Origin: Branchiostoma floridae
Lineage: Eukaryota; Chordata; Leptocardii; Amphioxiformes; Branchiostomatidae
Direction of reading: 5' to 3'
Length of the DNA stretch: 64,000 nt
Assembly (NCBI RefSeq): GCF_000003815.2
Contig: NC_049993.1
Span: 12,902,461-12,966,460 of the forward strand
How positions within the stretch are numbered: position 1 is the stretch's first letter; the number at the start of each line of letters is the position of its first letter. A model generated the notes under the pieces. That model was not told the DNA's origin. It made no database searches and saw only the letters and a program-made list of their open reading frames with translations. Positions 1-64,000 of the stretch are shown here, piece after piece. The position numbers and the translations under genes were made by a program.

Positions 1-2425
1 GCAAATAGGACTCGGGAGCTATATACAGTAGTACGTCTGGATATCGTACTGGAAAAAGTCTGACACCCAGGGTACTAGATCTACCTACCGGGAATGGCGA
101 GGTTCTTGAGCGGTGCGGCACGCAGATTGGGCGGTAGATCTCCCATCCAGTTGGCCAAGTCCAGCCCGTGAGGCAGATTCCCCGCCATTCTTGACATTCC
201 TGTCACGTATGACCTCTTACAGCGTGACGCCCTGTTGCGTAAAGCGAGCAAATAGACAAGGTAAAAGGTAAAACAATCAAGCAGAAGGACTATGGTGAAG
301 CCAGTGCTTTTTTACTTGCTAGCCATATAATACATAACGTTACGTCGATGAAGATTAGACATTCAGGAAACAAGATACGCCCAAAAGCATTTACTCAACC
401 AACTCTCCAACTAGAAGACCTCTTTGCATACTAGTATCAATTCACAGCTAGGATATGAAAGCTCTCTCCAACAAGATTTCCCCAGTGTCACTGACGGAAG
501 ACACCGGATCATACCCAGTTGCTGGAGTATCTGCGTTTTGGCGGAATACATAACGTTATAGTGCTAAGCCAAATTGTAATGACTAATGGTACAACAAGGT
601 TTCATCTCAAATTACAATAACCAGATGTTTTAGATAACAGTTTTTTAAAACTTTTTGCTGTCCGGAATGTGGTTGTTATTGTTAATGTTGTCAAATTTGT
701 AGTTGCTCGGTCTTTCCGCATAATTGTATTTCACATACTCTAATATTGGAAATCCAACACCATTCAACGCACCTGACTGGTACGGTATTTGTTTTGTTGT
801 CTTTGAAACAAAGCACAGTCACCAGGTAGTTTTTCTCAATGCTAATAATGGTACAACATGTCAGATACAACGAACCCATCCAAATATTCTTCTACTGGTT
901 TATTTTCACACTGTGAGGAAACTTTATTTTCTCTGACTCACATGCATAATCGTTTAACATACTTGCCACAAATGTTACGATCACTTGCAAAAGGTATTAT
1001 TGAAAATGAACCGAATTGATATCGGATAGGACAAGAATGACAAGACTGAAATTAGTGAAAACAAACTCACTTTGTTCCACCGGACTCAGAAGTCTGCGAC
1101 GCCCCAAGACGAGTTTGTGTTCGCGTGACAATGATCTGTCCAAACGCAAAGTCTTATATCCGTGATCTCACCAATATTTCGGTTCAACCAATCGAGGCAT
1201 CTGGCACGAAAGGACTTGGTTCGTTTGCTATGTATACCCACTTGACTTCAAACAACCAACCAGCACCCCCCTTACTTAAGGGTATGTATATGAGGCCTTT
1301 TCATATGTACATGACAGGGTTTCGAATTTCTACACTCAAGGTTATGTGATGCTATGGCCTACGCTTACCTTTTCTACTGGTCATGCACGAAAAAGTAGCC
1401 AAACAAACAAAGGAACGCCTGGCCAAACAGCTTGGCATTTTCAATGTTGACCAACACGAAACTAGTCGGTGTTTTGTACGAAAACGTATGCGTCATTGTA
1501 ACCAAATGCACATACGTCCCTTCAAATTTGCACCTGCATTTCTAACCGTCATGTACACGAAATACTATTTTTGGAAGCAAAGTAATTCTTGTTAGAAACA
1601 AGTAGTACTGTCAAGACTAAGGAAATCATACTTTGTACTGCAAAGATATTTTGTCCAAGAGTGAGTTCTCGCATTGTGTGGACATGTGCATCACTGTAGA
1701 TATTGTGAAGAAAATGAAAACCGACCATAAAACACGGTATACAAAAGAAAGATATGAGCACCATAAACAATCATCAAAAAGAGTACATCTAAGATGATTA
1801 TCCCATTGGATTAATCAAATGTTGTACAACAGGAAGACAGGAGTATCCATAATAATTTCTGTTCTTAAGACAAAACGTAAATTACCAATTATAAGTTTAT
1901 TTTTTATCACCAACATCCGGTATGAATTGTACATTTGTAGTGTCATTATTTGTATATCTACAAAAATAGCCATCAAAATTCAAACATAACCATCAGTGAA
2001 GTTTATAATTCATAAGAAATTGGACATCAAATGACATAAAAAGATTTGAAATCTTCCAAACGTAATGATTGGAAATGCACTACACTTGCATCCTCTACAT
2101 TCAACTTTGATTTATGTTAACAACAAAGATATTTGTAAAAACTTATTAATTCTTACACATCAGTGCCATTACGTTTACTTACTGGAACCAAATGTACCAC
2201 CATTAATATATTTTGTTAAAAAGATTGAATCATACCATGTAAAATCATACTGCCAGGGAAGTTGTGTCAATCCCCTTTTGTACGAAACCATTTTCTGTAT
2301 TTATCATAAGCTATACAGATATAAGAGATCCTCACAGTGCTTGCATTTGTCAGTGGTTATTCTGTCTTTATATTTCTACCGTGTCAGAGCTTGATGATGT
2401 TTTATATCGGGTTCTGTTGTAAATT
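1..2425. other. 3' flank of PHF24-like copy B, no gene recognised
   Basis: This is AT-rich sequence downstream of the copy B stop codon. The open frames in it are short, lack family signatures and carry no matching splice signals. A minus-strand polyadenylation signal (TTTATT on the plus strand at 1896-1901) could end the copy B transcript about 525 bp after its stop. The opening bases share 'actcgggagcta' with 53747-53758, which suggests a dispersed repeat edge, but nothing longer aligns by eye. Confidence 0.5.
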
Positions 2426-5400
2426 TTAGCTTCTGTTTGCGACTGGTAGAAAGTGTTTCTTGCCGGAGATGTTGGGACGCGCTGACAGAATGGAGATAGC
2501 GTGTTCCCGGAGGAAGGTGTCCCACTGAACAATCCTGCAAAGAAAAACATACATTTTTATCTCTTTATAATAATTATTCAGTTTGAAGAAGGTGCAGTTA
2601 TAAATATGTTACAATGACATTATGTATAGCTATGGTTATATCTTAGCACTGTAGTTGTTGAAAGAATTGTAATACATGATCAGTTTTAGGTTTTCTTCCT
2701 ATACTATCGTTGCTAAGGGCTACATCTTAAGCCTACATCACGTTTCCAAACCGGGGCCCGACCGGGCAGCTTTCGGGAACGAAAGGTATCATATAATAGA
2801 CACCAAACTACGCAAGACGTTAAGAAAATAGTCGTGTGTGTTATTTGTGTTTATTCTTCCGTATACATTTCTATTTTTCGTTTCCGCAAACAGTCCGACC
2901 GGGTCCTGGTTTGGAAATGACGTTATTTTTAATAGTATACTCACACAGACTCCACCAGTAGGTACTTGGTGTAGTCCCCATCCTTGGGTTCCAGTCTACA
3001 ACAGAGAGGCATCGAGTTAGAGAGGGTTTATCTGACACTTATTGGAAGGTAAGAATCATAAATTTCTCTAGGTGAACGGAAACAAAACACTGTTTCTGAA
3101 AGCAACATACTACACTTCATACTGCAAAGAAAGTGAACAGTAATTGATTAATGAATAAGTAGTTGCGAAAAAGAAGGGTATGTATGGTTAGCCGGTGTAA
3201 ATATGGCAGTATAGTGGGTAAGAAACATTTTATTGTCCACCCCTTTGCCAGCGTGTAATGGAATGACCCTCCTTGAACAGAACACCATGTACCAGAAATA
3301 CATTGGCGACTATGGCCCTGTCCTTGGTGCTGACGTGTTGATCAGAGAGCGTGGACTTATCATTCAGGGTTTTTGGCTTGCATTTCGTCAAAGGCATCCG
3401 CTAAATGTCTAACAATTGCACAGAATATCAAAATCAACTGTCTGTGTTACCGTATAGTTCTCTCGAATATAATATAATATAAGATAATGTAAAGCTGTAC
3501 AAACTGGCAAACTGGGCAATACGCAAGCGCTTCAACACAAACCCGAGATCACTGAACGCTCATAACATATCACAAGATTTATGGAATTGACATGACGCCA
3601 TGCATTGAAACGAATTTAGCCATCATGGTAATTAGGAAAATTAGAAGCCATAAAGGCTATATAATTTCTTCAACGTTACCTTTCGTGCACAATTTCCCTA
3701 CTTATCTCCGCCCAACAATAGCAGGCAACAGGCAATCGACGCCAATTTTTCGCTATGTGTCAAGGGCGCCACCAAGCGGATTTAAGATTAACGGCATCAC
3801 GGTAATATTGGCAATGAGATTGCAGCATCAACATGACACACGGAGTTAGTTGCAGTTCTATTTTATCCTGCTGAGTGTTTGTGGCGTCCTTCTATCGCAA
3901 CGAGTGAGAGAAGAATCTTGACAAACAGACAGAAACTTGGTTAAAGGCTTATAGAGGTAAACAGGAATTTGTCAGGTGCTATTGCGTCTAGACCCCTCTA
4001 CAAATGTCAAAATAATGCTGTCATTGAGTATTTAGAACACAGATAGTGCCATTGTAAAAGTGCTATTGTGCTATTGACCCCATAGCACTTTTTTTGTAGT
4101 TTCAATTGCCCTGTAACAAACTTACCCAAGACCAACCATCCACTGCTTGATGACTTCCTGGTAGTTAGCTTGTAGTAGCATTCCCTGACCGTTAAAGTCT
4201 TGTTCCTTGAAAATGTCCCGGATGCGTTTGATTTCTCTTGGGTTCAGCTGTTTGACCAGGTACTCCTGCATGGTGCACAAGTAACACAAAACTGTCATCA
4301 CAAGAGTTCGTTGACCTCATACCTACATGAAATGTTGAGAACGTTTGTAAATTCCTGGTGATTGGCTGGTGGTTGGGAGTAAGTGAGCAAGTCAGTCGTA
4401 GTTAGGGTGTGTTTTATGGAGTTTAGTGTGTCTAAAACTGGTCAGACTGCTCCAGACCTGCTGCCAAACTTGTTCGGCTGTTGGTCTTTAGACATGGTAC
4501 TTCCGCTATGTGCAACCGAGCAATGAGGTAATGTTATCTGCATACTGAATACATTGTACCATGGAAATCCGTCTTTCCTTTGTCCAGGTGATCTCATTGA
4601 AAGAATACAGTCTCTGCAGTTCCAGAGCAAGCGGCTAAGGGGTCCTAAACCTATAGCTATATCACCTTTTTCATCAACAAAAGCCATATGTCATATTAAA
4701 GAATCAAGACCTCAAGAAGTTCTGCAGCAGTGCCAACGTCACACACCAGGGGCCCAAAATCAATGTTGACCACTGTCTTCCCAACAGTTACCCACATACC
4801 AAATATTATCATAATTCACCCCGAGGTTCAACGATTATATTGTCTTCAACTATCCGAATACACAAACCGACACCCAGAGACAGCTAGAATCTGACAGACA
4901 CAATCAAAACAAAACCGACATAGTTGTAACGAGAATATACGTTATCTAAGTGCGTGTGACACCGATAGCTAGTGCCAAAGCTCCATGAAATACTGCATGT
5001 TTCAGAGTATCAACTGTATCAACGCGGAATGGGGAAAATTAAGTAGCGCTTTGCAAATTTGCTCTGGTAAAGACAACGAAAGGCGTCAAGCGTCAACAAT
5101 TTGCCGGACGTGTAACTTTATACACAGTAGTGTGCTTAATGCAACAAATCGTGGGAAAGAGGTAGCTGCATATAAAACCTGCATTTGGGTGCGTCATATC
5201 ATGTGATTCTTAAACGTACAAGATCTCATGATCCCCCATTTACTGCGTTGCTGACCAAAAAGACTGTCGCATTTCAGTTTTTGAACATCGCAGTCATTCA
5301 AGACTCCAATCTTATGCAGTACGTGCTTTAACTCACCTGTAATATCAACAATGGAGTACAACAGATATTGTCTGTTCCCCCTGTTCTTTGTGTTCGGTGT

Positions 5401-8400
5401 GATAGCTGTGCTGTTTGTGTGTCTGGGTCTAACCATAGGCCTGGGACATAACACAAGTCCCGTGTTCATCAGTGAGACTGGGCAGTACCCTCCTGAGCAA
5501 GGAATCTTCACCATGACAAATAACATCGGCGCTGTCGGCATCGCTACAACACAGATTCTACACTATCGCTACGTCGCACAATATGGCGGACCGACCAGGC
5601 TGAACAAGGTTACCCTGGTAGTGGGGCTGTTAGCAGACCTGGGACTTAGTATTGCCGGCGCTTTTCAGATCAACAACATACCTGAGGTTCACGACTTAGG
5701 AGCAGCGATGACTTTTCTCCTTGGTACGACATACGGGTGGCTACAGACTCTCCTCACGTACAAACTACGACATACTGGCACAACCATGGGTACATTCGGT
5801 CTGAGGTTGTTTCTATCGGTTCTCGTGACGGGAACTTTGGTGCCGTTTTTAGTAACCTACAGTTTGTTAGCGGACACTCCAGACATGCGAGTAGTGCCTG
5901 TGACCTTAGAATGGATCCTGGCAATCTCGATGCTGACCCATCTGGCCACACTTGCGTGGGAGCTAAGGAAGGTGACAGCTATCGTCATTTCCTTGGACAT
6001 AGAAGGGTTATTTGACGTACAGAAGAAAGCAAAGGCTTCTCTCTCTAGCATTTCGACAGAGACCATTTAGTAAGTACTGTACAAATGGCGAGTGGGGCGC
6101 ATTTGTAAGCAAATATACCTTCAACAATATCTAAGTGCATACTACACTATACACATGGGCCATGCTAGTTTCAAAGCTCCACGAATACTCTATCGTTCGG
6201 AGTATTAACGACATATCAATAGGGAATGAGGAGGAAGATTATAAGTACATTTCGTACTTGATTCAATCATAACTATTTATTCTCTGAGGAATTATGACTT
6301 TAGTACCCGCTTCTGGAGTGGAATGCTCTTCTAAATGTAGAGCAGACTATATGTAGGTTCTATGAATTAAGTATTTGAATGAATGGAGAATTGAATGGAG
6401 ACACAGTGAGGAGCTAAAGTTGAACATGATGTTTCAACGACCATGAATAAAGCTTAGTATGCTAACCCAAGAAATCTTCAATGAGATTGGAATTCGAAAT
6501 GCTGGACATTCTTTTTTTCATTGAGCATGTTCCTTATGGAATAGCCATAACCATAAACTTACTTTTGGCTTCTTTTGTAAGAAGCGCACGCTCTCTGCTG
6601 TCACAAACTCCCACCAGCCGATAGACCCGTCCTTGTTTATGTCGATGTTGTCAAACTGCGACAGAAAATATCAAAACAGTGTGCATCAATCATACGAAGG
6701 CCCACAACGACAACAGTACAAGACTCTTTGTATGGCAGACAACAGAATTTTGCTTGACCAGCGTTTATGTAATTGCTTCAAATATATCGTTGTTTTTAAA
6801 GTATATATCCTATATTCTACAACCAATTATTTTCGTAAACAAAAGGAGCATTATGTCAACTGCACAGAAAACAAGAAACAACAATTCGGCTTTCGTACCG
6901 CGTCTCTTGCTCCTTGTTCCTCTTCCTCGCTCAGTTCTCTGCCTTTCATCTGACGGCACAAGTTCTGCTGGAAGGCTACAAACTCATCCACACTGACCTG
7001 TGTGTCTGAAACGTAAATATCGACATTTATTTACACACAGTGGCCTCGTCCGTAAAGTTTAGTATTGTATTTCGTAACTTCTTACCTTAGCTTGTAATCA
7101 AAACGCGACCTACGGGGACTTTTATCACGATATAATACAGTGGAAACCTTCTAATTGTACACCCCATTTTGCTAGCGTACTTCGTGCAATTATCCAGGTG
7201 GTGCAATACTGCGAAGTTATCCAACTGGACCACACCGGTTTTGGATTGCGTGCACTCACAAGATGTGTGCAGGAGTCCGTTGTGCAATTCACTGACTTCT
7301 CCTGTATATTCATCGAATGAATACTGAGTAGTGTGCCAGGGTCATACCTAGCGCCCCCTAGCCTATCACTGAATGTTAACACCCTTACTTTGGTCGGGAT
7401 CGTGCTGGTCAAAGTTGTCCATCATAAGCTGGGTGTCCTCTTCCTCCAGTAGTAAACCGAGGTTTTCCTATGGTTCAGAAGATAGACAAGCATAATGTGT
7501 ATGGACAACAAGCCTATAAATATTTTCTTTAACACTTGAATTATATTCTATCAGGTTGACAAACAAGTGAATGATAAAATTCAATGTTTTAGTAATCTTC
7601 TCTCACTTTACTTAAATTAGTAATGACCGATTCTACTTCGCACTGCAGCTAGGTGTGTGGGTAAAATAATCCACAAAATTCCATGAACATCATCCATGAA
7701 GGGTTTAGATGTGCCATTTGGGGCCGCGTTCTTCACAATGTAGCAGCGACACCTAGCTGCAGTGCCAATTACAACAAGTCACATTTGCCCCGAAGAAGGC
7801 GAAAGACGGTCACCGAAACGTCTTTGCTTGTGATTAAGAAAATTTTGTTGTTCTTCACTTTCCTCTGAATGCAGCTGCAGCAGCGCCCCCTTGCTGTAGT
7901 GCCTATTACAACAAGACACATTTGCCCTGAAGAAGGTGACAGACGGTCACCGAAGCTTCTTTGCTTTTGAATAACTTTGTTGCTCTTACTTTCTTTGTGT
8001 CTTCAATCACCCATTTAATAGCTCCGACGACAGAAAAACTTAAGGCTTTCTTTCCTGTACAAATAAATGAGAAACCTACACGACTATTCCATGGCATGCC
8101 AGAAACGTTATACCCTATGTATACGTAATACTTGATCAGATACCATTTCGAGTGGATAAAGACAACTGACTTTGTTTTTTATACGTCAAGCGAGGTGAGA
8201 GGGCAGGCAAAACTGTATCGTTATGAAAACATGTGGTCGGGTTACGATTTCTTCCAGCTGTATTACAATTTCGTAAAAAAAATACTTAAATTTAGTCAAT
8301 CACGCTTATTTATATAGATACTAAACCCTGTTTTTTTTCCAGGTTTTGAGGATTGACAAAAGAGCAGTTGGGCCTATCCGAGCCCCTTTACTTAAATGTA

Positions 8401-9875
8401 GATCTAATACTTGGCTACATCACAACACGCTGATATTGACTACTAGAGTAACTGTATGATACACGAGTGTTTGCGTACTGGTATACATTATCAAATGTGT
8501 TGCGGCACCGGTGCGGCACTGTGGGTTTGGAAGATTAATCAACGAATTTCGATTACTCAACGAATTTCGAATTTTCTTACATTTTGTGTGTTTTTCGTCC
8601 TCTAAGTCATACTTTATTTAATATTGGAATTATAACAAATAGGCGAAAATAACATAGCAGTGCGGCAGTGAACGAACCCCGCAGTGCCGCAGAGGTGCCC
8701 CAAGTGCAATGAGATATCGCCTACACAAAAATCTGATTTGTAACCATTTCAAGGAGCCAAATAAACGACCTTCAACTTCGTAAAACTCACACAGTCGAAG
8801 CAGCTCCAGCCCTTGTCGGTGTTGGCGTTCTCCATGGCTGCCATGGCGTGCTGGTCCCCCTTGTTCTTCCTGGTGAGACAGGACGTGTGACAGCACCGGC
8901 CGCACACGCGACACTCCAGCTTCACCGAGCTGTCGAACCCCGGGCAGCCGCGGACAGGGCACGAGCGGTCGGCGGAGGTCTGGACCATGCGGGGTAAAAA
9001 ATTGGTGGCAGGGTTTTTCGTTTGTTTTGCATACCCGGTAAACCACCTTAAGGCATAACACACTATGTTTGTACTGAACAATACAAGCTGCATATGCTGA
9101 CGGATTTATTTGATCCACTCACACCGGGAAAGATCCCTACTTTTTCCGATTTATGCGGTGGGTTCTTTAACGTGCTCGAGGTGTCGTTCTCCACAAACAC
9201 TATAGCTAAACCTCCATTTAATGTCCTATCCGAGGGACGTCCTTAACCGAAGCTAGGTACTCATTTACACCTGGGTAAAGTGAGGAAAGTCGTGTAAAGT
9301 GCCTTTCCCAAGGGCACAAGACCGGTGGCACTTCAACGGATTTGAACCCAGAACGATAGGTAGTCGATACGTTAAGGAAAGATCGACTATATTTGTGCTT
9401 GCGTTGTCTTTTTTTAGAAGAATACTTCAGCTGTACTGATAGTTGACACCCAACCCTTCAACAGTGGTTCTGTTCCAATTAAAACTTATAAACAGACGAC
9501 ACACTGCTCTAAACAACTCCATGGGGCGTAACACATATCAACACTAGCTTCTATGTTAAAATTGAATTACGTAAACATTATGTTCTAAAGATGTGACTGA
9601 CACGAAGAACAGTAACGTCATTCAGGATTCAAATAGACTAAAGAGCGTTGGCCAGAAATGGTGCCATTCAATTATACAATGCAAACACTACAAAATCTGC
9701 CGCATTGGCAATGCATCTGTGTCAAAAAATACTGTCCGTATCCGCCTTATAGAAGACCAAATGACCCCCTTTATAACATAAAAGGCTGCACTCCTGTGTA
9801 AGAAGGTTACACGTGTCTAAGGTAATGTAGACTTTGTATAATACTTACATCAAGCTCTGCATCGTATGAAGCCAT
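2426..9875 (-). CDS. PHF24: PHF24-like PHD finger / EF-hand protein, copy B
   Basis: Eight exons join in frame to 264 aa: 9875-9849, 8979-8791, 7467-7389, 7005-6899, 6655-6563, 4265-4126, 2995-2945 and 2534-2426. Every exon from the zinc finger on matches copy A in phase, and only the zinc-finger exon differs in length (189 against 183 bp). The zinc finger (aa 16-72) has C16-x4-C21, C32-x2-C35, H40-x2-C43 and C69-x2-C72. After it come WSCFDC then ENLGLLLEE, which aligns with the human PHF24 stretch following its finger. A canonical EF-hand loop follows (DINKDGSIGWWE, about aa 138-149), then LNPREIKRIRDIF, and a C-terminal QWDTFLREHA block as in PHF24. Vertebrate PHF24 is a brain protein of unclear biochemical role. 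The 9-aa first exon (MASYDAELD) is the weakest part: an acceptor-like TTCTTAG sits one base before its ATG, so it may instead be an internal exon with unseen upstream exons. Introns hold the nested DRAM-like gene and repeats. Confidence 0.8.
5351..6070 (+). CDS. DRAM/FRAG1-family multi-pass membrane protein, intronless, nested
   Basis: This is a single 239-aa frame from an ATG with A at -3 and G at +4 (aacaATGG). It aligns along its length with DRAM1/DRAM2 (DNA-damage-regulated autophagy modulators, Frag1/DRAM/Sfk1 family). The matches are the first-loop signature FISETGQYPPEQGIF (about aa 38-52), VHDLGAAMTFLLG before a transmembrane segment, and LEWILAISML near the C-terminus. Six hydrophobic segments fall near aa 7-29, 53-70, 88-106, 116-137, 148-172 and 185-206. 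Known family members sit in lysosomal or plasma membranes and promote autophagy; that role here is inferred. The gene lies wholly in the copy B PHF24-like intron between exons 6563-6655 and 4126-4265, on the opposite strand. The lack of introns in an intron-rich region suggests a retrocopy, although no poly(A) tract or target duplication was seen. TMEM150 proteins are the nearest alternative family. Confidence 0.88.
   Translation: MEYNRYCLFPLFFVFGVIAVLFVCLGLTIGLGHNTSPVFISETGQYPPEQGIFTMTNNIGAVGIATTQILHYRYVAQYGGPTRLNKVTLVVGLLADLGLSIAGAFQINNIPEVHDLGAAMTFLLGTTYGWLQTLLTYKLRHTGTTMGTFGLRLFLSVLVTGTLVPFLVTYSLLADTPDMRVVPVTLEWILAISMLTHLATLAWELRKVTAIVISLDIEGLFDVQKKAKASLSSISTETI
6446..6451 (+). promoter_or_regulatory. 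Polyadenylation signal for the DRAM-like gene
   Basis: AATAAA lies 376 bp after the stop of the nested gene, on the same strand and before the next host exon at 6563. It fits a short independent transcript, but a single hexamer is weak evidence. Confidence 0.45.
7642..7998. repeat. Inverted arm plus a direct duplication with a GAAGAAGG...GGTCACCGAA motif
   Basis: A 17-bp arm 'gcactgcagctaggtgt' (7642-7658) is matched in reverse complement near 7749-7765. From there two diverged direct copies follow (about 7756-7872 and 7893-7998, offset 137 bp), both containing GAAGAAGG, then GACGGTCACCGAA. In the first copy AAAGACG and CGTCTTT form a 7-bp stem around that core. The block lies in the copy B intron between 7467 and 8791. 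It is probably a fragment of a transposable element end; the family was not identified. Confidence 0.6.
9120..9400 (-). repeat. SINE-like dispersed repeat with tRNA-type B-box
   Basis: The segment includes 'cctttcccaagggcacaa' (9302-9319) and 'cggatttgaaccc' (9339-9351). The latter read on the minus strand gives GGGTTCAAATCCG, a match to the RNA polymerase III B-box. Such blocks are common in short interspersed repeats of marine invertebrates (established knowledge, not checked here). No full tRNA cloverleaf could be folded, so it is not called a tRNA gene. The boundaries are approximate. Confidence 0.4.
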
Positions 9876-11092
9876 CCTAAGAACCACACACTCTCCTTAA
9901 AGATCTCTTCAATAGTTCTGTAACAAGTTGAGCAGGGCTACAGCCGTTGGGTCAGGCAAGAAAACAGTTTTACTCCGGTACGGTAACCTGATAACTCCCC
10001 CCGCCCGCCATGAATGCACGTGTTTGTGGTTTAACTTGTCTTTCTTAAGAACGCTACGTCGCACGTGGTGTAGTCTTTCTGTGGCCATTCAAAAGGCGTT
10101 CGTCTGTGAGGAAAGAAAAACACTTCCACTCATTGTGTGTTAAGTCTCGTTGTATAAAGAAAATTGTTACCTGTAAATATTTCATTGGAAGATTTAATCT
10201 TGTCAGAAATACCAATATTTTCGCCTTTCGTTGGAAATGGCTTCTTTTTTAGACCGACGCCAATGTTGTTATGGTGAGGACTAAGAAAGATCAACAAAGT
10301 AATACTTTGAAACAGCTAGATCAACGAAGCTACTTATCCCCAAAATAGCACAAAAGAAGAGCTTATCCCTCGCGGTTGGAGGGATTTTCTGATATTACCG
10401 CCTCGTTATACTGCTGACTGAGGTTAACCAGCTGCCATTGTGACTGTAAACTGTTTTTCTCCTGTAGCACATTTGGGTCAAGTGACGGATTATCAAATAG
10501 CGTCTCCTGTTCCTAACTGGCTGCGCATGTAAAGAGGTTGCTGAAAATTTGACCAGGTAGAAGTCAAGCAGGTTTTAGTACTACAGCAAACACTTTTCTT
10601 TAAGCTGGTTCCGAAAGGTAACTAAAGCTATGTTCTCTTTTCTGGGGGGAGGGGGAGCAGCCACTAAGCCATAACACTCAAAGACAGCTAGTACGGCGGA
10701 CCATAAGTACAAAATTGCAAGAAATAGGGGGTATTTAAAAATGCAAACATTGCATTCAATTTGTTTATTCCAAGCACAATATATCACAAACTAATCCTCA
10801 ATATTTGAACTAGCAGTCAATTTTATTGCATCTACAACTGTTGTTGTCCAAACTGGCGATCTCACAGTTCTCAATACTAACACAAGCATCTATTTTACGT
10901 ATGGATATCTTATATCTTACTAGATAATAAAAATCTAGACTTTTCAATACCAGCACTTTTTACAATAGCATTAGATTACACTTACTTAGATTATCATTTG
11001 TGCGGAGTGCTTCATGGTTTACTATATATTATATTGGTCAATAGCTCTCGTGTCGTCCACATCGCCCCCTCCCCCTTGTGTAACAGTTCTCC
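9876..11092. other. Spacer between the two PHF24-like genes
   Basis: No exon resembling the first two exons of copy A was found here, so copy B appears to lack that N-terminal part. Minus-strand polyadenylation hexamers for copy A occur at 10822-10827 and 10764-10769, 266 to 329 bp after its stop codon. The rest is unremarkable. Confidence 0.5.
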
Positions 11093-14000
11093 TCAGCTCT
11101 TCCTCTTGACCGGTAGGAAGTGTTGTTTGCCGACGTTGTTTATCCGAGCCGCGATGATGGTGACGGCGTGTTCCCGGATAAAGGTGTCCCAGGGAATCAC
11201 ACTGGTATAGAACAGAAGAATACATTATGTTGGAAAGATTTTCTATTAGCATGGGAGTTTATCTAGGTTGTAACGTTAACGTTACAGAATGTATTGAAAA
11301 AAAAATTGTAACTTTGTTCCAACACAGAAAGAGTGGAATTGAACTGGGTCCTCAGTTCGTCTGACCTGAGGAATGGTGGAAAATTTTGTCTAATGAATCT
11401 TTTGCGTGAATCAAGTTTTTTAAAAGTCCTTGACTCTGGGTTGAATTGCGAACAATTTACACACCGTGATTCATAGACATGAATTATCACTTTTAGATGG
11501 CAAAAGTCTAACTCGGATTCAGTGTTTGCGCTTCATTTATTTAGTCGCAGTTTGTCAACAACAGGAACAACAACAACAGTAACGAAAACAGTCGCATGTA
11601 CCATGATGACGTCAGCAGGTACTTGGAGTAATCTCCATCCGGGGACTCCAGGCTGCCATGGAAACAAAAAGGTCATGGTCAGGATTATACCATGGATGGA
11701 GGGGGGGTGTATACGGGCATGTCCTACTTTTGAAGTGGAAGTTCAATATTCAGTAGAAAAAGTTTGGGGATCATCTTATGTATCGTGATTCGTAATCGCT
11801 GCAACACTCTCTAGCATACAAAAGCGTTTACTTGCCCTGTCCTTGGTGCTGATTGGTCAATCCTGTCCTATTGCAAGACAAACAATCCATGGACATCCCA
11901 TCAAACTGCTTGTTTTGAATTATTTTATCTAAAAAGCATTATGTGTGTCACCCACCCGACACTATTCATCCACTCCTTCATGACCTTGACAGCCTCTTCA
12001 CGGTCAAGGACGCCATGATAGCTCATGTCGTTGGCCTTGAAGATGTCCCGGATGCGCTTGATCTCTCGTGGTGTCAACTGCTTCAAGACGTACGACTGGA
12101 AAAGAAGACAGCGAAGAATATATTTGAAGATAGGCATCTAAGATTCTATAAGATCTTAACTTAACCAAATATTCACTATTTCATTGGTGAAAATTTCGTT
12201 TATAAAATGACGTCATGACAATCTGACCTTTGGCTTCTTGTTGAGAAAATGGATGCTCTTTGCCGTAAGGAACTCCCACCAGTTAATGGCGCCGTCCCCG
12301 CTGATGTCGATGTTACCGAACTGTTGAAGAAATACGACATGAAGGTTGTCAAAGATCTAGACACTTCAGTCGATAGTTGTTGACTGGATGATCCTTTGGA
12401 TGAGCAAGTATGGGAGCGAGCGATCTTAAACTAATGATACCAAAATGCAGTATGAGGTATCTGACTCCTCCCCTCATCGCGGGCCAAAGTTTCCACTTTT
12501 GTAGGCGTGGCCTCTAACCGGCTGTTTGAGAATCGGCTTTACCTAGATAAAACATTTAGATAGGCGACTCTTTGACTGGCTGGTAGCTGGTTAGAGCCGA
12601 CAAAAGAAGCAACCTCAAACCCGTATAGCAGAGTCTCATCAAGGTACTCTTTATTCAAGCAGAGACTAACGGGGGAGATCGTCACCTTTTTCTTATATGC
12701 CGTGTATGACAGAACAAGAAAGCATGTTTCCCCCATCAATCTCTGCTTGGAGAGCATGTTGTAAGGCTTTGTAAAGGAGAATGACAAAACTTTTCCGTAC
12801 CAGTTCCCGCTCCTCCTCCTCTCTTTCTTTACTCATCTCGATTCCTTCCGACTCCAGACACAGGTCCTTCTGGAACTCTATGTACTCCTCAACTGTGATC
12901 TGGGTACCTGCGTAAAAATAATTATTATACACAGTTGTAGAAAACATTATTGATACTCATAGAATTGGTTTTGAAATGAGAAGAAAGTTAGGGATAAGAG
13001 ATGCAAGCTTACTTTGGTCCGAGTCGTATTCGTCGAACTTGTCCATCAGCATACTCGTTTCATACTCGTCTAAAAGTTGTCCTAGATTTTCCTATAAAAA
13101 CACAAAAAGAACAATATCATTGCAATAACCTTCTATGTAATCCTGCTAAGTATTGAGTGAGTGCATGAGAGAGGGGAGTGAAACAAAAAGAGAGGGGGCG
13201 AGAGAGACAGACAGACAGAGAGATAATGGGCTATTGTACATTATGGAATATGTTCTGAGACAGTCTGCGCCGGCAGTAGTCCAAAAAGTGCCATGATAAT
13301 GATCTTCATGATTGAGGGCGCTGAAAGGAAAAAGGAGAAGCAGACAGACAGACGGACGGACAGACAGGCAGGTAGACAGAAAGACAGACAGAAAAACAGA
13401 CAGGCAGGCAGACAGACAGACAAACAGACAGAAGACAGAAAAAAGACAGATAGATGGACAGAAAGACAGACAAAAAAAAACTGACAGACAGACAAACAGA
13501 GGGGGAGGAATTATTAGAATACAACATTTCAAGTCCTTACGCAGTCGGCGCATGTCCATCCGGCCTCCGTGTCCGCCCGTTTGGAGGCCTCCATGGCCTG
13601 CTCGTCCCCGCGGTACCTCCGCTCGAAACAGTTGGTGTGGCAGTTCCGCCCGCACACCCGGCACTGGATCTTAGCTGACCGCTCGAAGCCTTTACATATC
13701 GTACAGGTCACGTCTGTGGTGATCTGAAGAAAAGATCAAGACATACAATTTCACAGATCAAAGAAGATCAAAATTAATCTTTTGAGGTCGTTATTCTATG
13801 ATTTAAATGAATGTTGGTATCAGTAATTTTGTAGACTGTCTCTGAGCTTAGCCCCTGCTACAGTAGCCTGATTAAATCGCGCTTACAGCGGCCCGCCCAA
13901 CATCCACCCGGCCCCAGTTATAACAGCCTCGGAGATCGAAGTTTGTGTGACACTGACTTTTGCTTGTTTGTTTGTTTGTTTTGAGTAGCCGGTAAATAAA

Positions 14001-17000
14001 CACTACAGTAGAGACTCACTGGCCACTGTTGCAGCGTGTTTACCTTGCAAGGCATGCCCTCTGTTTGGCATAAGAAATAAACTAACGGTACATACGGTAT
14101 AGAGAACTAGGCCCTTATACTATAGTGTTTGTTTCGCATATACGAAACGTAATGCGGAACAACTGCACAACTGTGTTGCTCACGGCCTATAGAAACGGAG
14201 ATAAACTCTACACTGTCCTATGCATGAAAGGTTTCAAATAACTAACGTTGTATTTTACGTAACTGGCAGTTACGTAAAATACAACGTTAGTTATTTGAAA
14301 CCTGTAACTGGCTATCCAGAGAAAGATGTTGATGGACTGACTGTACCGCCAAACTCACCCGTGGTTCCTCGTCATACATGATGGTGTAGTACTCCTCGTC
14401 ACGTGGTACGTACGGTTTCCTCCTCTGACCAGACAGACTGAAGACTTTCCCGCCACCCACGGAGCTGAAAATACATGTGCACAACAAAATCACCACATGA
14501 CTGTATGAACATTTTGAGGCTTTGACGACAATTGCTGTATTGCAATGGCACGGTCACATTCGTTCTAGGCAGTCGCTGTGTTTCGTGCGATCATTTTTTG
14601 CTAGTGTGAAACAGTTTTTTATGCTGTCCGTGCAGTTCATACTGCAAGGTACAGCACAACCGATACAAAAAGCCTTTGTTGACCTGCTCGTCTACAAATA
14701 TAGAGTTATTTCTGGACAGAATAGGTCGAATAATTACGTCTGTCAAAATCTGATTATCGCTCCAATGCTCACGGTACTATTTGCTTAGCATTTGACGCGC
14801 TCAAGTCGAAGGTAAATAATCGCTCAAACATCACCGACGTACTTTCCTCTTGAACTTTTTTTGTGTGTACGAGTAGAAAGGTGGAACGAAGTACATGTAC
14901 TTATCATCTGGTTGGCGTTTTGAAAAGTCAAAGTCAAAGTCAGATGCCCTTGTTACACTACCATAGTGAAACTACCTAGCAAGCAACAGTCAAGCAAATT
15001 TCCGACACTTCAAACAAGATCATATCAGAGCAAGAAAAATTCATTCTTTTTTTGCCACAGAATTCTTTCCTGTGCATAACGTTAACTAGCAACACAGCGT
15101 ACACAGTACAGAAAGTAAACTACGCGACACAAAAGTGTATGAAGATTGGACACAGACTTTGACGTTTCTTATACCAAAGTTCATTACTTTGTATTCCGAC
15201 ATGTTGTATTTCTCTTGTAGCCACCCGTGTCTTGATTTGAGGCGTGAACAATTGATTCTGAAGGGCTGTTGACATTCCTCATTGAGATTTTGCCGACCCG
15301 TAACCCATCTGTCTCGCTGTAGGGTAACAGGACCCGTATTGTACCTCTTTCAACAGCGTTCTCCGGAATATTCAGCATTTAACAAGGTGTTACATAAAAT
15401 CACTTCACTCTAAACGTAACGCACGTCTGATCATTGTTGTGGACATATCAATGTATGAACGATAAAGTTCAATTGCAAATCTTAATTGTGCAAACTTTAG
15501 AATGAATTCTATTCTGTTCATGACAATTAGAAGCATACATAATGGATTGAATGTTATAGCTGATACTTCTATGTTAGATCTAGAATGAATACTGAATGAA
15601 TATGCAATTTTTTAAATCTCAAATTAAATATATCAGTGTCATTTTGTGGCCTGCTCTGTGGTTTACGTGTCTCCAAACAGAGGATGAACATAAAGAGGAT
15701 TAGCAATAGTGCGAAACGTAAAAACACAGCAAAGTTAAGACCACCACAAAATGCCTTCAAAACAAACCCAACCTTTACATCTGCTTGAAAATGACTAACC
15801 TGTAAGGTTGTCATACAATAAACAGCACGATAACATTTGTCGCAGGTGGTCGTACGACTCTGTAGTGTCGTAGAATTTTCGTGCAGGCTGCGACAGAAAC
15901 AGCCACCGCCGAGGCTTTAGATCTAGGACAGCTTTTTCTAAAGCAAGAATTTTGTACGACACCGGCACGAGTAACCCAAGAATGTCCTCGTGCATTTCCA
16001 ATCGTACGACCATCATACGACTAATGAGACCAGGCCCTAAGTCTGTATTGCCTTACCTTCCACAAGCCATGCTGGACGAAACAGTCGGAGACAAGACCTT
16101 GCCGTTATGTCCCGAACAAAAGTGTCTGTTCAACGACTTGGCAATTTCTCTACCCTTTTAGAAAGAGCACGGATCTTACGTCAAGACTCATTTTTCAATC
16201 AATTTGTCGCTGGATTATATAATTATTCATCCTATGTTATGTAACCATAGCTTTGGAGGGGAGACATTGCGCTTAATTTCCGTGAAAGCTAACGTAGCGT
16301 ATGTCTGTTTTACGTCATGTGTCGCCGCGTGGTCCCCCAGTCTTAGTCAGAGACACACGGATTTGGTTGGTGTACGTTTGTATTTCCTCTTTAAGATTAA
16401 ATGCGGGTGCTTGGATGGTTTTGTCGCGTGTTTTCATTGCGTCAGACCCGCGTACTTGTTTTGATGTTGGGTCGGAATTAATTGCAGCATTCATAATTGA
16501 TAAAGTAGCTCACCATACATTGATAGCTGGCCACCCTAAATCAACCGGCGCTGTTGTTGTCATGATTCTATCCCATTGCTCAATTTTCTTCTTAAAATGA
16601 CATTTCTTCTTCTTGTTTAAGCGACATATCGACTGTACTAGCCGTTAAAATGTATATGGTCTTTCGTATCGTACTTTGTTTGTGAGATGTACGATATTTT
16701 TCGGGACGTTTGCAAAAAAAATGATGACAACCTTTATCAGTGACGCACAGAAAATATCGCGGAGACATTTAAACTTTAAACAGGAAAAGGTTAAATCAAT
16801 TTTATCGTTTGGGAAGATTAAAAGAACATATTTGTTATGATGGCATTAATGTGTCGGATTGATTACAAAGATTGTTATCAGCAATCGACGACGATGTATA
16901 AGTTACAGGCAAAAATGTTGATGTTATTGTAACTAGATACAATATAAAAATACAATGGGGACATGTTCCACGTAATTGTAGTTGTTTCCAGTTGATCGTA

Positions 17001-18452
17001 TTTTTGTTGTTGTTGTTGTTGTATAAGTGGTTAACGTTAACTGTCATTTACCTGTCATTATCTGCCATCTGTTTCCTTTGAACTCAAGAGTATGTTAGGG
17101 ATGAAGTGGTGGAACATACGCGTAATGCTTTCCTTTGTACAAAATTCTACCTTATCACAGAAAGGTCAATTAGAGGTCTTTTCTGTCAGCGTTCTCATGT
17201 GAAAAATAGCCTCTCTCTGATTGACTAATTTTGGTAAGTCACGCTACTGCAACATATGACTCAACAACAGCAACACGCATGGTTATAACGCTAGTTCACC
17301 TTTACCCGCGAGGTAACCTATATAAAAACAGAGTATTTAGTGATATCAAGTCGACGGACGGCGGTTTCAAATTGCAATTATACTTTCAAAATGATGCAGC
17401 TTGAAATCACAAAGTAAACTTGATATCCCTTAATACTTTGTTTTTAAAAACAACGGATATATCTTATCCCGCATGCGCGCAGAAAAAGGTGAACTAGCGT
17501 TAACTCTTCTAACTCTTCACCATGCATGATGCTCGTGATACGTTATGTGCTTTCGGATCCATTCTACTCAAAATTCATTTCAGAGCCCTTAACTAATCAC
17601 TGGTCATTTTGGAATGTAAATAAGTCGTGAAACAAACTATAGACTATGTGTGACACAAATAGAAACTGAAGGCATTCTTGAGATTCATAGTCGTGTACGT
17701 GTCGTACAACATCCAGCTGCCTTGTTACTTACGGAAAAAAAGCTGTCTTAGATATTCTTGTCGGCGTTTGGTTCTGTCATTGCTTGAAAACTCTACGACC
17801 TCATACTCATAACAGTCGTACGACGGCATACGACGAATGTTGACACATCGTAATGCAGTTTTTTTTATCGTCATAACAAATATCAGTCTGAGAAACATTA
17901 GCGATAACATTTATATCACCGGCTGTGGGTGACAAATATTTTCTCATAATTAATTCATTCTGATTAACCTTCAAACACAGACCCTTGAACTCCAAGCCGA
18001 ATGGAACTCCTAGCTACTGTTTAAATCGTCGTGTGGCAACAAAATATCGGCGCCCTTTCTTGTCAAATGCGTTAGAGAAATGTCAAAACTTTGCGACAGA
18101 GCCTTCTGACATTGTGACAAATTGAGGCAAGTCAAGGGGCGAAACTTGTTGGTCTCTGCGACACCTCTGGCGCAAAATGAGAAGCGAATGATTACTAAAC
18201 AAGTACACCTTTTTAACAGCCGTTGTTGTGCTTCCCTACTACTACTCACCTCTTGTTGAAAGCGTTGTTAGCTCCTTCCACGCTATTTCGTCTCCTCACG
18301 GACCATGTTGTAAAGGCACACACGCGAACCTCTGGCACAGGTAGTCCGGATTTGTCGGGCGGCTTCAAGGCGTGAGCCATGCGGGTAAAACGCACGACTC
18401 TCTGCCACTTTTCCAGAGACGGGCGGTCGGAGTTAGGATGATGAGAGGCCAT
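11093..18452 (-). CDS. PHF24: PHF24-like PHD finger / EF-hand protein, copy A
   Basis: Nine exons join in frame to 356 aa: 18452-18250, 14464-14359, 13723-13541, 13091-13013, 12907-12801, 12320-12228, 12095-11956, 11652-11602 and 11201-11093. The start is the first in-frame ATG with a strong context (GACGCCATGG). A PHD-type Cys4-His-Cys3 finger spans aa 110-164 (C110-x2-C113, C124-x2-C127, H132-x2-C135, C161-x2-C164) and ends GWTCADC, as in human PHF24 (GWSCHYC). A canonical EF-hand loop DISGDGAINWWE follows in the exon at 12228-12320, then LTPREIKRIRDIFKA, DGDYSKYLL and a C-terminal WDTFIREHAV block that matches the PHF24 tail. The basic N-terminal 67 aa (exon 1) do not resemble the vertebrate N-terminus, so that exon is less certain. 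Donors after the acidic exon (GTACGG), the EF-hand exon (GTCAGA) and the 51-bp exon (GTACAT) are off consensus but keep the frame shared with copy B. Confidence 0.8.
13337..13500. repeat. Imperfect (AGAC)n microsatellite
   Basis: About 160 bp is dominated by AGAC with AGGC, AAAC and GGAC variants, in the copy A intron just 3' of the zinc-finger exon (13541). It creates long but meaningless open frames on both strands (Thr/Asp/Arg/Gln-rich one way, Cys/Leu/Ser/Val-rich the other). Confidence 0.9.
14229..14303. repeat. Perfect 75-bp palindrome (37-bp arms, 1-nt centre)
   Basis: Arms 14229-14265 and 14267-14303 are exact reverse complements around a single G at 14266. The nine bases around the centre, 'gtaactggc', recur directly after the right arm. 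The palindrome lies in the intron between copy A exons 2 and 3, 55 bp from exon 2. Confidence 0.97.
17286..17502. mobile_element. Foldback MITE, family 1, first copy
   Basis: A 217-bp element begins 'taacgctagttcaccttt' and ends in its reverse complement. The arms continue imperfectly inwards (ATCCGTTGTTTTTAAAA-type sequence, GGGATATCAAG). A second copy with the same ends lies at 25155-25375. No coding sequence is present, so it would be a non-autonomous element. It sits in intron 1 of PHF24-like copy A. Confidence 0.8.
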
Positions 18453-20510
18453 GGCGTCCGTTCGCAGACGATCGACTAACACCACAACGAAGCCCCAGAC
18501 TCACAAATGCTGACAGAAACGTAGGAGGTCTTGAGTGGATAATTTTCAACTGAATGACACCATACACTGAGACACCTGTACATAAGGGGCTTTGCTTGCC
18601 GCGACTATTGTCAAGTGGACTCTCTCCCACGGCAATTTGCAACTTCCGCACACGTTGACATGGCCTGAACGCTCTGTGGAGAACACTGCCAAAAAAAAAC
18701 TCTCGTGCTATTGATCGATTCAAAACCGCAACAAACGGGCTGGCGTACTTCAAGAGTTTGGCTGACGTCCTATGGTTTACACCTAACACAGGCACACTTG
18801 CATAGGCTGTGCCCACTTCTTACTGACTCGCCACATGTACAAAGGCTTTCTACACAAACTACGACTACGTAACTGTCACGCACGAAAACATGACAACAAG
18901 CACATTCTCCAAACCCAATTGTAAACTTGTTAATAGTTTATTGACAGGCGTTTGTTAGAGGAATAAAGAATCCTGATATCTCTGAAGAGGGGTGTGTTTT
19001 GCTGTATTGTCCTCCATTATGCTGAGTACAGAGCAGTGTTTAAATGGTATATAAATCTTTATTCAGAAAGGGTGACACTGTAAATGTTTTATTAATCCAC
19101 GCAGCAAGCGCAGACTGACGCCGACATGTTATTTTATTAAGAGCCGTCTGAGGGTATCAATCTAACGTATTTGAAGCATGGTTTGAAAGCGCATTGTGCG
19201 ATGAATGGGTGACAAAGGACATTCCACGCGCACACTGCAGCTGTATCCAACGTGATGTTGACCTATAGATATATAGGCCCTCTGTAACCTTGGGGTGGGG
19301 ATGTGTGGGTGGGGGGAATAGTACCGCTCTTGTTCCCATCAACGGTAGAACCGCAGTTGCAGTAGGACAATGTTATATGGAAAGGGGGGGGGGCTTCTTA
19401 TCTCAATCAGATGTATATGCTCCGTCTCTTTTCCGATCGTGACCATACCTGTTTATATCTTTTTATGACGTGTACATGTCGTAATCAATTTGTTTGTTTA
19501 TTCATGAGCTAGCACGCCCTCTATCATTAACTTTTTGTGCCTATAGATACACCTGAAATACAAAAGCTTCCAATTCTGAACGTTAGAATAATCAAGGAGG
19601 TTACCCTCCTTGGTACAGTACACGTATGACAAAACCTACTGTATGCATGCCTTGCCCAGAGTACTAGTACTACTAGTAGTACACACCTTGTCTGTCCAGA
19701 AGCGCCCCCTAACGCCCAGCCTGAATTTGCATTCGCTCCAGCTTCCTTGAACGCCTTAACCGATGTCAGCATCTTGGGCGCAGCTAGGGCCTTTCTTTCC
19801 ACTCTGGTCTTCCTAGACAGCGGCACTCCCATGATGTTCTGTTGTTTCCTCCCCAAACACACCACTTCACCGCAACACCTGTTTTGTCTTGGATTTGTAC
19901 TGTGTCACAATCGTGACATCTGTAAAATCATCCTACAGGAAATTCCATTCTGACGACACCATATTGAAAAATTTCTTCGTAACGATCTTTGTAATTCTAG
20001 AACGTAATCATGTTTACGGTACGACTAAGGTAAGAAGACGATACGAGGCTGTTTTCTTGTCGTCCGTGCCCAACAATCTTAAAGATGTTACAACAAGACG
20101 TACTAGGGAACAGGAATAACCAAGTACATGTGTTTAACCAAGTACTACCGTCCGTATTCTGTCTGTTTCTCAAAGTTCTCTAAGTGTTCAGCTGTACATC
20201 TTTCAAAGTCACTCTTAGCTTGCTTACTAGTATTTGTAGAACGCCACCCAACACTTGCTAAAACACATGTCTGTTTATACTTGTTCAATGATACTGTGAT
20301 TGACAACTGTCCTTTTATTTGTGAATGGTAGTGATACCCTGTATCTAAATTTAGGTCACATACAGCAAGTAGAATCCTTGTAACGTAACTGAAAAGAACA
20401 AAATTTGTACAATGCAAAGGATGTTTGTTTAATTCTTTTTTTTCCTGTCATCTTTTCATACATTGTCTTGCTCGGTCATTTTGTATTTCCTTTAAGTTCT
20501 ATAAACTTCA
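18453..20510. other. Upstream region of PHF24-like copy A
   Basis: This intergenic sequence holds no convincing exon. The 5' end of copy A and any promoter would lie just above 18452, but no TATA box or clear initiator was seen. A G11 tract is at 19384-19394, and a short palindromic cluster of 'actagtac' type lies at about 19660-19685. Confidence 0.4.
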
Positions 20511-20514
20511 ACGG

Positions 20515-20808
20515 CCACTTATAAAAACCTCAATCTGGCTGTCTGTAAAATTCTACAGCCACTTATAAAAACCTCAATCTGGCTGTCTGTAAAATTCTAC
20601 AGCCACTTATAAAAACCTCAAGCTGGCTGTCTGTAAAATTCTACAGCCACTTATAAAAACCTCAAGCTGGCTGTCTGTAAAATTCTACAGCCACTTATAA
20701 AAACCTCAAGCTGGCTGTCTGTAAAATTCTACAGCCACTTATAAAAACCTCAAGCTGGCTGTCTGTAAAATTCTACAGCCACTTATAAAAACCTCAAGCT
20801 GGCTGTGA
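20515..20808. repeat. 44-bp minisatellite, 6.7 copies
   Basis: Units start at 20515, 20559, 20603, 20647, 20691, 20735 and 20779, the last one partial. Each begins 'ccacttataaaaacctcaa' and includes 'ctggctgtctgtaaaattct'. Units 1-2 read CAATCTGG while units 3-7 read CAAGCTGG, and there is almost no other variation. It lies between PHF24-like copy A and the TRIM gene. Confidence 0.97.
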
Positions 20809-21612
20809 AATTTATCTTCCATCATTTTCTCATAACGCTTCTCATGATCACCCTACCTGGTTTGTCTGGAAGATACTATTTTCAATCTTGTATCTACACA
20901 AAGAACTTATTTCTAGCATCACCACCAACAACTAGGTATGGTCAGTGGTCACTATCGTGTAACATGTATCTGTGTCTATACAATGTATACGAAACCTTTC
21001 CTTTGGCGTATATCATAATGCGTCCACATTATGATAGTATTAATACAAGTTCTAGAACTGCATTTCTCTGTATTTGGATAACATAGGGTTACTGTTACCA
21101 TGACCACATCAGAAGGGAATTGTTTGTAGAATCTATCGTTGATCCAGAACACGGTCCTTCATTGAACGTGCTTCAGACACTGAGGTCATCTAGACATACT
21201 TTGTTTCCTTGCTAAGCACAATTTTTACTTATATCTATGTGTGGAATTTTGTAACTTTGTCATTTGTCCTAGTTTTGTACTTCACTTGTCAATGACGAAT
21301 GTTTATATGAATGAACATCTTCTTTTCGAATTGTTACTAGTTGACATACAATTCAATTAATACTAATACTAGATTTACATGTATGTTGGACTCTGGCTGA
21401 AATGTGCTGTCTAGCGACTACTATCTGAACTGCAGTGTAGTACAGCAAATGTACGTACATGACGTGAACTAGTAAAGAAGTAGATCAAGAAATACAAGAC
21501 CAACATATATCCATACGTCTTTACGACGCATTACGTACGTTACATGCAGTGTCAATGTTTACGAACATGTTCTTATCGTTCCTTATAATTGTTAGTAAGA
21601 CTAACTTTTGCC
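20809..21612. other. 3' flank of the TRIM-NHL gene
   Basis: This AT-rich sequence after the TRIM stop codon (minus strand) has no coding signal. No clear polyadenylation hexamer was found on the minus strand close to the stop. Confidence 0.4.
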
Positions 21613-24600
21613 TTACATGTATCGGTACTTTTTGACACAGTGGTTGTACGTGTCCGCTACAAAGACGTGCCCGTCGTCTGTGGCTGCCACGCCGTGAGGA
21701 ATGTTCAGCCGGCGTTCCGCGCTACTTATCACCGACAACACCTTCCCGTCATCCCGGAACACCTGGACCCGGTGGTTGTCCGTGTCCACCACAATGATCT
21801 GACCGTCCCTGTCTACTGCCACTCCGGCCGGACACGAAAACTGACCCAACTTGTGTCCGTACGAGCCGAACTTTCGCTTGAAGTTCCCGAAGAAGTCGAA
21901 TACTTGAACGCGGTGGTTGGACATCTCGGCGACTATGATGTCGTCATTTTGGTTGGTGGCCACGAAGTACGGCTGTTCGAACTGACCATCGCCGGTCCCT
22001 CTCTCTCCGACCGTCCGGACAAGCGTCCCGTCCGGAGCGAGTACAAAGACGCGGTGAGCCTTCGCGTCGGCCACGACTATCCACCCGTCCTGTCGCACAG
22101 CTACCCCGTACGGCTGCCGGAAATGTTCGCAACGAAACCGCTGGAGAAGTTTCCCCTCCGCAGAAAATATCATCACGGTATTCTGTTCCCACTCAACAAC
22201 CACGACGTCACCTAGCGGACTAACACCTACACCTGTAGCGTGTGAAGACAGCGTCGGAAACGCACGCAGAAACTTTCCAAGGGGGTCAAAAATCTGAATC
22301 CTCGCGTTGGTTGAATCCGCGACCACGACTTGACCTGATTTGTCTATGGCGATCCCGATTGGTTCTTTAAAGCGACCAATCCTCGTTCCTTTCTTCCCAA
22401 ACTGTAGGACGGGATTGTTGCTCTTGACATTGGTGACGTAAGGGCTATCTCTGATGGGGTACCCGTTGATACAGGCCACCACGCAATGCTCGCCGGATAC
22501 CCGTGGTTTCCACTTTACGTCCCAAGTACCATCAGAATTTGTCTCTATGTTCGCCTCTTGTATACTACCAGAAGGTTCTTTAATCTCAACTTCTATGTTC
22601 TCATTATCTATGTGACACTTTTGGTCGTGTTCGTCCCGTGGCTGTAGTTGGATCGTTGTCAAAAACCCCTCCGTAACTTCCTGGATGGAGAGTGTTGAGT
22701 TTGAGGGTGAACAGGGCGCTGATTGGATGTAGCCAACTTCGAGATCTTGTAACGTTTGCAGACAAGTCTTATCCGCCCTATACACGATTAAAGTATTCGT
22801 TGGAGGATTGAAACCAACTTTTCGTGATAGAATTTGTGTAAGGTTCCTCTGTATTTGTTTCTGTAAAGGTACAAGTTCAGCATCACTAGTGTGAGACAAG
22901 GCTTGCTCGCAAAACTTTACCTCAGACTCCATGTTTGCTAAAAAGTCGTCCAACTCACGGGACTGTTGAGTCAAGGTCGCCATTTTGTCTGCGCTGACAC
23001 GTCGAACCTCGTGCAAAAGGTCCGTTTTCTTCTCTTCCAACAGTGCAGTTAGTTCATCAAACAAATCTTTGATATCCTCCTCGGCTCTTTCTTTCTCAAG
23101 TCTAAGAGCATCTTGTTCCGATTTGACCTTGTCACTAGCTCTTACAGTCTCCGACGTCAAGTCCCGAACATTGTTCATCAGCTCACGAAGGCTGCTTCGG
23201 TGCCTTTCGGCAATCTTCGTCAGCTCACACGGGTCATGGTCGGGCCCCGGGCGATGGTCGAACTGGGTGCAGCGCAGACATAGGAGAGCCTCACATGTGT
23301 TACAATAGGCCGTCACTACTTGGTCTTTATGTGTGGGACATGGCGTGGCATCGCGAAGTTTAACCCCCTTATGGTACAGCTCTAGATCTTCAACCCCAGG
23401 AACGTCGTGAGAGTTTCTTAAGGACATGCTAGAATAATGTACAATCCTTACAGAGAAGCAACGAATGGTCACGGCCTGAAAAATGCTTCCTGATACGTTC
23501 TCGTCTGACAGTCTTGTGTCTTAGACCCTTTACCGTATGGTTGACTCGATCAGTCCTTTCACATAGAAGTTGTCGGGCAGACACTTCACTGTACCCGACG
23601 GGAGAGCAACTGCGGCACGGACACTGGAAAAAGCAATCTTAAATACACCCCACCGTACGGTAGACTAGAGCAGGCACTTCAGGTACAAGTTGTCGGGTAG
23701 ACTGTCAACACCGCCCGACGAGAGAGCGTCGACGACACGGCAAGTCCGAACGGCACCTGAAATCGCGACTAGACCGACGAGATTTCCTCACACACTCCGT
23801 CGTATAAGATCTATAAAGACACGGAAGAATCTTGGGCTTTTGGTAGCGCTCAAGACACAACACACACTTGAGGAAGTTATGGTGAACTCTAGTTGGTTTT
23901 CCCTTCCACTATTTTCCTCCTTATATCGTTATTCATGGTTACAACTTGAGGTGTGTCAACGCAACGCCTTTCTAATACCAGTACGTGACAGTTGTTTAGC
24001 CTTGGGGCAAAGGGGCAAATGGCGAATAATATGTAAATGGAGGACACGTGCGGGATATGGTATCATTAGAAATATGGTAAATGTAGTATTCACACAAAAT
24101 TTCCTACGATGCACACGATCTGTGGGAAAAAGTCCACGCGAACCGTCTAGAAACCAAAAATTGTAGCATTATTTATCACCCCCCTCCCAGGGTCTCTCAG
24201 ACCCAGTGACCCCACGCTCGTGATGAATCACAGGTAAGATAGCTTTGATTAAAGAGTCAACCACGCGGAAAGACAATGGAACAAATCAAGTGTACAGAAT
24301 GAAGGCGTGTAATGGGTGTTCTATGAGTTCATGATGTCATTTCCGATCTCCTCAAGTAAGCATTCTACAAATATTATAATTATGAATCATGTGTTTCAGA
24401 CTTTATGAAATTGACAACATAGCTTATATAGCGGTTACCTATTTGTTGAACATATGAAACAGCAAAATCACGTGCAAAGTCTCTTTTATTCAAACCTTGA
24501 AGGAAAGTACACTCAGTGGTGCCATACTCGAGCGATACGCTTATATTAGCGGCACAATTGGATAGAATTTACAACATATACAAAAAGATATATATAGAGA

Positions 24601-26280
24601 AAATACATACAAAAATATGATATTCGTTAAAGACTGCTTATAGCTTATACATGTAAGCAAGCTAGAGAAATACTTGGATGCGTTTCATTGAATTTGAAGA
24701 AAATCTAAGTGCATCTCTTTTGACTTGTAGTAGGAGGAAAATATATGTATATGTATATGTAGGCTGTGCAAGATAAAATTTGTACTGTCATATGTGTATC
24801 TATTAAAGAAATAGACCATATACCGACTAGCTACCATGATAACGCTTACTTGTAAATGTTACATAAGTAATTTATGTTTTTTAAGGATTTGAAACGTCAA
24901 GAATTTTTTTCTCGCAACGACAACTTTTCCAGCTTTCCGATTATTGCCATGAGCCGTGAAAAAGTAAGCTAGAAAGGTACGTGTCGTCACACAACATAGC
25001 ATGGTCACGTCATTTTGAATCAACAACATGTTCCCAGTGCTTACTTAGTGATGCACCGTTTGTTATACAGACACGTTTGAAGACAGAAATCATACAGTAG
25101 CTTTTGTAAGGCCGTAATTCTTTCTTAACCGACACTACATTCATTCGCCACTGGGTAACGCTAGTTCCGCGGGGTAACCTATATCCGTTGTTTTTCAAAA
25201 CACGGCATTTAGGGATATGAAGTCAACGAACGCTGCTATACTTTGAAAATAAGTGCAAGATTTAAAAAAAAGTAAACTTTAGTGAAACGACCATCCGTTG
25301 ACCTGATATCCCTAAATACTTGTTCTAAAAACAACGGATAAAGGTTACCCTGTGGATAAAGGTGAAGTAGCGTTACCTCACATTTTGTCCCTCCATATTG
25401 TTTGTTGCAGGACTCAAATGCATCCCACATCGATCTTTTCACTTTTATTTTCACTTTCGCCGTCGTGCATACAAACCACCATTGACTCAAAGTCCTCGGA
25501 AGTGTTTTGGTCCAGTCAAAAGTGGTCGAAGACGCTTTCAAGCAGTTACTTGTTCGAATTCAGGAACGACCTATTTTCTTGAAGACTTCCAAAACTTGGC
25601 AGGTTTCTTGTCTTCTTTCCGTTTTCTTAGTTTCGATCTTTGGTAAAAGGTTCTTGTGTATTCACGTACAACTATAGGCAGGATCCTCTGTACTACTCTG
25701 AGAGTCTAGTGTCTGACGTGTCGATACCTGTGGTGACGTCTGTCACTTTGTGGTCAGGGACATCAGATTTTCTCGTCAGACACAAACAGTCCATCTTCGC
25801 AGAGATGTCACAGCTATCCCCACAAGCTCTCTGACGATACTTAGCCCTGCACTTTGGATCGTAAGATTCTTCTAACGTATAAAATCTCACTCCTTGGAAC
25901 ATTTGGGAAGCTCGATCATGACAGTTCTTACAGAGGAAAGAAGAACAATCCTGGCACCAAGATGTTGCCGTTTGTCTGGACGGACAGAACTGGCAGACAG
26001 GGTGCGAATCTCCACCACTGAAAAGCTCGTTTAACTGCACCAGACTGTTGATGTGACGGTTGTTGAGAAATCCGTCCACACCAGTTCCTGGTACGTCCGT
26101 TACTCTGTGACACGATGGGCAGGAGAAGGTATTCTTACCGCCGACATGTTGCTCCAGGCAGTCCCGACAAAACGTGTGAAGGCACGGCAACTCTTTCGGC
26201 TTGAGGAAGCGGCCACGACAAATGGCGCAGGTCAAAATATGTTCTGGATCGTGCAAGTCTTCCGCTTTAGCGAGCGCCAT
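21613..26280 (-). CDS. TRIM-NHL E3 ubiquitin ligase (RING, B-boxes, coiled coil, filamin, NHL)
   Basis: Two exons (26280-25841 and 23428-21613) join in phase 2 to a 751-aa protein, about the length of TRIM2/TRIM3. The RING has C18-x2-C21-x11-C33-x-H35-x2-C38-x2-C41-x12-C54-x2-C57. A first B-box follows near aa 96-125 (CQFC...CQDC...CKNC), then a second from aa 177 (CPTH...CNTC...CLRC). A charged coiled coil covers roughly aa 215-330 and a filamin-type domain about aa 377-490. Six NHL repeats run from about aa 496 to the end (GQFSCPAGVAVDRDGQIIVV is one), closing with TYNHCVKKYRY. RING TRIM proteins transfer ubiquitin, and NHL propellers bind protein or RNA partners. The join uses a weak donor (GTATCG at 25840) and a good acceptor (TTATTCTAG); it is inferred from phase. 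TRIM2/3, TRIM56 and TRIM71 relatives cannot be told apart by eye. Confidence 0.83.
23529..23750. repeat. Diverged tandem duplication in the TRIM intron
   Basis: Two units about 119 bp apart share 'accgtaYggtWgactMgaKcag', 'caWgaagttgtcggg' and 'cccgacgRgagagc'-type blocks. Each unit has GTCGGG facing CCCGAC, which could form a short hairpin. It lies just upstream of exon 2. No reading frame is conserved between the units. Confidence 0.65.
25155..25375. mobile_element. Foldback MITE, family 1, second copy
   Basis: A 221-bp element has ends 'taacgctagtt' and 'agtagcgtta', the arms containing GGTAACC, ATCCGTTGTTTTT and GATATCCCTAAATAC. It matches 17286-17502 over the ends and most of the arms. 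It lies in the TRIM intron. Confidence 0.75.
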
Positions 26281-27054
26281 TTTTTATGTCAAAACTGCAC
26301 GCTAGTCGGTCAATACTGGTAGCTAGATTCTGTCAAAACATCTTCGTAATTGGGCAGGCCAATGGGAGTTACGTAACTATTAATGGCTCGTGACACACTT
26401 GTTTCTTCATGGAAGTCAGCCTGTTATGTTTTTTCTGGGCTGTGATTGGATAAGAACATGATGGATTTATTGTGCCATGGAAACCAAGTAACGGTTGAGA
26501 TCAAACACCTGTGCCAAGGGTTCAAAGTCTATATACTATATACATGGTGTAGATTTGTCTGTTGACTTTGTGTCTGCATATGGGTATACCGGTACAATGT
26601 GACACAAGAGCGGTTACAAACACTACGACCTGCACACTTGAGGTATTGTTCAGGCCATTTGATTTTATTATATGGATGGCATCATTGGGAACCCCAAAAC
26701 TGATGCACCGTGAGAATGAAAATGGCCAAAGAAATTTGTATTCATTCTGAAATCTAAGTGGTCAGAAATGCTAAACAACTCTGAGCATACAGAGTATGGT
26801 ATAGTAAAGAGCTTCTCTAATGGTTTCGTAGACAAGCCATCTTGTGCGCCAATAAACAATGCTAAATGGATCAAAAGCGCCGACTAGTGACCAAAATTGT
26901 TATTGCATCAAGTCTAGCATAGTATACCTTGCCGTCCAACAACGGCTTTTAAACTATCAATAACCGTTTGTTCAGAGCCCACGAGAATCATCACCACCCG
27001 GACCAACACCACTAGCATTTGAAGTTTATTCTAGGTCATTAGCGAGACTTTTGA

Positions 27055-27870
27055 TGTTACAACAAGGTGAATAACTCCAAGATTTCGGCCGTACTACTTT
27101 GTACCGCGGATAACAACTGTGTTGTGTGGTCTGCAGGTGGTATTTACGCGGATTAGTCGCGGTACGTACATTCAGATAATTATATCACTCAATGTGCAAC
27201 CAATGAGCTTTTATCTTGGTGCAACACTATAAATACGATCTAAAAGCTGAATTATTATACCACCACACAGTAAAGTTCAGGCCTCGCTGAAGTGTTAATA
27301 AATAGTGTACAGATGGTGGTAATTATATAACAAGAAGGTTAATATAGTTTCAAGATTTCGGTAGTACTACTTTGTACCGCGGATAACAACTGTGTTATGC
27401 GGTCAGCGGGTGGTATTGACGTTGATTGGTCCAGTGCATGTACATTCAGATAATTCTATTGGTATAGTACTGCACATCAAACAATGTTATGTGCTGATTG
27501 GTCAAGCAGAATTAACTGACCAATCAATGTGCATTTAGTGCATGATACTCTATGTATACATACGATCTAAAAGCCGACGTTTTGCACCATCACATAGTAA
27601 AGTTGAAGTCTCGTTGGATTTTACGTTGAAGTGTTAGTAGATAGTGTACAAATGATGGTAATTATACTGCAACAAGTTGAATAATTTCAAGATTTCTGTC
27701 GCACTACTTTGTACCGCGGATAACGACGTTGTTATGCGGTCTGCAGGTAGCGCTGATTGGTCGTGTGCATGTACATTCAGATAATTCTATTGATATAGTA
27801 TTGCACATCTAACAATGTTACATGCTGATTGGTCAAGTAGAATTAATTGTCCAATCACTGAGTAGTTACT
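27055..27870. repeat. Three diverged ~300-bp direct repeats with CCAAT boxes
   Basis: Units start at about 27079, 27352 and 27689 (offsets 273 and 337). Each opens 'aagattt' and contains 'ctactttgtaccgcggata', then GCGGTC and 'tacattcagataatt'. Units 1 and 2 continue with 'tacgatctaaaagc' and a 'agtaaagtt...tagtgtaca' segment. Units 2 and 3 carry 'gctgattggtcaag' followed by CCAATCA, an inverted CCAAT pair. The block is about 0.8-1.6 kb upstream of the TRIM start. It has no coding frame; it could be an old element cluster or a duplicated upstream control region. Confidence 0.8.
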
Positions 27871-28781
27871 ATTACACACTTGTCCAGCTGCAGTATTTAT
27901 TTCATTAACTGCTAGGGGTCGCTCTTAAACTATCAATGTAAAATCGTATTTGCAGTATAATCTTCTGTCGTTCTATTTTAATTCGCCTAGTAGCGCGCTT
28001 GACACAGAGAAAGAAGGTGCCGGTTGCCCTGGTAATTGTTACTAATGAGTTGTTTTCGTTGAAATACGAAGGGAATACTGCATTAGAAGTAACTTTGATG
28101 GAAAGAAAGCCAGGGGAAGTCTGTCAGTCTAATACCACCCAATAAATTCGGCGTAAACTACTAGAGCTCGGTCTTCTGTTGACTGTGGTAGAGTTCACAT
28201 CAGTGAGGGCTGACTGAGACCGCTGACCAACACAAGTTTCTTTTCAATTCACTAATAGAAAATTACGATACAACAGATAAAGAATCGAAGTATGATTTTA
28301 CATTAAAAAAACTTAGCTTTACCTAACCCAGAATATAAAGGATCATAAAGTAATGACAATGCTTGCTTGGCTTGCTCTGGTAGCGTGAGACATGACTGGC
28401 AGTTACAGTACACGATTGCACCAGAGCGATTGTACAGAACTTCTACATAGAGGCTGTTGGTAGACTTCCAAATAGATACCTCAGTTATAAGGAAGACATT
28501 TTCAAATTGCAAACATGTATTGTAGATACAACAAGACACTTGATACAAAGTTGATAGAGCTGAGTTGAAAGTTTCAATTTTAGTACAAGGTTGGTTTCCC
28601 AAAATTTGAACGTTGCTGTTGTATTAAAGGACCTTGTCATGATTATATGTAACTTTGTTACAAGTTATATTTGGATCATTCTGCAGGGTTTGATAGTGTT
28701 TCTTTGAAAATCAGTAGAGAGAAAATATTTGAATTTTTGACCAGTATTTTATGCTAATTTTATCTTTTCAACCTCCTTGGT
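27871..28781. other. Intergenic sequence before the retrotransposon
   Basis: No gene, RNA or clear repeat was recognised. 'cttaaactatcaat' at 27924-27937 echoes 'tttaaactatcaataa' at 26948-26963, so the 27-kb repeat block may be flanked by related ends. Confidence 0.35.
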
Positions 28782-31082
28782 TATAATCCACCCCCGGGTT
28801 CGCTCAGACACAAAGCAGATAAGGATGTGATCGCGTACCTCAACGCATCAATCCAGTCAGCGGAGACGAAGTACCCCATGTCCGGAGTTGTACTACTTGG
28901 TGACACCAACCAGCTCAAGTATAAGCCATTGTGTATGCGGACTGGGTTGAAACAGGTTGTCTCGCGTCCAACCCGAGGTGAAAATCAGCTGGACTCGATT
29001 TTCACCAATCTGTCTAAACACTACAGTAGTAAACCTTTACATCTCCCTCCATTGGGAAGTTCAGATCACCAGGTACTAGTGTTACCGGGCACGCCATGGG
29101 TAAAGGAGCCTGTCTTCGTGCACCGCCGGAGAAAATGTACTCCCGAAACAGTGCGTTCGCTTGGTCTGGCACTGAACCTCGCCGATTTCTCCCCAGTGGA
29201 AAACACTCCGCATGCAGAACAGAAAGTACACCAGTTCTATTCAATTCTGCGCCCACTACTCGACAGCTTGTTACCCTTTAAGAGGGGGAAAGTCACCTCC
29301 AGGGACAAGGAGTGGATTACCCCCCGTATTAAAGGACTGATAAGAGAGAGGCAGAAAGCCTTTATGTCAGGAGACACTACCAACTACCAACGTCTACGTA
29401 ACAAGATACAACACTACATGAAGACAGCTAAAAGATCTTCCTACGAGAAAGAAGTAGACCATCTAAAACACGGTGACACACGCAAGTGGTTCAGTCTTGT
29501 GAAGTCCTTGATGGGAGCTCCGAAGAAGAGAGAAGGCAGTTTGCCGACCCCTGGAATAGACTGTGATTCACTGAGTGAACACTTCTCGTCCGTTTGGTCG
29601 AATGTTACCCGTGACATACCGAGCACTGCAGACGTCTCGGACCAGCTTTCCACTGGATCATTGCCAGAGCTCAGTATAGGACAGGTTAAACTCCAACTCA
29701 GAAAGCTCAACCCACGCAAAGCTACCGGAGACGACCACATTCCGACATGGATTCTGACTACTTTCCACGAGGAACTTGCTCCTGTGCTATGTAACATCTA
29801 CAACTCCTGTCTGCAACAGGGCATATTCCCTGAACAATGGAAGTCGGAGTTGGTCGTTCCAGTACCGAAGACATCTAAACCCAAGGGGCCTGAAGAATAC
29901 AGAAGGATCTCCCTTACCAGCTGTCTGGGTAAAGTACTGGAATCGTTTGTCCGTGTGCTGTTACAGAGAGACACTGACCACCTGATCCATGGCTCCCAAC
30001 ATGGCTTCAGGCCGGGGAGATCAACGGTGTCGGCCCTCAACCACATTACGCAAACCTGGCACGACGCGCTCAACAGTAAGCCGAAAATGGATGTACATGT
30101 GTCATTCATCGACTTTAGCCGGGCGTTTGACACAATTGACCACGGCAGTCTTCTGCATAGCTTGGCAAAGATGGGGGTGAGACGGGACCTGTGGTGTTGC
30201 TTGCGCAGTTACCTGAGTGACCGTGTACAGCGTGTCAGGTGGGGTTCGTGTATCTCCTCGCCACGCCCAGTACTCGCCGGAACCCCTCAGGGTGGGATCA
30301 TCTCGCCAACTCTGTTTGTCCTGGCCATGAACAGTCTTGACAAAGGCATCCCGATCAGTGTAGCCCCAGTTAAGTACGCTGATGACCTGACAAACACAGA
30401 ACTTCTCATGGGATCGCTACCAGGCCAAATGCAACTTGCCATCAATGAAGTTGACTCTTGGGCGAAGTCCTACAGTATGGCAGCTAATGTGAAAAAGACA
30501 AAAGACATGGTGGTCAGCTGTCGTAAGGAGGCAGTGAACCCCCCTCCACTTACTTTGAACGGGGAGAACGTGGAGCGTGTGCGGAGGTTCAAACTCCTTG
30601 GAGTGATAGTAAGCGACGACTTGTCCTGGGGCCCACACATTGAGTACATGTTGTCGAAAGTCAGCCCCAGGATTCACTACCTGCGACTGTCCAAACGAGC
30701 CGGGCTACCAGCAGACGTACTTCTCCAGATCTACAAGACATTCATCCGCCCAGTACTGGAGTACGGCTCACCGGTGTGGGGAGGTCTACCCCGCGGTCTG
30801 GCTGAAGAGCTGGAGAAAGTCCAGAGGTCCTGTTGCAGGATCATCGGTATACCCTACGAACAGCTACCTACCTTGGAGTCCCGGAGACGGGATGCGACTG
30901 TACGTGAACTGAGAAGAGTGGTGGCTGACGCCACTCACCCTTGCCAGGAGTTCCTGCAGCCGGCTACAGAGTGTCAGTACCAGCTACGACGGGCTCCCCG
31001 TTTTAAGCTGCCACTGAGCCGGTCCAACAGACATTCGCAATCGTTTATCCCCAGGGCCCTTGCTCTGTTGAATGACAATTAA
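28782..31082 (+). CDS. Endonuclease (partial) - reverse transcriptase ORF of the LINE
   Basis: An uninterrupted frame of about 766 codons is open at its 5' end, with no true ATG start (the first GTG is at 28827). It contains GVVLLGDTNQL and LGSSDHQVL, the endonuclease C-terminal motifs. The reverse transcriptase motifs are FIDFSRAFDTID (A), AGTPQGGIISPTLF (B) and KYADDLTNTE (C), followed by a thumb region with LGVIVSDDLSW and RPVLEYGSPVWGG. Both catalytic aspartates of the YADD box are present. The absence of stops and frameshifts over 2.3 kb suggests recent insertion. The missing N-terminal half of the endonuclease means it is not a complete, autonomous element. Confidence 0.9.
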   Translation, partial: YNPPPGSLRHKADKDVIAYLNASIQSAETKYPMSGVVLLGDTNQLKYKPLCMRTGLKQVVSRPTRGENQLDSIFTNLSKHYSSKPLHLPPLGSSDHQVLVLPGTPWVKEPVFVHRRRKCTPETVRSLGLALNLADFSPVENTPHAEQKVHQFYSILRPLLDSLLPFKRGKVTSRDKEWITPRIKGLIRERQKAFMSGDTTNYQRLRNKIQHYMKTAKRSSYEKEVDHLKHGDTRKWFSLVKSLMGAPKKREGSLPTPGIDCDSLSEHFSSVWSNVTRDIPSTADVSDQLSTGSLPELSIGQVKLQLRKLNPRKATGDDHIPTWILTTFHEELAPVLCNIYNSCLQQGIFPEQWKSELVVPVPKTSKPKGPEEYRRISLTSCLGKVLESFVRVLLQRDTDHLIHGSQHGFRPGRSTVSALNHITQTWHDALNSKPKMDVHVSFIDFSRAFDTIDHGSLLHSLAKMGVRRDLWCCLRSYLSDRVQRVRWGSCISSPRPVLAGTPQGGIISPTLFVLAMNSLDKGIPISVAPVKYADDLTNTELLMGSLPGQMQLAINEVDSWAKSYSMAANVKKTKDMVVSCRKEAVNPPPLTLNGENVERVRRFKLLGVIVSDDLSWGPHIEYMLSKVSPRIHYLRLSKRAGLPADVLLQIYKTFIRPVLEYGSPVWGGLPRGLAEELEKVQRSCCRIIGIPYEQLPTLESRRRDATVRELRRVVADATHPCQEFLQPATECQYQLRRAPRFKLPLSRSNRHSQSFIPRALALLNDN

Positions 31083-31320
31083 CGCACTATCAAATCCGTA
31101 TGACGTGTACCGAACTCATTGTTACAAATATTGTATAGTAAACGTCTGTAATTTGTGATTTTAAGCAAAATTATAAGTCAATGTAAAGTATGCCTTTAAA
31201 ATTGTAATAACTTTTTAAACAATGTTTAATAACGAAGCTTGTAAACACCAACACAATTCAGGCTAAATTGCCTGCAAAGTGGTGATTTTAATAAAGTTCA
31301 AAGTTCAAAGTTCAAAGTTG
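28782..31320 (+). mobile_element. 5'-truncated non-LTR retrotransposon (LINE)
   Basis: The element keeps the 3' part of an AP-type endonuclease, a full reverse transcriptase, and a 3' UTR of about 240 bp ending in repeats of 'ttcaaag' (about 31297-31318). Such short 3' tandem ends are typical of CR1/L2/jockey-group LINEs. The 5' edge is placed where endonuclease homology starts (in-frame YNPPPGS at 28782). It ends about 540 bp before the UBE3C start codon, on the same strand. The clade was not resolved and no target-site duplication was seen. Confidence 0.88.
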
Positions 31321-31444
31321 ATTATACTGGCTGAAAAAGAACAAAAATGACCTGAAGTAGCATGCATAATCTGAAGATTTGAATCAGTGTGCTGAGAAAG
31401 TAACAAGTGCCTTTTGTATATTCGCCCTAGACATATGATACGAA

Positions 31445-31626
31445 GACGTCACGTGCGAAGAAACTTTTTCAGCAAGTGTAATGCGTCATCATGAATACGT
31501 CATCATGATGGTGCATTTTAGAAGTGACGCCATCAAAACATGCGGTGTTCCCTTACATTACACAACAATTTATAACCTACGTTTTGATTGGTGCAATCTG
31601 ACCTGACCCGCCGATTCAACCAATAG
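31445..31626 (+). promoter_or_regulatory. Candidate UBE3C promoter region
   Basis: Upstream of the UBE3C ATG (31856) lie GACGTCACGTG (31445-31455, an ATF/CRE half-site merged with a CACGTG E-box), two direct CGTCATCATGA copies (31484-31494 and 31498-31508), an inverted CCAAT (ATTGG, 31587-31591) and a direct CCAAT (31620-31624). No TATA box is evident, as expected for a housekeeping gene. Transcription start and factor use are inferred. Confidence 0.45.
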
Positions 31627-31855
31627 GAGGGAGTTTCACATCCCCGTCGTTGTAAACAGAAGAAGATGACAAGACAAGACGTTTTCTAGCAAGTTCTTCA
31701 CTAAGTTACTCTACTTTTTAACCACTAAGGTGTTATTTGAGCCACAACGAACACGTCTGCTACTTTCAAAGGGCTGAATTTAGAGATTTGATTTGTGTTC
31801 GACGTTATTTTTACTCGAAAACAAGGTTATTTTCGATGTCCCTAGGCGACTAGAG

Positions 31856-34800
31856 ATGTATACTTCGAGTTTCAGCGGTTTTAGTGGACATTTCCGAACA
31901 AAACCCACCGTAGCTTTGGGCGGAGCGAGCAGGAAGGTAGGAAGTTATATCATGAACTTGTAAATATGTGACCTGATTACGTCTGCGTTGGTCTTCTAGG
32001 CTGTTTCTTGAATCAGGAAAATTTAGAATCTCACGTATAATGGGGGAGGGGGGCATGGCGATCTGATATCTATGCTGATTTTTGGATCTTATGACTGGGT
32101 CGTAGATTTCTGTGACACAACAGATGAATAGAATAGCTAGCGTACATGTACACCGTATCTTCGATGATGATCCAAATTTATGATCCGATTTCCCTTACAT
32201 CATACTAGTAACGTTACTTTGTAAGGATGCATCGTGTGTGGTCTTCAGATGGAACATAATTTTGTTTTGTTTATGCAAGGACGTAGACGTCCTCGGCTTA
32301 TGCATAATTTAAAATTAGCAATCATCACTGATCAGAAATGTTATTTCTTTGCAATCACTCTCATAGATACTGGTAAACATTACGTTTTGTAATGTTATTG
32401 ATAGTCTGTGCATTATATGATTACTGTACATGCTGAAAATTGTGTTCGCGACCACCGCAAACATCTTTCCATTACAGTATATGACTATAGACTGACTATA
32501 TAGCTAGTGCAGTATATGGCGCTACTGCAAACTCAAAACCCGTAACCGTGAGCATTCAATATTCCTGCTACCACGAAATTGAATCCCAGCAAACTTAAAT
32601 GCATTTACAGTAGTTGATGATGAAAAATCTCATCATGAGGTTGGTTTAGCTTTGCTTGACTTCTCCCCATATCATAGTTGATATATATATACATGTGTAT
32701 GTAAGTACTATACATTATTGTACATTTTCTTACAGGAACCCAGAGATGTACTCCTCAAGAGAGCACAGGAGGAGAGAGAAAAGAGAGAGGTATGTGATGG
32801 TATCAGGTCGAGAAATAAATCTCTCCAGTTATGTAGCTTTTACTTTTCAGTACAAACCTCGTGTGTTATGCCATAGAGCAAACAAACAAACAAAAAGCTT
32901 GATTCAACTCGGCTCCTACATTGTAGGTAATTAGAGCTCGGGTCAGGTTAATTAGGGTTCAGCTAAAATGAGGTTTAAGGGGAGGGTTCGAGTTAAGCTT
33001 TGGCAGCAAAACATCTAGAAACCATCCTACTATAGGCATCATCTGTGAAGAATTGTCCTGATTTGCGTGATTCTGAGTTGTCTTGGTACTGCCAAGATGA
33101 CCGACATTCAACTTCAAGTGTCCAGTTCAGAAGGCTTTGTTGATAATTTCACATTGCACAAACCTGTCTGGTTTGGATCTTCTAAAATAGGTCAGTACTT
33201 TCTATTAGAGTAGTAACTGAGTAGTCATCATTAGAAATTCTAATGATGACTACTCAGTTCCTCATACTCTAACATTGAACATGCATTTTCCACCATATAG
33301 GAGCAGAGAAGACGCCAGAATGCCAGCATCACTATCCAGTCCTACACACGGGGCATGTGGGTCAGGCATGAACAGGTAAGGACTAGTGGTGGGTACTGGT
33401 CCATTGTACTGGTACAAAACCATTTTTCTTGTTGGACCGGTCCACATTTTGGGCCAAGCAGAAAATTTTTTCCATGCTCCCAAATTCTTAGGCTTGGTGT
33501 ACCTTTGCACTTATAACCAAAAAGGAATGTCTAAATCTGGAGTATATATGCATGTACATGTATAGTTCTTACTGAAGTCTTTTTTATCATCTCCCACAGA
33601 AAGACCATCAGAGACTGCTGTACGATGCCTGCATGACTGACATGGAGAGTGGACAGGTCACTCCTGACCCCAGTAACCTGTCCTGGCTGACCAGGAGGCT
33701 GCTGTTCTTCTACTCACAACAACTGGACACAGACAGACTGGTCAGTTAACCTCTGTTAATGTTGTTATTCATGGTACACACACCAACTGGACACAGACAG
33801 ACTGGTCAGTTAACCTCTGTTATTGTTGTTATTCATGGTACACACACCAACTGGACACAGACAGACTGGTCAGTTTTTCTGTTAGTCAGGGTATATGGCA
33901 AATAGGTCAGCATTGGACGAAGGTGTAACAAAACATTGATTTTATACAGAGAGGTGTTAGTGACTAAGCTCCTGTATACTGCAGTATAGCATAGGGTCAT
34001 AGGCCATACCCCACTGCCACCTATGAGTTCTTGAATGCTTCAACCAACACTGCCTCCACGGAACATACAGTATTTGTTGTCGAGAGAGAAGTGATATGTA
34101 GTGTACTGTATGTCAATTTTTGGCAATGCCTCAGAGGTGGAGCCCACTTTAGTATTGTTCAAATTTCTGTGATTATGGCAAATCTTAGACATAGTAGATA
34201 GTAGCTTGACAGGCTTAGGATGATTTTTCTACCAGGAAGGACCTGTATCACTGGTACTTAGCATATCTAAATCTAAGATTGATTTTTAAATGAAAAGGCC
34301 TCTATGATCTATTCTTGGAAAGGAAATTTATCATGTTGGACGTGTTTTACAGGTGAAACTATGCCAGCTCCTCCTGAAGAAGAAGAATGTAGGAAGCCTG
34401 GTGTGTACCATAGGGAAAGAGACATGGACTCACCAGATCAAACGGGTCTTACTGCTGTGCTCAAGGTAAGACTTAAGATTCCTCAAGTGATTTGTTCAAA
34501 ATCAATGTCTTAGAATTAATAAACTTGACACCTTCCACTTGTTGTGTGTCTTATTGTGGTATATGTCTGGTTTCAGCAAAGGGAGAGGGATACGCTATTC
34601 AAATAATGGTGCTTATAATTACTTTCAGTGTGTTGTATTATTGAAATATGAAAAGAAAAGTCGATGAAATGATGGTTTAGGACTTACCTTTTGGTATTAC
34701 CAAAGCAGTCTCAGAGATAGCAGGTCTAATGACAGCAGAGTAAAAAAGCTACCAGTACATTACGCCCTCTGGCAGACTATGCACAAACTCCACCACTGTA

Positions 34801-37800
34801 TTGTAGAAATACAAACATATGTACACAGGCAACTGAGGCAAGCCTCTTGCTGCAAATACGGTAAGCAAAATGGCACAGTTGTCATGCTTTTAGTGTACAT
34901 TTGTTGGTAACTGAAAAACTTTTGTTTCCTTCTTTTAGGTATCTGGAGATGATATCCCAGTCCCACAGTCCCATCGCTGTCCCCCTTCGGACGTTAGAGA
35001 CATTCACAGACACTGCGGTGTACCAGGAGAGCTCACTACTCACACAACAACAGTCAGAGATGGTGGTGTTAGAAACCATGGAGTACCTGTGTAGTCATGG
35101 TAAGTTTTAGGGATGGTAGCAGTATAGTACAGTGTTAGAAACCATGGAGTACCTGTGTAGTCATGGTAAGTTTTAGGGATGGTAGCAGTATAGTACAGTG
35201 TTAGAAACCATGGAGTACCTGTGTAGTCATGGTAAGTTTTTGGGTAATAGCATCTTGGGTTAGATGATGTGTAAGTATGTAGCTCTATGCTGAAATTTCC
35301 ATCTTTGAATAGTTTCTTTCTATAGTAACTTATTTGTTCAAATGTATTTATGGATAGTGTTCAGAATAATGAACATTGCAGTCTACTGTAATGATGATTC
35401 ATAGGAATCCTCAATTCATAAAGAAAATTTTGTAGAAAATATAAGAAGAAAACTCTTGGCTTGACTTAAAAGCATATGTGACAAAGATGTGGTGATATGA
35501 TGTAGATGTCTCAAACATACATGTATGTGCCAATAGTTACGAAAGCTACTGTATATGAAACAGTCAATATTTTTCTAAACTCTAAACTGGTATTTTTTCA
35601 GTTGCTTTAGTAACTACTATTTGGCATATCTCATTACATGTATATCTAATCATCTTCAATTTTTGAATATATGACTTAAATTCAAGTAATATTGATTATT
35701 ATCCACATTTCAAATGAAAATGTTCAACTTGTGTCTTTCCCCTAGGTTACTTCAGACACATCGGAACCCTGGTGAACAACAGAATACCTGACAGTATTGA
35801 ACACTCCACCAACCCTCCCACCCCTCTTGCTGCTACGTTACTGGAGTTTGTAGTAAAGCCACTAACTTTGATCAGCTCACAGCAAGCCAAAGACACATAC
35901 AGGCAAGTAACAGATACAATATGGTGTGGCCTTCTTTGACTAGTAATATGCTATTTCATGTACTTGTTTTTGACTAGTTTACATTATATTCTGTATTTTT
36001 AATATATGGATTTGTTTACAGTAAAGCTCCTAGATGTTTTGCATATCTAACGTTTTTTCACTGGATTATAAAATACATAGATACACACACAAAATATGCT
36101 TTGTAAAACAATTTTCCTTTAACAATGTCTAACATATAAATCACTTTAACTTCCCAGAGATACTGTTCTGTGGGCTTTGTGTAAGGATCTCCTAACTCAA
36201 CCAATCACAGAGCAGGTTAGAAACTTCATCCTGCCTGCCATGGCTGCTGGGAAACGAGGCTTCCCATTTGAGAACCTGTTGCAGGCATTGGCTCCTGTCA
36301 GTCATGATGTTTCAGCCAATGTGGGCGAGTCCTCACCTGTCAGTCATTCTAGGGTGGAGCCATCTCCTTGGTTGCTGTATTCCCTGTTAGAATTAGGAGA
36401 CTGTCAAGTAGGTAAGTGTATCTCCATGTTTTTGCTCCAGTTTTCAAGGAGAAAGTTGTAGTAGTAGTGGTATCTAATAGCAGTAGTAGTAGTAATCTAA
36501 TAGCAGCAGAAGGATGTACTTTGAGGTGTTGTTTTTGCAAAACATGAGTGCTGTATCTGTCACTTTGTTGGTGTCCCTCATTACATTTCAGTGAATCATG
36601 GCACAAACACTTTCACACGTTTGGAGATTGCCTGACCACCTTAAATGAATCTCTTTTGAATGTGAACAACTCAAGAAACGATACTTAAAAAGTTGCGATG
36701 TAAGAATCATAAAACACAGAAATGCTCTGTACTGAAATACAAGAAGGGACCCTTACATTAAAGTCAGCACCTGCCTACTTCATTGATATGGAAAGTTAAT
36801 AGAAATTCTCTGTTTAACTGTACTATGATCTAGTATACAAACAGATCAACAAGGGTGTAATCTAATGGTTAAAGTTTGAAATATTAGGTATAACCTGAAG
36901 ACATAATTGGTTATGATTGAACAGTTCTGTATCCCTTCTCCCACAGAGAGGTTGAGCCAGTCGTCCCTGACGTCCTACCTGCATGTGTTAGAGACTCTCC
37001 TGCCCACCTTACCCAGTGTGGGGAGGGCTGCACGGCACCAGGCAGACGACTCAGACTCTGAAGACGAAGGCATGGACACCTTAGACCCCATGTTCTTAAA
37101 GGTAAGTACACATGTATTTGGCGTACTATGTCTACTGTATTGTCTGTATACATGATGTCTCTTAAGAGTAGATTTTGTATGTCAATCCATTTAGGATTAC
37201 CCTTCTTACATGTACTATATGTGACTGGTACAATCATACATGGTATGTTATCACACAAAAAAACTGGTGTTGTATCTCTTAAAACATTGGGATTTCAGTT
37301 CAATTCATTGCTAGTGTAACAAGATTGTACTGTAGTGTACATTTATATAAAGTTCCAGTAATTAAAAAGATGTATATTAAATTTTTGTGTATCAAAATGA
37401 GCTTAGTTGGCAGATTTAGCATGCCTTTGATAAAACTTCCAGTATTTGTAGCGTGTTCTGCAAGTGTCAACTCTTTTCTTGGACTTAGCACAAGAAAATT
37501 AGATATAGACAATACATACATCATAACTGTCCATATAAAAAGGATTTACCGACTAATCTATCCTCCCCACCCCCCAGTCTGGCAGCCTGAACTCCCCCCA
37601 GGCCCTGAGGGAACAGTGTATCGCCATGCTGGGCTCCTGGAACCATATCAACTGTTTCCTGCGCTGCATCTTCAACGGGCTGTCCCAGGCCACACTACTG
37701 GCCCTGTGTTCTATCCTACATACTCTCATGGCCAGGCATAACCTACAGGTCCACAAGTTCAGGTACAGTAGCGTTGAACATATGTGTTATAGATAATGAG

Positions 37801-40800
37801 ATATCAGGATGTTTTAATAGTGAGTGACTGACTACACAGTGTGAGTGTATAGTGAATGTATTTGAGTAGAGTTTAACACAGAAAGGAAACGCAATTCAAT
37901 TTCTACAACTGGGTGAAAATTTTGATTAAAAAAGATTTAAAAAAAATTAACTTCTGGACGTATTCTAGAATGCCTTCCGATGCCTTTTAGTAACATTGGG
38001 GAAAAGTGATGAATGTGACTCAAAACGTCTGGAAGTAAATCTCCAATTTTCATCCAGTTGTAGAGATTGGATTGCCTTTGAACATTGTTAACCTGGATGA
38101 CTACTCTTCATAAACATAATACCGAGAGATTGTACTCTTAGAAGATTACTAACCTCCTTTGTTGGATATTTTTGTCTACTTTTTCTTTAGTTATAAGGTA
38201 TAACTTGTGGCCAACATTAACACTTATTCTGTCAATGATCCTCATAAGGGATGTTGTCCTTTTTGTCAGTGTTACTTTCAATGTTAGTCTGAAAATGTTT
38301 TCCTTTGGCCAAACAGATAGTTCAAGAAGAAACAAAAGCCATTTACTGCACTGTGTGATACTGAAACCACAGTCAGCCATAAGAGTTGTGATTACTTTGT
38401 ATTGCAGACTACTGTATACACTAGCCTTCAATGGAGCATTTCTGAGGCAACTATATGCTGCAGTGTTGGGTGCAACCAAGACAACAGCCACAGGGTAAGC
38501 AAGGAGTGCAACATGTTGTGTCTTTTCAGAAGCATTAAGTAAGCTGAATGATACAACTAGTGCAGAACACTGCATACAATGTCAGCAGAAGTGAAAAAAT
38601 TGCTCCATGCAAGGTTCTTAGATACAGTCAGACCTTTGTTTGGTGACTGTGTTTGAATAGCTGTGTTTAAACAAAAGGGACGAAAGAAAAGAAAGAAAGA
38701 AAATGGTCGCAATACACAGGAGGCCACTATCAACAGCAATAAATTTTGTACTTTCGTAATGATTTGGTCATTAATCAGAAAGTTGATATATAAGAAAAGA
38801 AGCAATGAATTTATCCACTGAACTAAAGAGTTTAATAAGAGTTAAGCAATTGATTTTGAATGTACCACAAGAAATGTAACAAAAGTGACTGAAAGAATTG
38901 ATTTTTTTTATCTCAAGAAGACTCAAGAGACTTAGGCTCTTTTTTTCTTTGTTAGCTCGAAGGTGCAGCTGCTGCAGCTGTTGGCAGGTGGCATCCCCAT
39001 GGCACCTGAGGACGCCCAGCGAGTGGTGCCCCCGCTGTCCCTGTTCTGTTCCCTCTTCAGTCATTCCCTCATGTCGCTCCATGACATCGACTTCTATGCA
39101 GAGACACCAGGTATGTTCGGCCATGGTCACAATTTGAGACAGGAAATGAGATAAACTATGATATTACATTCTGGGACCTTTGACCTAAATTCCTGCTAGT
39201 GTCTCCAATGATAGTGGGAATAAGTGCATAAATACACAGATAGACAAAGAGGCACATTGACGCACATTTTTTAGAGGGTTGAAGTCTGCCATCTCTGATT
39301 ATCTTGTTCCCCTTGGTTCCAGACCGTTCCCACGCCATGCCGTTTCGCCTGGCGGACCTGGTGTCCATGAGTGCGGTCCTGCGTGACGTGTGTGTGGGCA
39401 TCATAGAACTGGCCATACCTGACACTAAACCTACTGTAGGGGAGGACTATAGGTAAGTAACATACCTGACACCAAACCTACTGTAGGGGAGGACTATAGG
39501 TAAGCAATGATAGGGCCATTGCTGACACTAAACCTACTGTAGGGGAGGACTATAGGTAAGTAACATACCTGACACTAAACCTACTGTAGGGGAGGACTAT
39601 AGGTAAGTAATGATTATCAAATCAACATGGCCTAATGTAGATCTGAAGTTCATTATTTGCAGTTTGGGTGATATGTGTACCTAGCAGTGCTGTAGAGATT
39701 ACTTTTTTTACAGGTAGTCTCTAAATGTTACTTGATAAGAGATGAAGTACAGTACAAGTTATCAGCTTGTAGAAACAGAGTCCATCATTGGACAGAGTCC
39801 ACCAACTGTTTGAAAATGTGTGGCGTGAATTGCTGTTGTCATTTTCTCACAGGAAAGCTATGAACAGTGTCGGTGCCAAGGTGTCGGACGGAGCTGACCT
39901 TGACTTCCAGAGACAGACAGAAGACTGGGCACACCTTTTTAAGGTCAATAACTATTGTTTTTTTTGTATAACCTCTGTTAGAACAATAAGTACATGGATT
40001 AGTATGGGGTCACAGATTTCTCTTGTCACGAGTACTGTAAATGCATTTAAGTTTGCGGGGATTTAATTTTGCGGTAGTGGGAAAAGGGACTTTTCGCGGT
40101 GGTTTTAAGTTTGCGGTAGCACCATGCACTGTAGTCTCTTATTGCCATGGAAAAATGTTCGCGGTGGTTTTAAGTTTGCGGTAAGCTACCACTGTGAAAA
40201 CCACGAACATTAAACCACTGCAAAAGTTTCTGCATTTAATACCTTGTTGTTTGTATTTACAGTACTTCGACTAGTTTGCTTTATCAAGGAAATTTGGGGT
40301 TTTGTTTGATGTATTTGAGATGCAGGTATTGAAAGTTTTCTATCTCACCCCACAGGTGATCACCCATGTGGTTGCCCAGCTGAAGGCCCGTGACACCAGA
40401 CAGAGGTTCTGTCCACATGGGCACTGGTTATCCAGCAGGGTCAACATACAGGCTACCAGGGTAGGTGCAATTATACCGTGTACATGTATGTCTGGGTAGA
40501 AGGCCTCATGTTCATCTCATAAGGTGATGTAAGCGTCCCAGGAATTTGCTGTTTTCTATTTATATTTGTGAGGGTATCTTTGCAAAGGACTCCACAGTAC
40601 TGGCAGACTCAACTGCATGTCTCACAACTTTAAACTGTTGTCTAGAACCTTACAGAGTCCAGCTCTACACAGCTTGTACCTACTGTTTGCTACAGATCTT
40701 GTGCCAGTTATGCAAAATAAGCAATTCTTTTGTCGTCTTTTAAAGAGATTCTTTTATACCCCCTTATAGTTATACTACATATTACTTAACTAAAGTTTTC

Positions 40801-43800
40801 ATCATTTAAATGTTACGATGTTTCCCTAGCCGTCAGCCATGCAGCGTGGCCAGACCATGTTGAACTTCAGACATTATCCAAGCTGCTCAATGAACTTAAG
40901 NNNNNNNNNNNNNNNNNNNNNNNNNNNNNNNNNNNNNNNNNNNNNNNNNNNNNNNNNNNNNNNNNNNNNNNNNNNNNNNNNNNNNNNNNNNNNNNNNNNN
41001 CAGTCACAGAGACCAGACAACTCACTATCTTAAAGGAACTACCTTTTGTGGTGCCCTTTGAAGAGAGAGTCAAGGTTAGTATGTCTTGTTTCTGTCTTTC
41101 TTGTGCCACCAAAATACTTAGTATCGGATGTGATGAAATCAAATATGTTCCTTGCATTATTATTTTCTTTTTTTTACAGATTTTCTGACACAAGGATGAA
41201 TTTCCGTTCAATGTTGCAAGTTATATCTATTTCATTTAGTAGGTAGTAGAAATATTTTGCCAATCAACTAGTCCTAACTTTTTTGCAATTTGTACTCTTG
41301 AACAAAACTGCTTGAGTTGCACCTTAATGCATAGCAAACAAAAATGAAACAGTACATATCAATTGTTGATTATTGTCTGTGAATATTGTACAATACTGAT
41401 CAGTATTGATACTGAAGAAGGCAACAGTGGTCTGACATTGAAAATTTGATCTGTGTGTACCTTTGTGTTGGAAGAAAGTTTAGCATTGTACAATGATTAC
41501 TACCGACACAGATGGGCTTCCATGATAATGGCCTGTGCTTGTTGGGTAAGGTGTCCTGTTGATCTTTACTTTAACTTGACCTTGCCCTTGTTGCCACAGT
41601 TGTTCCAGCAGCTGATCCTGAAGGATAAAGACGAGCACCAGGCAGACTCCATGTTCTTCCTGGAGCGAGGAAACTCCCGGCTCATCGACGTCATGATTAG
41701 GAGAAACTACATCTATGAGGACGCCTACGAGAAACTGTCGCCAGAGAACGGTAGGCTCAACGTCTGAGTAACAGTTTTAATGCAAGAGAGATTGATTGCA
41801 AGGAAGAATGGTTTGAATAGCAAAAGCAGACCAGAGTAATGTGTTATGTAAGGCAGAATAACTTATTCACTCTATCATCTGTTCAAGTACAATGTACAAC
41901 TTGGATATTTCAGTAACTTTTTCCTTTTCTGCATCCTGATTATCTGCAACCCACTTTGTCTCTACAAAGACATAATCAGTAATCTTTGTATACAATCTCA
42001 TGCTGGAAGACTAATACAGTAGCAGGGGAACACATAACTTCAGTTTCATAAAATGGTAACAAAAAATATCTAGGCTATACAGTTCATCTACGCGTCTACC
42101 TACGTTACTGGGTATTTGACTTCTTTAGAGTCATTAGCTAATGAATAGTCCTATAGTTTCAATTTTTGATTTTAGTATAAATGTGTTTGTTTTTTGTAAT
42201 GATTTTTGTGTTGGTTAAAGCTTTGACAGTTTGCTGTATTCTACTGTAGCTAAGAAATTAGATTTCTGACAAAACCCAGGATAAAGCCACACCTTGACCA
42301 TGTTTCTTTTACTTGCAGAACCAAACCTGAAGAAGAGAATGAGGGTGAACCTAGTCAACTTCCAGGGTCTTGAGGAGGCAGGGATAGACGGAGGGGGGAT
42401 CTTTAGGGAGTTCCTACATGAACTACTGAAGGCAGGGTTCGACCCAAACCGCGGGTTCTTCCGTACGACAAACGATGGGCAGGTCTACCCAAACCCTGCA
42501 TCAGAACTCCTGGTGGAACACTACGCTAGACATTATTACTTCTTAGGCAGGATGTTAGGAAAGGTGAGATCATAACATTGAATAGTACTATATTTTACCA
42601 AGCTCTTTGCTACATGTAATTTGCTACCTATAGTTTTCTCAACTTGGATTGAAAGGAAATACTTGTATATTAGCTAAAGTCTTTCTTACAAGGAGCAGAA
42701 TATCTATCAATCAATCCATCAATAACCTTTATTTATCCTGGATAGCCCTGTTGGCATTTGTCGCTTATCCCAGAAGTCCAGACTTTTGTGCATTTCAGAG
42801 AAAGAGAGATGAATGAAAATGAAAAAAAAAGGTTTCAATTGAACTATTTTTCACATTGTCCAATGTCCCTATTTGTAACTTAACTACTGTATGTACTAGA
42901 GTTAATGGTTCTTGCACCATGTTGAGATAACTTCTCTACTTTCACTCCCAGGCCTTGTATGAGAACATGTTAGTAGAGATCCCCTTCGCCAGTTTCTTCC
43001 TGTCCAAGATTCTCAGTAAACACAACCATGTGGACATCGACCAGCTCCAGTCACTGGATCCTGAAGTATACAGGTCAGAAAACTCTATTATCTTTAGACT
43101 TAGATATTGAGAAAAATTGCAAAATTTAGTATATTTGTTATAAATTGTGTCCTGGATAGTGCATGTGCAGTCTTAATAAAGTGCTTAAGGAAGACATAAG
43201 GTCTAAACTGCCCAAGATGGCCACTAAAGGGGGACCAAGAAAATCTGGTCTTTGTGGACAGGTCGTTATTATAGACAGGATTGTTTAATGCTTGTGTCAA
43301 TGGGGAAAGTAATCTGTGGGACCTCCAAAAAATGGTCACATAGCCCAAGTGGTACGTTTCTAGAGATGGTCGCTTGTATACATATGTTTGATTGTACACA
43401 CATCAGATGGAGATGTGTACAGTCTAATGGAGATATCAATTAACAAACAAACAAACAAACATTTAGTCAATTGTATCAATAATGGGAAAATTCTCTAGCC
43501 AATTATACATAATGTACAATATTTAGATGTTACAATGTATATGGATTATCATTATACTGAATGTGACTCTCACATCCTATAGAAATTTGCTATTCCTGAA
43601 GAATTATGATGGAGATGTGTCTGATTTGGCCTTGAACTTCACCATTGTCAACAATGACCTTGGAGAGGCACAGGTGAGTCATTTGTTTTCTTTTCCTCTA
43701 CTTTGACACGCCACGATTAACACATTGACATATTCAGAGTTTGCTGTTGATATTTCAAAGACAGTGTCACAAAACAGATGTAACTGGAATCAGAATGTAA

Positions 43801-46800
43801 ATAATACCTTCTTGGTTCATTGTTGTTATATTCATTGGCAAGCCGCATGTTGTTATAAAAAGAGTACAATATGGCTGACTTACATACAAGAATATGATTT
43901 TATCAGTTTTGATACTGAAGAAGGTGACAGTGGTCGTTGAAAATTTGATCCGTGTATACCTTTGTGTTGGAAGAAAGTTTAGCATTGTACTATGACTACT
44001 ACCAATGCAGATGATCTTGCATGATAATATGATGATATGTCTGCATTTTTACAATACTAATGAATGTACATCTTTTAATTTTTTAGAAAAAAAAAGTTAC
44101 CCAAACCATATCAGTCTTCTGAATTAACGTATTTTGGGCTAACCAAATGTGACATGTTACTTGTAGGTTGTAGAGTTGAAACCTGGAGGCCAGAACATCC
44201 CTGTGACATCAGAGAACAGGATTCAGTACATCCATCTGGTGGCAGACTATAGACTCAACAAACAGGTCAGCACTGGTGAACTCTTCACTTTGTGTACTAG
44301 GAATTTTAATAAAAATTTGAGGCTTAGCTAAACATTTGGTTTCCCTGTAAAAAGGGGATGAAAAAGTTCACATGTGACTTTTATTGTGAGAATGAAACTG
44401 TCGAATTGGGATGTTTGTATGTTGGTACATTCTATCGCTGCAAACCAGAATATGGTTAGATTTTTGCTTGTAACACGTATACCATAGTGTCAATTTACCA
44501 TAGTGTCATGTTCTACTGATTACAAAGATCCAAGACAATACCTAGGGTAGAAGGATTTGATATCAATTATATATCATTATATTTCTTATATGGCACAATT
44601 TTGAATGAGAGACATTGAATTGGTATCATAGAGGAAAACTTGTCAGACCATTATTGTGAAAGTGTACATGTAGTGTTATCATAATGTATCTATACTCTGC
44701 CCCCCTCCCACCCCAGATCCGTGCCCACTGTATGTCCTTCAGACAGGGTCTGGCTGATGTGGTCAACCTGGAGTGGCTCAGGATGTTTGATGACCAAGAA
44801 TTGCAGGTAACAGTACACAAATTGTAAAGACATATATGACTGGTTTATTTCGAAAACAAAACTGACAGTAACATAGCAGCCTCAAGGCTGAATTACGACA
44901 TGTCATTACATCAATCATTAAAGTAGTTAAAATCGAATATCATGAATCATTACAATAGTACAGCCCTTAAAAATCGTTGCAGACGAATTAAATCAGTATC
45001 GGGATAAAGCATATAAATTAGTATTTGCAGTAATATCAGCATATCCCTTTATCGGAAGGTAAACAAATATTTAAAATACACAATAACTTACTATTTGATA
45101 CAAAGCACAAACATACAGGTTACAATTACTTGTTCAAAAGACGGACCATGAAGGGTACAGCGCTGTTGCGATAGCGTTCAGTTCTACAGCGAGTAGTGTT
45201 CAGTTTGTGGGATGACCTTGTCTGTCTACCACTGATCTCACCTCTGGCTGGTGGCAGTAAGTGCAAGAAATGATCGGACTGACTGAGAGAGTTAGCAAAG
45301 TGTGTGATCAGTTCAAGACGTCGTGCTTGTAGCGAAGGTAGACCCAAGTCAGAACAGGCATCAGTGTAAGACGTGTATCTCTGTCCCAGTATTATGCGCA
45401 CAGCTCTCCGTTGGACCTTCTCGATCCTGTCACTAAGTGCAGTGGTGAGCCCGGAGTGCCAAACGGGGGCACAATACTCCAGGACTGGTCGGATGTAAGT
45501 CACATACACTGTGACTAGGTCGCCGATGGACACGTTAAAGTGTTTCAGATTACGGAGGAGGTAAAGGCGTCGGCTAGATTTGTTACAAATGTTGTCAACG
45601 TGAGAGTTCCAACGTAGGTCAGCCTGCAGAAACACGCCCAGGATCCTCATCACTGGCACCTGTTGTAGCTCTGTGTTGTCAATCATGAGAGATGGTGTTG
45701 GGTACGGGACCTTCCTGAAATGGATGTACATAACTTGACATTTCTTGGGATGCAACTTCATATGGCTGGTGCGAGACCAGTGGTCCAGGTCGTTCAAGTC
45801 CTGTTGCATATGAGACATACTTAGGTTGGGGGTTCTTATTTCCAAGAGATTCAGGTCGTCAACGAATTTCCAGCGTTTGGAGGCAGCCTGATGTGCGGCG
45901 CTGTTGATATACGCAAGGAAAATCAACGGCCCGAGTAGAGTGCCCTGGGGTAATCCGCAGGTAACCTTCATGCTGTCGGAAAGTGTTCCATGGTAGCGTA
46001 CAACCTGGCTCCGGTTTGAGAGGAAGTCTACGATCCATCTTGTCACAGAGGGGCGCAGGCCAAGATCAAGCAGACGTTGGATAGCGAGGTTGTGACACAC
46101 ACGGTCGAACGCCTTGCTATAATCGGTTGACACAAGAGAGCACAGGACGCCGGGTTTGTCGGTGGCTTTGAAAACCTCGTTGGTCAGGTCTAGGAGGCAA
46201 TGTGTTGTCGATTTGCCCTTGAGGCAGCCGTACTGTTGAACATCGATTTGAGGAACGATGTCGGTCAGCACCCACCGCGAGACAAAATATCAATATTTTA
46301 TATATGATATGGCTGTCCCATTTGAAAAAAACAACAACACAGTCATGATCTTTTATCTATATAATACGATATTTACCAACTTATCAGATTGTTCTGTACC
46401 ATCACCTGTGTATCTTTGTAAAGAATAGTTTCACCCTCTTAGGTTTTGAGAATGGAATAGCTACAATGTATAACTGAACTGGACAAAATTCTTGTAGGAG
46501 GTTAGAATGCTAATGTCACTAAGTCATTGAATTTAGACTCACTAATAATGTTTCTTCCTGTTGAAGGTGGTGATTTCTGGATCCCAACAGCCTGTAGATG
46601 TTACTGATCTAAGGAAGCACACAAACTATTCAGGTAAGGCAACAAATGCTTAAACTTACCTTACGTAAACAGCATACAACTTTTCTGGGGAAAACCCACA
46701 TGAACTTAAACTTAGCAATGTTTTGATTGTCATATAGTGTTTCCTTGTCTTTAAAGTGTTGCAGGAATGCACAATACATTCTCAAAACTGTTTACTGAGT

Positions 46801-47721
46801 CGTTGTTGTTTGTTATGTACATGTAGGTGGTTACACAGACGAGCATCCCGTGATCGAGACATTCTGGAAGGTTGTACGAGAGTTCACCAACGGACAGCGC
46901 AGACACCTGCTCAAGTTTGTCACCAGCTGTTCACGTCCTCCTCTCCTGGGCTTCAAGGTCGGTACCACGTACAGCTGCAGGTCTTTGGGTGTGTGTGTGT
47001 AAAGCTGCTGGGGTTGTGTTTAAACTGTGAGCACTATAAGTAACCCATCATACCTATTGATAATAGTACTTTACCGAGTTTACCTCAGATTTTCACTGTG
47101 CATGGTGATTCATTGTGGGTTGAAGGCCCCTTAGACATAAACATCTGGACTAGGAGTGGTTACTACCAGAATGGTGTGCTGGTAAAAAAAAATGTTTTAA
47201 AATTTTCTTGTTGGACTGGTCCGAAAAAAAACCCCAGACCTGGACAAAATCAGTGAACCGGATTTTGGACTGATTAGAAAATGACCAGATTATACCGGCA
47301 GGCATTCACATGTTTTTTGGGCTTACTAGCCCAAGAAAAACACAAGAGCAAAGTAGAGGAGAGTTTATTGTCATTTTTATCAAGTTTCTACAGTCAAACT
47401 TAGACTAGGTTAACAGAGGTATTAGTGTTGTTTAGTTTGCCACTTATCTTCTTCCATTCTCTAGAGGTGGCCTTACCATCGTAGTCTGTTAAATCTCACT
47501 GTGTCCTGTACATTATGTTCAACCAACTCATTGTTTGTTTATTACCCCAGGAGTTGTACCCAGCCTTCTGTATCCACCATGGTGGGCCTGAGGAGGACCG
47601 ACTCCCCACCGCCAGCACCTGTATGAACCTGCTCAAACTGCCCGAGTTTCAGGATGAGGAAACCATGAGGAGCAAGCTACTGTACGCCGTGGAGTCCAAC
47701 GCTGGCTTCGAACTCAGCTAG
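31856..47721 (+). CDS. UBE3C: HECT-type E3 ubiquitin-protein ligase UBE3C
   Basis: Exons: 31856-31936, 32736-32789, 33301-33375, 33600-33740, 34353-34465, 34939-35099, 35746-35902, 36158-36411, 36947-37101, 37578-37762, 38408-38494, 38956-39110, 39323-39452, 39853-39943, 40356-40460, (40830 into a gap, out by 41074), 41600-41750, 42319-42563, 42952-43073, 43583-43673, 44167-44265, 44717-44806, 46567-46633, 46827-46957, 47551-47721. Phases agree throughout: 648 aa precede the gap region and 388 follow exon 41074, close to human UBE3C (1083 aa). The N-terminus has VALGGASRK and an IQ-like [16 protein letters not shown]. The HECT domain has [46 protein letters not shown] and the catalytic cysteine in [13 protein letters not shown], and ends GFELS. 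The human protein binds the proteasome and extends ubiquitin chains. The intron after 35902 has a GC donor. The exon at 40830 is uncertain. Confidence 0.95.
32422..32612. mobile_element. Foldback MITE, family 2, degenerate copy in UBE3C intron 1
   Basis: The left end 'tactgtacatgc...gttcgcgaccaccgc' and right end 'aacttaaatgcatttacagta' match the ends of the element at 61414-61625 in the same orientation. The interior is decayed. Confidence 0.65.
33215..33259. repeat. Perfect 45-bp palindrome in UBE3C intron 2
   Basis: Arms of 22 bp (33215-33236 and 33238-33259) are exact reverse complements around one A at 33237. A shorter imperfect match ('tagagta') extends outwards on both sides. It ends 41 bp before the exon at 33301. 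Confidence 0.95.
33720..33874 (+). repeat. 64-bp tandem repeat across a UBE3C 5' splice site
   Basis: About 2.4 units start at 33720, 33784 and 33848. Each carries the last 21 exon bases ('caactggacacagacagact' plus g), the donor GTCAGT and, in the first two, the intron sequence beyond. The true exon ends at 33740; the later copies are intronic decoys. Reading on through the first donor meets TAA after GTC AGT. Confidence 0.97.
35066..35237 (+). repeat. 66-bp tandem repeat across a UBE3C 5' splice site
   Basis: About 2.6 units start at 35066, 35132 and 35198. Each holds 34 exon bases (from 'gtgttagaaaccatggagta' to the donor) and then GTAAGT. Donors lie at 35100, 35166 and 35232. Use of the later donors would add an in-frame TAG right after the first (GGT AAG TTT TAG). 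Confidence 0.97.
39421..39607 (+). repeat. 47/56-bp tandem repeat across a UBE3C 5' splice site
   Basis: Four units start at 39421, 39468, 39524 and 39571. Each repeats the last 32 exon bases ('gacactaaacctactgtagg' onward) and GTAAGT or GTAAGC. Donors lie at 39453, 39500, 39556 and 39603. Extension past the first donor gives AGG then TAA. Confidence 0.97.
40033..40240. mobile_element. Foldback MITE, family 2, copy in a UBE3C intron
   Basis: It begins 'tactgtaaatgcatttaag', is full of GCGGT/TTCGCGG motifs ('ttcgcggtggttttaagt'), and ends 'ccactgcaaaagtttctgca'. It is the reverse orientation of the copy at 61414-61625. It lies between UBE3C exons ending 39943 and starting 40356. Confidence 0.8.
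40901..41000. other. Assembly gap (100 N) inside UBE3C coding region
   Basis: Exactly 100 N, probably a fixed-size placeholder. It removes the end of the exon begun at 40830, any intron behind it and the start of the exon ending at 41074 ([19 protein letters not shown]). About 20-30 residues of protein seem to be missing compared with human UBE3C. Confidence 0.95.
41401..41530 (+). repeat. Dispersed repeat family 3, copy a
   Basis: It carries 'ctgaagaaggcaacagtggt', 'gaaaatttgatctgtgtgta', 'ttggaagaaagtttagcatt' and ends near 'catgataatgg'. Related copies lie at 43899-44030 and 54404-54500, all in the same orientation. It is probably the conserved end of a transposable element; this copy is in a UBE3C intron. 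Confidence 0.8.
42695..42790 (-). mobile_element. LINE 3'-end fragment (tentative)
   Basis: 'tcaatcaatccatcaataac' followed by CTTTATTTATCC, read on the minus strand, gives an AATAAAGGTTATTGAT-GGATTGATTGA tail. This is the usual look of LINE 3' ends with short tandem tails. No coding part remains. Confidence 0.4.
43899..44030 (+). repeat. Dispersed repeat family 3, copy b
   Basis: Matches copy a: 'ctgaagaaggtgacagtggt', 'ttgaaaatttgatccgtgta', 'gtgttggaagaaagtttagc', then 'catgataat'. It lies in a UBE3C intron, 2.5 kb from copy a. Confidence 0.8.
44835..46285 (-). mobile_element. 5'-truncated LINE, antisense in a UBE3C intron
   Basis: The minus-strand fragment starts within the reverse transcriptase domain (about 46285) and ends about 290 bp after its stop codon, near an AATAAA-like tail (plus-strand 'ggtttatttcg', 44841-44851). 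It fills most of the intron between UBE3C exons ending 44806 and starting 46567. It is unlike the LINE at 28.8 kb in its motif C and 3' end, so a second family is present. Confidence 0.88.
45126..46285 (-). pseudogene. Truncated reverse transcriptase ORF
   Basis: About 385 codons are open with no internal stop. Motifs in order are [22 protein letters not shown] (A), [13 protein letters not shown] (B) and [10 protein letters not shown] (C, FVDD instead of YADD), then [26 protein letters not shown] and a C-terminal domain. The endonuclease and the first part of the reverse transcriptase are missing, and there is no start codon in context, so it is a dead 5'-truncated copy despite its clean frame. 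It resembles CR1/L2-like elements of invertebrate chordates. Confidence 0.85.
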
Positions 47722-50102
47722 ACGTTTTGGGGAACCACTCGTTTTACGGAACCAGCAAATATGGGAAGTGTATCGGTGGTGTATAGGCTTGGGGCTGGTG
47801 GGAGGATATTGTTTCTCAGAATAGAGGGGAAGACTGGTACTTTTTGAAAGCTTTTTGATTGGAAGAGTGCTGTTGGCAATGAAATTTTTTTATTGTAGGA
47901 AAGTATGACCTACATGTAACTGCCNNNNNNNNNNNNNNNNNNNNNNNNNNNNNNNNNNNNNNNNNNNNNNNNNNNNNNNNNNNNNNNNNNNNNNNNNNNN
48001 NNNNNNNNNNNNNNNNNNNNNNNNATGATTTCTCAACATCCGTTCCCTCAGTGAAACAATGGACTGACTCCATTATAACACAGTGGTGGAGTAGACAAAA
48101 TGCACACTGATGTAGAAAGAAAGATAGAGTTTTCTCTGTCTCACATTTATAGTGAATATGACAACAGCAATTCAGTACCGGTGAGCAATCTGTAACTTTA
48201 AGAGAAACTGCACAGTGTTACTAGTATTCTTCACATGCAAAGTTGTAGAATCGGGAACACAACTGAAGAGCATACATTTGGTTACCATTGATAAAGATTT
48301 GACTGTCGTAACTGACAAAATGAATTGTGATCAGGTGTATGTATTGGTGAAGAGTTTTATGGTGGTACTGTCTGATAATTTACATGTGTAGCCAAAAGAC
48401 AGGTTTGGACCTTTAATAATGAATTTTGAAATTTGCGTCCTCTAAACACATTTGTAATCACAGTAAAGGTGATACTATATGTGGTACCTTCTAAGCAGTT
48501 GATATACAAAATTTCATGAACTTATATTCGCGTGTATACACGAGACTTCATTTGAAGAAGTTGATAATTTGTTCATCATGGATTCAGAGAAGATTGAATA
48601 TATTCTGATGTTTATTGAAGAAACAAGGCATTGACTTCTAACTATTATACTGTGAAACAATTTTCAAGATAGCTCTCTATGTACTATATGCCATTAGGCA
48701 TGCTGTTGTTTACATAGCTGACTAACGCTCAATGCATCTTACTAGGCCAAAGACAAAGTTTTGCCAGACACAAACTGACTTTTAGTCACAACTGTAGCCT
48801 GGACAACTACTAAAACCAAAGATAGCACTTCACAACGCACAGGTCTCAACTGTCTGTAACAAACACTTGGGAAGTGTATAAGAAACGAGTTCAGTCTTCT
48901 GTGGATCGCAAGAACTGCTTACATCTCAAGGGATGAACACAATTCCGCCGATAATTGTACGTGTTTGAATACACTACAGATTATACGTTTGATGCATTTG
49001 AATGTGCGCACATAAATGCAAGGTACCTTCGATGAATATATCACGTTGGACTGTAATGTGATGCTAACAGCTTTATGTGACACAGAAGATTGAGCTCGTT
49101 TATTGCATTCTTCCCTTGTAGCTATTGCTTCTAATGTATACTGACTCTATCTGTTCTTGTTGTGGACTCATCCATGTACCAACTTTGTGTTGATTATTGA
49201 AGAAGTCATCAGACAAAGGGTCTAACAGACTGGCTATCTGGCATGTTATAACATGGGACATTTTAGCAAGGGTCTTTTGTGTACATGTAACTAAATTTTG
49301 AGTCTTGGATGTGTATTTCTAAGTCATGTGATCCCTTTCAGATATATATGTTCTCTGTCTCATTGAAGCTCCAAGCCTCACATACTAAATGTACACACCA
49401 ATAATTCAAATTGCTTAATTTGTTTCCTAAGTTAACACTTTGCAACACATCTCAGTAATTGCCACTGACATGTGTTCTAGTTCTGTGTATTTTGGGGCCA
49501 TTTTGTTTCTTCTAAGCTAGAATGCCATGGAAATTTTGAAAGGGTTAAAAGATAATGATGAAATGTTGGCTGTCATTTATAGCAGCCATATGTATATCAT
49601 TTTTGGCTACATTAAACAGAAATGATAGATTTTAAGTCCCTATCAGGCTATCCATTTGATATGAAATACGGCATGTGTATTCAGTACTATGGAATATGAA
49701 GAGTTTTGTGCGAAATTCTGTCTTATGTGTACATTTTGTCATCATCTTTGTACTACTTATAACTGTGCTTTCTAAAATCACATTGTTACGCAGGGTTAAG
49801 GTGTTGCATCTATGATGATATTGGGCTGGTCTCCGCTTTTGTGCAATCTTACTTCTTTGCCCCTGGTTAGATCTACATACTCTTGCAGTCTGTATTCTTT
49901 AGAAGTATTAAAGATTCAAAGTGAAGGTTGTTTTGCATCTTGTAACTTATGCATTGCAGAGAGATTTATACATTGATTTATTATGTATCAAAAGTATCTG
50001 TTTTTTTATGAACATTGTTTAATGTACATGTTGTTTCATGTATCAACATCACATTGGAGCCAACATTAATCAATATATAGGAACATGCGCAGTGCAAATA
50101 AA
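47722..50102 (+). other. UBE3C 3' untranslated region with poly(A) signal
   Basis: No coding signal follows the UBE3C stop. A good AATAAA occurs at 50097-50102 with a GT/T-rich stretch just after it ('acttgtttgttttttc', 50124-50139), which would give a 2.4-kb 3' UTR. The 100-N gap at 47925-48024 lies inside. Earlier polyadenylation cannot be excluded. Confidence 0.55.
47925..48024. other. Assembly gap (100 N)
   Basis: Exactly 100 N in the putative UBE3C 3' UTR; true size unknown. Confidence 0.95.
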
Positions 50103-51033
50103 GTGTGGAAACAGTGTATTCAACTTGTTTGTTTTTTCAAAGCTTAAAGAGTTCCATGACAAATCAATGATAATAGACAGCATTTAAGTTAACATAATTG
50201 CCCCATTCATTTTAACATGTAGCATGAACCAATCTCTTATGGGTCTTCATGGAAAAATTGTTCTTATTTTCTGAACATTTAGATTTCATAATGGCGGCAA
50301 CTTTGGGGTTCCCAGAGGATGTCATCCGTATAATCAAACTATTGTGGTCTAATAGAAGGGGAAAATGATATTCTATGGACAAGAAAGCAAAATCAAAATG
50401 TTGTATTCAAGCAACTAGCGGGAAATGCTTAGCATGGCCTGGCAAATTAATTTGATACTTCATATCGTAAAAGTGAAAATTGTAACCCCCCAAGAGGACC
50501 ATAATTTGAGATGGTCTAAAATCGGAAGTGAGAAAATTTGTTCAAAACCAGTCGTTTTATTTTCTCTACGTTTTGAGTGAAATAATTACCAAAGAATCAC
50601 GATTTACCTTTTTCTTTAGGCTACTTTTTTTTCTTTAGCGGGATTGAGTTTTAGCTATTTCCTTCTTAGATAATGATAATCATTCTTCTCGTCGAATGAA
50701 TGCATAGGTCCAAAGAATGACAAATCAGCATGTAGTAGCGTTTTGTAAACTGTGACATTTCAAGAATATTTCTAAACTGCAACATGACGATGATATGCCA
50801 GTAGTTATGACTCGGCCATTCGTGATGTCATACCCAGGAGCGGAGGAATTTTTCACCGAGAAGACAATAGGACATTCATAAATGATACCTTTCCTTCTCA
50901 CTTCAGCAATAGAAGTGGTCGAGTGCGCATCTCCTAAGCGTTGTCAACTTCTGAAGGACTACCACGCACATCTAAGTTTCCATTCTTTTTGGAAAAAAAA
51001 AGTAACGGTCTGCTATACATAAAACGGTATATC
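50103..51033. other. Tail-to-tail spacer between UBE3C and FKBP copy 1
   Basis: No gene here. A minus-strand poly(A) signal (TTTATT on plus, 50556-50561) lies 473 bp after the FKBP copy 1 stop. The two convergent transcripts may therefore end within about 0.5 kb of each other. Confidence 0.45.
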
Positions 51034-54000
51034 TTAGAGTTCGTCATGTTTGTCGTGAATTTTTGGACCGGCAAATTCGGCGAAGGAGATGAAACCGTCG
51101 CGGTCCCTGTCCTGAAAGGTGAACATGTCGTCTATAAGGTCCTGTTCTCTCCGACCCGGCAGGAAGATGCCTTTGTCGCTGTCGGCCATTTTGTGACAAT
51201 AGTTGGAAAACTAAAAAGAGAAAGAGAAAATAGAGAAAGAATTAAGAAATTGAAGATATCATACTCTCAGATCTTCATGCATAGAACTTATCTGTATTTC
51301 TCTTCGAATGCTAACAATCGCCTTCTTTTCTAATGAGATAAATATTCTATACTTTTATTTTAGACGTGTGTTATTTGTGAAGAGAATATCGTAATCTATG
51401 CAAAGAAGGACGTTATTTGTATAACCCATGAGAAACTTTAGAATTTGACAGTTGTGAAGGTTCATCATTCGGAGAAGGTGTGAGGTCGCGGAACTCTAGT
51501 TATATAAGCGGGTTAACAGCCAAATAATTATAAAAGTGGCCAAAGTTGTGTATATAGGAAATCGGCTAAGGTCTCCAAGCAGATGTTGTTGTGATATATA
51601 ACAATATTTTCTGAGTGACAGGCGGGCTTCTCTGACAGTCCCTAACCTCATAAAGCGAATGAACAGTTGAGTAAAAGGTAAAAGTTCTGAAGGGAAAACG
51701 TGTGATGTTAACATATGTAAGAACAGTGATGTGTACATGAATGTAGGTGGCGCTTCGACGGGCGGACATGTTGCTACATGGGCTCCTCGCGCGGAACATA
51801 CAAACCCATCCATTTCATGTTAACTAGTGTATTCAAAAGTCTGAATTGTCATTCTAAAATCCCCTAGACCTGTTTGAGAACATGTACACTGGCTTTAAGC
51901 CTACAGTCGTCCATATTTTCACACTTTTAGTAGTCGTGATATTATACCCTATACGAGCCTAATCTGCAGTACCGATCCCGACCGCGCCGTAAAAAGTGTT
52001 AAAACGACCGCCAAATTGCCAAATTTCGGTCTTTTCACGAGTGGGGAAATGGCGAAAGGCTCGTAAAGGGGTTCAAGTTTTAAACGTATAGGTAAAGAAA
52101 TAAACGTTTATTCTTACAATTTAAGATGAAATCAAGGATGACAATGTTTCAAATATTCCAAAGAAACACATTCATGGAGTATTATGTTATCAATGACACG
52201 TTTCCTTTGCAATTTACTACTAGAAATGGTCAAGCCTACATGCCACATTCAGGAGGGCTACCACAGCTAAATTACACGTTTTGAGAAATAAGAAGACGTT
52301 GAACAAATCCAAAAGTGTTTTTTTTCTGTTTATCAATCAATATATACAATTTTTATTCCAAAATGCTGCAAGGTGTACGTGTTGATTATCTGTGGATGCA
52401 ATATAAACTTGAGCGCAGGGGGAGCTGTTTTATTGGCTATGTGCTGATGAAATAACAAAATTGAGTTTGTCATTGTATTCTAATGCAATGCAACACACCT
52501 CCTGATGTAGGAACAATGATACCAGATTAACTACCGCTAAGTTCTGTGCATTAGTATTTTCATATGCCAAAACAGGAGCACAGAATGAAGGTAACGCAAG
52601 AAGGTGAGGTGAAGGGGCCAAATTCTCACAAGGGCTAGCGCAGTCTGGGCTAGCGGGCACAAAGTTGAACACAAACCAAGGCAAACAAACAAACAAACAA
52701 ACAGACAAACAGAAACAAACAAACAAAACATGATATTTGAAACATGAAAACAGAATGATTAGTTGAAGATTGTACAAGCATACATGCATTTCAAGTTGCT
52801 ATAAGTAACTGATAAAGTGATTTCTCTTGTAAAATCTAGCACACTACGAAAATAGAGTATTGTATACCTCTTCTTTGGAGATCTTTTTGTCCCTGTTCAC
52901 GTCGGAGTCGCCGAAGGAGTTTTTGGGCGTCTCTCCGACCCACCAGAATAAGTTCTTCGGTACGTCGTCGGTCGGGTCCAGCACTTCTATCAGCTCCACC
53001 TCGAACACTAGCGTGGAGCCGGGAGGGATGGTGCCCTCTGAACGGGAAGTAAACGTGCAATATTATTGAACTGCAAGGGAGAACTCTTCACTTTTCATAA
53101 GCAAATAGTAGAATTTGTGCATGTGGTAAAAGTCTTTGCACACAAGATTCCGTAGTTTTATACAGTCTCAACCTTGGGACCGATTACTAAAGTATTCGGA
53201 GACCCGCTAGGGGACGTAAAATGCTACTTGTACCTTCTGAAATCGCTGGAAAACCGTAGAAATTGAACAAATAGAGGAGTAAGCCGGCNNNNNNNNNNNN
53301 NNNNNNNNNNNNNNNNNNNNNNNNNNNNNNNNNNNNNNNNNNNNNNNNNNNNNNNNNNNNNNNNNNNNNNNNNNNNNNNNNNNNNNNNACAGCAACTGCA
53401 GTGTTTGGGACCACTAAACGCGACCTACGGTTACTGTGACTCCTGGCCGGCTACACTCCTCTGGCCGGCTTACTCCTCTAAGTTGTTCCATTTCTACGGT
53501 TTTCCAGCGACCCGGAGTCTGGTAGAGACTAGCATCTCGTGTCTACCAGACTACTAGTATAATATAGCATACGCTGTCGATATGGAGTATATTTGCCAGG
53601 GGCGGGGTCACCATAAGCATTTGCTGCGTTGAAAATATTACCCTTCGCACGGGCTGACTCTCCTGGCTAATCATATACAGTACTAGCACTCGTATCTCTA
53701 TACCCGTGCTTGCCGAAGTGTAAAATATTGCGGAGAGGATAGGAGAGACTCGGGAGCTATAATACAAGGATAGAAATCTACTGTCAAACTGCCTAAAGTT
53801 GGCTAAATAATCAGCCTACGTCACATTTTCAAAACTGTGAGCTTTTGGGAACGAAAAGCCGCCAGACTTAAACTATTCTGTTTACGTACACACTGAGACT
53901 TAAACAGAATAGTCATGGGCATTATTTTTGCATATTTTTACCGTGTCTATATTTCGATTTTTCGTTTCCACAAACAGCTCGGACGGGCCCTGGTTTGGAA

Positions 54001-55600
54001 GTGTGACGTTAGCCTAAGGCCGGCCTGGTGGAAGCTTGTACGCACCGACGCCTTTTTCTCCGTATGCCAGATGAGGAGGGACGGTGATCTTCCTCTTCTC
54101 CCCCGCACACATCCCCCTCAGACCCGTGTCCATCCCCTTGATGACTTCGCCCCGGCCCAGGATGAAGTCAAAGGTGTCGCCGCGGTCATGACTGAACAAA
54201 AAAAAGCAACGTTATAAGATAACTGTAAAATTTTAGACCTTAAATAGGTATAAAGGAGGCCATTTACATCAGGGCACTCGAGCCATCACTGAACAGAGAC
54301 GGTGGACGTTATAAACTTCCTGGCACTTTTTGCCGACGTCACCTATTCGATAGATCACGTGTTAATAAAATCACGAAACTGTGAATCTCGCTAGTTTACG
54401 TTCTGCTCAAAATTTGATCCATGTATACCTTTGTATTGGAAGAAAGTTTAGCATTGTTCTATGATTACTACCAACACAGATGAGCTCCCATGATAATGGC
54501 TGTAAATAGGCCACGGCTTACAAGCAAACCAGAATTCGAGCTATCAAAACCGGAAGTCGCAAGGGGGCCCACGTATGAAATACAATCCATCCATGCCTTC
54601 TTGGTTATGCTATGCCGTTTAGCCACAAAATAAGTATCCACATACAAACGCTTTCGACAACCGTAACATTCATGCCGAAGGTCACAAAACTACGCATACC
54701 ATCATACCAAGTATGGAACAATGTCATAGAATTAATAAGCGCGGCGCCGGCCGGCATTTCAATACTGTGTTGAAATGTCTTGCACCACAGCCACAGCGTT
54801 CTCGTTTGACTGATATCCCTTTGTTGACCCCCGGGGCCCGCCTTCCCAAACACTGACCCTGGCCTGTCTGCAAACAAACAGTCGACCCACACATCTGTTT
54901 GAAAATTTATGCGGATCAAGCGTTCAGTTCGACAAAGAAAGGGGAGATCCACAAACTCTTGATACTGTATGCTGGCATGCATGTGGAAACAACTACATTT
55001 GCCTATGCAAACCACCAAGGCATCTCAGTAAATATTGCAATGGGTCGTATTACACAACAATGAAAGTGAGTCTACAGACGCCTTTAACTATTCCTGAGAA
55101 AAAAGTAGAAACCCTGCCAAAATGTCAACATATGACCAAATACATAAAATGAAATACAGTTTTCCATGTCTTAAAAACTAAGAAGCTAACCTCCTTGGAT
55201 AAGAGGCACAGTTGTCGATATCACTGAATCATGCATATCTTATAATGTGCAATAAAAGTATTCAATCATCAATCATTGCTAGAATGAAGGTTCTTTTGGA
55301 TCCTCGAGCTCCTTGATCCTATATAAGTCAAATTTTAAGCCCATTCCTTCCATCCAATCCTGAGCCCTCCCCATAACTTCTCTGCCACGTATGCCTCAGT
55401 CATACCAACCTGGAGTCAAACTTCTTGCCGTCTGGGAAGGTCCCGTTGTAGTGATACCTCAGGAAGTAGCCTTCTCTGGAGACGAAAATACACCGCTTGG
55501 GCTTAAACGTCACCTCAATCTCAACCTCCGAGAGATCGTCCACAGCTAAGGCTGCAAAGATTTGTAACGCAACGGCAAGGGTGACAACACGGGAAACCAT
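51034..55600 (-). CDS. FKBP14: FKBP7/FKBP14-like ER peptidyl-prolyl isomerase with EF-hands, copy 1
   Basis: Four exons (55600-55410, 54191-54046, 53037-52868, 51210-51034) join in frame to 227 aa; FKBP14 and FKBP7 are 211 and 222 aa. An N-terminal signal peptide ([19 protein letters not shown]) is followed by one FKBP domain: [50 protein letters not shown] and [11 protein letters not shown]. The residue equal to FKBP12 Trp59 is Met (IKGMD). Two EF-hand loops follow, [12 protein letters not shown] and [12 protein letters not shown], and the protein ends HDEL, an ER retention signal. Between the FKBP domain and EF-hand 1 is an extra segment with [10 protein letters not shown] that the human proteins lack. 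Family members fold procollagen in the ER; that role here is inferred. Exon 2 uses a GTGCGT donor. A 100-N gap and a foldback repeat lie in the intron after exon 2. Confidence 0.92.
53244..53509. mobile_element. Long inverted repeat flanking an assembly gap
   Basis: The left arm 53244-53288 and right arm 53464-53509 are near-perfect reverse complements over about 45 bp ('cgctggaaaaccgtagaaat' against 'atttctacggttttccagcg'). The 100-N gap (53289-53388) lies between them, abutting the left arm. It looks like a foldback transposable element whose middle was not assembled. It is in an FKBP copy 1 intron. Confidence 0.85.
53516..53552. repeat. Short hairpin next to the foldback element
   Basis: 'agtctggtagagac' (53516-53529) pairs with 'gtgtctaccagact' (53539-53552) with one mismatch and a 9-nt loop. 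It lies directly outside the right arm of the previous element. Confidence 0.8.
54404..54500 (+). repeat. Dispersed repeat family 3, copy c
   Basis: Matches copies a and b from 'aaaatttgatccatgtatac' through 'ttggaagaaagtttagcatt' to 'cccatgataatgg'. The GAAGAAGG part is missing. It lies in the first FKBP copy 1 intron. Confidence 0.8.
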
Positions 55601-57934
55601 CTTTGGAAACTTTTAAATCCGAGCTCAGAGGATGTCTGTATACAGAAGCAAGACTTGGCATACAAATATTGGCACGGTGCCCCGAGTTCAACTTCTTGGA
55701 ACAAACTATCATTCGAAAGGGGTGTTCTTTAATCTTTGATAAGCGATGTGTTTAGAAATTACATGAAACAAAAATTCCTTGTGTCGCTGAATATCTAGGG
55801 GTTTACATGATCAAACTCAATGTGGCCTTTTCTCGCACACAAGGGAAAGCTGTGGGGAATGCAGAGAAAAGAATCTCGCGATGTCAGCCACTTATGCCCT
55901 CTGCACTGATTCCAGATGGCAACGATTAAGAAGGGGGAGAACCAGTAGTTATACAGGGGGTGTTAACGACTAAGTGGGCTGCCACGTCACCTTAACTAGG
56001 GCGCCAATGCGCATGCGCTTAAGGCGATACCCTTCAACTTGTAACCGCGTTATTAGTATACCGAGTTATTCGAACAAGGAAGACCATATTGTATGTGCTA
56101 TTTTTATGATATTATTCTTTATTTGAGCGTTCAAAAACGGCCCGGGGACAAGTCGCACAAGGAAATTCTTTATTATGGGAACCCCCCAAAATTACATCTT
56201 CATCAAGAATCCTCATGCGATTTTGCATATAAATTGTTCGATTTATGAAATAATGATGTAAATGTGCTAAAATAGCACATTAGATGTCAATATTATACAG
56301 GTTACCTTATCCAGATTATTTCCACTTTCAACGATATAATATTGCTTAGGTTGCCTTTAAGTTCTAAGCGAGATAAAAGGATGTGAACCTAGGAGATTGA
56401 TTACTTTTCAGTTTCATTTGTGAACGCCTCCTTTCCCTCCGACGGCTAAATTAAGTTCTTGCAGTTTTTGTTCCCTTTATACAGTACGATTACGAAGGTT
56501 AGACATTGAGGTACTCAATATTTAAAAAGGCAAATAATGTCCAAAAGGAATCTTGATGAAATGGCTTATGTTTTCTCCAGATTACGGCTGTATGACTTGG
56601 AAGATAGAAAATTGTGACGCTCTTCATTTTCTCTTGTTCGTTTCTTGTGAAGTACACGACATAGTACATGTATATGTACAAGGTGGATCTTTCTTGAACT
56701 AAGAAACAAACACAGAATATAGCAGGATTCGACCTTCTTTACTTTCTGTATCAAAAAACGTACAAAATGTTAACAAAATACCACTCTGCAGACAAAATGC
56801 TGTACACTTGAAGAAACATTCAATCCACTATGTAAATCGTATCCACTAAGCTTGGTAAATTCGATAGAAAAAATAACACTGCCATTTTTACATAAAATAT
56901 TGCAGTAAAAGTCACAACCACATGCTGCCAGTAAGTTTGAATACAAAATGTAGCTCCCGATTCGTTAACCCAACATACACATTGTTTGAGAACTTGAATA
57001 CAAAATGTAGCACCAGATTCGTGAACCCAACATACACATTGTTATAAGTTGGGAAGGCAACACATCGAAATAAGGCTGTACTAGAAACATATGCTTACAT
57101 TCTTGTTCTTAGTTACCTAACGCTATACATATAGCTATAAAGGAATGCAATTTACTTACAAGCAGCAAGACAGCTGACTGTTGCCGTAACTTACATTCTC
57201 AAGATATTTCCACTTTTATGCATATGTTTGAAAACTACTGTTACCTTTTATCGCAACAACTTTCCCATTCTTCTCATGTTAAAAATCTCAGTCACACGTT
57301 CTCAAAACTAGACATATGGCTTACATGTATCAACCGAACATGAAGAACTCATATTTCTATAATTTGAAGAAATCAAACAGCTTAATTAAGCAAGTGAGAA
57401 GTGTTAACAATAATACTGACTCATTAATATACAGATATCATTTGCACTTCTGCAGCACTAGTTTCTTAAATTACAACAAAAGTTTCTTCTGCCAATTAAT
57501 AAAGGCAATTCTTCAGAACATGATTTTTTAGAGGTCAAAGTTACAGTATGGGTTCATGGTTGTCATAAAAAATGGCAAATTTGGGCATGAACTGAAGCAA
57601 TCAACTTAAAATAATGCGGTGTGTAAAACAGCATGAGGGCTTTCACAATCAAACAAATATCAAAAGTCTTGACAAAGCAAATAAAAATTGAGGGGTCTAC
57701 AAATAAAAACTATAGGGTGAGTGGGGAACACAATTATGTACTCTTTGAACACAGAATATAGAGGGGTGACTGAATAAAAAAAAGCATAGTTGTGACTAAC
57801 TTAAGAAATCATCTGGCAGCTGCAAAAATAGTGGACATTTTTTCTTACTTACAAAGCTACTTGTTACCTAGACTATAGTTGAACATCTATCGGACATAGA
57901 TGTTCAGTGGCAGAGACATGTTACTGGTCGATAG
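55601..57934. other. Spacer between the two FKBP genes
   Basis: It holds the 5' flank of copy 1 and the 3' flank of copy 2. No further exon was recognised. The 3' part (about 56.1-57.9 kb) is AT-rich; a minus-strand hexamer at 56120-56125 (TTTATT on plus) is far from the copy 2 stop. A 57-bp tandem duplication lies at 56937-57043. Confidence 0.45.
56937..57043. repeat. 57-bp direct duplication
   Basis: Two copies of 'ttgaatacaaaatgtagc' to 'caacatacacattgtt' at 56937-56986 and 56994-57043, about 92% identical by eye. Confidence 0.9.
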
Positions 57935-60900
57935 TTAGAGCTCATCGTGGTCTTTGGGGCCGGAGAATTCCGCGTAGGAGATGACGCCGTCGTCATCTTG
58001 GTCCTGGAAGTGGAACATGTCCTCGATGAGGTCGACTTCCCTGCGTCCCGGCAGGAATTTGCCTTTCTCAGCGCTGACTTGTTCGTAGCAGTACTTGGTA
58101 AACTGGAAACAAAATGTAGACAGCATGCCATTAAACAAGGGCTTAAACATTGGAAAACAAGGAAACAATTTGAAAGGCCCCCAATTGACTTTGACCATTC
58201 TCTTCCCAAAACCTACCCAACTATGAAATATCATCGCATTTGTTGGCCAAAGTATGCAAATATATAGAGAGACCAAAATCAAGACCTCCAGTTTAACTTC
58301 CCTTCATGGAGGTAACAATGCTTGTATTGTAAGTGTAAGGATAAAAACATGGTATCCAAAGGCATGTAGATATGTGCAATCTCCACTCTCCATTTAGACA
58401 ACAGATGACACAGCAAACATTCCCTTTGTGAATGTGCATCTGAAATGTTGTTTTCTGCTTTATAAGTAAACATTTGATATTGTCATAATGCCCTTTATTC
58501 TGTCTTAATTTTGTCTTATTTGTCTCTGAACTTACTAGTAATCCATTGGCTCTTTCCTGAGTGACAGATCTATGTTCCGACAACCCTGTATGTTCAAGGG
58601 TAAGGGGTGTCAGAAAATAGGGTTGTTGGAACATATGAGTGCTGGTGTTACCCTTTCCATAACAGATTGACTAGGCTGAAAAGGCTTGTTCAAGAAATCA
58701 TACAAAATGAGAAGATTTTTTTACCTCGTCTTTGGTGACGATCTTGTCCTTGTTGGCATCCATGTCCCCGAAAGCGTTGGTGGGAGTCTCCCCCAGCCAC
58801 CAGAACAGCACGTTGGGCACCTCCTCAGTAGGGTCTCTGACCTCGACCATCTCCACATCAAACACCAGGGTGGCACCAGACGGGATCACACCATCTGCGA
58901 AAACAAGAAAAACAGGACATAAATACAATAATATATTCATAGGTGAATCGAGACAGATTACCAGGTCTTAGGAAATGTTAACATATTTGTCTTGGGCCCT
59001 ACAGTTTGAATCAGAGTTTATATGCAATCTGTTATGAGTTCTGCCTGTACTTTTGTAGATCCATTCGTATAGGTATCTGTCACTTTTTCCTACACCACCA
59101 AAGGCAAGTTAGCCTCTTTGGCTATTTGAAAAGATCAATAGGTTTTGTCACAGGCTTCAATAACCTGTCAAATAAACCTTTACAGGTCTAGTTCTACCAG
59201 GATTGTCTTCTCAAATCTTATTTTGCATTTTGGTATTCATTCCTTTACTTGCTTTGTATTTACATATCATTATTTGTTCTCACAGTGGCATGAAAATAAA
59301 ACATAAGTGTGCTGAATCACACAATCTAGTGAAATACATGTACCATAAACATATTCATGATGGCACCACATGGGATCACTGCATGAGAGATCAAACAACA
59401 GGAACATGAACAAAAGTAGCCTGGATACCAGACCCCAGTCCGAAATAAAAGATACCCCATACGATAGATATTTTTAAGATCGGACTGAGGTCTGGTATCC
59501 AGTCTCTCTTGGCAAAATATTAATGGCGCTGCAACATTTCAGCAACACTTTGCCAATTCTTCATTTTTTGGCGTAAATCCAAAGAAAACGTTTGCTGTGT
59601 TTGAAGTTTGCATTTCTACAATACTAGAAGAGGTCACTACAAAGACCACCAAACAACAAGAATTTGGCCTGATCAAGACACAGTTTTCCTGGATATCACA
59701 GAAATCTGTGCAGGGCAGATCTTAACACTTTGCAAAAGTACCTGGTCCGTGGGACACCCATGGCATGAATTATGATCTTGTCATGTGACTAGATCTTTAA
59801 ATGTAAATTGTCGTGGACTCCCTCTCAAGCAAATACCCTGGACTTGTCTGTGTTAAGATTGCCAACATCTGGACACTACGACAAAATTTCATCTAGACAC
59901 AGAAAATAACTGTCGGCAACCAAATGTTGGGAAAAACTGTGTCTGGTTCGGGCATTTGTTTATTGTAAATATACAGTACTAAAATGGTCCAGTATCAACA
60001 TACCAACTCCAGAGTCTCCATAGGCCAGGTGAGGAGGGATGGTGATCTTTCTCTTCTCCCCCGCACACATCCCCCTCAGCGCCTGGTCCATCCCCTTGAT
60101 GACCTCCCCCTTGCCCAGGGTGAAGTCGAAGGTGTTGCCGCGGTCGTGACTGAACAAAAATGGGGTCAACTGGGATTTAACAACATTTCAGATACCTGTG
60201 GGGAAAACACAACAAGGTAAAACCCAAATTAGCAACAGAAGCAAGGTTACTTGTGCAAAGATCTAAAACTACTGTATGCAATATTCCGTGTCGACCAGGC
60301 CTCTCTCCAGCATCTATATAGTGTCTTATTGTTATTTGCGCAAACTTTCTCCAGATGTACAATTTTCTCCCTTTTCCAAACTCCTTGACAAATTCAAAAC
60401 ACAGAATGGATCCAAGCCCAACTCCTGACAAAATCAAAACTATTTGACACTTGAATGATGATTTGACACTTGAATGATGATCATGGTGCAAAAATATTTG
60501 AATTTTGACTTGACATATTTTTTTTTACATATGAAATTTGCCATCAAATGTTCCAACCCCAGGGATGGTATGGAGCTTTGCTGGAGATGCAGAGAGCCCT
60601 GGTGCCAACAGTGTTTTCTATTCTAATCAAGTTTGCACAGACCACTATATGGCCTGATACTGATAGTGCAACTGCATACTAGAAGTAGAAAATTTTGAGA
60701 TAAATGATCAGCTTCATATGTGTATTGTGTAATGTATCTAGATACTATCTAGAGATACATTACACAGCCAGTGAGTGATTGAGTGATAGAGGTTCAAACA
60801 AATAAAGGTTCAAACAAGGGAAAACCATTGGCATGTAGTGGTATCAGAATGATTGATCTCCAAGCTGATGTTGGGATGGAAAGTTGGTATCTTTTTTCTC

Positions 60901-63212
60901 CATTATGGCCACCACGTGTGTTGATACAAATCACAACATTTGCTTGGAGATTGTGATGTTAACATATAAGTATTCATGATTAAAGCTGGCTTGCGGCTTG
61001 AAATGACATTAGTGAAAGTGTAATAATACAGTGACTTCTCCACTTACTACTATACTACAGAATAATTTCAATCACACTTGGAAACCTTCTCTTGCTCCCA
61101 CACAAAGAAAGCACATAAATCATAAATCAACAGCACTTTTTTTCGCATAATTGCCTTATTACAGTTAATAGCACTGGGTAAACACAGCTCTATTGTATTT
61201 GTGGACAAAGGGAAGGAAAGACTCCATGTAGAGATAACAGTCTCCTGTTGTTGTTACAATTTCATGGTAGCTCTAATTAAATGTAAATCATGCAGCAATT
61301 GTCAAGGACATGACTGTCATGGTAGATCCAATCAGACTGCACTACATATTCAGTGACAGATAAAAATGCAGACCACTAGAAAGATATGAATTCCTGACAC
61401 ACACAAAAACGAATACTGTAAATGCAAAAATGTTCGCAGTGGATTAATGTTCGCGGTTTTCGCAGCGGCTGCTCCACCGCGAATTTAAAACCACTGCGAA
61501 CAGTTTTCCATAACAGTAAGAGACTTCAGTGCATGGTGCTACCGCGAAATTAAAACCACCGCGAAAAGTCCATTTTCCCGCTACCGCGAAATTAAATCCC
61601 CGCGAACTTAAATGCATTTACAGTACTTGGGGCCATCCCTGCATCTGCTTGGAGATTAAGTTAACACTCATCATCATCATCAAGATAGCACTGCTTGCTT
61701 GGTGTAATGAAGGTGTTTGCATCACAAATTTCTTATTCAAAATTATAAAGGAATTTCAAAGTGACTGGAAATAATTGTATACTATAAGTATAACTAATTA
61801 AGGTAACTTGGAAGACATTCTAATTTGCTGGTCACATAAAATCAGAATTGACGACTAAAAGAATGCCACTCAACAGCCTCTTAAACTGACCAGTCTAATC
61901 TCCCAAGTTTGAATTATAACTGTAGGGTTGAAAAAATTCTGCAAGCTGGCAAATTGTTTTGCATCTACCAAAGTCCAACCCCCATGGTTTTCTATAGTGC
62001 CACATATGCATTTATTTACCCCATACAGTGATGATACCTAGAAAACACTGCATAATGCAGTTCAAAGCATTGAGAAATTATGTAGCGTTGGGAAACTACA
62101 GTATGCAAATAGACCAGCCATTGTAGCTGGCAGAAAGAATGTGTAACTTTTCAGATAGCGGGCATCTGGCCAAAATTAACAAGTCCCAATTAAAGTTAAT
62201 TACAGACAGTCAACGTGATAATTAATGCATTCCATGACACATTTCCAAAGGTAAAGTTTTGCAGAAAAGAAAAATGACTTTGGCAATCAAATCTTTGTGT
62301 AAACTTTTAAGTCTACTTGAAAGTGGGTCATCTTAGGCAGTACAGCGGAGATACTTCAGAGTAAACTTGGCAAAGAATGCGTCGGGGCGGATCGTTATTT
62401 CCGCTTGCGGGGTTTCCTTGCACGGGGGTCAGAAAACTGCGTATGTGGCACTGTAAGGTGACCGCGGCGGGGGGGGGGGTGTATACGTAAGCAAAAGAAA
62501 CAAACTATGCGTTTCAAATTTGAATTTGGGATTGATGAATAAATCGCAGCCAACGAGGACTTAGAACCAAGCAAAGAAGAATTAGAATGAAAAACTCTAT
62601 CTCAAAGTACCGCTCAAAACATAATTTACCCCCCCCCCCCCTCCCAAAATTAACAACTTACACGACAAAAAGTTCGTCTACATGACTTCCTATCTTGTTC
62701 CTGTGATAATGCTGGTTTTATACTCGTCTGGCAAAATGGCAAAAAACGTTTCACTTCATCTGGCCATTTTCTTTCTTTCTAGTTACTTTGCACACGAAAG
62801 TGGTCCCGTTGGAAAGCATTCGACTGGAAAGAGAAACGTCAAAAAATTATATCTGTCAAAACCCAATTTTGCAGACGACGCCATGGGCAAAACGCCAAGT
62901 CTTCTTCATAAACGGCATACATAAAGTGACGACCTTGCGGGTAAAAAGGAGCGGCAATGCTGCACTAGATGGTAAGAACCCTCCCCCCTTCCATGTGAGT
63001 GCCACGTAGGCTTCTTCTAGCGCTACCAACCTGGAGTCGAACTTCTTGCCGTCTGGGAAGGTCCCGTTGTAGTGGTACCTCAGGAAGAAGCCGTCTTCGG
63101 ACTTGAACGAACATCTCTCCGGCGTAAACGTCACCTCAACCTGAACTTCTTCCGTGGAGAGGCCCGCCAGTACCTGCACGACGGCAGCGAGGATCGCAGC
63201 CATGAAGACCAT
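57935..63212 (-). CDS. FKBP14: FKBP7/FKBP14-like ER peptidyl-prolyl isomerase with EF-hands, copy 2
   Basis: Four exons (63212-63031, 60149-60004, 58894-58725, 58102-57935) join to 221 aa. Exons 2 and 3 have exactly the lengths and phases of copy 1 (146 and 170 bp). The signal peptide is [19 protein letters not shown]; an in-frame ATG three codons on is an alternative start. The FKBP domain has [50 protein letters not shown] and [11 protein letters not shown], again with Met at the FKBP12 Trp59 position. EF-hand loops are [12 protein letters not shown] and [12 protein letters not shown], and the C-terminus is HDEL. The [11 protein letters not shown] linker is shared with copy 1, so the insertion predates the duplication. 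Introns are larger than in copy 1 and hold two foldback elements. Calcium-binding ER isomerase is inferred from family. Confidence 0.92.
59418..59503. mobile_element. Small foldback element, family 4, first copy
   Basis: Arms 'ctggataccagacc...cagtccg' and 'cggactgaggtctggtatccag' face each other over an 86-bp element containing 'acgatagatattt'. A related copy is at 63901-63989. It is in an FKBP copy 2 intron. Confidence 0.8.
60726..60766. repeat. 14-bp perfect inverted repeat
   Basis: 'tgtgtaatgtatct' (60726-60739) pairs exactly with 60753-60766 across a 13-nt spacer, in the first FKBP copy 2 intron. Confidence 0.9.
61414..61625. mobile_element. Foldback MITE, family 2, best-preserved copy
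   Basis: It runs from 'tactgtaaatgcaaaaatgt' to 'cttaaatgcatttacagta', full of 'accgcgaaattaaaaccacc'-type modules. The ends are inverted copies of each other, and the element is the reverse of 40033-40240. It lies in the first FKBP copy 2 intron; the open frame across it is chance. Confidence 0.85.
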
Positions 63213-64000
63213 TTTTAGGAACGTTTTTGGGGAGCGAGAAAAGATGGCTGTCTGTTCTGGAGAGTGGGAAGTCAGATTGTGTCAGCTTGCCCCGCATGCA
63301 AATCAGTCTGCGGTGTCTGGTTGCCAAAACCGCAGACAGGGAACAGACCCCGGGACAAACCAATAATGTGTACAATAGGGGTGTTGTATACACAAACGCT
63401 TTTTGAAAGTTTTGTATCAGAACGCAAATTTACTCATCCTACCGTACAGTTATAATGCTTCAGTCAGTTGTTCCTGTAACAAGTGATTCTAGATGGTGTA
63501 TCAAGTGTTTTATTGGCTTAGAAATACAACAGAAGAAATAAAGTTATTTTGTTCTTGAAAATGTGGTTCAGTCGATTATTCAACTCCATGTGGGGACGAT
63601 TAGACAGCGGGGAACCGTTAGTGCTTTGCGTGGATCGGGAATAGATGCAAATCAGTGCCACGTCACATTTTTCAGGTCCACGTTGAGAAAATAAATGAAT
63701 TCATGAAGTTGTTGTGTTTTCTTATCGGATCAGTAATTTCTATGTCCAGCTGACGAAGCAAAGTTAGTGTAGAAGGCTGGCGTGTTTACTCAGCTTCAGG
63801 GCCATAGTATAACCAATGAGGTTATATAGACCCATATAAGATATCAAACCTCCCTGGCTGGTATAATAAATAAATCACGATACACAGCGACCAAGGACCT
63901 AGCCTGGATATCATACCCCAACCTCAAAATATATCTTTCGTGTTGCACGATAGATACTTGAGATCGGGCTGGGGTTTGGTGACCAGGCTACCAAGTACTC
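63213..64000. other. Upstream region of FKBP copy 2
   Basis: The 5' flank of FKBP copy 2 has no TATA box I can assign. No other gene begins here. The foldback element at 63901-63989 closes the window. Confidence 0.4.
63901..63989. mobile_element. Small foldback element, family 4, second copy
   Basis: It starts 'agcctggatatcatacccca' and ends 'ggggtttggtgaccaggct', with 'cacgatagatacttgagat' inside. It matches 59418-59503 in ends, length (89 bp) and core. Confidence 0.8.

Follow-up and report, generated by a model that had tools for sequence, protein, structure and literature searches.

Tandem repeats that lie across exon/intron boundaries have been termed mirages in amphioxus, and they have been put in print for Adh3, troponin C, the globins and PGBD5 (PMC3087553, PMC3902484; these and the other papers cited are represented here by excerpts). 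Published repeat units measure 10–72 bp in Adh3 and approximately 150–160 bp in the globins, while those of PGBD5, which are found at splice sites, measure 60 and 108 bp (PMC3087553, PMC3902484). The globin paper, which cites Adh3 and further mirage loci, describes a mirage in BflGb6 with six repeat units in one haplotype and three in the other, and reports that BflGb9 also has a mirage (PMC3087553). The data from Adh3 and the globins suggest that mirages leave regular splicing undisturbed, although the copies could be cryptic sites, and mirages have been proposed as a source or raw material of new introns (PMC3087553). For PGBD5, re-sequencing provides a strong argument against assembly error, and the paper cites troponin C as well (PMC3902484). 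Complete or partial exons within introns, some of them carrying splice sites, are described in the VCBP paper (PMC2632668), and the excerpts of the amphioxus huntingtin and opsin papers contain no boundary-spanning repeats. Among the matches listed in a search of the open-licence literature, made with no query specific to UBE3C, there was no genome-wide survey of mirages.

Here, we describe three arrays in one UBE3C-like gene, located in a stretch of 64,000 nucleotides of the Branchiostoma floridae genome (contig NC_049993.1, positions 12,902,461 to 12,966,460; hereafter the window, in which positions are counted from its first base). Judged by their sequence, these arrays are best read as a dense new example of amphioxus mirages, and thus of a kind that has already been described. 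They also resemble intron gain by tandem duplication, as known from ATP2A1, potato RdRp and fission yeast (PMC4974935, excerpt), in that a segment with a splice signal is duplicated and extra donors come to lie near the exon, but they differ from it in that an existing donor is copied together with the start of its intron. That three of the 24 donors modelled in one gene carry a mirage suggests that mirages may be widespread in this genome. If they are, the attraction of duplication to splice donors would become testable from ordinary sequence data, as would the way in which the spliceosome selects the first of several equal donors spaced by fewer than 70 bases.

The UBE3C-like gene and its arrays

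The original prediction named the gene UBE3C, and this identity is borne out by a piece of the HECT region at 42330–42563, which matches 'Ubiquitin-protein ligase E3C' (6k2c_A) at 2.8e-35 with the runner-up at 4.7e-05, and by the last exon, which matches HECT at 6e-17. The gene model comprises 24 donors and 23 acceptors and is only partial around the N gap at 40901–41000. Exons 1–15, when joined via the first donors, form one continuous frame free of stops, and the predicted exon ends at 33740, 35099 and 39452 hold with it; the exons after the 15th have been placed but are unjoined, and the continuity of the frame refers to the first 15. Exon 7 has an apparent GC donor (CAG/gcaagt) at 35902.

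Coordinates of the UBE3C-like gene and of the exons and arrays discussed (window positions; copy numbers and percentages of matches from Tandem Repeats Finder)
Feature	Position	Strand	Description
UBE3C-like HECT ubiquitin-ligase gene, coding part	31856-47718	+	exon peptides placed with splice signals
Exon 4 of the UBE3C-like model	33600-33740	+	ends CTG/gtcagt, phase 0; first donor of array 1
Array 1	33711-33875	+	64-bp unit (exon -30 to intron +34), 2.6 copies, 97% matches
Exon 6 of the UBE3C-like model	34939-35099	+	ends CATG/gtaagt, phase 1; first donor of array 2
Array 2	35066-35244	+	66-bp unit (exon -34 to intron +32), 2.7 copies, 99% matches
Exon 13 of the UBE3C-like model	39323-39452	+	ends TATAG/gtaagt, phase 2; first donor of array 3
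Array 3	39411-39614	+	period 103, 2.0 copies, 96% matches

Tandem copies of exon end and donor had been proposed for three exon ends of this gene, and Tandem Repeats Finder confirms them there, that is at 3 of the 24 modelled donors. With the copies registered on the donor, donors follow positions 33740, 33804 and 33868 in array 1, 35099, 35165 and 35231 in array 2, and 39452, 39499, 39555 and 39602 in array 3; nine of these ten had been listed before, and the third of array 1 (after 33868) had been overlooked. Array 3 is composed of a 47-bp and a 56-bp unit, and this pair of 103 bp is itself duplicated, with an inner stretch at 39414–39610 detected at period 47; the mixed 47/56 period given for it earlier holds. 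The 21–34 exon bases that each copy was said to carry describe the strictly identical part correctly, but when mismatches are included the exon part extends to -30, -34 and -39/-42, respectively.

Like the mirages of other amphioxus genes, the arrays are short tandem duplications over an exon/intron boundary that leave the coding exon intact. The unit spans the boundary in all three, which are registered on the donors at 33740, 35099 and 39452; the copies carry a splice signal, as do many, though not all, published copies, and add seven extra donors; and the unit lengths of 47, 56, 64 and 66 bp lie within the published range. In contrast to PGBD5 with its two arrays and to BflGb6, where the mirage is at an acceptor, the UBE3C-like gene has three arrays, all at donors. 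The 103-bp double unit of array 3 is unlike published mirages. The Rogers model, in which an exonic duplication bearing AGGT creates an intron, does not describe these arrays, since the copied segment takes in the beginning of an intron that was already present, and no additional intron is needed at these sites for a complete frame.

Donor strength and coding consequences

Scored with a matrix derived from the 24 donors of the gene, the seven extra donors in the arrays reach values of 8.96–11.44. Only 12 of the 1100 GT dinucleotides elsewhere in the gene score at least 8.0 as rounded, and seven of these 12 are the array copies. It had been predicted that a transcript continuing beyond the first donor runs into a stop codon at once and that only the first donor gives full-length protein. 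Stops are indeed reached after 2, 3 and 1 codons in arrays 1, 2 and 3, and because of these early stops the sequence predicts full-length protein from the first donor of each array only; in array 3 the immediate stop arises by construction, since a phase-2 donor with GTAA produces it automatically. A stop within three codons follows all three first donors of the arrays vs 2 of 12 donors examined elsewhere in the gene (p 0.022 by a post hoc Fisher test), a comparison that covers 15 of the 24 donors of the gene. The first donor is presumably the one used in the mRNA, and use of a later donor would yield early-stop transcripts that would then be destroyed.

Folding that hides the later donors was considered and rejected, as the first donor does not stand out as the most accessible one. 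The predicted mean unpaired values are 0.01 for the first donor vs 0.08 and 0.03 for the later ones in array 1, 0.35 vs 0.41 and 0.34 in array 2, and 0.29 vs 0.21, 0.29 and 0.10 in array 3. Compensation for weak donors was rejected because the three array donors are scattered across the score ranking, where they are 6th (tied), 10th and 16th (tied) of 24 by leave-one-out score; the donor at 33740 belongs to the lower half.

Origin of the arrays and their placement on donors

With a probability of about 0.8, we consider the arrays to be three amphioxus-type mirages, i.e., minisatellites that grew out of tandem duplications straddling exon/intron boundaries. Such an array would start with the tandem duplication of a 47–66 bp segment across an existing boundary, after which the resulting minisatellite would be enlarged and its copies kept alike via slippage or unequal exchange; the true exon would retain the first donor, and the copies with their donors would fall in the intron. 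The number of copies probably varies between haplotypes. A local duplication process starting near donors, as put forward in the original prediction, is a fair reading, but mirages had by then been described in amphioxus (PMC3087553, PMC3902484), which went unmentioned.

Copies 1 and 2 of array 1 differ at 3 of 64 positions and those of array 2 at 0 of 66, while array 3 compared at a lag of 103 differs at 4 of 101; exon blocks of 30–34 bases have 0–2 differences between copies. Since this divergence is similar to or below the SNP polymorphism of 4.39% given for a lancelet (PMC4284660, excerpt), the arrays look either young or kept alike by exchange between copies. The best explanation of the sequence of array 3 is a history of two or more events with nearly shared end points, namely a 47-bp duplication (-39 to +8) and a 103-bp duplication, which would have started near -42 and ended near +14 of the second copy. 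In each array, the match of the last copy ends soon after the donor consensus and short of the unit end, at about +7, +13 and +8 in arrays 1, 2 and 3, so that the 3' edge is not what plain head-to-tail multiplication would leave. Support for the tails after the last copies being diverged copies of the unit's intronic portion is weak and uneven: depending on method and start point, array 1 gives p values of 0.04–0.07, array 2 of 0.07–0.43 and array 3 of 0.012 or 0.69. A source for the intronic portion of the unit at another place in the gene was rejected for arrays 1 and 2, where the longest exact matches of 11 and 9 bases are comparable to those in shuffled sequences (0.16 and 0.72).

The arrays stand apart from the remainder of the gene. 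The best downstream self-match scores 46.5, 54 and 56 at the three array donors vs 7–14 at the other 21 donors, and it is likewise 7–14 at the 23 acceptors; at these splice sites no diverged mirages were found by downstream self-match, and old, decayed arrays are therefore not visible there. At 119 intron control positions, the top five self-matches fall within the arrays and the others are at most 18. When 47 boundary segments were compared with the window by BLAST, just two weak opposite-strand matches came up beyond the arrays, near the acceptors 38408 and 39853. The association of the duplications with donors is suggestive, and a possible, if clearly less probable, account does without a donor-linked process: duplications would arise anywhere, exonic ones would be removed, and intronic or donor-crossing ones would be tolerated since the first donor works. 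The arrays would then still be mirages by anatomy, which makes this account compatible with the mirage reading. When whole arrays are placed uniformly in the gene, 3 of 3 fall on donors with a p of 0.016 (0.0145 under a wider margin), or of 0.081 when acceptors are also counted, which leaves room for chance, as does the position of other tandem arrays of the window, e.g., 20498–20806, off the UBE3C splice sites. However, uniform placement of the founding units (64, 66 and 47 bp) gives a p of 3.2e-4 for donors and of 2.4e-3 for donors or acceptors, and at least three of nine tandem loci placed uniformly in the window fall on a UBE3C donor with a p of 0.009, a count that leaves out a long-lag repeat cluster starting at 27078–27526 and a weak pair at 23532 (3 of 11 with both). 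Against chance also stands that, in about 13.3 kb of UBE3C introns, the sole other self-match passing the scan at lags of 40–500 is a weak pair at 40093, and that similar siting has been published for other amphioxus genes, though by exon-focused observers. Since the arrays had been noticed, and picked for looking odd, before any test was run, all of these tests are post hoc, and the earlier view that three such events are hard to explain by chance holds moderately, with p between 3.2e-4 and 0.081 depending on the null.

A stronger form of the mirage reading, in which donors are hot spots of recurrent duplication in this genome, perhaps via repair between very different alleles, appears doubtful to us. 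The end points of the duplications lie about 30–42 bases upstream and 7–34 bases downstream of the donor, and at one site they do so twice. If alleles exchanged in this way, divergent alleles would pair only at the conserved exon end and donor, and each event would copy these and import the start of another allele's intron; on this view, the weak and uneven likeness of the tails to the unit's intronic portion would reflect divergence between alleles. It is very improbable that the extra donors are a selected redundancy or a switch to early-stop transcripts that tunes the level of UBE3C. All seven have a strong consensus behind an early stop, and the excess of early stops at array donors fits such a role, but with copies this similar no selection is required to explain why the donors are intact, the stop in array 3 is automatic, and the Adh3 and globin mirages reportedly leave regular splicing alone, though use of cryptic sites is possible (PMC3087553, excerpt). 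Selection that tolerates poison-exon forms, as suggested originally, is without direct support, and the copies would extend the 3' end of the exon; the early stops fit it weakly. An artefact of assembly or sequencing, through stutter or through two haplotypes joined head to tail, is very improbable too. There are three N gaps in the window, the BflGb6 mirage was apparently misassembled in the draft genome (PMC3087553, excerpt), and the repeat numbers of PGBD5 differ between two assemblies (PMC3902484, excerpt). However, the copies have single-base and spacing differences, and arrays of 165–204 bp fit into one ordinary read.

Other features of the window

The self-match scan of the window returned 33 segments, at least seven of which are in a CAGA microsatellite at 13341–13428. 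A 44-bp minisatellite at 20498–20806, with seven copies and 98% matches, is located past the 3' end of a TRIM-NHL-like gene. On the minus strand at 21613–26283, an open reading frame with RING and B-box and one with B-box, filamin and NHL domains probably belong to one gene; between them is a decayed second RING-like piece (23705–23908, minus strand), which aligns to the first reading frame with an uncontrolled score of 37. The region 51100–63290 on the minus strand contains, as read from the frames, apparently a tandem pair of genes that encode isomerases of the FKBP type bearing EF hands, which we take to be FKBP14-like. One of the three pieces scanned from these genes has weak Pfam EF-hand matches, the scan having been placed outside the FKBP pieces at 59950–60250 and 53950–54250. 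Two long open reading frames, at 28758–31082 on the plus strand and at 45126–46289 on the minus strand inside a UBE3C intron, resemble by eye reverse transcriptases of the LINE type.
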